Assembly: GCA_030673825.1 (NCBI GenBank)
Contig: JAUTCS010000015.1
Span: forward strand, 1-44,421
From: Verrucomicrobiota bacterium JB024
GTDB lineage: Bacteria; Verrucomicrobiota; Verrucomicrobiia; Opitutales; Cerasicoccaceae
DNA length: 44,421 nt
Direction of reading: 5' to 3'
Below the pieces are notes generated by a model that ran no database searches, had not been told where the DNA came from, and saw only the letters and a list, made by a program, of their open reading frames with translations. The translations under genes and the position numbers were made by a program. Of this stretch, positions 1-44,421 are shown piece by piece; position 1 is the stretch's first letter; each line of letters opens with the position of its first letter.

Positions 1-2
1 AG

Positions 3-1097
3 AACTTCAACGGTTCGGACTTCTCCGTGCGCCTGCCCCTGGGGCTGGACTCGGTCCAGCGGATCGAGGACTTCGCGCCGGACATCATCCACTCGCACCA
101 CCCTTTTTTGATGGGCGACTCCGCCCTGCGCCTGGCCTACCAGTATGGCCGCCCGTTGATCTTTACGCACCACACCCGGTACGAGGACTACGTCCACTAC
201 ATCGTGGAAGACTCCGAGGCGCTCCAGACCATCGCCCGCGAGATATCCATCAACTACTCCAACCTCGCCGATATCGTCGTGGCCCCCAGCGCGAGTATTG
301 AAAACCTGCTACACGAGCGCGGACTGGAGCAACCCTCCCGCGTCATCCCCACCGGCATCGACCCGGCACGCTTCGCGCCAGATAAGCCGCAGGCCGTGCG
401 GGAGAAGCTCGGGATCCCGGCCGAGGCCTTTGTGCTTGGCCATGTCGGGCGGCTCGCCCCGGAGAAAAACCTCGGCTACCTCATGGAGGCCGTCACGCCC
501 TTTTTGAAGAAGCACCAGGATTGCCACTTTCTCGTCGTCGGCTACGGCCCGCAGGAGGAAAAGATGCGCGCCCACGCCGACAAGGCCGGAATCGCGCAGC
601 AGTGCCACTTCGCCGGTAAGCTTGAGGGCCAGGAGCTGGCTGACGCCTACCATGCGCAGGACCTTTTTGTCTTCTCTTCCAAGTCCGAGACGCAGGGCAT
701 GGTGCTGGCCGAGGCGATGACCTGCGGCAAGCCCGTCGTTGCGCTCGATGCCCCCGGCGCGCGCGAGGTCGTTCGCGATCACGATAACGGTCGTCTCTTA
801 CCCGAGGACGCGCCCGCGTCGGATTTCGCCCATGCGATCGAGGGACTGCATCAACTCGTAACCACCGGAAAACCGAAGGCAAAAAGTGCCCTCGACAAGG
901 CCGTAGCCGAGACCGCCGAAACCTTTTCCCTCGATGCGTGCATGGGCCGTATGTGCGATCTGTATGAAACGGCCATCCACGACTACGGCACTTCGGGCGA
1001 ACTCAATGGCTGGGAAAAATTCCTCGGTCGTTGCGAGGCGGAATGGCACTTGGTCATCGAAAAAGCCAGCAGTGCCCGTGCCGCCATCTGGCCGTAA
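3..1097 (+). CDS. Glycosyltransferase family 4 protein, 5' end outside window
   Basis: A cytoplasmic or membrane-associated GT4 (GT-B fold) sugar transferase that would move a sugar from a nucleotide donor to a lipid or glycan acceptor; the acceptor cannot be told. The frame is open to the window edge (a GTG at 27 is only the first in-frame candidate), and about 60-80 N-terminal residues of the family seem to be missing. Visible parts are an acceptor-side domain with 'DIIHSHHPFLMG' and 'THHTRYEDY', then the donor-binding domain with 'GHVGRLAPEKNL', 'LVVGYGPQEEKM' and the E-x7-E signature 'SETQGMVLAEAM', followed by 'PVVALDAPGAREVV'. The sequence resembles diacylglycerol glucosyltransferase or mannosyltransferase relatives. 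Codon use matches its neighbours. The family call is firm; the substrate is unknown. Confidence 0.9.
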   Translation, partial: NFNGSDFSVRLPLGLDSVQRIEDFAPDIIHSHHPFLMGDSALRLAYQYGRPLIFTHHTRYEDYVHYIVEDSEALQTIAREISINYSNLADIVVAPSASIENLLHERGLEQPSRVIPTGIDPARFAPDKPQAVREKLGIPAEAFVLGHVGRLAPEKNLGYLMEAVTPFLKKHQDCHFLVVGYGPQEEKMRAHADKAGIAQQCHFAGKLEGQELADAYHAQDLFVFSSKSETQGMVLAEAMTCGKPVVALDAPGAREVVRDHDNGRLLPEDAPASDFAHAIEGLHQLVTTGKPKAKSALDKAVAETAETFSLDACMGRMCDLYETAIHDYGTSGELNGWEKFLGRCEAEWHLVIEKASSARAAIWP

Positions 1098-1330
1098 GCG
1101 TGCCAGCACTCACGCACGCCGCGTAGCGATGGGATAAAGCTCATCGCGGGTTATGTGTACGTACCTCGTTGCCAGAGGCGACGCTACTATCGCCTGCGTA
1201 TAGCCTGTGAGCGCACCGACTCGGTAACTGCATCCACCGGACGAGAACCACTGCGTCCCCCCCCTTTGCCCGATCTCATGAGAGAGCAGCATCCCGCATG
1301 GGCTCGCGTTTCAGACCTTAGGGTGACCAA
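1098..1330. other. Non-coding stretch with four consecutive hairpins
   Basis: No convincing gene lies here. Successive inverted repeats are GCGTG/CACGC (1098-1115), GCGATG/CATCGC (1126-1147), AGGCGA/TCGCCT (1176-1195) and ACCGA/TCGGT (1215-1225). None is followed by a T-run, so this is not a standard terminator. A 60-codon minus-strand frame (1110-1292) exists but has no family resemblance. A structured transcript is possible but unproven. Confidence 0.3.
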
Positions 1331-1340
1331 ACCCCTTTTA

Positions 1341-1409
1341 TTGTTTATTTATTTTAAACAAATTTACCCCAATATTTTACTTGAGATAAACAGTAATCCT
1401 GTATTTATC
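1341..1409. promoter_or_regulatory. Two inverted repeats in the iclR promoter region
   Basis: The region is AT-rich, unlike the GC-rich surroundings. It holds TTGTTTA-N7-TAAACAA (1341-1361) and GATAAA-N13-TTTATC (1385-1409); the second also has CAG/CTG inside. They resemble regulator binding sites upstream of the IclR gene and its operon. Which protein binds is inference. Confidence 0.45.
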
Positions 1410-1422
1410 AATAAACATCCCG

Positions 1423-1447
1423 CTAAACACACAAACCTAGTGTTTAG
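1423..1447. promoter_or_regulatory. Perfect 8-9-8 inverted repeat, candidate IclR operator
   Basis: CTAAACAC at 1423-1430 and GTGTTTAG at 1440-1447 are exact reverse complements, 28 bases before the IclR ATG. The position suggests autoregulation of the whole catabolic operon. IclR proteins commonly bind such palindromes near their own promoters. Confidence 0.55.
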
Positions 1448-1475
1448 ATATATTTATCACTAAAGATACAGTCCC

Positions 1476-2264
1476 ATGCCGCGCGTCACCACCCTCGACA
1501 AAAGCCTTTCCGTACTGGAGGCGGTCTTCCGCTCCCAAGAGGGTATTGGTACGCGCAGTCTGGCCGCCCTTCTCGGGCTGAATGTGGCGACCGTCCACAA
1601 TATTGCCCAGACCTTCCGCGAGCGCGGGTACCTGCACCAGGACCCCAAGACAAAGCAATTTCTACCGGGCATGCGGATGATGCTGCTGGGGCACCATCCC
1701 AGCTACCGCCACTCGCTGGTGTCTTCCGCCAGCGCAGTAATGGAGGACGTAGCCCGCCAACTCAATGAGAGCATCCTGCTCGGCGCGATTGAGCACCACC
1801 GCATCATCAACCTCAAGTACATCCCGTGCCAGCATGCGCTACGGGTGCAGGAGCCTGAAGACGTCAGCGACCACTCCTACTGCACGGCTTTTGGTAAGGT
1901 CCTGCTGGCTGCGCTCCCCACGGAGGAGCTTGACGCCTACCTCGCCGAAACCGAGCTGAAGTCCTTCACTCCGCGGACGCTGGACACGCCGGAAAAGCTC
2001 CGACGTAACCTCGATGAAGTCCGCCGCCTCGGCTACGCCCGCACCTGCGACGAGTACTGTGAAGGCATCAGCGCAGTGGCCGTCCCGATCCACGACCCAT
2101 GGGGCGGTATCCTGGCCAGTATCGGCGCAAGCGCCCCGACCATCCGCATGCAGGAGGCGCAGATGGAGAACACCCTGCAAGTCCTCAAACAGGCGGCTGC
2201 CTCTATCGAGCACCTCTGGTGCAAAGACCTGACACCGGCCCCGAAGGTTCCCGCCGGACGCTAA
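1476..2264 (+). CDS. IclR-family transcriptional regulator
   Basis: A 262-aa DNA-binding regulator expected to sense a catabolic intermediate and control the downstream operon. Residues about 5-70 form the winged helix ('LDKSLSVLEAVF', 'TRSLAALLGLNVATVHN', 'ERGYLHQD'). The rest is the IclR effector domain with 'YCTAFGKVLLAALP', 'CDEYCEGISAVAVPIHD' and 'GGILASIGASAP'. Length is typical (about 250-260). The ATG at 1476 begins directly at the HTH and has no Shine-Dalgarno. It ends 13 nt before the next gene, so it appears to be the first gene of an operon with the enzymes at 2278-8236. Three inverted repeats in the leader (1341-1447) suggest self-control. The ligand is not known; a pentose or deoxysugar derivative is a guess from the isomerase at 4713. 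Confidence 0.93.
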   Translation: MPRVTTLDKSLSVLEAVFRSQEGIGTRSLAALLGLNVATVHNIAQTFRERGYLHQDPKTKQFLPGMRMMLLGHHPSYRHSLVSSASAVMEDVARQLNESILLGAIEHHRIINLKYIPCQHALRVQEPEDVSDHSYCTAFGKVLLAALPTEELDAYLAETELKSFTPRTLDTPEKLRRNLDEVRRLGYARTCDEYCEGISAVAVPIHDPWGGILASIGASAPTIRMQEAQMENTLQVLKQAAASIEHLWCKDLTPAPKVPAGR

Positions 2265-2277
2265 TCCTTTTCTTCCC

Positions 2278-4692
2278 GTGAAAAACCTAACCCTGGAAAT
2301 ATCCCTTAAACCCTTTTACGGCCTGAACCGCGAAGGCGTGCGCGAAGTCTGCGACCGCGCCCTGCGGCAATGGCATGCACTCGTCGAGCGAGCCGAAGTC
2401 GTCTCGATCATGTTCTGGGCCGCCGACGGTTCGGAAATCCTCGATTACACGGGCGATCTGGACGCCGAGATGGAGTGGGCCCGCTACCTGGGCAACGCCA
2501 ACCCGCACCTGCATCCGCAGATGCCCGGAGACCCCGAGGGCAAGAGCCTTCACGCGGGCTCCTACCCCTATCGCGAGGGTGCGAAAAAGATCACTTACCG
2601 CCGCTACGCGGAGATCATCGCCGTCTGGCGTGAAGCTGTCACCGCCATCGGTAAGCCTGTCCGCATCGGGCTGACCTTCGACCCCGGCGGCGAGTTCTCC
2701 CCCTCCACTTTCAAGTACGAACGCCACCCCGAGGTCTGCCTGGCCAACACCATGGGCAAGGGCAGCTTCGTCTGCTGCTACGGCGTGCTCAACGCCGATG
2801 ACCGCCCCTACGCGGGCTTCCCCGGGGGTATCCCGCAGGGAACGACGATGGGCACCTTCCTCGGTCGCCAGTTCCAACACCTGGCCGACGACCTGCACGC
2901 AGACTTCATCTGGCTCTCCAACGGTTTCGGCTTCGGCATGGAGACCTGGAAAACCGTCGGCCCGCTCTTCGACGGCGAGACCTTCGAGCCCGAATCCGCT
3001 CCTGCTGTGCGTGATAAGATTCTCGGCTTCTGGCAGGACTTCCGCAAGGAGTGCCCCAAGCTCGGCATCGCCACTCGCGGAACAAACCTCGGCACCGCTA
3101 CCGACCTGGCCAGCGACGCCACCCCGCTGCGCGAAATCTACGAGGGCGACTTCGACATGTTGCCACCCCCCAACTCGCCCTGGGCTGCGCTCAATGGCGA
3201 CTTCGGTATCGAGATCGCCGGCTACCTCAGCCGCATTGTCGAGTTGCCCGCCGGTAAGCCCGCCCTTTTCCGTTTCTACCTTCACGACATCTGGTGGCTC
3301 AACAGCCCCTGGCTCGACCGCTACGAAGGGCAGCCCCACGACATCTACCTGCCGATGGCCGCCTGTCGGATCACCGATCAGGGCGAGGCGGAGACTCCGG
3401 AAACCCTCAATCTCCTCTCCATCGACGACTCCTACGGGCGCATGCCCGACGCCGTCCCCAACGAGAGCACTCCGCACCTGCTACGTGCCTGGGATGAGCG
3501 CCCCGACGCCGCTGGGCCCATCGTGTGGCTGTACCCCTTCGATCAGGTCCATGACGCCATGTTTACCCAGCCACAGAGCCCGGAGCGGCTCTTCCATACA
3601 GACTGGTTCGTGCGCGAGGTGATCAACAGCGGCCTGCCCGTGAGCACCGTGATCAGCACCCGCGCCTTCGCCGCACTCGGCGATAAGAAGGACAAGGCCC
3701 TGGCCGGACGCTTGCTGCTCTCCCCCGCCCCCTTCGACACCGAGACCGAGCAGCAGTTGCTGGACTGGGTCGAGCAAGGCGGGAACGCTCTTGTTTACGG
3801 CCCTCTCTCGGCTGCCCCGCACCTGCGCGAGCGCCTCGGACTGGAAGAGGCCGACTCCCTGGTCGGAACGGTCGAGGTCCTCTCCAAGCTGCCTGACTGC
3901 GACACCATGGAGAACGGGCAAACGCCTTCGCACTACGAGCACCGCCCGATCATGTCCGCCGGAGGTCTGCAGGAAAGCCCACTCCCGGGCTCAACACCCG
4001 ATGTCGTCGCCCGGCTGGAAGAGCAGGACCGCGTATTAGTTTCCCACTACAACACCTCCTCCGGAGGCCAACTGTGGTGGCTGCGCGGCCCTCTGCCCCT
4101 GGCCATGGAGCCGGAGAACCACCTGCCGGTCCCCGACGCCCCCGCCACCACCTTCCCCTTGAGCGGGCTCGTCCGCCGCGCCTTGGCCGAGCTCGGTTGG
4201 AGCATTGGCTTCCGTGCCGGGAACCGCTCCCAGCGCCTACCCGTGCTGGGCCTTCACCGTCATGACAACGGCTGGTTCTTCTCCGGCTACACGCCGGACA
4301 CCACCGTCGAGTTCAACCTGAAAACCCCTTACGGCGCACCGCTGCTGCTGGGCATAGAGACTCGCCTGCGCGAGGGGATTGCCAGTTTCCATCAGCAACG
4401 GGGCTGGCGCAAGGAATGCCGCGTCTTCATCGACCAGGCAGAGGGTGTCGCCAGTGCGAAAGAGAGTACTCCCGGCCAGGTCGGCGTCACCCGCCGCATG
4501 TGGGTCCATGGACTCGATGCGGCCACCGTCCGCTTTTTCCCGCCGACCGGGGCGAACGTCACCGCCTGGCACAACCCGCTTTGGCCGTTCATTAGTGGCA
4601 CGAAGCTGAAGCTCAACAGCGTTCAAACGCCACAAGGGCTGATGCTCGAAACCGACGAGCGCGTCAGCGGCACGATTCTTTTTTCCTGGTAA
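2278..4692 (+). CDS. Unrecognised 804-aa protein, probable glycoside hydrolase with GH42-like layout
   Basis: I do not recognise this as a characterised family. It starts at a GTG 13 nt after the IclR stop and has no signal peptide, so it is probably cytoplasmic. Residues 1-400 read like a (beta/alpha)8 barrel: 'LTLEISLKPFYG' at the N-terminus, 'RIGLTFDPGGEFSPS', 'HADFIWLSNGFGFG', 'RGTNLGTATDL'. Residues about 440-530 ('HTDWFVREVINSGLPVST', 'LLDWVEQGGNALVYGPL') resemble the glutamine-amidotransferase-like trimerisation domain that follows the barrel in GH42 beta-galactosidases. A beta-rich C-terminus follows. Acidic residues in 'DPGGEF' and 'LNGDFGIE' are candidate catalytic groups, but I cannot assign them. 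Its place between a regulator and a sugar isomerase supports release of a sugar from an oligosaccharide. The function remains inference. Confidence 0.6.
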   Translation: MKNLTLEISLKPFYGLNREGVREVCDRALRQWHALVERAEVVSIMFWAADGSEILDYTGDLDAEMEWARYLGNANPHLHPQMPGDPEGKSLHAGSYPYREGAKKITYRRYAEIIAVWREAVTAIGKPVRIGLTFDPGGEFSPSTFKYERHPEVCLANTMGKGSFVCCYGVLNADDRPYAGFPGGIPQGTTMGTFLGRQFQHLADDLHADFIWLSNGFGFGMETWKTVGPLFDGETFEPESAPAVRDKILGFWQDFRKECPKLGIATRGTNLGTATDLASDATPLREIYEGDFDMLPPPNSPWAALNGDFGIEIAGYLSRIVELPAGKPALFRFYLHDIWWLNSPWLDRYEGQPHDIYLPMAACRITDQGEAETPETLNLLSIDDSYGRMPDAVPNESTPHLLRAWDERPDAAGPIVWLYPFDQVHDAMFTQPQSPERLFHTDWFVREVINSGLPVSTVISTRAFAALGDKKDKALAGRLLLSPAPFDTETEQQLLDWVEQGGNALVYGPLSAAPHLRERLGLEEADSLVGTVEVLSKLPDCDTMENGQTPSHYEHRPIMSAGGLQESPLPGSTPDVVARLEEQDRVLVSHYNTSSGGQLWWLRGPLPLAMEPENHLPVPDAPATTFPLSGLVRRALAELGWSIGFRAGNRSQRLPVLGLHRHDNGWFFSGYTPDTTVEFNLKTPYGAPLLLGIETRLREGIASFHQQRGWRKECRVFIDQAEGVASAKESTPGQVGVTRRMWVHGLDAATVRFFPPTGANVTAWHNPLWPFISGTKLKLNSVQTPQGLMLETDERVSGTILFSW

Positions 4693-4712
4693 CCCTTTAA
4701 CCCACTCCATCC

Positions 4713-6212
4713 ATGATCAGTACAGTTCTCACACCCGCTCCGACCATCGCGCGGCGCAAACCGCTCACCGCCAAGGCCGGCCTGCTGGCTATCGGCCATC
4801 ACGTTTACTGGCCGCAGTTCGACGGGCTGATGGACGAGATGAATCGCAAGCTGGACGATTTCCAGGGTCGCCTCGAAGCGCACGGCCTCGACGTCGCCAG
4901 CTTCGGCATGCTCGACTGCGCGCAGAAAGCCTACGACGCTGTGCCCGCAATCAAGGCCGCCGACATCGACATCCTCTTCGTGGACATGGTGACCTACGGC
5001 ACCTCTTCCACCTTCGGCATCCTCTGCCGCGAGATCAACGTGCCCATCGTGCTCGTCGCGATCCAGCCGCTGGAGGCGATGGACTACCCCAACGGCACGA
5101 CCTTCATGCAGCTGTGCAATGACGACTTCTGCTCGGTGCCGGAGTTCACCGGTGTGGCCGTGCGCTTTGGCCGCCGCCCCCCGCCCGTCATCCTCGGGCA
5201 CGAGGGAGACGATCCAGCCGTCGAGCGCGAGATCAAGGCCTGGTGCGGCATCGCCAAGGTCCTGCACTCCCTGCGCAAGAGCCGCATCGGCCTGATGGGC
5301 CACGTGCTTGAGTCCATGCTCGACATGCATACCGACCCGACCGCGATCACCGCGGCCTTCGGCCCTCACGTCGTGCTGATCGAGGCCAACGACGTCTACC
5401 GCCATTACCGCGAGCCCGACTCCGCCGCCGTAGAAACGTGGAAGGAACAGATCCTCGAATTTTTCGATACGCCGGACCCGAAGTCTGACCCGATCACCGA
5501 AAAGCTCACCGAACGCGACCTGGACAACGCCGCCCGCGCTGGTGTGGCGCTCGACCAACTCATCGCGGACAAAAAGCTCGACGGCTTCGCCTACTATTAC
5601 GAGGGCGAGCCGGGCTCCGACCTGCGCACGCTCGTCACGAACTTCATCGTGGCCAACTCGCTGCTGACCGGCGCGGGTTTCCCCATGTGTGGTGAGTTCG
5701 ACATCAAGACCTGCATCGCCATGATGATCATGGACCGGCTCGACATCGGGGGCAGCTTCGCCGAGTTCCATCCCGTTGACTTCAAACTCGACAGCGTATT
5801 GGTCGGCCATGACGGCCCGCATCACATTAACATCGCCGCAGGCAAACCCGTCATCCGCAGCCTGAAGAAGTACCACGGCAAGCCCGGCTCAGGCGCGGGC
5901 GTGGAATTCCAGATCAAGGAAGGTCCGATCACCATGCTCAGCATCGGCCAGACCGCTGATGGCAAGTTCAAGTTTGTCATCGCCGAGGGCGAATCCGCCG
6001 CCCGCCCGATCCCTCCGACCGGCAACACCAACACACACGGCGTTTTCCTGCCGGACGTGCGCACCTTCCTCAAGCGCTGGGTCGCCGAAGGCCCCACCCA
6101 CCACTTCGCGCTCGGCATCGGCCACCATGCCGCCGAGCTCGTCGAGATCGCCAAGATCCTTGGCCTCGAGTACACCGTGGTAACCCCCGAGCAATCGGAA
6201 CCGCTGTCATAA
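4713..6212 (+). CDS. L-arabinose/L-fucose isomerase-family protein
   Basis: A 499-aa cytoplasmic ketol-isomerase of the AraA/FucI superfamily, expected to turn an aldose into a ketose with a divalent metal. The candidate metal ligands known from E. coli AraA (two Glu, two His) have counterparts here: E328 in 'GEFDIKTCIAMM', E351 in 'SFAEFHPVDF', a His in 'LVGHDGPHH' (366, 370 or 371) and H471/H472 in 'ALGIGHHAAEL'. The N-terminal alpha/beta part has 'GLLAIGHHVYWPQF' and 'LFVDMVTYGTSS'. Length fits AraA (about 500) better than FucI (about 590). It starts 20 nt after the previous gene and belongs to the same operon. No matching kinase or aldolase is next to it, so the substrate (arabinose, fucose, rhamnose or another sugar) is open. 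Confidence 0.8.
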   Translation: MISTVLTPAPTIARRKPLTAKAGLLAIGHHVYWPQFDGLMDEMNRKLDDFQGRLEAHGLDVASFGMLDCAQKAYDAVPAIKAADIDILFVDMVTYGTSSTFGILCREINVPIVLVAIQPLEAMDYPNGTTFMQLCNDDFCSVPEFTGVAVRFGRRPPPVILGHEGDDPAVEREIKAWCGIAKVLHSLRKSRIGLMGHVLESMLDMHTDPTAITAAFGPHVVLIEANDVYRHYREPDSAAVETWKEQILEFFDTPDPKSDPITEKLTERDLDNAARAGVALDQLIADKKLDGFAYYYEGEPGSDLRTLVTNFIVANSLLTGAGFPMCGEFDIKTCIAMMIMDRLDIGGSFAEFHPVDFKLDSVLVGHDGPHHINIAAGKPVIRSLKKYHGKPGSGAGVEFQIKEGPITMLSIGQTADGKFKFVIAEGESAARPIPPTGNTNTHGVFLPDVRTFLKRWVAEGPTHHFALGIGHHAAELVEIAKILGLEYTVVTPEQSEPLS

Positions 6213-6245
6213 AACTTCAATACGACCGCACCAGCCGCTTCCGCG

Positions 6246-7037
6246 ATGGATACCATCACGAGGGATCTGCCCTATGGTGAACTTCCCCGGCAAACGGGAG
6301 ACCTATTCCTGCCCGGGAACGGGCAGGAACCCCGCCTCCCCGTCCTGCTGATTCACGGAGGCGGCTGGAACGCGCTTTCAAAAGAGTCAATTGAGCCGAT
6401 AGCACGGGTGGCCCTGAGATTCGGGCACCCTGTATTCAGTATCAACTACAGGTTGCTTAAACATGCGCCCTGGCCCGCATGCGGGAACGACTGCCGGGCT
6501 GCGGGGCACTTTCTGCTGGCCGACATGTTAAAGCCCCACGGTCTCCCTGCACCGGACCGGATCATTTTCGCGGGGGCCTCGGCAGGCGGACACCTTGCCA
6601 TGATGACCGGCCTGCGCCTGCCCGCCGACAGGATCGCCGGGATACTTTCCCTGGCCGGACCGTCCCGACTCTATCCGCGGGACGATACGGGCGACTCTGC
6701 CATCCGCGGAGAGGGCTTTCTGGAACAATTCTTCGGTCGTCCCACAAATATCAACGATGACCGCGTGGCCGCCGCGAGCCCGGTCCACTGTGTCGGACGC
6801 ATCCCGCCGCCACTCACGTGCATCCACAGCGTCAATGACCACCTCGTGCCCCTCTCCCACTCGCAGGACGCGGTGACGGCCTGGAACCGGGCAGGCGGCA
6901 GCGCCCAGCTGCACACTTACGATGGACCCGGGCACCAGCACGGCTTCTGGACCAGCGACGATATCGCCACACGGTCGCTAATCCCTGAGGTACTCCATCA
7001 CCTGGAGCAGTATTTCAAGCTCACTCCCGCCAGCTGA
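6246..7037 (+). CDS. Alpha/beta hydrolase, esterase/lipase-like
   Basis: A 263-aa alpha/beta-hydrolase of the hormone-sensitive-lipase/BD-FAE kind. It probably removes acetyl or feruloyl groups from sugars. The oxyanion motif 'LIHGGGWN' is near residue 35, the nucleophile elbow 'GASAGGHLA' near 115, the acid is probably the Asp of 'VNDHLVPL', and the His is in 'GPGHQHGFW'. A second conserved patch is 'FSINYRLLKHAPWP'. There is no signal peptide, so it should act on imported oligosaccharides in the cytoplasm. It lies 33 nt after the isomerase gene. Substrate specificity cannot be read from sequence; carbohydrate de-acetylation is inferred from the operon. Confidence 0.82.
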   Translation: MDTITRDLPYGELPRQTGDLFLPGNGQEPRLPVLLIHGGGWNALSKESIEPIARVALRFGHPVFSINYRLLKHAPWPACGNDCRAAGHFLLADMLKPHGLPAPDRIIFAGASAGGHLAMMTGLRLPADRIAGILSLAGPSRLYPRDDTGDSAIRGEGFLEQFFGRPTNINDDRVAAASPVHCVGRIPPPLTCIHSVNDHLVPLSHSQDAVTAWNRAGGSAQLHTYDGPGHQHGFWTSDDIATRSLIPEVLHHLEQYFKLTPAS

Positions 7038-7177
7038 GCTGGCAGATATAAAGGTCCTGATCTGACGACCTCGCCAGGGTGAGCCGGTCTTCGAGCTGGT
7101 ACGGAGAGAACTGCGGACCATTTCCAACCTTCGCAGGGTACCCCCCGCATTTCCTGTGGAGTTCCCATAAATAGAGA

Positions 7178-7203
7178 TTGACCGACACGAGAGAAACTGT
7201 TTC
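7178..7203 (+). promoter_or_regulatory. Candidate -35 box and LacI-type operator before GH130
   Basis: TTGACC at 7178-7183 could be a -35 element. The perfect palindrome GAAACTGTTTC occupies 7193-7203, eleven bases before the GH130 ATG. The same AAACTGTTT core occurs upstream of the LacI gene, the PEP-CTERM gene and the prepilin gene. This suggests GH130 has its own regulated promoter besides read-through from the IclR operon. Confidence 0.65.
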
Positions 7204-7213
7204 AACAATACTT

Positions 7214-8236
7214 ATGACGAAGAGAATTTTGGCAAAGCACCCCGAAAACCCAATTCTAACGGCAGCGGATTTCCCCGGTGCCGCCATGTACATTTTCAAT
7301 CCCGGGGTTATCAAGTTCAACGGTGAATACCTCATGATGGCCGACGTGGCTACGCTCGCCCAGCCCATCTTCCTCCATATGGCCCGGAGTAAGGACGGCG
7401 TCCACTTCAAATTCGACGAGAAGCCGCTAGCCTGGCCCGAGCCCGATCCGATCCACCCGGAGGACTGTATTTACGACCCGCGCATCACGAAAATCGGCGA
7501 GGAATACTTCATCGTCTACGCCAGCAGCAGCGAAGGCCGGGGCGTGCGCGTGGGCATCGTCAAGACCCGCGACTTCGAAAAATTTGAAAGAGTTTCTATC
7601 GCCAGTGAATCCGGCAACCGCAACGGCGTGCTCTTCCCCCGGAAGATCAATGGCATGTACTGCCGCCTGGATCGCCCCTTCGGCAATCCGCGCGACTCGG
7701 CCGGGATGTGGCTCAGCTACTCTCCGGACGGCGTTTTCTGGGGCCTGTCCGAACCGGTGATGGACCCGCGCGTGGGCCTGTGGGACAACGGCAAGATCGG
7801 TGCGGGCGCCGTTCCGATCGAGACCGAGCACGGCTGGCTGTGCATCTACCACGGCACGACCCAGACCGGCGCAGGCGTGATCTACCGACTCGGCGCTGCG
7901 ATGCTCGACCTGAAGAACCCTGCTAAGGTGCTCGCCCGCTCGGAGGACTCCATCCTGTGGCCCGAGTTCGACTATGAGATGTTTGGCCGCGTGCCGAACG
8001 TGGTCTTCAGCTGCAACGCGATCGTGGAAGACGACGGCATGGTCCGCATCTACTACGGCGCGGCGGACACTTGCGTGGGCCTGGCCGAGGGGCACATCGA
8101 GGACATCATCGAGTCCTGCTACAGTAAGAACCCTTACCTGCTGCGCCCCAAGGGGTCGCCCTACTACCTGGGTGACGCACCGAAGGCCGCCCCGGTCCGC
8201 GTGGAACAGCCCAGCGCCGAACCCGCCTCCGTCTAG
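7214..8236 (+). CDS. GH130-family glycoside phosphorylase/hydrolase
   Basis: A 340-aa five-bladed beta-propeller enzyme of GH130, a family that mostly uses phosphate to break beta-mannosides and release mannose 1-phosphate in the cytoplasm. Visible family patterns are 'KHPENPILTAADFPG', 'FNPGVIKFNGEYLMMADV', 'DCIYDPRITKIGEEYFIVY' (Asp expected to be catalytic), 'GLWDNGKIGAGAVPIETEHGW'-like core residues, 'YHGT' and 'VPNVVFSCNAIVEDDG'. I chose the ATG at 7214 because family members start at 'KRILAKHPENPIL'; an upstream TTG at 7178 would put the operator inside the gene. A 177-nt gap with its own operator separates it from the esterase. A strong terminator follows at 8265. The subfamily, and so mannoside specificity, is not certain; it is clearly different from the GH130 at 37642. 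Confidence 0.88.
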   Translation: MTKRILAKHPENPILTAADFPGAAMYIFNPGVIKFNGEYLMMADVATLAQPIFLHMARSKDGVHFKFDEKPLAWPEPDPIHPEDCIYDPRITKIGEEYFIVYASSSEGRGVRVGIVKTRDFEKFERVSIASESGNRNGVLFPRKINGMYCRLDRPFGNPRDSAGMWLSYSPDGVFWGLSEPVMDPRVGLWDNGKIGAGAVPIETEHGWLCIYHGTTQTGAGVIYRLGAAMLDLKNPAKVLARSEDSILWPEFDYEMFGRVPNVVFSCNAIVEDDGMVRIYYGAADTCVGLAEGHIEDIIESCYSKNPYLLRPKGSPYYLGDAPKAAPVRVEQPSAEPASV

Positions 8237-8264
8237 GCTCCCGGGACACACTGATAGCTTTTAC

Positions 8265-8304
8265 AGACCCCGCTCAGGCTGCACGCCGGGCGGGGTCTTT
8301 CTTT
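8265..8304 (+). terminator. Rho-independent terminator after GH130
   Basis: A stem AGACCCCGC / GCGGGGTCT (8265-8273 with 8290-8298) is followed by a T-rich tail. It ends the plus-strand operon 1476-8236. Confidence 0.88.
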
Positions 8305-8345
8305 CTACATCAAGACCAGGCTGGATGACGTGTAGTTAAAATCAA

Positions 8346-9356
8346 CTACGCGTTCAGTGCGCGGGTCGAGCGCCGTGCAATCAGCACGGGAGTCAGGTTC
8401 TGCGAATTGGCGACCGAAGGCTCGTCGTCGTCATTTTCGATTTCCTTAAGAATCATCCTCACCGACTCGACCCCCATCTCGTAAGCCGGGATACGTATCG
8501 CGGTCAGCGGGGTGTCGAGATTCTCGAGGATGGCGTCCTCCTCAAACCCGATGACGGACACATCCTGCGGGATGGAAAAGCCCATCTGCTTGACCTCGTT
8601 CTGAAAGCCGAGCGTGAGCTGCTCGTTGGTGACAATGACAGCCGTCGGTCGGTCCGGCTGACTGAACAGGCGACGCGCGCTCTCTGCCCCGGCTGCCTGC
8701 GTGGCGTCCTTGTACTCCAGGCAGATCGGGCGCTGCTTGGGGTTGGCTTTTTTCAGCGCATCGACGTATCCGCTGGCGCGTTGCGCGTGCCCGTGATCGT
8801 CATGGCTAAAGGAAATCATGGCAATCTTGCGGTGCCCGAGCGAAAGCAGGTACTCAGTGGCGTCCCTACCCGCCTGGTAGTCGTTGAGCAGGATCTGGTT
8901 CATGCTGTCATCACGGGTCTTGTATCCGATGACCACGTGTGGAATCTTTTCCATCCCGATGCGGTCAGCCAGGCTATAGCCCCGCGGCAGGCTCAGGATC
9001 AGGCAGCCGGAGACGCCCTCCTGCATGACCATCTGCCGGATCTCGCGCCCGTTTTTCACCTTGTCGAGAAAGGGACGCACCACGAGCGTGTAGCCGAGCG
9101 CGAAGCTCGAGTCGCACACACCCGCCACGATATGCGAGAGATAGGTGCTACACAGGGCCCGGGGGTGCTCGGGAACGAGCAGCAACAGCCGCTTGCGGTC
9201 AAAGGCCTTCCAGCGCGGCCGGAAGTTCAGCTTCTCCATCGCGATCTTGATCTTTGTCACGGTCGCATCGTTTACGCCCGGACGCCCGTTGATGACGCGG
9301 GAAACCGTGGCTGGCGAGACGGAGGTGGCTTTGGCAATATCGTAGATCGTGGTCAT
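8346..9356 (-). CDS. LacI-family transcriptional regulator
   Basis: A 336-aa LacI/GalR repressor. The ATG at 9356 starts directly at the HTH: 'TTIYDIAKATSVSPATVSRVINGRPGVNDATV', with the hinge helix around residues 47-60. The effector domain has 'PHVVIGYKTRDDSMNQILLNDYQAG', 'LGHRKIAMIS', 'TAVIVTNEQLTLGF' and 'DVSVIGFEED', as in periplasmic-binding-like sugar sensors. An AAACTGTTT palindrome (9509-9521) lies in its upstream gap, and a near copy (GAAACAGTTC, 9365-9374) lies just before the start. Similar sites are upstream of GH130 and the PEP-CTERM and prepilin genes, so it is the best candidate for the regulator of that set. The ligand is presumably an oligosaccharide or sugar phosphate made by those enzymes. 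Confidence 0.93.
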   Translation of the reverse strand: MTTIYDIAKATSVSPATVSRVINGRPGVNDATVTKIKIAMEKLNFRPRWKAFDRKRLLLLVPEHPRALCSTYLSHIVAGVCDSSFALGYTLVVRPFLDKVKNGREIRQMVMQEGVSGCLILSLPRGYSLADRIGMEKIPHVVIGYKTRDDSMNQILLNDYQAGRDATEYLLSLGHRKIAMISFSHDDHGHAQRASGYVDALKKANPKQRPICLEYKDATQAAGAESARRLFSQPDRPTAVIVTNEQLTLGFQNEVKQMGFSIPQDVSVIGFEEDAILENLDTPLTAIRIPAYEMGVESVRMILKEIENDDDEPSVANSQNLTPVLIARRSTRALNA

Positions 9357-9508
9357 GGCATGAAGAAACAGTTCATCCCCAGCCATCCACATGAAAGCAT
9401 TCAAGTAAAAACGGCCAGAAATCGGATGATTCCAGCCATTATCGACATAAAACTGCCACTGGCAACGTAATTCAACAATTCCCGATCCCACTAAACGGCC
9501 CCCAGACG

Positions 9509-9521
9509 ATAAACTGTTTAT
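9509..9521. promoter_or_regulatory. LacI-type operator upstream of lacI
   Basis: The 13-bp perfect palindrome ATAAAC-T-GTTTAT lies in the 186-bp gap between the GH-A gene and the LacI gene. It shares the AAACTGTTT core with 7193, 13592 and 13770. Autoregulation is the simplest reading. Confidence 0.7.
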
Positions 9522-9542
9522 GAGCCAGAACGGTGCCAACAC

Positions 9543-12500
9543 CTATTGCCCGCTACCCGTTGGCGGCTTGAGCTTACCATAATGCGAGGGAGACTTGTCT
9601 CCGGCAATGCCGCCGCCCCACTCCAGTGTCCGGTCTCGGCCACCACTGTCACTGTCGTTGACGACGAAGGAGAGGTAAAGCGGTTTCGACGGGTCATAGG
9701 TCAGCGGGTACAGCTCGCCCCAGTCCAGACGAATCGCGTAGCGGGTGACCCCGTCCTCATGCGTGATCTCCACATCGGCGTACTCAACTGAGCTCTGAGC
9801 TGGGGTCCAGTGCGAGGGGATGTCCCCGCGCGGATCGGCGGCAGTGAGCTTGTATAGGCCGGGACCCTGCGGCGTCAGCGCGGCGATCAGCTCGGTATTT
9901 CCCCCGGCCCATCCCGAGGCGTCGCAGTCCACGCCTATCTGCAGACTGTCATTACGCCACCACTGGGACTCATCCTCATTCTGGATGTGCGTGGCGTCCT
10001 CGACCTCGACGACGATGTCGATACCCTCAGAATGGATGCCCACGGCGGCGCGCGCAGTGAATGTATCCGCCTCCGAGGTATCGCCGAGCGTGCTCAGCTT
10101 CCAGTCGTCGCCGATCCAGGCGGAGTTGGAGATATCTACCGGGTCGTCCACAAATTCGAAAAGCGCTCCATCCTGGTACACGTGCTCGACCGTCTCGACC
10201 TGCTGGCGCTTGGCCCATTCGAGGTTGACGAGATTGTCGGCGGGGCCGGCGGCGGCGATGGCAGCCGCATCCGGAGCGGTCAGGAAGTAGAGGCGGTTGG
10301 CAGGGAGCTGCCCCTGTCCGTCCAACGCGATGGGCTTGCCCTCCCAATCGGTCAGCGCCGAGCTGTCGGAGGCAAAAGCGGAGATGGACGCCACCGGCAA
10401 CGGGCTGGACTCGCTCCAGAAGACCGTCAGCGGACCGCGTCCGGTATCCAGCAGCAACGCGATAATGCCGTCCCCGGCGTCGAAGTCTTCCACGAATGTC
10501 GCCTGGTGGGCGGTCAGGTTGAGGAAGTTGGCCATGACCACGGCGGCCTGACGCGGCTCGATGTCGGGACGGCTGCGAAACAACCCCGCGCTGTGCACGA
10601 ACCACTTGTTGTCGCCGGCCCACACAAGCGTCTCGGCCTCGACGAGATTTGCCATTTCAAAAAACGCGCTACGGCGCACCCCGTTTTTCAGTTGGAGCAT
10701 CTGCTTGCGCATCATGCGCAGGGACAGGGCCTGCTCGGACAGCAGCGGGGTCTTCTGATTGGCGTTCTGGAGAATAGCGTGCCACTCGGAGTTGACGACT
10801 GGTTTAGGGGCGACTCCCACCATCTCCTCCGCGCGGCGGAACTCCTCCAGCGGAGGGCGTCCGTGCACGGAGAGGACGTCGAAATAGGGAGCCGCCCCCA
10901 GTTCCAGTATCCTCCTGAAAAAGGCATAGTAAACGGCGCGCGGGCCGAGACCGCCGAGCCAGACTTCGGAATCGGGCTGCACGTCTTTGATCGAGGTGTA
11001 GCCAGCCTGGATCAGTTTGACAAAGTTCTCCGGCGTATCGGACCAGAAGACGCTGCCGCCGGGCATGGCGGGCTCGTTCCACAGCTCCCAGATACGGATG
11101 CGGTCCCCGTAGCGCTCGACCGTGTCGCGCACGAAGCGGCCATAGTCCTCGATGTTGACCGGCGCGTAGGAATTGGCCTCGATCACGCAAATCTTTTTAT
11201 TGGTCTTCTCCGGGTACGGGGAGGCCCACGTCGGCGTGTAGCAGAACTGCGCTGAGATCATGAAGCCCGCCTCTTCCAGCGCGTCAACGTGAGGGTCGAG
11301 ATTCTCCCAGTGGTACTCGCCCTTGACCGGCTCAATGGCCACCTGCTGATTGGTAAAATGCGCCCCCCATGGAATCGAGTGGATGTTGGCCAGGTCAAAG
11401 CCGACGAGCTTCGCCAGCGGGATATACTGGGGCTTGAGCAAGTAGGTGAAACCGAACTGGCCAACCGGCCCATTCACCGGCAGTTGCGCCGGAAGCACGG
11501 CGAAGCCTTCCCGCGTATGGGCAAAGGTACGGGTATTGCCATTGGGTGCACGCAGGGCGAAGGTCTGCCCCATCTCGGTCGCCTTGCCCGCGGCATCCAC
11601 CCAACTGAAGGCCGCTTCGTAGTAACCCGGTTCAGCGGGTGTCCAGCCCCACCCCTCCGACTCGGCCTGGGCCTTGGACAAAGTGTCCTCTGTTACGACC
11701 TCGCCTTCGACATCGTAAACCGTCACCGCGACAGACTCCGCCCGGGCGGGCAGCTTACCACCCTTGACCATGTAGCGGACCTCATCACCCGCATACCACC
11801 ACGCAGACTCAGCCGCCGGCTCCATCCCGACAGTGGGCATGACCGGCCCGGCGCTGGTGGCATCACCCGAGGCCGTCAACCCAAAGCTCTCCGCCACCTC
11901 ACTCCCGGCGGGCTGGGCGAAACCGGAAACCCCCGCGTACGTCGGCTCAACCGCGAAGGAGCGCCCCGCCAAGCTCATCCCGTCCACAACTTTGGCGCCA
12001 TTAACCCAAAGCGTCACCCGCTGTGCTTCGCTTTCCAGCATCAGGCGCAGGCCGACCGGCGTCCCCGGATCAAAGCCTGCTACCATGCCCGACTTCAGCC
12101 CCTTGGCACTCTTGGACTCCCAGTCTTCGGGATCATCATTGCCGAACAGAGCAAACGAGCCATTGCCCTTGAGTATAACATAAAGGCCCTTGCCCCAGGT
12201 CGGCGTACCCAGACGTGGCGTACCGATGCCCAGTGCAACCCAGCCAGGGCCGGCGGCACGCAGGTCCGCCTCTGCCGTGATCACCTTCGCCCCTGCCGGG
12301 ACAGCCACCCGGCCCATGAAGGGGGCCGCATTTTCCACAGTCAATCCGCCGCCCTCATCTCCGCCGAAACGGAGGTTGGCTGTCGCCTGCCAGGTCCCGG
12401 CACCATTGCCGAAGGACGCGCCCTTGAGGGGCTCGCCAGCGGGCTGGTCGCCGAAGTCCGTGCGGACCGTCTCCGCCAACACGGAGGCGGCCGCCAGACA

Positions 12501-12545
12501 GGCCAGGGTGGTCACAGCTACGAAATAAGTCGGACGAAACTTCAT
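9543..12545 (-). CDS. Secreted multidomain glycoside hydrolase, clan GH-A barrel with CBM9-like C-terminus
   Basis: A 1000-aa exported enzyme. The ATG at 12545 gives a clear signal peptide ('YFVAVTTLACLAAASVLA'). Residues about 25-230 form a laminin-G/concanavalin-like beta-sandwich ('GGLTVENAAPFMGRVAV', 'VTLWVNGAKVV'). About 260-350 is an Ig-like region. About 360-780 is a (beta/alpha)8 barrel with 'WELWNEPAM' (acid/base Glu491) and 'VVNSEWHAI' (likely nucleophile Glu587), the paired Glu pattern of clan GH-A (GH5/GH39/GH51-like). The last 190 residues ('WIGDDWKLSTLGD', 'WRNDSLQIGVDCD', 'YAIRLDWGELYPL') look like a CBM9/DOMON-type domain. It lies 114 nt after the PEP-CTERM gene on the same strand and probably shares its operator. 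The GH family and substrate are uncertain; a beta-xyloside or beta-mannoside/glucan target is plausible. Confidence 0.82.
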   Translation of the reverse strand: MKFRPTYFVAVTTLACLAAASVLAETVRTDFGDQPAGEPLKGASFGNGAGTWQATANLRFGGDEGGGLTVENAAPFMGRVAVPAGAKVITAEADLRAAGPGWVALGIGTPRLGTPTWGKGLYVILKGNGSFALFGNDDPEDWESKSAKGLKSGMVAGFDPGTPVGLRLMLESEAQRVTLWVNGAKVVDGMSLAGRSFAVEPTYAGVSGFAQPAGSEVAESFGLTASGDATSAGPVMPTVGMEPAAESAWWYAGDEVRYMVKGGKLPARAESVAVTVYDVEGEVVTEDTLSKAQAESEGWGWTPAEPGYYEAAFSWVDAAGKATEMGQTFALRAPNGNTRTFAHTREGFAVLPAQLPVNGPVGQFGFTYLLKPQYIPLAKLVGFDLANIHSIPWGAHFTNQQVAIEPVKGEYHWENLDPHVDALEEAGFMISAQFCYTPTWASPYPEKTNKKICVIEANSYAPVNIEDYGRFVRDTVERYGDRIRIWELWNEPAMPGGSVFWSDTPENFVKLIQAGYTSIKDVQPDSEVWLGGLGPRAVYYAFFRRILELGAAPYFDVLSVHGRPPLEEFRRAEEMVGVAPKPVVNSEWHAILQNANQKTPLLSEQALSLRMMRKQMLQLKNGVRRSAFFEMANLVEAETLVWAGDNKWFVHSAGLFRSRPDIEPRQAAVVMANFLNLTAHQATFVEDFDAGDGIIALLLDTGRGPLTVFWSESSPLPVASISAFASDSSALTDWEGKPIALDGQGQLPANRLYFLTAPDAAAIAAAGPADNLVNLEWAKRQQVETVEHVYQDGALFEFVDDPVDISNSAWIGDDWKLSTLGDTSEADTFTARAAVGIHSEGIDIVVEVEDATHIQNEDESQWWRNDSLQIGVDCDASGWAGGNTELIAALTPQGPGLYKLTAADPRGDIPSHWTPAQSSVEYADVEITHEDGVTRYAIRLDWGELYPLTYDPSKPLYLSFVVNDSDSGGRDRTLEWGGGIAGDKSPSHYGKLKPPTGSGQ

Positions 12546-12659
12546 TATTCTTTGTCGGTGGCCGAATAGCGGCTTACACACATTGACAGCGAACCGCCGC
12601 CGGTGCAACGCAAGCCGCAACGGTAAAAAGAAACAAGGGGTTGGAAGAACAGAAGCCTC

Positions 12660-13469
12660 CTAGGCCTGCGCACGACGGCGGCGCAGACGGAAGAGCACCA
12701 GCGCAAGCAGCGCGCCCACACCGGGCAGGATAGCACTGGCTTCCGGGATGGCGGTCACACTGACATTATCGATGGCGACGCCGTTGTTGTAGGCGAAGAA
12801 ACGAAGGCCGGTCAGCCCGGCATATGTTTCGGAGGTAGCGGTCTGAAAATCGGTAATGTTATCCGTCGAGGTCAGAGTACCGTCGAGCACGCCGTAAGCG
12901 ATCGAGTAGGAATTACTGCCGGCATCATATGACAGGACCAACTCGTACTGGTTCAGGGTCGAATAGGTGTTCGTGCCGCTGTCATAGGTCGAACGCGTGA
13001 TAAAGTCACCAGCGATGTTGCCGCTCCAGATCGTCTTACCATCGCCATCAGTCCCCATGCAGTACTGAATCTTAGGCGAAGTCGTACCCGCAACACGGAG
13101 GGTAATCCAGGGGGTGCTCGGAACCGGCTCGTTTTGAAACAGTGCGAGGATGAGCGGCTGCTCCCAAGTGCCGCCATACTGATTGACCGCGAACACAAAA
13201 TGAAGCTGGAAGCTCATCGGGTCCGAGCTCGTCCCAGTCACCGCGTAACCATTGGTACCACCCGAGGGAAGGATGGCCGAGTAGTTCGAACCGTCCAGCC
13301 CCGGCCCCTGCAAAATGTTGGAACCGCTCCAGTAAGGGGCGTGAGTCGTGTCGGTCCAGATTTCAAAATCGCCGTTGTTGATCAGGTTCTGCCCGGAAGC
13401 GGCGAGTGGCAGCAGAGCAGCGAAGAACAAACCGCCCAGAGAGCGGAGGATGAGGCTTTGGGATTTCAT
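12660..13469 (-). CDS. PEP-CTERM sorting-domain protein
   Basis: A 269-aa exported surface protein. From the ATG at 13469 it has a signal peptide ('LRSLGGLFFAALLPLAASG'), a beta-rich body ('NLINNGDFEIWTDT', 'YAGLTGLRFFAYNNGVAIDNVSVT', a carbohydrate-binding-like fold) and a PEP-CTERM tail: 'IPEAS', a hydrophobic helix, then 'RLRRRRAQA'. In the exosortase/PEP-CTERM system this tail is processed and the protein anchored or released. No exosortase gene is in the window. Upstream bases 82-103 nt from the ATG form a candidate promoter (GATCAA at 13606 and CATAAA at 13582 read on the minus strand) holding an AAACTGTTT operator. Probably the first gene of an operon with the GH-A enzyme. A role in binding a polysaccharide at the surface is inferred. 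Confidence 0.87.
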   Translation of the reverse strand: MKSQSLILRSLGGLFFAALLPLAASGQNLINNGDFEIWTDTTHAPYWSGSNILQGPGLDGSNYSAILPSGGTNGYAVTGTSSDPMSFQLHFVFAVNQYGGTWEQPLILALFQNEPVPSTPWITLRVAGTTSPKIQYCMGTDGDGKTIWSGNIAGDFITRSTYDSGTNTYSTLNQYELVLSYDAGSNSYSIAYGVLDGTLTSTDNITDFQTATSETYAGLTGLRFFAYNNGVAIDNVSVTAIPEASAILPGVGALLALVLFRLRRRRAQA

Positions 13470-13581
13470 AGCTGTATGACTAGGTTTTTGAGGTTGGGGT
13501 TTGACTGTGAAAGCGATGGCCGCCGCCAACCGGGCAAGAAATATAGCCCGTGCCCCAGCGACAGATCAGTGACAATGGAGC

Positions 13582-13611
13582 CATAAAACTTGAAACTGTT
13601 TATAAGATCAA
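13582..13611 (-). promoter_or_regulatory. Minus-strand promoter with LacI-type operator (PEP-CTERM/GH-A operon)
   Basis: Read on the minus strand, TTGATC (13611-13606) and TTTATG (13587-13582) are spaced 18 bases apart. GAAACTGTTTAT at 13592-13603 sits in the spacer, where a bound repressor would block polymerase. Confidence 0.55.
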
Positions 13612-13759
13612 GCTTTTTTATGAAAAATCCTCAATCGCATACATCCACATTACCACACGCAACCCCACCAGAGGAAGCCCTCGTCTCAGTCAAATACAGC
13701 GATATTCATTCACAAACGACCCAAACCGCCCCGTGCAATACCCGAAAAACAGAAAAGCC

Positions 13760-13787
13760 TTGCCAATAAAGAAACTGTTTCTATCGT
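13760..13787 (+). promoter_or_regulatory. Plus-strand promoter with LacI-type operator (prepilin gene)
   Basis: TTGCCA (13760-13765) and TATCGT (13782-13787) are spaced 16 bases. The perfect 13-bp palindrome AGAAAC-T-GTTTCT covers 13770-13782. It is the best copy of the AAACTGTTT operator and lies 64 bases before the prepilin ATG. Confidence 0.6.
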
Positions 13788-13845
13788 CATTGAAAGATCT
13801 CTGCCATAACCGCTTCTTTCATATAGAGTCGAGGCTTCCATACCC

Positions 13846-14628
13846 ATGAAAGAGAAACCGTACCATTCCACCCGGCACCCCCAATCATCCCCCAAAGGGC
13901 GGGAGACCACTTCTCAGCCCGGATTCACCTTGATCGAGCTACTAGCCGTCATCACGATCATCGGCATTCTGGCCGCGCTGACCGTCGTCGGTGTCAACCG
14001 CGCTCTCGTCTCGGCCCGCTCCAGCCATTGCCTGTCAAATCTGCGCCAGATCGGGACGGCGATTCATTTATATGCGAACGACCACAGCGGGGCATTTCCA
14101 CCCAAGGTCCTGACAACCAGTGGCGGTCAAACACTCACCTTTCCCGATCTGATCATCCCCTACCTCACCGCCAACGACGCTCACTACAGTGAAACCGAAC
14201 GGCGGCTGTACTTCGCCTGCCCCTCGGCCAGCGAAGACGACTTCACCATCTCCGACTACACCGCCAATGAGCGCTGGACCGCCAACGACGTCACGGGCGT
14301 ATTCGCGCGTCAGGGCTGGGGTGTAAATATTCCGGCTGTACGCATGAGCGATATTCGTCACCCCGACCGCGTATACGCGCTGATGGACGGCTTCGAGGAC
14401 GGAGACATCACCCACGGCAGCTGGAGCACGGGCAAACAGCTCTACACTGGCACGGCCTTCGGGGCGACAGCCCCCGACAAGGGCCCCGCCCCTCGCCACT
14501 TCTCCACCGGCAAGTACGGCGAAGGCCAGTTTAACGTCCTGTACTGCGATGGCCATGCCGAGGCTCTCGATTTCTCCGACCCCCGCTTGCGCGACGATGC
14601 GTTCCGCAAGGCTATGTGTACCCCGTGA
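13846..14628 (+). CDS. Type II secretion/type IV-like prepilin (H-X9-DG family)
   Basis: A 260-aa pseudopilin-type protein. After a basic leader comes 'QPG|FTLIELLAVITIIGILAALTVV': prepilin peptidase would cut after Gly26, and Glu31 is the usual Glu5 of the mature pilin. The rest has 'SHCLSNLRQIGTAIHLYANDHSG', 'LMDGFEDG' and 'NVLYCDGHAEALDF', as in the greatly expanded H-X9-DG prepilin-like proteins of Planctomycetes, Lentisphaerae and Verrucomicrobia. It is divergent from the PEP-CTERM gene, and each side has its own AAACTGTTT operator, so the two surface proteins are probably co-controlled. The function of the family is unclear; a substrate-binding or surface-display role linked to polysaccharide use is inferred. 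Confidence 0.9.
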   Translation: MKEKPYHSTRHPQSSPKGRETTSQPGFTLIELLAVITIIGILAALTVVGVNRALVSARSSHCLSNLRQIGTAIHLYANDHSGAFPPKVLTTSGGQTLTFPDLIIPYLTANDAHYSETERRLYFACPSASEDDFTISDYTANERWTANDVTGVFARQGWGVNIPAVRMSDIRHPDRVYALMDGFEDGDITHGSWSTGKQLYTGTAFGATAPDKGPAPRHFSTGKYGEGQFNVLYCDGHAEALDFSDPRLRDDAFRKAMCTP

Positions 14629-14752
14629 ATTCGCCCAACGGGCAGCTGGGCATGTTGTCATTCACGGAACTGCCAATGATTATTAATAGTAAACAACTGC
14701 CTTAAAAATATCGCAAAAGGCGGAATGGCGACTTTACGCATGCTCATTTAAA

Positions 14753-14818
14753 GCCTATAAAATAGGCATATCGTGCCATAGAACGACCCGCAGGCCGTTT
14801 TGATATAGACAACAAAAC
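14753..14818. promoter_or_regulatory. Two inverted repeats upstream of the sulfatase
   Basis: GCCTAT-AAA-ATAGGC (14753-14767) is a perfect palindrome with a three-base centre. GTTTTG-N10-CAAAAC lies at 14797-14818, 21 bases before the ATG. They differ from the AAACTGTTT sites, so a separate regulator is possible. The rest of the 14629-14839 gap shows nothing. Confidence 0.4.
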
Positions 14819-14839
14819 TATCCATTCCCCGGAATCCCC

Positions 14840-16189
14840 ATGGACTCGCGCCCGAATATCCTGCTCATCCTCACCGACCAGCAGACCTGGTCCGCCATCG
14901 GCGACAGCACCAACCCCCACCTGCGCACCCCGCACCTCGACCGCCTGCGCCGCCAGAGCGCCAGCTTCCCGCGCTGCTACTGCGCCTCGCCGGTCTGCGG
15001 CCCCTCCCGTATGAGCCTGGCCACCAGCCGCCCGCCGCACGAGCACGGCTTCACCCACCACTTTAACAAGCTCTGGGACTGGGACGCGCGCGGACTCGTC
15101 TCCTTTGGCGAGCATTTGCACAAAGCCGGGTACGATGCACGCTGGATCGGCAAGTGGCACGCGAGCAGGTTCATTCCCCGGGAGGTCCATGATGCCGAGG
15201 GCTTTACCAACATGACCGGCTTCGGCCCGGAGCGGGAACGCCTCGGGGTGGATATGGACGCGCTCTGGGCCGGGCAGGCCGCGGACTTCCTCGAATCCAA
15301 ACCGCAAGGGCCGTTCTTCCTCGGCGTGTCGCTCCACAATCCGCACGACATCTGCTACTGGATCATGCAGAAGGACGAGGACGTCAACGCGCGCTTCTCC
15401 CCGCCCCCGGGGGCCGAATTGCCGCCGCTGCCTGAGAATTTTTCCCGAGACCCGAACGAGCCCGCCGTCATGCGCCTGCGCCGCGATGAGACCAAGTACG
15501 GTCCCGAGCTGGCCTGGACCAAGGACTGGGACGAAACCGACTGGCGGCGCTATCTGTACGCGTACAACCGGCTCGTCGAGCATATCGACACCGAGATCGG
15601 TCGCGTCCTCGACGCGCTGGACCGCAGCGGACTGGCGGAAAACACGCTTGTCGTCTTTACCTCCGATCACGGGGAGTCCTGCGCCGGGCACGAGCTGGTC
15701 GTCAAACTGAGCTGTTACGACGAGGCCATGCGTGTGCCCCTGCTGCTGCGCTGGCCCGGACACATCGAGCCGGGCAAAGAGTTGGACTTTCCGGTGAGCG
15801 GGCTCGATCTGGCGCCCACCGTTCTTGATGCCGCCGGAGCCGAGCCGCTGAGCGATGGCCGCGGCGTGAGCCTGCTTCCTGTTTTACACGGCGAGGCCGC
15901 ACCGGAGCGGGCGGTCGTCTCCGAACTCTATCCCACGATGCAACAACTGGAGGCCCAGGCCCGTATTGTCTGCCGGGACCACTGGAAGTACATTTTGTCC
16001 TGGGATGGTGAACAGGCGGACGAGACCCTCTACAACCTCGACCGCGATCCCGGCGAACAGCACAATCTCGCCGCCAATCCCGAGCTGACTCCGGTACTGG
16101 AGAGCCTGCGCCGTGATTTCGCGGTCTGGTGCGAGACGACAAACGACCCGCTGCCGGAGCTCATGGGGGCAGCCTCTCCTCGTCTCTGA
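14840..16189 (+). CDS. Sulfatase (arylsulfatase/polysaccharide sulfatase, S1 type)
   Basis: A 449-aa type I sulfatase that hydrolyses a sulfate ester, probably on a sulfated glycan. It opens with 'SRPNILLILTDQQTW', holding the metal-binding Asp. The signature C-x-P-S-R is 'CGPSR', with Cys53 expected to become formylglycine. 'WIGKWHASRF' matches the G-K-W-H motif, and 'VVFTSDHGES' gives the second metal site. Length is normal. No signal peptide is visible from the ATG at 14840, so it may be cytoplasmic and act on imported sulfated oligosaccharides; a missed upstream start is unlikely, as the region before it is AT-rich and non-coding. An anaerobic or aerobic sulfatase-maturing enzyme is not in the window. 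The glycan is unknown. Confidence 0.93.
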   Translation: MDSRPNILLILTDQQTWSAIGDSTNPHLRTPHLDRLRRQSASFPRCYCASPVCGPSRMSLATSRPPHEHGFTHHFNKLWDWDARGLVSFGEHLHKAGYDARWIGKWHASRFIPREVHDAEGFTNMTGFGPERERLGVDMDALWAGQAADFLESKPQGPFFLGVSLHNPHDICYWIMQKDEDVNARFSPPPGAELPPLPENFSRDPNEPAVMRLRRDETKYGPELAWTKDWDETDWRRYLYAYNRLVEHIDTEIGRVLDALDRSGLAENTLVVFTSDHGESCAGHELVVKLSCYDEAMRVPLLLRWPGHIEPGKELDFPVSGLDLAPTVLDAAGAEPLSDGRGVSLLPVLHGEAAPERAVVSELYPTMQQLEAQARIVCRDHWKYILSWDGEQADETLYNLDRDPGEQHNLAANPELTPVLESLRRDFAVWCETTNDPLPELMGAASPRL

Positions 16190-16565
16190 GAGCATTCCGG
16201 TCATTCCCGGAGCCAATCTCCGGCTTTGCTTGAGCGAAACCCCTCTCCGCCGATTGCACGCCTTATCCGCGTTGCCTGGCAACGTACGCGCAGGCATGAA
16301 GACTATCCCCCTGATGAATGGCGAAACATCCCCAGTCCTTCTTATGACATTGATAAGAGGGGGTTTTCTGATAATAACCGTCTCAGATTTAGTCAACATC
16401 ACTAGATAGATCGCTGGTCGGATTGCAGTTGTGCGCAGGCAGACACTCCAGTTCCGGGACTCGCTTCCGGACCGGAAATCCTATCTCACGGCACCGCGGT
16501 AGGCCGCTCCTCTTTCGGTGATGTGGACACGCCGGGACCTCTCACCCGTTCCGTTTGACTCATGG
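16190..16565. other. Intergenic region without a recognisable gene
   Basis: No frame here has family resemblance. The region between sulfatase and the giant GH81 gene should hold the latter's promoter, but I see no clear -35/-10 pair. A GTTGCC-TGGCAAC repeat lies near 16272-16284. Confidence 0.3.
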
Positions 16566-16588
16566 ACTGTCCAGAAACCCCGGACAGT
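16566..16588 (+). promoter_or_regulatory. Inverted repeat in the GH81 leader
   Basis: ACTGTCC-N9-GGACAGT is a perfect 7-bp inverted repeat 25 bases upstream of the GH81 ATG. It may be an operator or an mRNA leader hairpin. Confidence 0.4.
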
Positions 16589-16613
16589 TGAAAACTCCCT
16601 GAACGTTCTCCGC

Positions 16614-19600
16614 ATGCTAAAAATACGTTTCGCTCCGCTCGTGGCGCTCACCGGCGCTTTGCTCACCGCTTCCACCGCCGATGCCCTCACCTACCAGGAC
16701 TGGGTCTCGGGTTTCGCCTTCCCGATCGGCCAGGAAGGCCCGCTCATGAACCCGGACAAGGACCGGTACAACAACGCGCTGGAGTATGTGTTTGGGACAG
16801 ACCCACTCAGCGCCGATATCCCCGCCGGAGTCGGCCCGGTCATGGAGGGGCCCTTCACGGGGGCCAAGGTGGTCTTCCGCAAGCGGGCGGATCTGGACAG
16901 CGCGGCGACGTTCCAACTGGAGCGTTCCAGCTCGCTGGACAGTGACTCGTGGACGGACGTCGCCATCACCGTCTCCGGCCAGGTTGACCCGGACAACCCG
17001 GACGTGCTCATCTACCGGCAGCCCGTGCAGCCACCGCTGAACGCTGGCGAGCAGTTCTTCTACCGGCTGAACATCGTCGTGCCCTACTCGCCCGAGCTGG
17101 CCGCCAAGGTCCTGGTCGGCGTGGATGCGGGCTCGGCCTGGGACGGCATTCCCTCCATGGACAGCGCCTACATTTACCAGATCAATCCCGCCGTCAGCGA
17201 CACCGACGACACGCCCCAGAACAGCAAGTATCCGAAAGCCGCCGCGGCCGAGCAGGTCGCCTTTACCCAGAACCTGCTGGGCGACTACGCCTCGCAGCGC
17301 GCGCAGCCGCCTCGCCGCAGCTGGATGGGCTGGTTCCTGTGGGGTAACGGCACGCCGCCGCCCGGCCACGTGGCCGGTTATCCCTACAACGACCCGAACA
17401 ACTCCAACGTCACCCCGTGGGACTACTACGTGTGGCAGTACGAACCCACGGACGGTATCGACAACGGCTCGTGGACGCCCGTTCGCGTGGACCAGCAGCC
17501 CCTTTACATGCAGCCGCTGCGCCTGAACTACAACTGGGCCCCCGGCAAGTTCGGCTACCTGACCAAGCCGATGAAGTATTTCCCCGGCGAGGCCAAGTAC
17601 TGGCAGGAGAAGCAGATCGTGCGCGGGGTCAACCTCTCGCCCAACTACCCGTACTTCATCCAGTACGGCAACCGCGTGGACTTCGGCAGCGGGGACAACT
17701 ACCCCGACGCCTGGCGTGAATCCTGGCTGCGCATGAAGGTCCGCGCCCTGGAGACCCTCGTGCTCGTGCCCTCCGTCGTCGCCCCCGGTGACATGCTCAC
17801 CGACGAGATCTGGAACAACGTCGGCACCGCCCTGGAGCCTGACTATCAGCCCTTCCCCTACCCGGTCCTCAACTCCGCGCTCAAGCCGCAGGAGCAGACG
17901 CCCTACGCCATCCTCACCGACAAGATCGGCGACTGGCACGCCGACCTCGTCTGGGAAGGAACCAACCCCAGTATCTCCGCCTACGACAACTACCGCTACC
18001 GTCGCACAGCCTTTAACCAGCCCGGTCTCGGCAACTACCTGAAAATGACCGTCGCGCAGGGTTCGCCCTTCGTGTGGTGCGAGCTGAGCGCGAACCAGAC
18101 CGCGCCCGCCGACACGGACCGGTACATGATCTTCTACAACCTCATCCGCCAGAACCTCCAGGGCTCCATCGACAACAACACCGGCACCGACGCCGGGACC
18201 GTCTCCGGCGGCCCGCGCGAAGTTCCCGGCGTGACCGGCGTCAGCTACGTCCTGCTCTACGGCGACCAGAACAACCCGAACCAGTGGTTCCTGGAGAACA
18301 TCCCCGAGTTCCCCTATCGCCCGGACCCGAACAACGACCCGGAGAACGAGCAGCCCGGCGGCTTTAACCCGCCCGGCGCGCAGGACAATTACACGTACTT
18401 TGCGGTCTTCTATCGCACGGACACGGTCGAGCCCGTCACCGACGCCAACTCCGGCACCGACGCCCAGGGCAACCCGTACTTTTACCTGAAATTCACCGAT
18501 CCGGGCTTTAACGGCACGGACAAGAACTGGTTCGTCGTCGGCCAGGTGCCGGTCATGCGCTACTACCACACCGGCGTCACCCGCGACGCCAAGACCGTGC
18601 TCGACCAGGCCGCCCGCGACTGGGCCGACGAGATGGGCAAGTACGCCTTCAACTTCCTCACCGACACCGACGTGCGCTACAATGTGACCAACATGTACAA
18701 GGTCACCACGCACTTCGACGCGGCCTTCCAGAACCCCTTCGTCGTCGCCGGGGACGCTGCCGCCTCCGCTATGACCACGGATAATTCGAAGACCGTCATG
18801 GCACTCTTCCCGCACCACTACCAGCCCTTCACGCTCGGGCCGGACCTGACCAGCGCCAGCCGTACCGAGGTCGTCTGGGATCCGCTCCAGACCACCGGGA
18901 TCGACTTCCCCGCCGTGGACGCCCCGCCCAACGCCAACAAGAGCGAGCCCTCCGCCGACGCGCACTGGGACTACTGGCACCCACGCGGCAACCTCAAGAG
19001 CGTCGTCACCGGCTCCTTCACCGTGGAGTATCCGTTCCAGAATTTCCTCCCCGCCATGCCCGCGCCCAAGTGGGAGGATAACTACGCCCAGACCGGCATC
19101 CAGGTCGCCCTGCTCGACAACGTCAGCGGCTACACCCGCGTGACGGACGAGCCCACCGCCACCCTCACGGACCTGCGCCCCGGCGGCCAGGGCTCGGGTG
19201 CGGAGTTCAAGGTCCTGCTGGAGCCCTACACCGGTCGCGTGCTCCAGGTCGATGTCGTCAACCCCGGCTACGGCTACCCCGTGGGTAACCCGCCCGCCAC
19301 CTCCGAGGCCGAGTTCACCATCTCCGCCCCCAGCCTGCCCAGCGGCACCCAGGCCAAGGGCCGTGTGCAAACCGACGGCGAGGGCCGCGTCCTGGCCGTG
19401 TTCATGAACGACAAGGGCTCGGGCTACCGGACGACGATTTCCATCACCCAGGCGAACAACCCGAAGATCGACCCGGCCATCGTCGTGCCGCAGTTTGACT
19501 CCAGCAACAACGTCATCCCCGGCCCGGCCACGATCATCACCGGCGGCTCGGGCTACGACTTCACAGACACGGAGAACCCCGTCACCGCCGAGCTCATCGG

Positions 19601-22600
19601 CAACGGCTCCGGTGCGACCGTCCAGGTGGTCAAGCCGGGCGAGGTGTACGACATCGTCCGCACGAACATCGGCGGCTTTGACAGTGCCGGGCTGTATCCA
19701 ATTATCAATGACAGCCTGACCGAAACCGCAGCCAATATCCTCGTCGAAGTTCCCCCGCCCCCCGGCGGCGGCACCGCCCCGGACGTGGACCTCACCCTGA
19801 GCCCGACCGGCGCGCTCGTGGGCATTCTTATCGAAGACCCCGGCGAATACACGGCGCAGCCGACCAGCGCCTACTACGTCAACGACAACAACGTCCAGAT
19901 CGCCTGCACGATCTCGTACTTTGAAAACAACCAGGTGCTCAAGGTCGATCTCGGCCCCGAGCAGGACGCCGCGCTGAGCACGCGCAAGCAGCTGACCTTC
20001 GTCGGCGGCACCGCCGTCCGCCCGGCCGTCGCCTACGCCTACCCCGGCGCGTCCATCTCGAACATCGCCCTCACCGGCGGCGCTTCCACCGCCAGCTACG
20101 ACCATCCGGTCGAGCTCGTCATCACCGGTGGCGACGTTGGGCCGGGCTCAAGCGCGGGCACCTTTGCCATGCCGGAGTTTGACTGGAGCGTGGACGCCGA
20201 CGGCAAGCTCGTCCTCAACGGCTTCAAGAACGGCAACAACGGCTCGGGCTTCTGGGGACAGGCGCTCTTCCAGGTGCGCGGCGGGCGCGGCCACGACGCG
20301 GCCACGAGCGTCAACGTCGCCGCCGACGGCACCATCGCCAGCGTGGATGTCATCCGCCCCGGCTCGAATTACCCGACCGATCCCGGCGCGGTCGCCGCGG
20401 TCATCAACTCCTCCGGCGCGGGCGCGACCTTCCAGGTCAACGTCGATCCGGACGGCTCGGTCGGCTCGATCGACGTGCTCACCCCGGGTAGCGGTTACCC
20501 GACCGTCGTGACGCTTGAGTTGGTGGACGGACTGAACCCCGGCCCCAGCTCCGACGCCTTCCCGCCCCGCGGACCCTACGCGCAGATTGCCGCGCAGCCC
20601 GACGGCAGCGGCGGCCTCACCTCGCCCACCATCGTGAACGACTCCGCACAGCGTGGATACCTGCCCAACAGCGACGGCGAGACCTCTGTCGCGACCGGAC
20701 GGCTGTATCTGAAATACTATGACGTGCCGAACCGGCAGGTGCTCTCGCCCAGTTCGCAGGGCAAGGGCTTCGTCACCGCCTCGGTGCCCACGCAGATCAA
20801 CGTCGAGCAGCTCCTCTACGACAACATCATCGGCGACTACACCACCGCCATGTCCGACAGCGTGCGGCCCTTTGGCGGGGCTTTCGGCGGGCGTAGTGCC
20901 CCCGACGGTTATGGCCTGGGCAACCAGCTCTCGGCCACGACGAAGTCGGTTAACGTCCTCTACCACCTTCAGCAGCGCTACGCCGCCGAGGATCACCCCG
21001 AGGTCACGCCGAGCGGTTGGGCCTACACGCAGGGCTCCACGCCCTTCGTCGCCGATCCGCCGAACTACACCTATGAGCGCGACCTGCCCATCCTGCGCGA
21101 CCACAATCCGCTCTTCACGCTCAGCGGCGCGCTTGAGTCGTCGGTCCAGATGATGCAGCGCACGCTCAGCCTGCTCCAGCAGGACCCCGTTTATCACAAC
21201 AACCCGACCGAGTTCATGGACGAAGGCTCCATCAGCCAGACCTGGAAGATGGACTACTTCACGCTCTACGACACCTCCGTCGGGCGCATCCTGATCAACC
21301 CGACCGCGACCATCCCGGTCTATGGCGTGGTCAGCTCCGTCTTCGACCCGCCCGCCAATCCGCCGGACAACGCGGGCAAGACCGGCCTCAACGCCTGGAA
21401 ACCGGGCAAGCTCTGGAGCGGCTTCGGGGTCTCCGACCAGTGGAACGACCAGCACTACTTCTTCGGCTACTACCTGGGTGTGGCCGGCTGGGCCGCGATC
21501 TTTGACCACTCCTGGGACGCCTCCATCACCGGCAAGCCCTCCGACCTGTGGGCCTCCGAGGGCCAGATGGGCGCGGCCATGGAGCAGTGGTACCTCTCCG
21601 TCGCCTACGACCCGGACAACTCCGCCCTCATGAACGACATCTACGAGATCAGCGAGTTCACCTACCAGAAGCTGCCCTTCTTCGACCAGTGGACCGGCCA
21701 CGGCTGGGCCACGGGTATCCAGCCCGGCCCCGCCGGACTGCGCGACCCGCTGGTGAACTGGAACCTCGCGGTCAGCTCCGGCACCGGCAACTTCGGCTAC
21801 GGCGACGAGAATGAGAACTCCACCTGGGAAGGCCTCCAAGCCTACAGCGCGGCCATCCTCTGGGGCGCGGGCACGGACCGTAAGCCGCTCGTGGACGTGG
21901 GCCTGTACATGCTCGCCACCGGCATGACCGCCAGCGACCTGTACTTCCAGGACAAGAACTACAACCTCTCCGACAATCCGTCGCTGAACACCTACTCGTG
22001 GATTCCGGTCACGACGATCGCCTCCGCCGATGTGCCCAACAACGGCGGCAACGACTCGTACCCGGCCAATGCCACCTACAACGACGGCGCGCGCGAGGCT
22101 TTCTACATATCCGAGCCGTACTTCGGCGGCGAGGCCTCGGCGGGAATTTCCCTGTACCGCAAATTCGGACCGACGTTGAACAACTTCTTCTACGCCTACC
22201 CGACGGGGTCGAAGTTCATCCTCGCCTACCCGCCCACCGCCTGGACCCTCGGCATCTCGCGCAACTCCGACTACATGCGCAAATGGGCCGGGGCCATGAT
22301 GCGCGAAGAGTGGCGCGCCGCCCGCGACTCCGCCCTCTACCAGCCGGGCAACTGGCTGGGCATGGCCATGACATCCGCCCTCTCCGGCGTCCCGTACAAC
22401 CCCGGCGACGAACCGCTGAACGAGGCGGGCACCGCCCTCGACCCGAACGGGCCGGACCCGTACGTCAATCGCCTGTGGGCGAGCTGGGCCTCGCTCGACG
22501 GTGTGGCCGGGCGCGAAGCCCCGCGTCAGCCCGCCTTCACCGCGACCTCGACGCTGCACTTCATGCACGCGCTCGACGCCTACGGCACACCGGACTGGAC

Positions 22601-22862
22601 CTACCTCGGTCGCGCCACCGACAGCGGCGGTTCCGACGACGACGCCTCCATCCTCATGCTCGCGAGCTTCTCCAAGCTCTCCGAGGACGGCACGCAAGTC
22701 GAGACCACCTTCGTCGCCTTCAACCCCGGCTGGGAAGATCGCTACGCGGCCTTTGACCGCCTGGGCACGGACGGCTCCGTCGCCGCCGCCAATGTTTCCG
22801 GCACCATGACCGTCCCCCCGAAAAAGATGATCACCCTCACCCAGACCTTCCCCGTCAACTAG
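16614..22862 (+). CDS. Giant secreted GH81-like endo-beta-1,3-glucanase with inserted Gly-rich beta repeats
   Basis: A 2082-aa exported protein. The ATG at 16614 gives a signal peptide ('LVALTGALLTASTADA'). Residues 25-70 carry 'NPDKDRYNNALEYVFGTDPL', a module common on Verrucomicrobial secreted proteins. GH81 features then appear in order: 'LKMTVAQGSPFVWCE', 'NWFVVGQVPV', 'VMALFPHHYQPF', 'HPRGNLKSVVTGSF' and 'FLPAMPAPKW'. Residues about 815-1345 interrupt the domain with repeats such as 'PGYGYP', 'GSGYRTT', 'GSGYDFT', 'PGSNYPT' and 'PGSGYPT'. The catalytic barrel follows with 'WNDQHYFFGYYLGVAGWAA' (D1612), 'FDQWTGHGWATG' and 'ENENSTWEGLQA'. Known GH81 enzymes cut laminarin or other beta-1,3-glucans. 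The usual 'NQES-x-SE' motif reads 'NENSTWE', so one Glu is replaced by Asn1735 although E1734 is adjacent. Typical bacterial GH81s are 700-1000 aa. A three-hairpin element follows the stop. Confidence 0.8.
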   Translation: MLKIRFAPLVALTGALLTASTADALTYQDWVSGFAFPIGQEGPLMNPDKDRYNNALEYVFGTDPLSADIPAGVGPVMEGPFTGAKVVFRKRADLDSAATFQLERSSSLDSDSWTDVAITVSGQVDPDNPDVLIYRQPVQPPLNAGEQFFYRLNIVVPYSPELAAKVLVGVDAGSAWDGIPSMDSAYIYQINPAVSDTDDTPQNSKYPKAAAAEQVAFTQNLLGDYASQRAQPPRRSWMGWFLWGNGTPPPGHVAGYPYNDPNNSNVTPWDYYVWQYEPTDGIDNGSWTPVRVDQQPLYMQPLRLNYNWAPGKFGYLTKPMKYFPGEAKYWQEKQIVRGVNLSPNYPYFIQYGNRVDFGSGDNYPDAWRESWLRMKVRALETLVLVPSVVAPGDMLTDEIWNNVGTALEPDYQPFPYPVLNSALKPQEQTPYAILTDKIGDWHADLVWEGTNPSISAYDNYRYRRTAFNQPGLGNYLKMTVAQGSPFVWCELSANQTAPADTDRYMIFYNLIRQNLQGSIDNNTGTDAGTVSGGPREVPGVTGVSYVLLYGDQNNPNQWFLENIPEFPYRPDPNNDPENEQPGGFNPPGAQDNYTYFAVFYRTDTVEPVTDANSGTDAQGNPYFYLKFTDPGFNGTDKNWFVVGQVPVMRYYHTGVTRDAKTVLDQAARDWADEMGKYAFNFLTDTDVRYNVTNMYKVTTHFDAAFQNPFVVAGDAAASAMTTDNSKTVMALFPHHYQPFTLGPDLTSASRTEVVWDPLQTTGIDFPAVDAPPNANKSEPSADAHWDYWHPRGNLKSVVTGSFTVEYPFQNFLPAMPAPKWEDNYAQTGIQVALLDNVSGYTRVTDEPTATLTDLRPGGQGSGAEFKVLLEPYTGRVLQVDVVNPGYGYPVGNPPATSEAEFTISAPSLPSGTQAKGRVQTDGEGRVLAVFMNDKGSGYRTTISITQANNPKIDPAIVVPQFDSSNNVIPGPATIITGGSGYDFTDTENPVTAELIGNGSGATVQVVKPGEVYDIVRTNIGGFDSAGLYPIINDSLTETAANILVEVPPPPGGGTAPDVDLTLSPTGALVGILIEDPGEYTAQPTSAYYVNDNNVQIACTISYFENNQVLKVDLGPEQDAALSTRKQLTFVGGTAVRPAVAYAYPGASISNIALTGGASTASYDHPVELVITGGDVGPGSSAGTFAMPEFDWSVDADGKLVLNGFKNGNNGSGFWGQALFQVRGGRGHDAATSVNVAADGTIASVDVIRPGSNYPTDPGAVAAVINSSGAGATFQVNVDPDGSVGSIDVLTPGSGYPTVVTLELVDGLNPGPSSDAFPPRGPYAQIAAQPDGSGGLTSPTIVNDSAQRGYLPNSDGETSVATGRLYLKYYDVPNRQVLSPSSQGKGFVTASVPTQINVEQLLYDNIIGDYTTAMSDSVRPFGGAFGGRSAPDGYGLGNQLSATTKSVNVLYHLQQRYAAEDHPEVTPSGWAYTQGSTPFVADPPNYTYERDLPILRDHNPLFTLSGALESSVQMMQRTLSLLQQDPVYHNNPTEFMDEGSISQTWKMDYFTLYDTSVGRILINPTATIPVYGVVSSVFDPPANPPDNAGKTGLNAWKPGKLWSGFGVSDQWNDQHYFFGYYLGVAGWAAIFDHSWDASITGKPSDLWASEGQMGAAMEQWYLSVAYDPDNSALMNDIYEISEFTYQKLPFFDQWTGHGWATGIQPGPAGLRDPLVNWNLAVSSGTGNFGYGDENENSTWEGLQAYSAAILWGAGTDRKPLVDVGLYMLATGMTASDLYFQDKNYNLSDNPSLNTYSWIPVTTIASADVPNNGGNDSYPANATYNDGAREAFYISEPYFGGEASAGISLYRKFGPTLNNFFYAYPTGSKFILAYPPTAWTLGISRNSDYMRKWAGAMMREEWRAARDSALYQPGNWLGMAMTSALSGVPYNPGDEPLNEAGTALDPNGPDPYVNRLWASWASLDGVAGREAPRQPAFTATSTLHFMHALDAYGTPDWTYLGRATDSGGSDDDASILMLASFSKLSEDGTQVETTFVAFNPGWEDRYAAFDRLGTDGSVAAANVSGTMTVPPKKMITLTQTFPVN

Positions 22863-22869
22863 CAGGGCA

Positions 22870-22954
22870 GCAGGGCTTGCCCTGCACCCTCGATGCTCGC
22901 GCATCGGAATTGCTGCTCCAGCCGGAGTGCTTCCGCTAAGGCGGAAGCATGGGG
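22870..22954 (+). repeat. Three-hairpin 3' element, copy A
   Basis: It begins 8 bases after the GH81 stop. Stem 1 is GCAGGGC-TT-GCCCTGC (22870-22885), then the linker ACCCTCGA. Stem 2 is CGATGC-TCGC-GCATCG (22891-22906), with a short insert holding CTCC/GGAG. Stem 3 is TGCTTCCGC-TAAG-GCGGAAGCA (22928-22949), then TGGGG. Copy B at 41792-41859 has the same order, linker and orientation relative to its upstream gene. Confidence 0.7.
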
Positions 22955-22996
22955 TCGAGAAACTGCTGAAAGTTTAAAGCCAGTATATTTCTCAAA

Positions 22997-23035
22997 CAAA
23001 AATCCTCCGCTCCCGCTTGGGGCGGAGGATTTTTG
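22997..23035. terminator. Strong bidirectional terminator after GH81
   Basis: A perfect 14-bp stem, CAAAAATCCTCCGC with GCGGAGGATTTTTG, has an 11-base loop and T-tracts on both strands. It ends GH81 transcription. The rest of 23036-23331 holds no recognisable gene. Confidence 0.92.
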
Positions 23036-23168
23036 TGGGAACGTGCAGAAACAATCAGGTGAATCGATCGCAAGCCGGATCGTTTGTCACAGACACGTAT
23101 CCAAAATCAAATACAACGCACCAGACTAACGCCCCCTTCCCCTTTGCGCCTCTGCGGTTATAAACGAA

Positions 23169-23198
23169 AGAGGCGGGGAACAACAACTCCCCGCCTCT
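23169..23198 (-). terminator. Terminator of the glpF-glpK-glpD operon
   Basis: An 11-bp perfect stem AGAGGCGGGGA / TCCCCGCCTCT has an 8-base loop. On the minus strand it is followed by a T-rich run (TTTCGTTT), as expected for a terminator of the glp genes; on the plus strand there is no T-run. Confidence 0.75.
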
Positions 23199-23331
23199 CC
23201 TTGTGTGCTGGAACGCGTGCCGCCGCAAACGAAGCGGCTCCGCGTTCCTCTATGTTCTCACTGCGCTTGTCTCTCTGCTCTGTATTCTCTGCCGTTAGCT
23301 TTTCAGCTACTGCAAAAAGTTGAGGTGATGG

Positions 23332-24888
23332 TCAGAAGATGTACCCCCGGGCCAGACGTGAGTAAGCCTCGACCTGCTCGGCCTCCCAGGCGGCATCGCG
23401 CTTGAGTTCGCGGGCGAGCAGCTTGGCCACGACGGGCGCGATCTCGATCGACGCCTTGGCGTTGAGCAGAAGCGCCCGCGTGCGGCGCGCCAACACGTCC
23501 TCGACGGTGCGGGCCATTTCCTCGCGAGCGTGCCAGACGACTTCGGACTTCTGGTAAGGCAGCTCCGGGTGCAGGCCCTCGGCCAGCTTGGGGTCTTCCT
23601 TCTCCAGGGCCTGAATCTTCAACGCGTCGCAACCGTAGAGGGCGAGGTTCGCCTGCTTGACCTCGGCGCGTGTCCAGCCGTGGATGTGCATATCCTCGGT
23701 TTCGCAACGCCGGTCCTCCAGTCCGCCAAGGGTCTGGGCCTGGTCGATAACGTCCTCGGCCATCTTGCGGTAGGTCGTCCACTTGCCCCCGGTGAGCGTG
23801 ATCAGCCCGCTACCGCTGACGATGATGCTGTGGTCGCGTGACAGCGCGGCGGTGTCGGTGCCGTCCCCGGCCTTCACCAGCGGACGAAGCCCCGCGAAAA
23901 TGCTCAGCACATCGTTGGGCGTGGGGTCTTCGGCCAGGTACTTGCAAGCGTGCGTGAGGACGAAGTCCCGCTCCTCGGGCAGCGCGCGCGGCTCCAGGCT
24001 GTGGGTGGGCAACGGCGTGTCGGTGGTGCCAACGACGACATGGTCGTGCCACGGCACCGCGAAGAGCACGCGCCCGTCCGCGGTCTTGGGGATCATGATG
24101 GCCGAGGAGCCGGGTAGGAAACGCTTCGGCAACACGATGTGGATGCCCTGGCTGACGGCGATGATGTCCTTGGCCTTCGGCTCGTCCATCTTGCGCATAT
24201 CGTCGGCGAAGACGCCGGTGGCGTTGATGACCGTCTTGGCCCGCACGGTGAAGAGCTTGTCGCTCTCCAGGTCGTGAATCTCGACCCCGGCCACAACGCC
24301 GTTTTCCTTCACCAGACCAACGCAGCGGCAGTAGTTCAGCACCGCGGCACCCAGCCCCTCCGCAGTCTGCGCGAGGTTCACCGCCAGGCGCGAATCGTCG
24401 AACTGCCCGTCATGGTAGATGACGCCGCCCACGAGGTTTTCCTGCTCGACCGTGGGGATCTCCTTAATGGTTTCCTCGCGGCTGAGGTGGTGCGAAGGGG
24501 CCAGTCCTAGCTTGCCGGCGAGCTGGTCATAGACCTTCATCCCGATGCCGTAGAACGGCCCTTCCCACCAGGAGTAGTTCGGGATAACGAAGGCCTGCGA
24601 ATGCACAAGGTGGGGCGCGTTCTGGCTCAGGCGGCCGCGCTCACGCAGGGCCTCCAGCACGAGCGAGACATTACCCTGCTGGAGATAGCGCACGCCGCCG
24701 TGCACGAGCTTGGTCGAGCGGCTGGACGTGCCCTTGGCGAAGTCCGCCTGCTCAAAGAGCGCGACGCTGTGCCCGCGCGAGGCGGCGTCAACAGCGGCTC
24801 CGAGCCCGGAGGCCCCGCCGCCGATGATGACGACATCGAAAGGTTTATCCGCGGACTGGGCGCGGTCGAGGGAAGTAGTTCTGTTCAT
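23332..24888 (-). CDS. glpD: Glycerol-3-phosphate dehydrogenase, FAD-dependent
   Basis: A 518-aa flavoprotein that oxidises sn-glycerol 3-phosphate to dihydroxyacetone phosphate at the inner membrane and passes electrons to quinone. The FAD-binding motif 'VVIIGGGASGLGAAVDAASRG' stretch begins near residue 18, followed by 'GTSSRSTKLVHGGVRYLQ', which is typical of GlpD/GlpA. Other family patches are 'FYGIGMKVYDQLAGKLGL', 'KTVINATGVFADDMR', 'DGRVLFAVPWHDHVVVGTTDT' and 'TLTGGKWTTYRKMAEDVID'. The C-terminal DAO cap domain is complete. It is the last gene of the glpFKD operon, 60 nt after glpK, and is controlled by the DeoR sites at 27384-27501. The single-subunit length fits aerobic GlpD. Confidence 0.96.
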   Translation of the reverse strand: MNRTTSLDRAQSADKPFDVVIIGGGASGLGAAVDAASRGHSVALFEQADFAKGTSSRSTKLVHGGVRYLQQGNVSLVLEALRERGRLSQNAPHLVHSQAFVIPNYSWWEGPFYGIGMKVYDQLAGKLGLAPSHHLSREETIKEIPTVEQENLVGGVIYHDGQFDDSRLAVNLAQTAEGLGAAVLNYCRCVGLVKENGVVAGVEIHDLESDKLFTVRAKTVINATGVFADDMRKMDEPKAKDIIAVSQGIHIVLPKRFLPGSSAIMIPKTADGRVLFAVPWHDHVVVGTTDTPLPTHSLEPRALPEERDFVLTHACKYLAEDPTPNDVLSIFAGLRPLVKAGDGTDTAALSRDHSIIVSGSGLITLTGGKWTTYRKMAEDVIDQAQTLGGLEDRRCETEDMHIHGWTRAEVKQANLALYGCDALKIQALEKEDPKLAEGLHPELPYQKSEVVWHAREEMARTVEDVLARRTRALLLNAKASIEIAPVVAKLLARELKRDAAWEAEQVEAYSRLARGYIF

Positions 24889-24948
24889 AATGAATATTTC
24901 TTTGGCGTTGAGTGAGTGTAGTGAATAACGGATACAGTCAGGAGCTTA

Positions 24949-26457
24949 TTACTCCTCGGCGGCTTCCTCCCAGTTCTTGGCGCGTTCGAGGGCCTTTTCC
25001 CAGCCTTGGCGCAGCGGGGTCATCTCCTCGGGCGAGCGCTTCGGCTCGAAGGTGCTCTGCGTCTCCCAGGACTGGCGGATGGCGTCGCGGCTCTCCCAGA
25101 AGCCCACGGCCAGCCCGGCCAGGTAGGCCGCCCCGAGCGCGGTCGTCTCGATGCACTTGGGGCGCAGGACCGCGCACTGGAGCAGGTCCGCCTGGAACTG
25201 CAACAGCGGGTCGCTGCGGCAGGCTCCACCGTCCACGCGCAGCTCCTTCAGCGAAAGGCCGCTGTCTTTTTCCATCGCTGCGATGAGGTCCGCGCTCTGG
25301 AAAGCGATGGACTCAAGCGCGGCGCGGCAGATATGGGCGCGGTTCGTGCCTCGGGTGATGCCGAGCGCGGCACCACGGGCATACGGGTCCCAGTGCGGAG
25401 CGCCCAGCCCGGCGAAGGCTGGTACGAGGAACAGCCCGCCGGCGTTCTCCACCGAGCCGGCCAGCCGGTCGAGCTCCTGTGCGGTGCGCACGAGCTGAAG
25501 TTCGTCGCGGATCCACTGGACGACGGCCCCGCCGATGAAGACCGAGCCCTCCAGCGCGTATTCGGTCTTGTCGCCGATGCGCCAGGCCACCGTGGTGAGC
25601 AGGTTGTTCTTCGAGCGCACGGGTTTCTCGCCCATGTTCATGAGCAGGAAGCAGCCGGTGCCGTAGGTGTTCTTGGCCATGCCGGGCGAGAAGCAGGCCT
25701 GGCCGAAGAGCGCCGCGTGCTGGTCGCCCGCGATGCCCGCAATGGGAGCGCCGCCGGGATAGAGGTTGTGCTGCACGTGCCCGTAGATTTCGGAGCAGGA
25801 CTTGATCTCCGGCAGCATGCTGCGTGGGATGCCGAAGAGCTCCAGCATGTCGTCGTCCCAGTCATCTTTTTCGAGATTGTACAAAAGTGTACGGGAGGCA
25901 TTCGTCACGTCGGTGACGTGGACCTTGCGCCCGGTCAGTTGCCAGATCAGCCAGGTGTCCACCGTGCCCATGAGCAGCCTGCCCTCTTCGGCCTTCTTGC
26001 GCGCGCCGTCCACGTTTTCCAGAATCCAGCGCACCTTCGTTCCGGAGAAATACGGGTCCAGACGCAGGCCGGTCTTTTCAGTCACCATTTGCTCGTGGCC
26101 GTCCTGCTTGAGCTTGCGGCAGTAGTCGGCGGTGCGCCGATCCTGCCAGACGATGGCGTTGTAAACAGGGCGACCAGTGTGCTTGTCCCACACGACGGTG
26201 GTTTCGCGCTGGTTGGTCACGCCGACGGCGGCGATCGCATCCGTCGTGAGGTCCGCGCGGGAAATCGCCTCGGCTGCGGTCGAGCTCTGGCTGGACCAGA
26301 TCTCCATCGGGTCGTGCTCGACCCAGCCGGGCTTGGGGTAAATTTGGTGGAATTCCTTTTGCGCGACGGCGGCGACATGCCCGTCGTGATCGAAAACAAT
26401 GGAACGGGAGCTGGTGGTTCCCTGGTCGAAGGCGAGGATGTACTTGTGTTTGGACAT
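24949..26457 (-). CDS. glpK: Glycerol kinase
   Basis: A 502-aa FGGY kinase that phosphorylates glycerol with ATP in the cytoplasm, trapping it as sn-glycerol 3-phosphate. It begins '[22 protein letters not shown]', followed by '[14 protein letters not shown]', '[18 protein letters not shown]', '[14 protein letters not shown]', '[13 protein letters not shown]' and '[16 protein letters not shown]'. The FGGY signature region is '[21 protein letters not shown]' in part. Length is the family norm. It lies 50 nt after glpF and 60 nt before glpD. Its leader (ACCCACCC before the ATG) has no Shine-Dalgarno, like its neighbours. Confidence 0.97.
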
Positions 26458-26507
26458 AGTTACGGGTGGGTCAGAGGTTCAAGCGGTGAGTGAGAACGTA
26501 GAGTTAT

Positions 26508-27254
26508 TTAAAGTTTAAGCAGGACAAAGAGCTGAGCCCCGGCGATGCCGCCGAGGATCGGCGCGACGATCGGCACCCAGGCGTAGGCCCAGTCCGAGCT
26601 GCCCTTGCCGGGGATGGGCAAGAGCGCGTGGGCGATGCGCGGGCCAAGGTCACGGGCGGGGTTAATCGCGTACCCGGTCGGCCCGCCCAGCGAGAGGCCA
26701 ATGGCCAGGATCAGCAGCCCGACCAGCATCGGGCCAAACCACGTGCCAATGGCGTTCGTCCAGGCGGCGGCGTTGGTCTCGGCCCCGAGGCCGACCTTTC
26801 CCAGCGCGAGGATGGCAAAAAGCAGGACCGCCGTGCCGATAAACTCCGTCACGAACGCCGGGCCGAAACGGCGCACGGCGGGCGCGGTACAGTGACAGGC
26901 GAGCTTGCCCGCGGGGTCGTCCGTCTGATCCCAGTGCGCGTAATAGGTCAGGAACACCAGCCCCTGCCCGATCATGGCCCCCGCTATCTGCGAGCCGATA
27001 TAGCCGGGCACCTGCGCCCAGTCAAAAGCCCCGATCGAGGCCAGGCTGAGCGTGACGGCGGGGTTGATATGTGCCCCGGAGATGCGCCCGACGGCGTACA
27101 CCGCGAGCATGACGGCCATGCCCCAGCCTGCCGTGATCACGATCCAGCCGCCGTTCTGGCCTTTGGACTTGGCTAAAACGACGTTGGCGACAACGCCATT
27201 GCCGAACAGAATGAGAATCGCAGTACCGACGCATTCGGCGAGATAAGGGCTCAT
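26508..27254 (-). CDS. glpF: Glycerol uptake facilitator (aquaglyceroporin)
   Basis: A 248-aa MIP-family channel of the inner membrane with six transmembrane helices, letting glycerol diffuse in for GlpK. Two NPA-type half-helix motifs are visible: 'GAHINPAVTLSLAS' and 'YAINPARDLGPRIAHAL', whose following Asp is the usual mark of glycerol-conducting members. I chose the ATG at 27254 ('MSPYLAECVGTAILILFGNG'); a longer frame from 27317 adds a Pro-rich stretch unlike the family. First gene of the operon. Its promoter overlaps a CTTGCGA-type operator. The leader has TAACCCCAACCCCC, identical to that of the PTS EIIBC gene. Confidence 0.95.
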   Translation of the reverse strand: MSPYLAECVGTAILILFGNGVVANVVLAKSKGQNGGWIVITAGWGMAVMLAVYAVGRISGAHINPAVTLSLASIGAFDWAQVPGYIGSQIAGAMIGQGLVFLTYYAHWDQTDDPAGKLACHCTAPAVRRFGPAFVTEFIGTAVLLFAILALGKVGLGAETNAAAWTNAIGTWFGPMLVGLLILAIGLSLGGPTGYAINPARDLGPRIAHALLPIPGKGSSDWAYAWVPIVAPILGGIAGAQLFVLLKL

Positions 27255-27375
27255 AGGTATGGGGGTTGGGGTTAAGCGAGAGGGTAGAAATCGGGCGGTG
27301 CCCGGTGGGTATGCCAAGAATTAACACCGAAACATAAAAACATTCAAGTCATTAATGAACATTGACTTACACCCC

Positions 27376-27405
27376 ATATAATTCTTGCGATTTCCAAGTT
27401 TCCAA
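27376..27405 (-). promoter_or_regulatory. glpF promoter with operator 1
   Basis: On the minus strand TTGGAA (27405-27400) and TTATAT (27381-27376) are spaced 18 bases. The motif CTTGCGATTTCCAAG (27384-27398) fills the spacer. An outer repeat AAGTCA-N11-TGACTT lies at about 27347-27369. Confidence 0.62.
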
Positions 27406-27455
27406 AGTCAGGAGTAGCCGGAGTTACGCTTGCTTGGGAGTGCCTGAGGTTGCCG

Positions 27456-27469
27456 CTTGCGATCGCAAG
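27456..27469. promoter_or_regulatory. glp operator 2, perfect palindrome
   Basis: CTTGCGATCGCAAG is a perfect 14-bp palindrome between glpF and the divergent DeoR gene. It shares CTTGCGA with operators 1 and 3. A further half-site CTTGGGA lies at about 27432. Confidence 0.68.
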
Positions 27470-27486
27470 TTTTCCAACGCCTATTA

Positions 27487-27515
27487 CTTGCGAATCCCAA
27501 GTCTTTCATTATAGA
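27487..27515 (+). promoter_or_regulatory. glp operator 3 over the DeoR promoter
   Basis: CTTGCGAATCCCAAG (27487-27501) overlaps a candidate -35 (TTGCGA, 27488-27493). TATAGA (27510-27515) follows after 16 bases. This implies repression of the regulator by itself. Confidence 0.62.
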
Positions 27516-27543
27516 TAATAAGAAATATTTATTTCAAAAAAGC

Positions 27544-28326
27544 ATGCTACCCCACCAACGTCAGGAGTTCATCATGCGCCGGATCGATGCCGAGGGCTCG
27601 GTCAAAAGCGCGGAGCTGGCCGAGTCTTTCGGCGTCACCAACGAGACCATCCGCAAGGACCTCGAAGCACTGGCCGAGGCCAAGCGCGTCATCCGCATCC
27701 ATGGCGGGGCGACCCGCCTCTCCGACACCCGCCACGACCTTCCCCTGCCCGCCCGGCAGGCGGTCAACCGTTTCGAAAAATCCGTCGTAGCCCAAGCCGC
27801 CGCCGCGCTTATCGAGCCGCGCGACACGCTCTTTCTCGACGCCAGCTCGACCGTGCTGGCCATGACCGATTACCTGCCGCTGGAGCCGCTGACCGTGCTG
27901 ACCAACGCGCACCACGTGATCGTCGCCCTCGGCGGGCGGCCCGGCTACGACCTGATCTGCACCGGCGGCAACTACGAGGAACGCTCGCGCTCCTATGTGG
28001 GCGTAATGGCAGAGGACTCACTCAAGCGCTTTCTGATCAAGTGGCTCTTCGTCGGCGTGGACGGGCTGCACCACGAGATCGGCGCCTCCGAGGTCAACCC
28101 CGGCCAGGCCGTGCTGAAGGAGCGCCTCATCCCCCGGGCCGAGCAGGTCTGCGTCGTGTGCGACTCCAGCAAACTGGAGAAAAAAAGCCCCTTCATCTTC
28201 GCCCAGCCGCACCAGCTCAATGTCCTGGTGACCGATGACGGCGCGAGCCCCGACATCCTCCGGCTCTACGAGAGCCAGGGCATCCGCGTCATCACCGCTC
28301 CCCTGCCCCGCGACGGGCGGGGCTAG
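27544..28326 (+). CDS. DeoR-family regulator, GlpR-like
   Basis: A 260-aa repressor, expected to release DNA when bound by a glycerol or sugar phosphate. The ATG at 27544 gives the standard DeoR start 'LPHQRQEFIMRRIDAEG', then the winged helix 'VKSAELAESFGVTNETIRKDLEAL' and 'RIHGGATRL'. The effector (DeoRC) domain shows 'DTLFLDASSTVLAM', 'LTVLTNAHHVIVAL', 'ICTGGNYEERSRSYVG' and 'KWLFVGVDGLHHEIG'. A longer frame from 27457 would run through operator 2 and is rejected. It is divergent from glpF, and three similar sites lie between them, so control of glpFKD is well supported. Its stop codon overlaps the stop of the porin gene. Confidence 0.93.
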   Translation: MLPHQRQEFIMRRIDAEGSVKSAELAESFGVTNETIRKDLEALAEAKRVIRIHGGATRLSDTRHDLPLPARQAVNRFEKSVVAQAAAALIEPRDTLFLDASSTVLAMTDYLPLEPLTVLTNAHHVIVALGGRPGYDLICTGGNYEERSRSYVGVMAEDSLKRFLIKWLFVGVDGLHHEIGASEVNPGQAVLKERLIPRAEQVCVVCDSSKLEKKSPFIFAQPHQLNVLVTDDGASPDILRLYESQGIRVITAPLPRDGRG

Positions 28327-29576
28327 AAGCTCGCCCCGAACTGCACGCCGAGCACGAGGGCGTTGTCGATGTTACCGGTGCCACCGGGGTTGATCACGTA
28401 CTGGAGGTCGGGCTGGATATAAGTCGAGTCCGTCACGGCAAACCTGTATCCAGTTTCGAATACTATTTCGTTGCTCACGCTGGAACCGCCCGCGGCGACC
28501 TGCTGGTCCGAGTAGTTGTCACTGAACTGCCCGTAGGTGAAAAAGAGCACGGCGCGGTCATCCGGACGACCGGGGAAGAGGCCCTTGTAGTTCGCGCCGA
28601 AGCTGGTCTGGATCGGCACGATGGCCACGTCCTGCTGGTCGGTGTAGGCAAAGGTAAGGAAAAGCACCAGCCCCTCGTCCGAGCCCGGCTCCTCGGCATA
28701 GACCTGGTAGTCAGCCCCCATGTAGAAGCGGGTAAAGATGTCAGTCGTGTCCGTGCTGTTGAACTGCGGCATGTCGTAGCCGAAGGTCTGGTTTACGCCC
28801 GCGAACAGCCGGAAGGGCTTGTCATCGAGCTTCGGTGTCCAGTCGTACTGCACGAAGAGCGAAACGCCGTCGTCACCGCCGATGCTCCAGTCCAGCCCAT
28901 GGTCGTTCGGGTCGAACATGTTCGGGGCGAGCTGGAAGAGACCGACGCGCAGTGTGCCGTCCTCGGGCAGCTTGGCCTTGATCCGTCCGCCCCAGACCGG
29001 GAACGGATAAGAGGTCATCACGCCGTCAAAGAGCACGGCGCGAATCTGGCCGTTAACGGCGTTGTTGAGCGAGTAGCTGTAGTAAGGCGAGCCCACAAAG
29101 TCGTCCGTCGCGGTCATGCGCCCGGCTTTGATCGAGAAGTCTCCGTCGGCGAAGGTCTTCTCCAGTGTCAGGTTATAGAAGAATATCGTCTGGCCGCCCA
29201 CGAGCTGCATGACGCTGTACTGGCTGCCGACGGCAGGCGTGAGGTCGCTACCTTCGCGGTAGATACCGGATAACGCCAGGGTCGTGCTTTCCCATCCGAG
29301 GACCTTCTCCAGGTCGAGTTCCATGCCGAAGAAGGTGTCGCTGGCGTAGTTGCTGCTCGTGTAGTTGCCGCCGGATACGTTGCCAGCGAAGATGGCGTTA
29401 TAGTACGCGAACACCTCGACGCCTTCATTAGCCAAGTCGTGGCGCACTCCGCCCCAATCGCCCGTCAGCCGGTCGTGGTATTTATAGGGGTCGTAGTCTT
29501 CGTAGGCGCGCGTGGTGGACAGGCCGCCGAGCATCAGCAAGAGGACCAGTGTAGTTATTTTCGAATACGTATTCAT
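28323..29576 (-). CDS. OprB-type carbohydrate-selective porin
   Basis: A 417-aa outer-membrane beta-barrel for passive sugar uptake. The ATG at 29576 gives a signal peptide ('ITTLVLLLMLGGLSTTRA'). The mature start 'YHDRLTGDWGGVRHDLANEGVEVFAYY' is the OprB family mark. Alternating beta strands and the last strand 'NALVLGVQFGASF', ending in Phe as outer-membrane barrels do, are visible. It is on the same strand as the fructose PTS genes, 138 nt after EIIBC, and is probably part of that operon. This would make fructose or a related sugar its cargo; OprB of Pseudomonas takes glucose and other monosaccharides. A longer frame from 29630 has no signal peptide at its start. Confidence 0.9.
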   Translation of the reverse strand: MNTYSKITTLVLLLMLGGLSTTRAYEDYDPYKYHDRLTGDWGGVRHDLANEGVEVFAYYNAIFAGNVSGGNYTSSNYASDTFFGMELDLEKVLGWESTTLALSGIYREGSDLTPAVGSQYSVMQLVGGQTIFFYNLTLEKTFADGDFSIKAGRMTATDDFVGSPYYSYSLNNAVNGQIRAVLFDGVMTSYPFPVWGGRIKAKLPEDGTLRVGLFQLAPNMFDPNDHGLDWSIGGDDGVSLFVQYDWTPKLDDKPFRLFAGVNQTFGYDMPQFNSTDTTDIFTRFYMGADYQVYAEEPGSDEGLVLFLTFAYTDQQDVAIVPIQTSFGANYKGLFPGRPDDRAVLFFTYGQFSDNYSDQQVAAGGSSVSNEIVFETGYRFAVTDSTYIQPDLQYVINPGGTGNIDNALVLGVQFGASF

Positions 29577-29714
29577 CGGGGTTGTTTTTTGGGGTAGTAT
29601 TTTAGTTGGATTCAGGCCAGGAACACGCACCGGGCCATATTGAGGGGTAAGGGAACCCCGGCACGCCCCGCAAGGAGGCGCGCCCGAGGTTGGTGTGGGG
29701 GGTAGAAAGTGTAC

Positions 29715-31547
29715 TTAAGCTGCGGCGGGCTTGACCACCGACGCTGAGGATTTTTTGTTGTCTTTACCGGCCTGCGCGAGCGGGCGTTTGACCAGGCACA
29801 GCACTACCGTGGAGACCAGGGTGCCAGCCACAATCGCGCCCAGGTAGGCCAGGCCGTGCGTGATCGCGTTGGGGATGAGCAGGACAAAGATGCCGCCGTG
29901 GGGCACGACCAGCTCGCAGCCGAAAAGCATGGATAAACCGCCCGTGACCGCCGAACCCGCCATGATGCAGGGGATGACGCGGATCGGGTCCGCCGCCGCG
30001 TAGGGAATCGCCCCCTCGGTGATAAAGGACAGGCCGAGCACAGCCGTAGCCTTCGAAGCCTGGCGCTCGTCCGACGTGAAGCGGTTGCGGGCGATATTAG
30101 CCGCAACCGCGCAGGCCAGCGGTGGCACCATGCCTGCGGCCATGACCGCGGCCATCGGTCCGTAGATCTCCGCCGAGAGTAGTCCGATGCCGAAGGTGTA
30201 GGCGGCCTTGTTGACCGGTCCCCCCATGTCAAAGGCCATCATCGCGCCGAGGATGAGTCCGAGCGTCAGGGCACTTCCCTCCTGCATGTTGCTCAGCCAG
30301 GCCGAGAGGGTTTCCAGCACGACCTTGACCGGCGGGCCGACCACGTAGATCATGGCCAATCCAACCAACAGCGAGGACAACAGCGGCAGGATAAGCACAG
30401 GCTTGAGTCCGGCGAGCGAGTCGGGCAGGCGCACGGCGCGGTTGATCCACAGGGCAATATAACCCGCAAGAAAACCGGCGACTAGCCCCCCGAGAAACCC
30501 TGACCCCACCTGCACGGCGAGCATACCGCCGATCAACCCCGGCGTCAGGCCGGGCCGATCCGCGATGGAGAAAGCGATGAAGCCGGCGAGCACGGGGATG
30601 AAGAGAGCGAAGGCCGACTTTGCGCCGATCTGCATCAGAGCCCAGCCAAAGGTACCCTCCTGGTCACCCGCGTACACCCCGCCGATGGCGAAAGCCAGCG
30701 CGATGAGCAACCCGCCCGCCACGATCAGCGGCAGCATGTGCGAGACACCCGTCATGAGGTGCTTGTACACGCCCGTGCGCGCTTTTTTGGGCGGCATCTT
30801 GAGTGCGCCGGGTTTGGCGGCGACAGGTTCGAGCGCGAGGGCTTCCTTGATCAGGCCCGCCGCGTCGTTGATCGCGGCCTTGGTGCCGGTTTCGAGCAGA
30901 CGCTTCCCGGCGAAACGGGCCGTCTCCACATTGGCATCGGCAGCCACGATCACTGCGTCCGCCCGCGCGATTTCTTCTTCGGTCAGTTCGTTCTTCGCTC
31001 CGACCGAGCCGCGCGTCTCGACTTTCATCTCGTAGCCGAGCGCCTTGGCGCCGCGCAGAAGTGCTTCGGCAGCCATAAAGGTATGGGCAATGCCCGTCGG
31101 GCATGAGGTCACGCCGACGAGGTATTTGGTCGCAGGTGCAGCCTTTGTGGTCGCCCCACCCTCGCCTGCGAATGCGGACTGTGCCGGAGGCTCCGCTTCG
31201 GAGGTGCCGCCGGAGCGGGCAAAGTCGTTGGTGCTTGCAGCCGCATCGCCGGGGAAAAGCTGCCCGACCACGGAGCGGGTCTCACGGGCCAACCGGGCCA
31301 GGCTGGTAGCGATCACAGGCACACCGGAGTCGGCAGGCTGAGCAGGAGCCGTGACAGCCGAGAGGATGACCGCGTCAGCCGTGCGGCCGGAGGTGCGCCA
31401 GGCCGCGACGGGATCGATCTCTGTCTCGGCCATGAGCTCGAGGCTCAGGCCGCGGCGGGTGGCCTCGGCCTCCAGCGCGCCCTTGGCCAGTCGAAAGACC
31501 GGGGCCCGTTCGGTGGCGGTTTGGATGACAACAAGCAAGGAGGACAT
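29715..31547 (-). CDS. fruA: PTS fructose transporter subunit EIIBC
   Basis: A 610-aa inner-membrane sugar phosphotransferase that imports fructose as fructose 1-phosphate. Residues 1-100 form a degenerate EIIB-like domain without the active Cys. A low-complexity linker runs over 100-140. The true EIIB domain (141-240) has '[19 protein letters not shown]' with phosphocysteine Cys149. EIIC (about 265-590) has eight to ten membrane helices, including '[18 protein letters not shown]' and '[20 protein letters not shown]', as in FruA. It lies 20 nt after fruK. Its leader contains the same TAACCCCAACCCCC as glpF. Duplicated EIIB'-EIIB-EIIC order is typical of the fructose family. Confidence 0.95.
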
Positions 31548-31567
31548 TTTTATGACAGGGGTTGGGG

Positions 31568-32566
31568 TTAGTTACGGCTCAGGGTCGGAGCAGGATGGGA
31601 ACTGCCCGCCCGTTCAAAGGCGGTCAGCGGCTGCACGGAAATTTGTGCCATCTGTGATCGGATGACATCCGCCGACGGCAGCGACGGCATGAGGGATTCG
31701 AGACGGTTCCAGGCATAAACGGTACCCAGTTGCGCGCAGGCCGCCGGGCTTTCGCCAGCCGCATGGGCCAGCAGATAACCGGCCAGCAGCGAGTCGCCCG
31801 CGCCGACGGTCGAGACGACCCGGGCCTTGGGCGCGGCGGCCATGAGCTCGGCCTCGGGCGAGAGAAACAGCGCCCCCTCACCGCCGAGCGAGACCACGAG
31901 GTTCGGGGTCTTGGCCCGGCGCAGTTCACGGGCGGCGTTCACAGTCTGGCGGAAATCCTTCAGCTTCACGCCAAGGTATTCGGAGAGTTCGAGCGCGTTG
32001 GGCTTGGCGAGGTCGGCCCCGGCGGCGATCCCGGCCTTGAGCGCGGGGCCGCTGGAGTCAATCGCGATCAGTCCGCCACCGTCATGCACGGCGCGAACGA
32101 TCTCGGCCACGAACTCCGGGCCGATCCCCGCGGGCAGGCTGCCCGCGATCACGCACCAGCGCCCCGGCGCGGCGAGCCGGGCCACCCTCTCAAGCAGGAG
32201 CGCCTGTTGCGCGGGCGTGGGAGCGGGGCCACGGAGGTTGAGGTCGGTCGTCTCCTCGGATTTCGTATCCACAATCTTGATACACGTCCGGGTCTCTCCG
32301 TCCACGCGGACAAACGCGTCCCGCAGGCCGTGGCGCCCGAAGTGCCGCTCAAAAATCGACGTATTCTCCTCCCCCAGAAACCCCGTGACGGCGGCGCGGG
32401 CTCCGCCGAGTGAGAGCATGGTGGCGACGTTGACACCCTTGCCCCCGGCCTGCCGGTGCGAACGGCTGGCGCGGTGCACCTCGCCGGGTGTGAGGCCCTC
32501 GACGAAAACCGTGTGGTCGATGGCCGGATTCAGGGTGACAGTGATGAAGTCCAATGAAGTCGTCAT
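31568..32566 (-). CDS. fruK: 1-phosphofructokinase
   Basis: A 332-aa PfkB-family kinase that turns fructose 1-phosphate into fructose 1,6-bisphosphate with ATP in the cytoplasm. It opens with '[16 protein letters not shown]', the usual start of FruK. The first PfkB signature is '[15 protein letters not shown]' and the second, with the catalytic Asp, is '[15 protein letters not shown]'. '[17 protein letters not shown]' and '[13 protein letters not shown]' are also family-like. The ATG at 32566 is preferred to a frame at 32596, which would overlap the upstream gene. It sits between the EIIBC and EIIA-HPr-EI genes, the standard fructose operon. Confidence 0.95.
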
Positions 32567-32588
32567 GGGAAAAAGGATTGGAGATGGA

Positions 32589-35051
32589 TCAGGCAAAAGG
32601 TAGCAAGCGGACAGCCATGGCGTCTTCCTGTTCGAGGGCGCGGCGGGCCAGCTTCTGGAGCCGGGCGTAGGGGGCGTGGCGGAGTTTTTCCTTCACGGCG
32701 GGAATGAGGGCCGGGGGCATGCTCAGCTCATCGACGCCGAGGCCGGTCAGGATCTGCGCTCCGAGCGGGTCAGCGGCGATCCCACCGCACACACCGATCC
32801 ATTTACCCTCAGCATGAGCCGCGCGGGCAGCCTGTCCGATGAGCCGAAGCACCACCGGATGCAGGCCGTCCGCGCGGCGGGCCAGCAGCGGATGTGTGCG
32901 GTCCACGGCCAGCGCATACTGGGTCAGGTCGTTCGTACCGACAGAGAAAAAGTCCGCTACCCGCGCCAGCTCGGGGGCCATGACGACAGCCGAGGGCACC
33001 TCGATCATCACACCCAGGTCGATGCGCGGGCCGTCCACTTCCTGCCGGACGGATTCGGCGAGGTTGCGGATGCGGCGAAAGTCGTTCGAGGTCGCCACCA
33101 TGGGAAAGAGGAGCTTGATCGGTCCGTGGGCGGCGGCGCGGTAAACGGCGCGCAGCTGTGTGCGCAGGATGTCCGGGCGGGCCAGCTCCAAGCGGATGCC
33201 CCGCAGCCCGAGGAAGGACAGGTCGCGTTCGCTCAGGCCAAGGTAGTCCACCGGCTTATCCCCGCCGATGTCGATCGTGCGCAGCACCATGGGCAGGCCC
33301 TCCAGCGCCTCGATCATGGCACGGTAGCTCTCGTACTGCTCATCCTCGTCGGGGGCGTGCGGGCGGTCGAGGAAGAGGAACTCGGTACGCACGAGCCCTA
33401 CGCCTTCGGCTCCGCTGCGCAACGCGTCCTCCGCCTCGGCCACGCGCGAAATGTTGGCGACGACCTCCACGCGGTGGCCGTCCGGCGTCATCGCAGGCTG
33501 GAAACGCTCGGTCCAGGCGCGTTTGCGCTGGGCGTCGAGGGTCTTGAGCGCCTGGCAGGCCGACTCCTGGTCCTCGCGGGAGGGGTTTAAAATCAAGCGC
33601 CCGCCGGAGGCATCGAGGATAGCAGTCGCGCCCTCGCGGGCGGACTCCACCCCGACCCCGGCGGCGACCAGCATGGGGATACCCAGCGAACGGGCCACGA
33701 TGGCCGAGTGGGCATTCGGGCTGCCCTCGCGCAGGCAGATGCCGCAGACCTTTTCGCGCGAGAGCTGGGCGGCCTCGGAGGGCTCAAGGTCGGCGGCGAC
33801 GAGGATGGAGGGCTCCGTCACGCCGTCCAGCGAATGCTGCCCGGCCCCGGTGAGGATGCGGCTGACGCGGTTGCCCGCATCTCGCAGGTCGATGGCACGC
33901 TGGGCCAGGTTTTCATCATCCACCGCGGCCATGTGCTCGGCCTTTTCGCCGATAACAGCCTCCCAAGCCGTAAGCGCATCGGCTCCGGCATCGATTTTTT
34001 CGAGCACCTCGTCGCGCAGGGTCTCGTCCGAAATGAGCGCCGCGTGCGCGTTGAACAGGTTACGCTGCACCTGGTTCATGCCGCTGTCGGCAGCCAGCTC
34101 CAGCAGGGTCTCGGCGGCGCTGTTCAGCGCCACTTTCAGCGCGGAGCGTTCGGCCTCGTCGTCGCCGCGCTTGCGGCGGGCAGTACCGGCATCCGCCTCT
34201 TTCCAGCGGATGACCGGGCCCAGCGCGATGCCGGGGGCGGCCATGGTGCCGCTGACGATGTCCGCCGTGTCCACGCGCAGCGGCTGCCAAATGACCGTCG
34301 CCGCGCCGGGCTCCTCCTCCTGTGGCTCGTCGTTGATCAGCTCGACCAGGCGGCGAAGCTGGCGCAGGTGGTCGTCCGCATAGGGCGAGTCGGAACGGAT
34401 CTCGATCCGACTGCCCGCGCTGATGCCCAGGCCGACGATGCTCATGGCGCGGCGGGCATCAGCCTCACGTCCGTTCACGACGAGGGAGAGCTTGCCGTCC
34501 ATGCGCTCGGTGGCGGCGGCGAGCTGGCTGGCCGGGCGCAAGTGAAAGCCGCGTGGATTGGTAAAATCGACGACCACGCGGGCCCCGTCAAAATCCTCTC
34601 CGGCCTCTTCTCCCACTTCGGTAGCTCCAGACTCCAGCGCGGCGACGATCTCGGCGGGGTCGTCAGTATGCGCCAGGCGCTCAGCCAGCTTCGCATCGGC
34701 GGTGACGGAAGTCAGCTGCCCGAGCAGGCCGATGTGCTCGTCACTGCGGGCGGCTATACCGAAAATCAGCCGGGCGCGTTCCTCCCCTTTCCACGGCACA
34801 CCGTCGGGCACCTGAATCATAACCACGCGCGTCTGCGCGATCAGGCCTGCCTCCTGCGGGCGACCATGCGGGATAGCCACGCCGTTGCCGAGGTAGGTGT
34901 TGGCCGCCTGCTCGCGGGCCAGCATGCTCTGGGCGTAAGCCGGTTGCACCGCGCCACGCTCGGCCAGAAAGGCCGCCACCGCCCGGACCGCCTCTTCGCG
35001 GGTGGAAAAGGACTGGCCTAGCCGGATGTCCGAAGGGGTAAGTTGAAGCAT
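32589..35051 (-). CDS. fruB: Fused PTS phosphoryl carrier: EIIA(Fru)-HPr-EI
   Basis: An 820-aa multiphosphoryl transfer protein that carries phosphate from PEP to the fructose EIIBC. Residues 1-145 are EIIA with His62 in 'NGVAIPHGRP'. Residues 158-245 are HPr with His170 in 'FTNPRGFHLRPASQLA'. Residues 265-820 are Enzyme I with 'GIALGPVIRW', the phosphohistidine region 'EGSPNAHSAIVARSLGIPM' (His448), 'RTEFLFLDRP' and 'GVCGGIAADPLGAQILTGL', whose Cys matches the EI active-site Cys. The whole general PTS chain is therefore in one protein, as in Pseudomonas and Xanthomonas FruB/MTP. The ATG at 35051 was chosen over a TTG nine bases upstream. It is the first gene of the operon, behind a TGTAATCGATTACA operator. 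Confidence 0.94.
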   Translation of the reverse strand: MLQLTPSDIRLGQSFSTREEAVRAVAAFLAERGAVQPAYAQSMLAREQAANTYLGNGVAIPHGRPQEAGLIAQTRVVMIQVPDGVPWKGEERARLIFGIAARSDEHIGLLGQLTSVTADAKLAERLAHTDDPAEIVAALESGATEVGEEAGEDFDGARVVVDFTNPRGFHLRPASQLAAATERMDGKLSLVVNGREADARRAMSIVGLGISAGSRIEIRSDSPYADDHLRQLRRLVELINDEPQEEEPGAATVIWQPLRVDTADIVSGTMAAPGIALGPVIRWKEADAGTARRKRGDDEAERSALKVALNSAAETLLELAADSGMNQVQRNLFNAHAALISDETLRDEVLEKIDAGADALTAWEAVIGEKAEHMAAVDDENLAQRAIDLRDAGNRVSRILTGAGQHSLDGVTEPSILVAADLEPSEAAQLSREKVCGICLREGSPNAHSAIVARSLGIPMLVAAGVGVESAREGATAILDASGGRLILNPSREDQESACQALKTLDAQRKRAWTERFQPAMTPDGHRVEVVANISRVAEAEDALRSGAEGVGLVRTEFLFLDRPHAPDEDEQYESYRAMIEALEGLPMVLRTIDIGGDKPVDYLGLSERDLSFLGLRGIRLELARPDILRTQLRAVYRAAAHGPIKLLFPMVATSNDFRRIRNLAESVRQEVDGPRIDLGVMIEVPSAVVMAPELARVADFFSVGTNDLTQYALAVDRTHPLLARRADGLHPVVLRLIGQAARAAHAEGKWIGVCGGIAADPLGAQILTGLGVDELSMPPALIPAVKEKLRHAPYARLQKLARRALEQEDAMAVRLLPFA

Positions 35052-35096
35052 GGATTTCAAGGGATCGAGTTAGGGTTGTTGGAGAAAACAGCAAAA

Positions 35097-35125
35097 CATA
35101 TGTAATCGATTACACACAAATGCAA
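35097..35125 (-). promoter_or_regulatory. Fructose operon promoter with perfect LacI-type operator
   Basis: TGTAATCGATTACA (35101-35114) is a perfect 14-bp palindrome with the CG centre usual for LacI/GalR proteins. On the minus strand TTGCAT (35125-35120) lies 17 bases from CATATG (35102-35097), so the operator sits inside the spacer. The divergent LacI gene is the natural partner. Confidence 0.72.
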
Positions 35126-35291
35126 GAAAAAATTTAAAAACGCTGCATACGCCGGTCATGCAAAAGGCATAAGCCTTTCTTTTGTATTGATTTATTCATA
35201 AAAACTAAAAACATTAGATAATAATCGTTTTCATAAAACAACCTTTCGTCAGGGTTATCTCGCTTCCACCCCCTTTAAAATAGCTTCCCCC

Positions 35292-36296
35292 ATGGCCAGT
35301 ATCAAAGACGTTGCCCAAAGAGCCGGAGTCTCGACCGCCACGGTTTCACGCATGATGGCGGGCAAGTCCTACATCAGCGAGGAGACGCGGGAGCGCGTGC
35401 AGGCCGCCATCGACGAGCTGGACTACCGCCCCAACCGTGTCGCCCAGCGGCTGCGAGAGCGGCAGTCGCGGATTCTCGCGCTCATCGTATCGGACATTCA
35501 GAACCCGTTTTTCGGGGCCCTCTCGCGCACGGTGGAGACCTTCGCCCAGCGCCACGGCTTGAGCGTCTTTATCTGCAACACGGACGAGGACGCCGCCAAG
35601 GAAGCGCATTACCTTGAGCTCATGCTTCAGGAGAAAGTCGCGGGCGTCATCCTCTCCCCCACCCGCCGTGCGCTGCCTCCCCTCAAGACATTAAAGCAAA
35701 AGGGCATCCCCGTCGTGACGGTGGACCGACGGGTCAGCCGGGACTTTGACTCGGTCCTGATCGACAACACCGAGGCCGCCCGCCAACTGACCGGGCGTAT
35801 CATCGCCGCCGGGTACACCCGCGTCGCCGGGATATTCGGGGCCAACAGTTTTACCGCCGACGAGCGGCGGGCAGGCTTTGGCGAGGAGCTGGCTGCGCAC
35901 GGGCTCAAGCCGCACGCCGAAGAACTCCCACCTGCCTTCGAGGCCGAGGGCCGAGCCGCCATGGAGCGGCTGCTTGCGCTTAATCCGCGGCCCGACGCGG
36001 TCATATGCAGCAGCGCCCTTCTGGCCACGGGAGCCTACCAGGCGCTCAACGCCGCCCGTCTGACGCACGAGGTCGGTTTCGCCTGCTTCGACGATCCGCC
36101 CTGGGCCACCTGCGTTAGCCCGGCGGTGACCGTCATTGCCCAGCCCACCGCCCTGATCGGCGAGACCGCCTTTGAGCTCCTGCTCAAGCGGATCGAGGAG
36201 CCGGACCGCGCCACCTCGCACATCCGACTTCAGGGAACGCTGATCGAACGTGATTCGCTCCGGGGCACCGGCCAGCGCGACCCCCTGTCCACCTAG
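35292..36296 (+). CDS. LacI-family regulator, FruR-like by context
   Basis: A 334-aa LacI/GalR repressor. The HTH 'SIKDVAQRAGVSTATVSRMMAGKSYISEETR' is at the N-terminus, the hinge has 'LDYRPNRVAQRLRERQS', and the effector domain shows 'LIVSDIQNPFFGALSR', 'GIPVVTVDRRV', 'VLIDNTEAARQLT' and 'VGFACFDDPPW'. It is divergent from the EIIA-HPr-EI gene, with the CG-centred palindrome between, so it probably controls the fructose operon and responds to fructose 1-phosphate or fructose 1,6-bisphosphate, as Cra/FruR does. Its ATG follows CCCCC with no Shine-Dalgarno. Its stop lies in a hairpin shared with the stop of the opposing AraC gene. Confidence 0.93.
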   Translation: MASIKDVAQRAGVSTATVSRMMAGKSYISEETRERVQAAIDELDYRPNRVAQRLRERQSRILALIVSDIQNPFFGALSRTVETFAQRHGLSVFICNTDEDAAKEAHYLELMLQEKVAGVILSPTRRALPPLKTLKQKGIPVVTVDRRVSRDFDSVLIDNTEAARQLTGRIIAAGYTRVAGIFGANSFTADERRAGFGEELAAHGLKPHAEELPPAFEAEGRAAMERLLALNPRPDAVICSSALLATGAYQALNAARLTHEVGFACFDDPPWATCVSPAVTVIAQPTALIGETAFELLLKRIEEPDRATSHIRLQGTLIERDSLRGTGQRDPLST

Positions 36297-36319
36297 GGCC
36301 TGTTCAGATAAAGGCCCTA
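36294..36319. terminator. Hairpin holding the stop codons of two converging genes
   Basis: TAGGGCCT (36294-36301) pairs with AGGCCCTA (36312-36319). The first TAG is the LacI stop and the complement of the last CTA is the AraC stop. There is no T-run, so termination would be weak or need another factor. Confidence 0.5.
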
Positions 36320-37462
36320 AGACCGCAGCGCGTTCTCTCGGCGGTATTCGAGCGGAGTCTGGTTGAGGATACGCTTAAAGACCCGCCCCATGCGGTCTTC
36401 ACTGGGGAACCCACAGGCCTCGGCTACCTCGTGCGCGCGCAAGTTGGTTTCGGCTAAAAGCTGCTGGGCTTTTTCCAGCCGCTTGAGGGTAATCTCCTCC
36501 GCGATGGTGCGGCGCAGCTCTTTCTTGAACGCCGCGTGCAGCGCCTGATAGGTAATGGGCACGGTTGCCGCGACGGTCTTGGCGTTGATGGGACGGGTGT
36601 AGTTCTGCCAGATATGGTGGAGCGCGGCGGCCACGTGCGGGTGGCGAACGGCCAGGATGTCCGTACTCAGCCGCGTGGTCACCCCCAGCGGCGGCACCAG
36701 CAGGTCGCGCTGACCGGCGCGCCAGCCGCCCAGCATGCGCTCAAGGGTCTGAGCCGCGCGGTAGCCTTCCATCTCCTGATTATTGTCGATGCTCGACAGC
36801 GGTACGGGCGCGAACTCGCAGCGCAATGGGTCGTCGTCCACCCCGAGCACGGCCACCTGCTCCGGCACGGGAATTTCGCTGGTTTGACAAGCCTGAAGCA
36901 CCTCGATGGAGACCTCGTCGTGTTCGGAAAAGACCGCCAGAGGCCGGGGCAATTTTAGCAGCTCCTGCCCGAGCCAGGCGAGCAGTCCGCTCTCGCTCAG
37001 GCCGGGATCGGCACGGCAGCGGGAAACCCAGTCAATGAGGTGAAAGGTGCCGCCGCTTTTTTCCAGATTGCGGCGAAAGGCCTCCATACGACGAATGGCC
37101 GAGGGCACGTCCGAGCGCAGGAAAAACGCCCCATGGCGAAACCCCCGCTCAGTGAAGTGGTCGGCGGCCATCCGGCCGATGGCGTCGTCGTCACAGCGCA
37201 CGTTCGGTACGTCCGGCAGGGTACAATCTCCGATGTTCACAACCGGGCGGCCACAGGTGCGCACAAACTCATAAAGGTCCGCCCCCGTGTGCAGGAGCGA
37301 GATCACCCCGTCGCCCTGCCAGAGGGCGGGCAAGCGCCCGTCGCGCGTCATCCCGGTATCGAGCACCCAATTCGCCTCACGGGCATAGCGGGCGATCCCC
37401 CGGTGGATGGCCGAAGAGTACCAACCAAGGGCCAGGAGGATGTGGCGGCGCGGAGGATTCAT
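36317..37462 (-). CDS. AraC-family regulator with LacI-like sensor domain (XylR type)
   Basis: A 381-aa regulator joining a periplasmic-binding-like sensor to an AraC DNA-binding domain, as in E. coli XylR. The N-terminal 280 residues show '[21 protein letters not shown]', '[27 protein letters not shown]' in part, '[19 protein letters not shown]' and '[24 protein letters not shown]'. The C-terminal 95 residues carry two HTH motifs: '[17 protein letters not shown]' and '[21 protein letters not shown]'. It is divergent from the GH130 mannosylglucose phosphorylase gene, and AACTTTAT direct repeats lie between them, so activation of that gene is likely. The bound sugar would be mannose, xylose or an oligosaccharide; this is open. 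Confidence 0.92.
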
Positions 37463-37485
37463 ATAAAGGGTTGAATACAGCGATA

Positions 37486-37529
37486 AACTTTATTTTTCGA
37501 CGAATTTTTAATATAACTTTCAACTTTAT
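37486..37529. promoter_or_regulatory. Direct repeats AACTTTAT, candidate AraC sites
   Basis: AACTTTAT occurs at 37486-37493 and 37522-37529, with a partial copy AACTTT at 37515-37520. AraC-type activators often bind direct repeats. The AT-rich block lies between the divergent AraC and GH130 genes. Confidence 0.45.
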
Positions 37530-37565
37530 AGAAAAACGCAAACGGAACAAGGTCAATCAACCTCC

Positions 37566-37607
37566 GGGGCGAGTATCGCAAGCAGAGCTATCTGCTCGCA
37601 TCGCCCC
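37566..37607 (+). promoter_or_regulatory. Leader hairpin before the mannosylglucose phosphorylase gene
   Basis: A nested structure: outer stem GGGGCGA / TCGCCCC, inner stem AGCAGA / TCTGCT with a GCTA loop. It lies 35 bases before the ATG at 37642, in the 5' leader. Confidence 0.45.
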
Positions 37608-37641
37608 CGACAATATCCCACCTCAACCAACCCAATCGACC

Positions 37642-38841
37642 ATGACCTTCGAAGACCGCCTGAGCGACCTCGTCGCCCGCCACGAACAACTCGTCACCCT
37701 CCCCAACGCGGTGGACGAGGATTTTTACAACGGCATTTACCAGCGCTACCAGCACTGCGTCCTGACCCGCGAGCACGCGCCCGTTTACTGGCGCTTCGAC
37801 ATCGACCCGCAAACTAACCCGCGCCTGCAGGAGCGCCTGGGCATCAACGCCGTGATGAACGCCGGGGCGATTTACCGGGACGGCAAGTTCCATGTCGTGG
37901 CGCGGGTCGAGGGCATCGACCGCAAGAGCTTCTTCGCCATCGCCGAGAGCCCGAACGGCATCGACAACTTCCGCTTCCGTGACAAGCCGCTGCTCGTGCC
38001 CGAGCTGCCCAACGATGGCACCAACCTCTACGACATGCGCCTGGTCGAACACGAGGACGGCTGGATCTACGGCATCTTCTGCGTGGAGCGCCGTCCGGAG
38101 GGCGCCCCCGCCGCCGACCAGTCCATCGCCGAAGCCCAGTGCGGCATCATCCGCAGCCGCGACCTGGAAAACTGGGAGCGTCTGCCGGACTTTAAAAGCC
38201 CCTCGCCCCAGCAGCGCAACGTCGTACTCCACCCCGAGTTCGTCGAGGGCAAGTACGCCTGGTACACGCGCCCGCAGGACGGCTTCATCGACACCGGCTC
38301 CGGCGGCGGCATCGGCTTTGCCCTGTCCGAATCGATCAACCCGGCCATCTGCGGTGAGGAGAAGATCATCGACTCGCGCATCTACCATACGCTCAAGGAG
38401 GCCAAGAACGGCGCCGGTGCCACCCCGATCAAGACCCCGCAGGGCTGGCTCCATGTCGCCCACGGAGTGCGTAACTGCGCCGCCGGCCTGCGCTACGTGC
38501 TGTACGTTTTCGTCACGGATCTGGACGACCCGACGAAGGTCATCGCCGAGCCGGGCGGGTACTTCATCGCGCCGCTCGGGGCCGAGCGCGTCGGCGACGT
38601 CTCCAACGTGGTCTTCAGCAATGGCGTGGCCGTGCGCGGCGAGGAGGTCTTCATCTATTACGCCTCCTGCGACACGCGCCTGCATGTGGCCACGAGCAGC
38701 ATTCCGGCACTACTCGACTACGCCTTTAACACGCCCCGCGACGCCCGCCGCACCGGCCCGTGCACCCAGCAACGCATCGACCTGATCGAGCGCAACCTGG
38801 CCTACGCCAAAGCGCACGGGCTGAATGTCGGCCAGCGGTAA
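37642..38841 (+). CDS. GH130 beta-1,4-mannosylglucose phosphorylase
   Basis: A 399-aa cytoplasmic enzyme of GH130 subfamily 1, which splits 4-O-beta-D-mannosyl-D-glucose with phosphate into mannose 1-phosphate and glucose. Long stretches match what I know of this subfamily: '[18 protein letters not shown]', '[19 protein letters not shown]' with the catalytic Asp in 'YDMRL', '[19 protein letters not shown]', '[19 protein letters not shown]', '[19 protein letters not shown]', '[19 protein letters not shown]' and '[11 protein letters not shown]'. The ATG at 37642 gives the usual length; a longer frame from 37471 would begin in the AT-rich promoter. No signal peptide. Controlled by the divergent XylR-type regulator. 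In known mannan pathways the partners are an epimerase and mannanases, none of which are adjacent. Confidence 0.94.
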
Positions 38842-38855
38842 CTGATAGGACACTT

Positions 38856-38914
38856 AACGTCTGCCTAAGCGCAGACGTTCCAAACGGCGAAGCAACAGGC
38901 TTCGCCGTTTTTTT
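38856..38914 (+). terminator. Tandem hairpins and terminator after GH130
   Basis: A 9-bp hairpin AACGTCTGC / GCAGACGTT (38856-38879) is followed by AAACGGCGAAG / CTTCGCCGTTT (38882-38910) with seven T's. The second is a strong rho-independent terminator. The remaining gap to 39165 is AT-rich with no gene. Confidence 0.92.
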
Positions 38915-39112
38915 GTGAAATAATCCGACATCAAACAGGCACACTCGCCATACATTTAACGAACCATACCGTACATAAAAAGACAACCAAACTCCAATCT
39001 CAACGGCATAATAGATTTATAACAAAATTCACATCAAACTGACTATCTGACAGATACAAATATTCAATCAGCCACCATACAGACATTGGCACACGTCGAG
39101 TTAAGAGGATGG

Positions 39113-39132
39113 GTATCCGCACAAGCGGGTAC
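39113..39132 (+). promoter_or_regulatory. Hairpin in the leader of the PspA-like gene
   Basis: GTATCCGC-ACAA-GCGGGTAC forms an 8-bp stem with one G-T pair, 33 bases before the ATG. No T-run follows. Confidence 0.35.
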
Positions 39133-39165
39133 TTACCAAGAACCACAAACTCGAGACACGACACC

Positions 39166-39825
39166 ATGAGAACATTCTGGAAACGCTGGAGAATCAGCAT
39201 TGGGAGCGGCTTTGAGTCGCTCATCACACGAGTGGAAAACCACGAGGCCCTCGTGGCCGAAGCCATCCGCGAGGCTCAGTCCGCCGCCGCCCGGGCCAAG
39301 GTCAAACTCGCCCACGTGCGCCAGGACGGCGAACGACTTCGCACGCGTATCGAAAAACTCGATACAGACGAGGCTGATTGGGAGCGCCGTGCCCAGGCTC
39401 AGGGCAACGAAAATCGCGAACGGGCGCTGGAGTGCCTGCACCGCCGTAACTGTGCCCGGCGCGAGCTGGATCACCTGCGCGGGGAGCTTGCCCGCCACGA
39501 GCAGACGGAGCGCTCCCTCGCTGCCGACATCGGCAAGCTCGACGAGCACGTTGCCGGACTGCGCCGCCGAAAGAACACGCTGGCCGCCCGCGATTTTCGC
39601 GCCCGTGCCCTGGCCGCCGCCAGTCCCGAGGAGGGAGCCCTGCTCGGCGGCGTGGACGAGGTCTTCGAGCGCTGGGAGCTGAAGCTGGCCGAGACCGAGA
39701 TCGTCGGCGGGGCCGACTCCGCCGACAGCTTTGAGGACACCTTTATGGCCGAGGAAGAAAAGGCCGGGCTCGAAGCCGAGCTCGACGAACTCCTCCAGCA
39801 GCATCCGCCGGATAAGGCTGAATAA
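39166..39825 (+). CDS. PspA/IM30-family protein
   Basis: A 219-aa coiled-coil protein of the PspA/Vipp1 family, which assembles on the inner face of the cytoplasmic membrane and keeps it intact under stress. Residues about 20-150 are almost wholly helical, with heptads rich in Arg, Glu and Leu: 'ENHEALVAEAIREAQSAAARAKVKLAHVR' region, 'RIEKLDTDEADWERRAQ' and 'LDHLRGELARHEQTERSLA'. The C-terminal 50 residues are acidic ('ETEIVGGADSADSFEDTFM'). The ATG at 39166 removes a 19-residue extension unlike the family. 53 nt separate it from a polytopic membrane protein gene on the same strand, suggesting a functional pair. No pspF or pspBC is nearby. Length is close to E. coli PspA (222). Confidence 0.8.
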   Translation: MRTFWKRWRISIGSGFESLITRVENHEALVAEAIREAQSAAARAKVKLAHVRQDGERLRTRIEKLDTDEADWERRAQAQGNENRERALECLHRRNCARRELDHLRGELARHEQTERSLAADIGKLDEHVAGLRRRKNTLAARDFRARALAAASPEEGALLGGVDEVFERWELKLAETEIVGGADSADSFEDTFMAEEEKAGLEAELDELLQQHPPDKAE

Positions 39826-39878
39826 TCCTTGAGCCAACCGGCACCGAACGAGCCACACACTTCAACAAACGACTTACG

Positions 39879-41504
39879 ATGAACACTGACGAACCCACCT
39901 CCCCCCACTCCGCTGAGCCTCCCGCCATCCCCCCGCCGCTGCCCGACCCCATCACGGGGTCGCGTAGTGGTTTTTTACGACAGAAAGCCACCGACCGTCC
40001 CAGGGTCGAACTCGTCCGCCCCGGCGATGACGCCAACACCTCAACGGAACGCGCAAGCCCCGACCACTCCAGCTCATCCGCGGCCGAGGGTGCGCATCTG
40101 CGCTGGGGCAAGCGTTCGGGCGAGCATTCAGAAGATGCTGCCGCCGGGCTAGCATCACCCCCACCCTACACTGCCACCCTTCCGCCTATCCAGACCGAGG
40201 GGGCCGCAGACTCCGCATCCCTCGACCGGGCCGAGTTCTACCCGCGCCTGCTGCGCTGGATCGGGGCGGGCATCCTCGGAGTGGCGGCGGTGTGCTACCT
40301 GGTCAGCGGCTGGATCAACGGCTCACCGCTGTTGCGCACGGGGAGCTTTTTGGGCTTTACCGCGCTGCTGAGCGGGGCGGGCATCTTTTGCGCGTACCGC
40401 TGGCGCGAAGACAAGGGGGCCAGAACTTTCCTCGCGTTGGCCACGGCGTTCCTGCCCGTGAACTTCGCCCAGCTCGGGGCGCTCGTTTACGCGCAGGTAA
40501 AGGGCAGCCTCGGCTACAGCGAGGGGCTCAAGGGCGTCTTCACCTTCGCGCCGGTCGGGACGACGATGCTCGCCGTGGCCGGTGCGGTTAGCCTCGCCGT
40601 GCTCATTCCGGTCGCCTTCACCGGGTTCAGCGCACTGGCCCGCGCCGGGGCGAAAAAAATGACCGCGCTCTTTCTCGTGGCCAACGCCGCGCTCCTGCTG
40701 CCTTGGCGGGACCCGAACCTCGTGGCCGGACTCGCCGCGGTGTTGGCGACCGGACTCATCCTGGCCGACCGCCGCTGGCTCTCGCGCGAGACGACGCTCA
40801 AGACCTGGGACGGCGTGGCCATGCGCACACTGCTGTTTGCCCCGGCGGGCTTGCTGGTGGTGAGAAACCTGTTCATGCACGACCTGACGAGCGGACTGCT
40901 GGCGTTCATCCTCGGGGCGGTGGCGCTGTTGTTGTGCTGCGGCCTGCCCCGCTGCCTGAGCCGCCATGGTGCCCGCGCCGCCAGCCAGTTCACCGGCTAC
41001 GGCTTCGCGCTGGGCGCGTGGATCTGCGCGCTGCAGGCGATGTTCCCGCACGGCCTGCCGATCAAGGCCCTTGCCCTGCCCCTGATGGTGTTGCCGTGGT
41101 GCCTGGCGGTCTTCGGCCTCTCGCTCAAGGGCGCGGGCCGGGGCATCGCCGCCCGCGCGGTGGCGTCGTTCGCCGCGTTGGGGACGAGCTGGTATAGCCT
41201 CGCCCAGCACGGTGACACCAGCTACCTGCCCGGCGTGCTGTGCCTGCTGGTCGCCGTCGCCCTGCTGCTGGCCGCCTTTGTCCTGGAGGAGCGAATCGTG
41301 CTCATCTGCGGGGTGTGCACGCTGCTGGTCGGCATCAGCTACCACTTGCACTTCGCCTTCAGCCTGGTGCAGCAGAACCTCTGGATTTCCCTGGCCCTGG
41401 CCGGGAGCAGTGTGATCCTCGCCTCCTCCTACCTGGAACGCCACGGCGGCGGCCTGCGCCTGCGTGCCCGGCGCCTGCGCCGCCAGTGGAAAGGCTGGAA
41501 CTGA
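39879..41504 (+). CDS. Polytopic membrane protein of unknown function
   Basis: I do not recognise a characterised family; the general look is of DUF2157/DUF4401-type membrane proteins. The first 115 residues are hydrophilic and rich in Pro, Ser and Glu. About a dozen hydrophobic helices follow, such as 'WIGAGILGVAAVCYLVSGW', 'TALLSGAGIFCAY', 'FLVANAALLLPW' and 'GLLAFILGAVALLLCCGL'. There is no signal peptide. It follows the PspA-like gene by 53 nt and ends at a terminator, so the two are likely an operon. An association with membrane stress or envelope tension is inferred only from that pairing. A terminator-like hairpin lies inside the coding region near codon 22 (39944-39976). Confidence 0.75.
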   Translation: MNTDEPTSPHSAEPPAIPPPLPDPITGSRSGFLRQKATDRPRVELVRPGDDANTSTERASPDHSSSSAAEGAHLRWGKRSGEHSEDAAAGLASPPPYTATLPPIQTEGAADSASLDRAEFYPRLLRWIGAGILGVAAVCYLVSGWINGSPLLRTGSFLGFTALLSGAGIFCAYRWREDKGARTFLALATAFLPVNFAQLGALVYAQVKGSLGYSEGLKGVFTFAPVGTTMLAVAGAVSLAVLIPVAFTGFSALARAGAKKMTALFLVANAALLLPWRDPNLVAGLAAVLATGLILADRRWLSRETTLKTWDGVAMRTLLFAPAGLLVVRNLFMHDLTSGLLAFILGAVALLLCCGLPRCLSRHGARAASQFTGYGFALGAWICALQAMFPHGLPIKALALPLMVLPWCLAVFGLSLKGAGRGIAARAVASFAALGTSWYSLAQHGDTSYLPGVLCLLVAVALLLAAFVLEERIVLICGVCTLLVGISYHLHFAFSLVQQNLWISLALAGSSVILASSYLERHGGGLRLRARRLRRQWKGWN

Positions 41505-41531
41505 GCGCGAGGCCGTAAGTCAACCCGCGAG

Positions 41532-41562
41532 CCGGCGGTCCTTCGGGGCCGCCGGTTTTTTT
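41532..41562 (+). terminator. UUCG-capped terminator
   Basis: A stem of CCGGCGGTCC with GGGGCCGCCGG-type bases closes on a C(TTCG)G tetraloop, followed by seven T's. It ends the PspA/membrane-protein operon. Confidence 0.92.
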
Positions 41563-41660
41563 ACGGGCAACGGCGGGAAAGACGGGGAAATTTGCCCGTG
41601 AAGGCACGCGAAGAAAACGCGAAGGGGAAAGTGACGGGCATGTGTCGGCGAAAATGGTGC

Positions 41661-41700
41661 GCATCCTCTCAGAGTTCAGAGAGGATGCGGTCCTTTTGTT
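41661..41700 (+). terminator. Second terminator-like hairpin
   Basis: GCATCCTCTC / GAGAGGATGC is a perfect 10-bp stem with an 8-base loop, followed by GGTCCTTTTG. It lies between converging operons. The rest of 41563-41791 has no recognisable gene. Confidence 0.65.
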
Positions 41701-41791
41701 CCTCACGTCGTCGATGATCATTTGCCTCCCGGCTGGGTGATCCGCTCAAGTCGGGAGACGCAGTTCGTTTGAGTGGGCGACAATCGCCGTT

Positions 41792-41859
41792 GCCCATGCC
41801 ACCGCGTTGGCGGTGGCATCGCGATCCGCAGGATCGAGGGTCCAGGGCTATGCCCTGGA
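41792..41859 (-). repeat. Three-hairpin 3' element, copy B
   Basis: It directly abuts the stop codon of the TonB-like gene and reads on the minus strand. In order: stem TCCAGGGC-ATA-GCCCTGGA, linker ACCCTCGA, stem CGATCC-TGC-GGATCG, stem ATGCCACCGC-CAAC-GCGGTGGCAT, then GGG. The design and linker match copy A at 22870-22954, while stem bases differ in pairs. Confidence 0.7.
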
Positions 41860-42675
41860 TCAGCGCTCGACCATGCGGAAGGTGTAGTTGATGGTCACGG
41901 CCTGGCCGCCGGGAGCGCCCCCGATGTTGCGGGTGTTCTGGACGGCGGCGAGGATGGAGTTGTCAAAGAGACGGCTGCCGCTGGGGGTGACGAGCTTGAC
42001 GGGGCGCAGGGTGCCGTTGGGCTGGACGGTGACGCTGACCACGGCGAAGACCTCCGATCCCTCAAGCGCATCGGGCTTGTTCCAGGCCAGCTCGATCTGG
42101 TGGCGCAGGCGGGCGATAAAGTCTTCCAGGGCCCGCTGCTCGGCGGGACTGGAACGCTGAGGGCTCGTACTCACGCCGGTCACGGTCGGCTTTTTGACCG
42201 TGATGGTGGGGGTCTTGGCGGGTTTGACCGGCTTGGGCGGGGTCGGCGTGGGCTTGCCGAACTTTTGCTGAAATTCCTCCGCCGTCATGGGCTTGGGCTG
42301 CGGCTTAGGCTCGGTTTTCTTAGGTTCGGGCTTGGGCTGAGGCGTGGGCGTAGGAGTCGGTGTGGGCGTAGGCTCAGGCGGCGGTGGGGTCGGCTCCGGC
42401 TCGGGCTCGGGGATGGCCAAGTCCGGAATTTCCACCGGCTGCGGCTGCTCAATAGTGGGGGCCTCGATGGCGGGCTCCTCGACCGGCTGGGGGTCGGGCG
42501 TGGGCGCAGGCTCCTGCATCTCCGGCACCGGCGAGGTGTCGATCAGCTCGAAAATGACCGGCGGCTCCTCCTTGTGGTATCGCTTCCAGGCGATCATGAG
42601 CAGGAGCGAACCGAAAAACAGGACGTGGATCAGGATCGAAACCCAGAAACCGCGGCGTGTGGTGCGCTTGCTCAT
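41860..42675 (-). CDS. TonB/TolA-like energy transducer
   Basis: A 271-aa protein linking the inner-membrane proton channel to outer-membrane transporters. One N-terminal membrane helix ('FWVSILIHVLFFGSLLLMIAW') includes the conserved His used by TonB. Residues 40-170 are Pro-rich, with Glu-Pro then Lys-Pro repeats ('TPTPTPTPTP', 'KPEPKKTEPKPQPKP'), spanning the periplasm. The C-terminal 90 residues ('LEDFIARLRHQIELAWNKP', 'VSVTVQPNGTLRPVKLV', 'SILAAVQNT') form a TonB/TolA-type domain. Its start overlaps the ExbD stop by 4 nt (ATGA). No TonB-dependent receptor or tolB/pal is in view, so TonB versus TolA cannot be settled. Confidence 0.85.
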   Translation of the reverse strand: MSKRTTRRGFWVSILIHVLFFGSLLLMIAWKRYHKEEPPVIFELIDTSPVPEMQEPAPTPDPQPVEEPAIEAPTIEQPQPVEIPDLAIPEPEPEPTPPPPEPTPTPTPTPTPQPKPEPKKTEPKPQPKPMTAEEFQQKFGKPTPTPPKPVKPAKTPTITVKKPTVTGVSTSPQRSSPAEQRALEDFIARLRHQIELAWNKPDALEGSEVFAVVSVTVQPNGTLRPVKLVTPSGSRLFDNSILAAVQNTRNIGGAPGGQAVTINYTFRMVER

Positions 42676-43088
42676 TTGACCTGGGTGTCGAGGTTGAGCC
42701 GGGAGAGCTTGTTGTCCTTGATCAGATCGATGACCTCGACCACCTGCTGATAGCGCAGTGTGCGGTCGGCCCGCAGGCTGATGACGGGCGGATTGGGCTG
42801 CGTGGCGAGGTTGGCCAGCAGGTCATTGAGCTTGGGAAGGGAGACCGGGTCCTTACCCCAAAAGACCTGACCGCTGCGGTCGATGGAGACCACCTGAAAC
42901 TCGATGCTCTCGCGCGAAACCTGCGGGCGCTGCGACTCCACGGGCAGCTCGAGCGGGATGGTCTGCTCCAGCAGCGGCGTGGTGATCATGAAGATGATCA
43001 GCAGCGAAAAGGCCAGGTCGATGAGAGGAGTCACGTTGATCTCCGAGACCGCCGTCATGCTCTTTTTCCGCCTGAAAGTCCGTGCCAT
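42672..43088 (-). CDS. ExbD/TolR-family protein
   Basis: A 138-aa inner-membrane component of the ExbB-ExbD proton channel. It begins with a basic cytoplasmic stretch ('RTFRRKKSMTAVSEINVTPLIDL'), whose Asp in 'TPLIDLAFSLLIIFMI' is the expected proton-carrying residue of the single membrane helix. The periplasmic part has 'LPVESQRPQVS' and 'VISLRADRTLRYQQVVEVIDLIKDNKLSRLNL', which is the conserved ExbD fold. Length matches ExbD (about 140). It lies 45 nt after exbB and overlaps the next gene. Confidence 0.93.
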   Translation of the reverse strand: MARTFRRKKSMTAVSEINVTPLIDLAFSLLIIFMITTPLLEQTIPLELPVESQRPQVSRESIEFQVVSIDRSGQVFWGKDPVSLPKLNDLLANLATQPNPPVISLRADRTLRYQQVVEVIDLIKDNKLSRLNLDTQVK

Positions 43089-43133
43089 TGCCGTTTTGTT
43101 GCTAAAAGCGTCCGTGTGTTGTCATCCGCCAGA

Positions 43134-43874
43134 TCAGGCGGGCTCCTCCTCGGAGGCTTCCTGTTCGAGGGCGATCTCGACTTCCAGCTCGATGCGGTCG
43201 GCCAGGGAGCTGGCGAAGTTCTCCAGCTCGGTTACGAGGAGCTTCGACTGGGCCAGGAGGAAGTTGTACCCGAAGACCGAGGGGATGGCCACGAGCAGGC
43301 CCGCCACCGTGGTCAGCAACGCGCCGGAAACGCCGGGGGCGAGATTCTGGAGCGTGGCGCTGGCCTGGAGAGCCATCGAGCCAAAGGCGTCCATCACGCC
43401 CCAGACCGTACCGAGCAGCCCGAGGAAGGGAGCGCCGGTCACGATGGAGCCGAGCAGGATCATCTTCGACTCGTACTTGATCGTGTGCTGGGCGACGCCG
43501 CGCTGGAGCGCGTTCTCCACATGGCCCATGCGCACGCGCAGACTGCGCTCGGACCCGGCCCCTTCGTAGCGGTGAAAAGCGTCCACCGCCTCCTCCACCA
43601 GCGAGGCGTAGGGGCCGAGGGAGCCGGCCTTACGCCCGAGGTTGAGCTTGAGCAGGCCGCGCTGCTGAGACAGGCGCGACTCAAAGCTGAGGTTGAGCGA
43701 GCGCAGGCGCGAGAGGTCGAGGTACTTGCCGATCATGATCGTCCACGCCACCAGGCTGAACGCCAGCAGGGCGACGACGATGGCCTTGCCCGCGAGGTTC
43801 GACTCGCCGAAATAGGAAAAAATATTAGGTTCCTCGGTCTGGGCCAGCAGGAGCCATGTCATGGGTAAATTCAT
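43134..43874 (-). CDS. MotA/TolQ/ExbB proton channel family protein
   Basis: A 246-aa inner-membrane protein that forms the pentameric proton channel around ExbD. Three membrane helices are visible: 'AIVVALLAFSLVAWTIMIGKYL', then after a cytoplasmic loop 'ILLGSIVTGAPFLGLLGTVWGVM' and 'LLTTVAGLLVAIPSVFGYNFLL'. The 'GLLGTVWGVMDAF' and 'TTVAGLLVAIP' patterns are the family mark. The ATG at 43874 was preferred over 43904. It is the first gene of the exbB-exbD-tonB operon. The C-terminus is acidic ('EQEASEEEP'). A length over 230 with three helices resembles TolQ as much as ExbB. Confidence 0.92.
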   Translation of the reverse strand: MNLPMTWLLLAQTEEPNIFSYFGESNLAGKAIVVALLAFSLVAWTIMIGKYLDLSRLRSLNLSFESRLSQQRGLLKLNLGRKAGSLGPYASLVEEAVDAFHRYEGAGSERSLRVRMGHVENALQRGVAQHTIKYESKMILLGSIVTGAPFLGLLGTVWGVMDAFGSMALQASATLQNLAPGVSGALLTTVAGLLVAIPSVFGYNFLLAQSKLLVTELENFASSLADRIELEVEIALEQEASEEEPA

Positions 43875-44126
43875 AGCTTTTGAGAGAATCCGGGCGCGCA
43901 CCACGCCCGCTGCCTTTTAGGGAAAAGCGAAAACGCCCCGGGTTTCAAGCAATCCTGACTTTTCTGAGAAAATAGGCAGAAAAGGCCCGTTCGCGCAGAG
44001 ATTGGCTCCGACACTTATCCGTCGTGCGTTTATGACCGCGTCCACCACTGCTAAAGATTTTGCCCGGCGGGCGCTGTGGGCTTGCCATCGGCGGGCGGGT
44101 GTCCCAATTTCGCAGCGCATACGACT

Positions 44127-44421
44127 ATGGATTACCTCGAAAAGACCTTGAAGGAACTGGCCGAAAAGGCCTCGTCCGCCTCTTCACGCCATGCCGTCGT
44201 CGGCTTCGACGGTTTCGTGGACAAGATCGTCCATCCGGTGGACCAGCGCTTCGGCCCCGGCGACGATTACCAGGCCATCGAGACTATCGCGGAGTTCGGC
44301 AGCCGTATCTCCGCCGCCGCCGGCAAGAGCGCCAATATCGAGATGTACCAGGAGATGGAAAAACTCGGTGGTAACGGCCCCATCATGGCCAACGCCATCG
44401 TCTCGGCCGGGTTCCAGACCC
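44127..44421 (+). CDS. PfkB-like carbohydrate kinase, cut by window end
   Basis: Only the first 98 codons are in the window. The protein starts 'MDYLEKTLKELAEKAS', continues 'RHAVVGFDGFVDKIVHPVD', and reaches 'EKLGGNGPIMANAIVSAGF', which matches the first ribokinase/PfkB signature (GG-N-x-A-NA). It should be a cytoplasmic sugar kinase; the sugar is unknown. The ATG at 44127 lies 252 nt from the divergent exbB start, in a gap with no clear promoter. Its catalytic region lies beyond the window. Confidence 0.75.
   Translation, partial: MDYLEKTLKELAEKASSASSRHAVVGFDGFVDKIVHPVDQRFGPGDDYQAIETIAEFGSRISAAAGKSANIEMYQEMEKLGGNGPIMANAIVSAGFQT

Follow-up and report, generated by a model that had tools for sequence, protein, structure and literature searches.

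Described enzymes of the same build

The enzymes of GH42 (4oif, 5e9a) and the GH164 enzyme Bs164 (6t7g) are built from a barrel, an amidotransferase-like trimerisation domain and a beta-sandwich, in this order, and both families belong to clan GH-A, in which beta-4 bears the acid/base Glu and beta-7 the nucleophile Glu, as stated in the available part of the source (PMC7105311). The GH42-type build was also described for Op5Man5 (7bob), a GH5 exo-mannosidase of Opitutaceae bacterium TAV5 and a clan GH-A enzyme with E156 and E281 as catalytic residues, according to the available part of that report (PMC8233224). In the present analysis, a window of 44,421 nucleotides (the whole stretch of DNA analyzed, from contig JAUTCS010000015.1 of Verrucomicrobiota bacterium JB024) was found to encode an 804-aa protein with the same order of domains, and L004, among the closest of the relatives detected, also comes from the host family of Op5Man5, the Opitutaceae. 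Unlike GH42 and GH164, this putative hydrolase has Asn-Gly on beta-4, Asp on beta-7, an extra C-terminal beta region and an isomerase partner, and no sequence relation to either was detectable beyond a weak match of the amidotransferase domain to GH42; in contrast to Op5Man5, its family is without both catalytic Glu positions. We assign a probability of about 0.6 to the reading that it is a mostly cytoplasmic, probably exo-acting glycosidase of an undescribed family, which would free an aldose for the paired isomerase and would likely use E139 and D337.

Organization of the locus

The 804-aa ORF begins with GTG and occupies positions 2278-4692 of the window on the + strand. It is a genuine gene, since 41 invariant columns across 51 aligned sequences put it far beyond chance. 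The genes around it are as follows:

1476..2264, + strand: IclR-family transcriptional regulator (Pfam IclR_C E 2.1e-36, HTH_IclR E 1.1e-10), ending 13 nt before 2278
2278..4692, + strand: putative glycoside hydrolase of 804 aa, candidate undescribed family, label c0 (from its relatives and predicted fold)
4713..6212, + strand: AraA/FucI-superfamily isomerase of the narrow group c1 (Pfam Fucose_iso_C 36 bits, Arabinose_Iso_C 34 bits), starting 20 nt past the putative hydrolase
6246..7037, + strand: BD-FAE-like esterase (Pfam BD-FAE E 4.6e-27)
7178..8236, + strand: GH130-family protein, the mannoside phosphorylase family (Pfam Glyco_hydro_130 E 1.7e-59)

The first-pass annotation had placed the 804-aa protein between an IclR regulator and an isomerase gene, and this arrangement holds, with gaps of 13 nt and 20 nt and all three genes on the + strand. 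A consensus scan of positions 1050-8400, a weak test, detected no terminator-like site on the + strand, and so the iclR, putative hydrolase and isomerase genes likely form a single operon, which the BD-FAE-like esterase gene (6246-7037) probably shares and to which the GH130-family gene (7178-8236) possibly belongs too. The same scan detected no promoter-like site above chance level in this region. Two paralogues (62% and 44% identity) are located elsewhere in the genome, which thus contains three copies including the gene at 2278-4692.

Predicted structure

The AlphaFold model of the 804-aa protein has a mean pLDDT of 94.7 and a pTM of 0.94, and is divided into the following parts:

2278..3573, + strand: (beta/alpha)8 barrel, presumed catalytic, residues 1-432 with an approximate boundary (full-length and barrel-only models, fold matches)
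3574..4197, + strand: GH42 trimerisation-type domain with an amidotransferase-like fold, roughly residues 433-640 (model, fold match, weak profile match)
4198..4689, + strand: beta-sandwich (about 641-717) and a further C-terminal beta region (about 718-804) (DSSP of the model)

A Foldseek comparison of the full model returned a glycosidase-type fold with GH42 beta-galactosidases at the top (4oif, E 7.0e-16, TM 0.44 by query length) and GH164 6t7g at E 5.8e-13. In VIA, where rows less than 1 Z apart were treated as ties and absence from the fold list was not taken as exclusion, the full model matched Cwp19 (Z 17.0, rmsd 4.5, 301 residues), beta-1,2-glucosyltransferase 7x87 (Z 15.2, rmsd 5.8, 540 residues), alpha-L-fucosidase isoenzyme 2 (6tvk, which we take to be GH151; Z 14.4, rmsd 5.7, 534 residues) and GH42 5e9a (Z 13.9, rmsd 6.5, 537 residues). 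Alignments of more than 500 residues were obtained with chains of the beta-1,2-glucosyltransferase, 6tvk, GH42 and GH164 at Z 13.2-15.2. Those of the GH42 chains covered 501-542 residues of the predicted model (Z 13.3-13.9) and reproduced the layout of barrel, trimerisation domain and beta-sandwich, while the extra C-terminal region at about 718-804 lies mostly beyond the long GH42-type alignments, which stop at residue 713-748.

Folded alone, the barrel reached a pLDDT of 91.7 and again matched Cwp19 best in VIA (Z 17.2), ahead of a series of families with Z of about 15 or less. The top rows comprised Cwp19, a GH5_18-type enzyme, PgaB, 6tvk and beta-amylases, and nearly all 50 rows were carbohydrate-active enzymes by title. 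Foldseek with the barrel placed GH36 first (E 1.7e-5), with pyruvate kinases and reductases also among the matches, and neither barrel-only search singled out a known family. Because the barrel alone resembles many glycosidase barrels with no favourite, the fold comparison of the model makes the kind of fold clear and leaves family membership undecided. The barrel-like first half proposed in the first-pass annotation was thus recovered in both the full-length and the barrel-only models. The GH42-like amidotransferase fold proposed for the second domain was supported by Foldseek and VIA, and weakly by a profile comparison, in which residues 446-507 matched the GH42 profile at E 0.0014 (single comparison) with a probability of 17%.

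Sequence relatives and database searches

A total of 50 relatives with 32-66% identity to the 804-aa protein were aligned with it (alignment A1, 51 rows). The relatives span at least four phyla and occur in records of Opitutaceae, Planctomycetota, Chloroflexi and Oscillospiraceae, with an Opitutaceae record as the nearest named relative of the window protein in a quick tree. The family was present in 15 of 286 genomes sampled from the class of the window and in 36 of 240 genomes (24 genera) sampled from its phylum, and no genome had more than three whole copies, a number reached by G000 and G402 of the phylum sample. A1 excludes L069, whose match lies near the one of L068, and the weaker matches of the phylum sample, so that a count of 51/51 refers to the better matches; the short L067 at a contig edge was kept in A1 and excluded from A4, and the row of L003 ends at its contig end. 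Extensions at the 5′ end were present in L045 (144 aa), L012 (133 aa) and 14 other rows (25-64 aa). In addition, Nonomuraea gerenzanensis encodes a remote relative of 413 aa that is restricted to the barrel; in a search of the ORFs of its stretch it matched profile positions 46-224 at E 1.5e-30.

Searches with the 804-aa protein gave no match above the cut-off in Pfam and no match in NCBIfam or PHROG; the weak DUF4350 match over the amidotransferase-like domain scored 14.6 bits, where the cut-off is 30.4. The PDB sequence search returned nothing below E 0.8, the two chains listed being replication proteins (E 0.84 and 1.3), and viral structures yielded no useful match. The 51-sequence profile matched no PDB chain at E 10, and accordingly showed no sequence relation to Bs164, whose structure (6t7g) is present in the PDB. 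For GH42, the catalytic domain model (PF02449) gave no Pfam match to the window protein at E 1, and the middle-domain model Glyco_hydro_42M was matched by one of the 51 members only (best E 0.079). Among the titles and abstract starts listed in a literature search, none described such a family or a hydrolase-isomerase pair.

Judged against Pfam, NCBIfam, PHROGs and the PDB, the family is a strong candidate to be recognized as new among the glycoside hydrolases. Its novelty might be only apparent if it belonged to an existing CAZy family without a representative in Pfam, NCBIfam or the PDB, and these databases miss some recent GH families. We consider this explanation unlikely, as the 51 members together gave weak matches scattered over six Pfam families (best E 0.006, at most three members per family), and the NCBIfam, profile and literature searches above likewise produced no such family.

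Active-site residues

Combining the strand limits of the model with column counts over the 51 rows revealed polar or acidic residues at the strand ends throughout the barrel. These are K11 after beta-1, D50 and E53 after beta-2 (47/51 and 49/51), D135 and E139 after beta-3 (50/51 for D135), N215 and G216 after beta-4, R267 and N270 after beta-5 (50/51 and 51/51), N299 and S300 near beta-6 (50/51 each), H336 and D337 after beta-7 (50/51 for H336) and D383 after beta-8 (50/51), with K11, E139, N215, G216 and D337 invariant (51/51). The conserved acidic motifs that were noticed at first pass are therefore real. Three sites are of particular concern:

2692..2694, + strand: E139 after beta-3, in the motif DPGPEF, candidate catalytic residue (Glu 51/51; kept in the Nonomuraea relative within the profile match)
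2920..2925, + strand: N215-G216 after beta-4, at the position of Asn-Glu in clan GH-A (both 51/51; strand limits from the model)
3286..3288, + strand: D337 after beta-7, candidate catalytic residue (Asp 51/51; Asp in the Nonomuraea relative by MAFFT alignment only, outside the profile match)

With strand positions taken from the model, the catalytic Glu that GH42, GH164 and GH5 of clan GH-A carry after beta-4 is replaced by Gly216, and the one after beta-7 by D337, in 51/51 rows. The acidic column nearest to the beta-4 site, 222, is Glu in 36 of the 51 rows and Asp in 9, and thus not invariant. Sequence drift in an otherwise ordinary member of the GH42 beta-galactosidases or GH164 beta-mannosidases would account for the three-domain layout in common; we regard it as very improbable, since neither the GH42 catalytic model nor the GH164 PDB chains were matched, the ordinary GH42 proteins of related genomes retain Asn-Glu (N160 and E161, in at least 9/10 rows), and not one of the 51 members kept the catalytic Glu pair, as this pair is described in PMC7105311. 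Membership of GH42 or GH164 is thus refuted by the residues, whereas beta-galactoside or mannoside activity is possible. The term GH42-like, used in the first-pass annotation, fits the layout of the protein but not its active site.

The absence of the beta-4 catalytic Glu also means that the barrel might be inactive or non-hydrolytic, and matches to sequence families in Pfam, NCBIfam, PHROG or the PDB that would back hydrolysis were not found. A GH42-type protein that has lost hydrolysis might serve the same sugar pathway in a different role, for instance as a lyase, transglycosidase, phosphorylase or binding protein, and the uniform substitution at beta-4 and beta-7 would suit it. We think this rather unlikely, because the whole polar set at the strand ends is strongly conserved, which favours catalysis over loss, and because three of the 51 members look exported by eye, as might be expected of a glycan-degrading enzyme.

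If the barrel is a glycosidase as we propose, E139 and D337 are probably the best candidates for its catalytic pair in the aligned sequences. Inside the profile match, the Nonomuraea relative keeps E139, H150, E152, D174 and N215; beyond it, K11 and D337 are kept by MAFFT alignment. The relative has His in place of E53, Glu in place of D135, Gln in place of G216 and Asn in place of D383, with a gap at R267; with positions 53, 135, 216, 267 and 383 changed or gapped there, E139 and D337 are left as the best candidate pair.

The partner isomerase

A 30-sequence profile of the isomerase at 4713-6212 aligned with most of E. coli AraA (2ajt/4f2d) at E 2.5e-16. The isomerase residues E328, E351, H366 and H464 are invariant (30/30) and align with AraA E306, E333, H350 and H450, which are presumably its four metal ligands, so that all four ligand positions are kept. 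By this sequence relation and these ligand positions the protein is a member of the AraA/FucI superfamily. Compared with AraA and the sulfoquinovose isomerase SftI, it falls far under both curated cut-offs, with 56.5 bits against 622 for the L-arabinose isomerase equivalog NF002795 and a weak match of 46.9 bits against 700 for the sulfoquinovose isomerase equivalog NF048012. The neighbour had been called an AraA-like isomerase, which is right for the superfamily but not in the sense of an ordinary AraA, as the genome of the window has a separate classical AraA and a classical RhaA.

The narrow group c1 comprises whole matches with at least 60% identity to the window isomerase, together with pieces in G395 and, in G051, a fragment at 78%; its limit was set post hoc, by identity and with no tree, where the phylum sample shows a gap between 60% and 41%, the more distant cousins there having 32-41% identity.

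Co-occurrence of the putative hydrolase and the isomerase

The putative hydrolase and the c1 isomerase are linked both by co-occurrence and as gene neighbours. Among the 240 genomes of the phylum sample, c1 was detected in 36/36 genomes with the putative hydrolase and in 4/204 others (G312, G419, G448 and, as a fragment, G051; Fisher p 1.1e-38), and among the 286 genomes of the class sample in 14/15 and 4/271 (G012, G020, G029 and the G051 fragment; p 2.2e-19), respectively. The fifteenth genome of the class sample, G027, contains a 44% isomerase relative beside the putative hydrolase. The two samples partly overlap, the genomes are not independent events, and the absence of a gene from a genome rests on a first-pass search. 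When any isomerase match at E 1e-40 was counted, 59/240 genomes of the phylum sample (36/36 against 23/204) and 65/286 of the class sample (15/15 against 50/271) were positive. A single isomerase match was found in 33/36 of the phylum-sample genomes with the putative hydrolase, while G372 and G383 each contain a cousin in addition and G395 has two matches, both of them pieces; G199 of the class sample has two narrow isomerases.

Classical isomerases served as controls in the phylum sample, where RhaA was present in 34/36 genomes with the putative hydrolase and 104/204 others, FucI in 30/36 and 100/204, and AraA in 16/36 and 42/204 (the counts for the 36 genomes were tallied by hand from match listings). 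The c1 isomerase is thus co-resident with one of these enzymes in many genomes, and a replacement of RhaA, FucI or AraA by c1 was rejected on the same 36 genomes. Genomic hitch-hiking could produce such a link among carbohydrate-rich genomes, as the genomes of family members are rich in GH genes, both genes may mark glycan specialists, and the isomerase is not nearby in about half of the loci. We give this explanation very little weight, because RhaA, FucI and AraA do not track the putative hydrolase as c1 does, and because the two genes are direct neighbours on the same strand in 25 loci.

Gene neighbourhoods and cell location

A total of 64 neighbourhoods were fetched, 63 of them distinct (L053 equals L075), with some ending at contig edges; their genes were called by an ORF script and part of the neighbours were annotated. 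The isomerase was located on the fetched stretch in 30/64 loci and was the direct neighbour of the putative hydrolase in 25, always on the same strand, while 33/63 distinct loci had no isomerase on the fetched stretch, some of these stretches ending at contig edges. With labels set from these neighbourhoods, isomerase-linked and unlinked members were intermixed across the quick tree. A member of the blast cluster of the window IclR regulator was present in 15/64 neighbourhoods. The annotated neighbours include WbsX-type proteins, GH106, GH95, GH3, GH38 and a GH2-type mannosidase, as well as MFS sugar transporters, AraC regulators and sulfatases, and no kinase or aldolase recurred among them beyond PfkB in the close relatives L033 and L034. 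The neighbouring enzymes suggest deoxy- or manno-configured sugars, but the hydrolases among them point to several sugars, too diffuse a signal to single one out. The neighbourhood comparison recommended at first pass thus revealed a catabolic, sugar-operon setting, with the isomerase adjacent in 25/64 loci.

The N-termini were judged by eye. In 35/51 rows, the protein begins at most 16 residues from the barrel, and among the other 16 rows the N-termini of L053 and L014 look Tat-like and that of L057 Sec-like. One of the paralogues in the genome of the window, L006, has a hydrophobic stretch ahead of an internal ATG, which may be its true start. The family thus appears from its sequences to be mostly cytoplasmic, and because most members start near the barrel with no sign of a signal peptide, imported substrates would fit. 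Taken with the predicted glycosidase-type fold, the catabolic neighbourhood and the database searches without a match in Pfam, NCBIfam, PHROG or the PDB, the scarcity of signal peptides lends partial support to the original proposal of a new GH family acting on imported oligosaccharides.

Proposed function

We infer the following order of steps. An imported glycoside would be cut in the barrel, most likely by E139 after beta-3 and D337 after beta-7, while K11, N215 and neighbouring acids would hold the sugar. The freed aldose would then pass to the paired, metal-dependent AraA/FucI-type isomerase and enter metabolism as a ketose. A hydrolase that frees an aldose would be the simplest account of one isomerase with one to three hydrolases, the sugar-operon context and the mostly intracellular location. 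Since a genome usually has one isomerase and up to three putative hydrolases, several glycosides may feed one isomerase, and since RhaA, FucI and AraA are often present alongside, the route would not simply be theirs.

More tentatively, and at somewhat less than even odds, we propose that a new glycosidase family with the GH42 build, having its chemistry off the beta-4 Glu (E139/D337), and an obligate new isomerase constitute an undescribed aldose route in Verrucomicrobiota and several other phyla, distinct from those for rhamnose, fucose and arabinose. If so, the family would be an exception to the beta-4/beta-7 Glu pair of the described enzymes of the same build (GH42, GH164 and Op5Man5), and a few soluble proteins, testable at once, could reveal both a new GH family and its sugar. 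The isomerase would provide an independent read-out, as the aldose that it converts should equal the sugar freed by the hydrolase.

As to the sugar, the available parts of two reports (PMC2597717, PMC4961836), consulted under guessed locus tags for the cousin on pSymB of S. meliloti, name candidate transporters and predicted galactosamine genes and gave no sugar for it. Other cousins sit beside GH106 or GH78 rhamnosidases, and GH106 was also observed beside some c1 genes; a rhamnose route is possible for the cousins and a weak prospect for c1.

Relatives of the partner isomerase and the putative hydrolase

More distant relatives of the partner isomerase, lying outside its narrow group, were found at the loci L135, L137, L138 and L140 with 37-40% identity to it, and all of them are adjoined by alpha-L-rhamnosidases of GH106 or GH78, the rhamnosidase at L137 and L138 being assigned to GH106 by blast cluster. 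These cousins may represent a second uncharacterised isomerase group. Further cousins, ~40% identical to the partner isomerase of the window, were observed on a Rhizobium plasmid (L155) and on pSymB of S. meliloti (L156), where they are annotated as 'arabinose isomerase' and have genes for AraC regulators and for ABC-type sugar transport nearby.

A remote, barrel-only relative of the window's putative hydrolase, 413 aa in length, was detected in Nonomuraea gerenzanensis (L154, 8884-10122), and a larger superfamily may exist, with the hydrolase family as one of its branches. The ORFs around this relative appeared by eye to be LacI regulator-, sugar ABC transporter-, GH1- and GH3-like. Within the hydrolase family itself, Tat-like or Sec-like N-termini were seen by eye in a few members (L053, L014 and L057), while the majority carry neither.

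Other genes in the window

9543-12620 (-): 1025-aa ORF, past the LacI regulator that comes after the operon
16518-22862: 2114-aa ORF, with long ORFs on the opposite strand too
23332-26457 (-): genes for an FGGY kinase and a protein resembling FAD-dependent glycerophosphate oxidase (Pfam)
28323-35060 (-): OprB porin, PTS IIB/IIC and fused EIIA-HPr-EI protein (Pfam)
35292: LacI regulator, next after the PTS genes

Neither the 2114-aa nor the 1025-aa ORF gave a Pfam match at 1e-5; judged by eye, the latter looks like a secreted glycoside hydrolase. The FGGY kinase/glycerophosphate oxidase-like pair probably serves glycerol use, and the genes at 28323-35060 perhaps encode a fructose-type phosphotransferase system.
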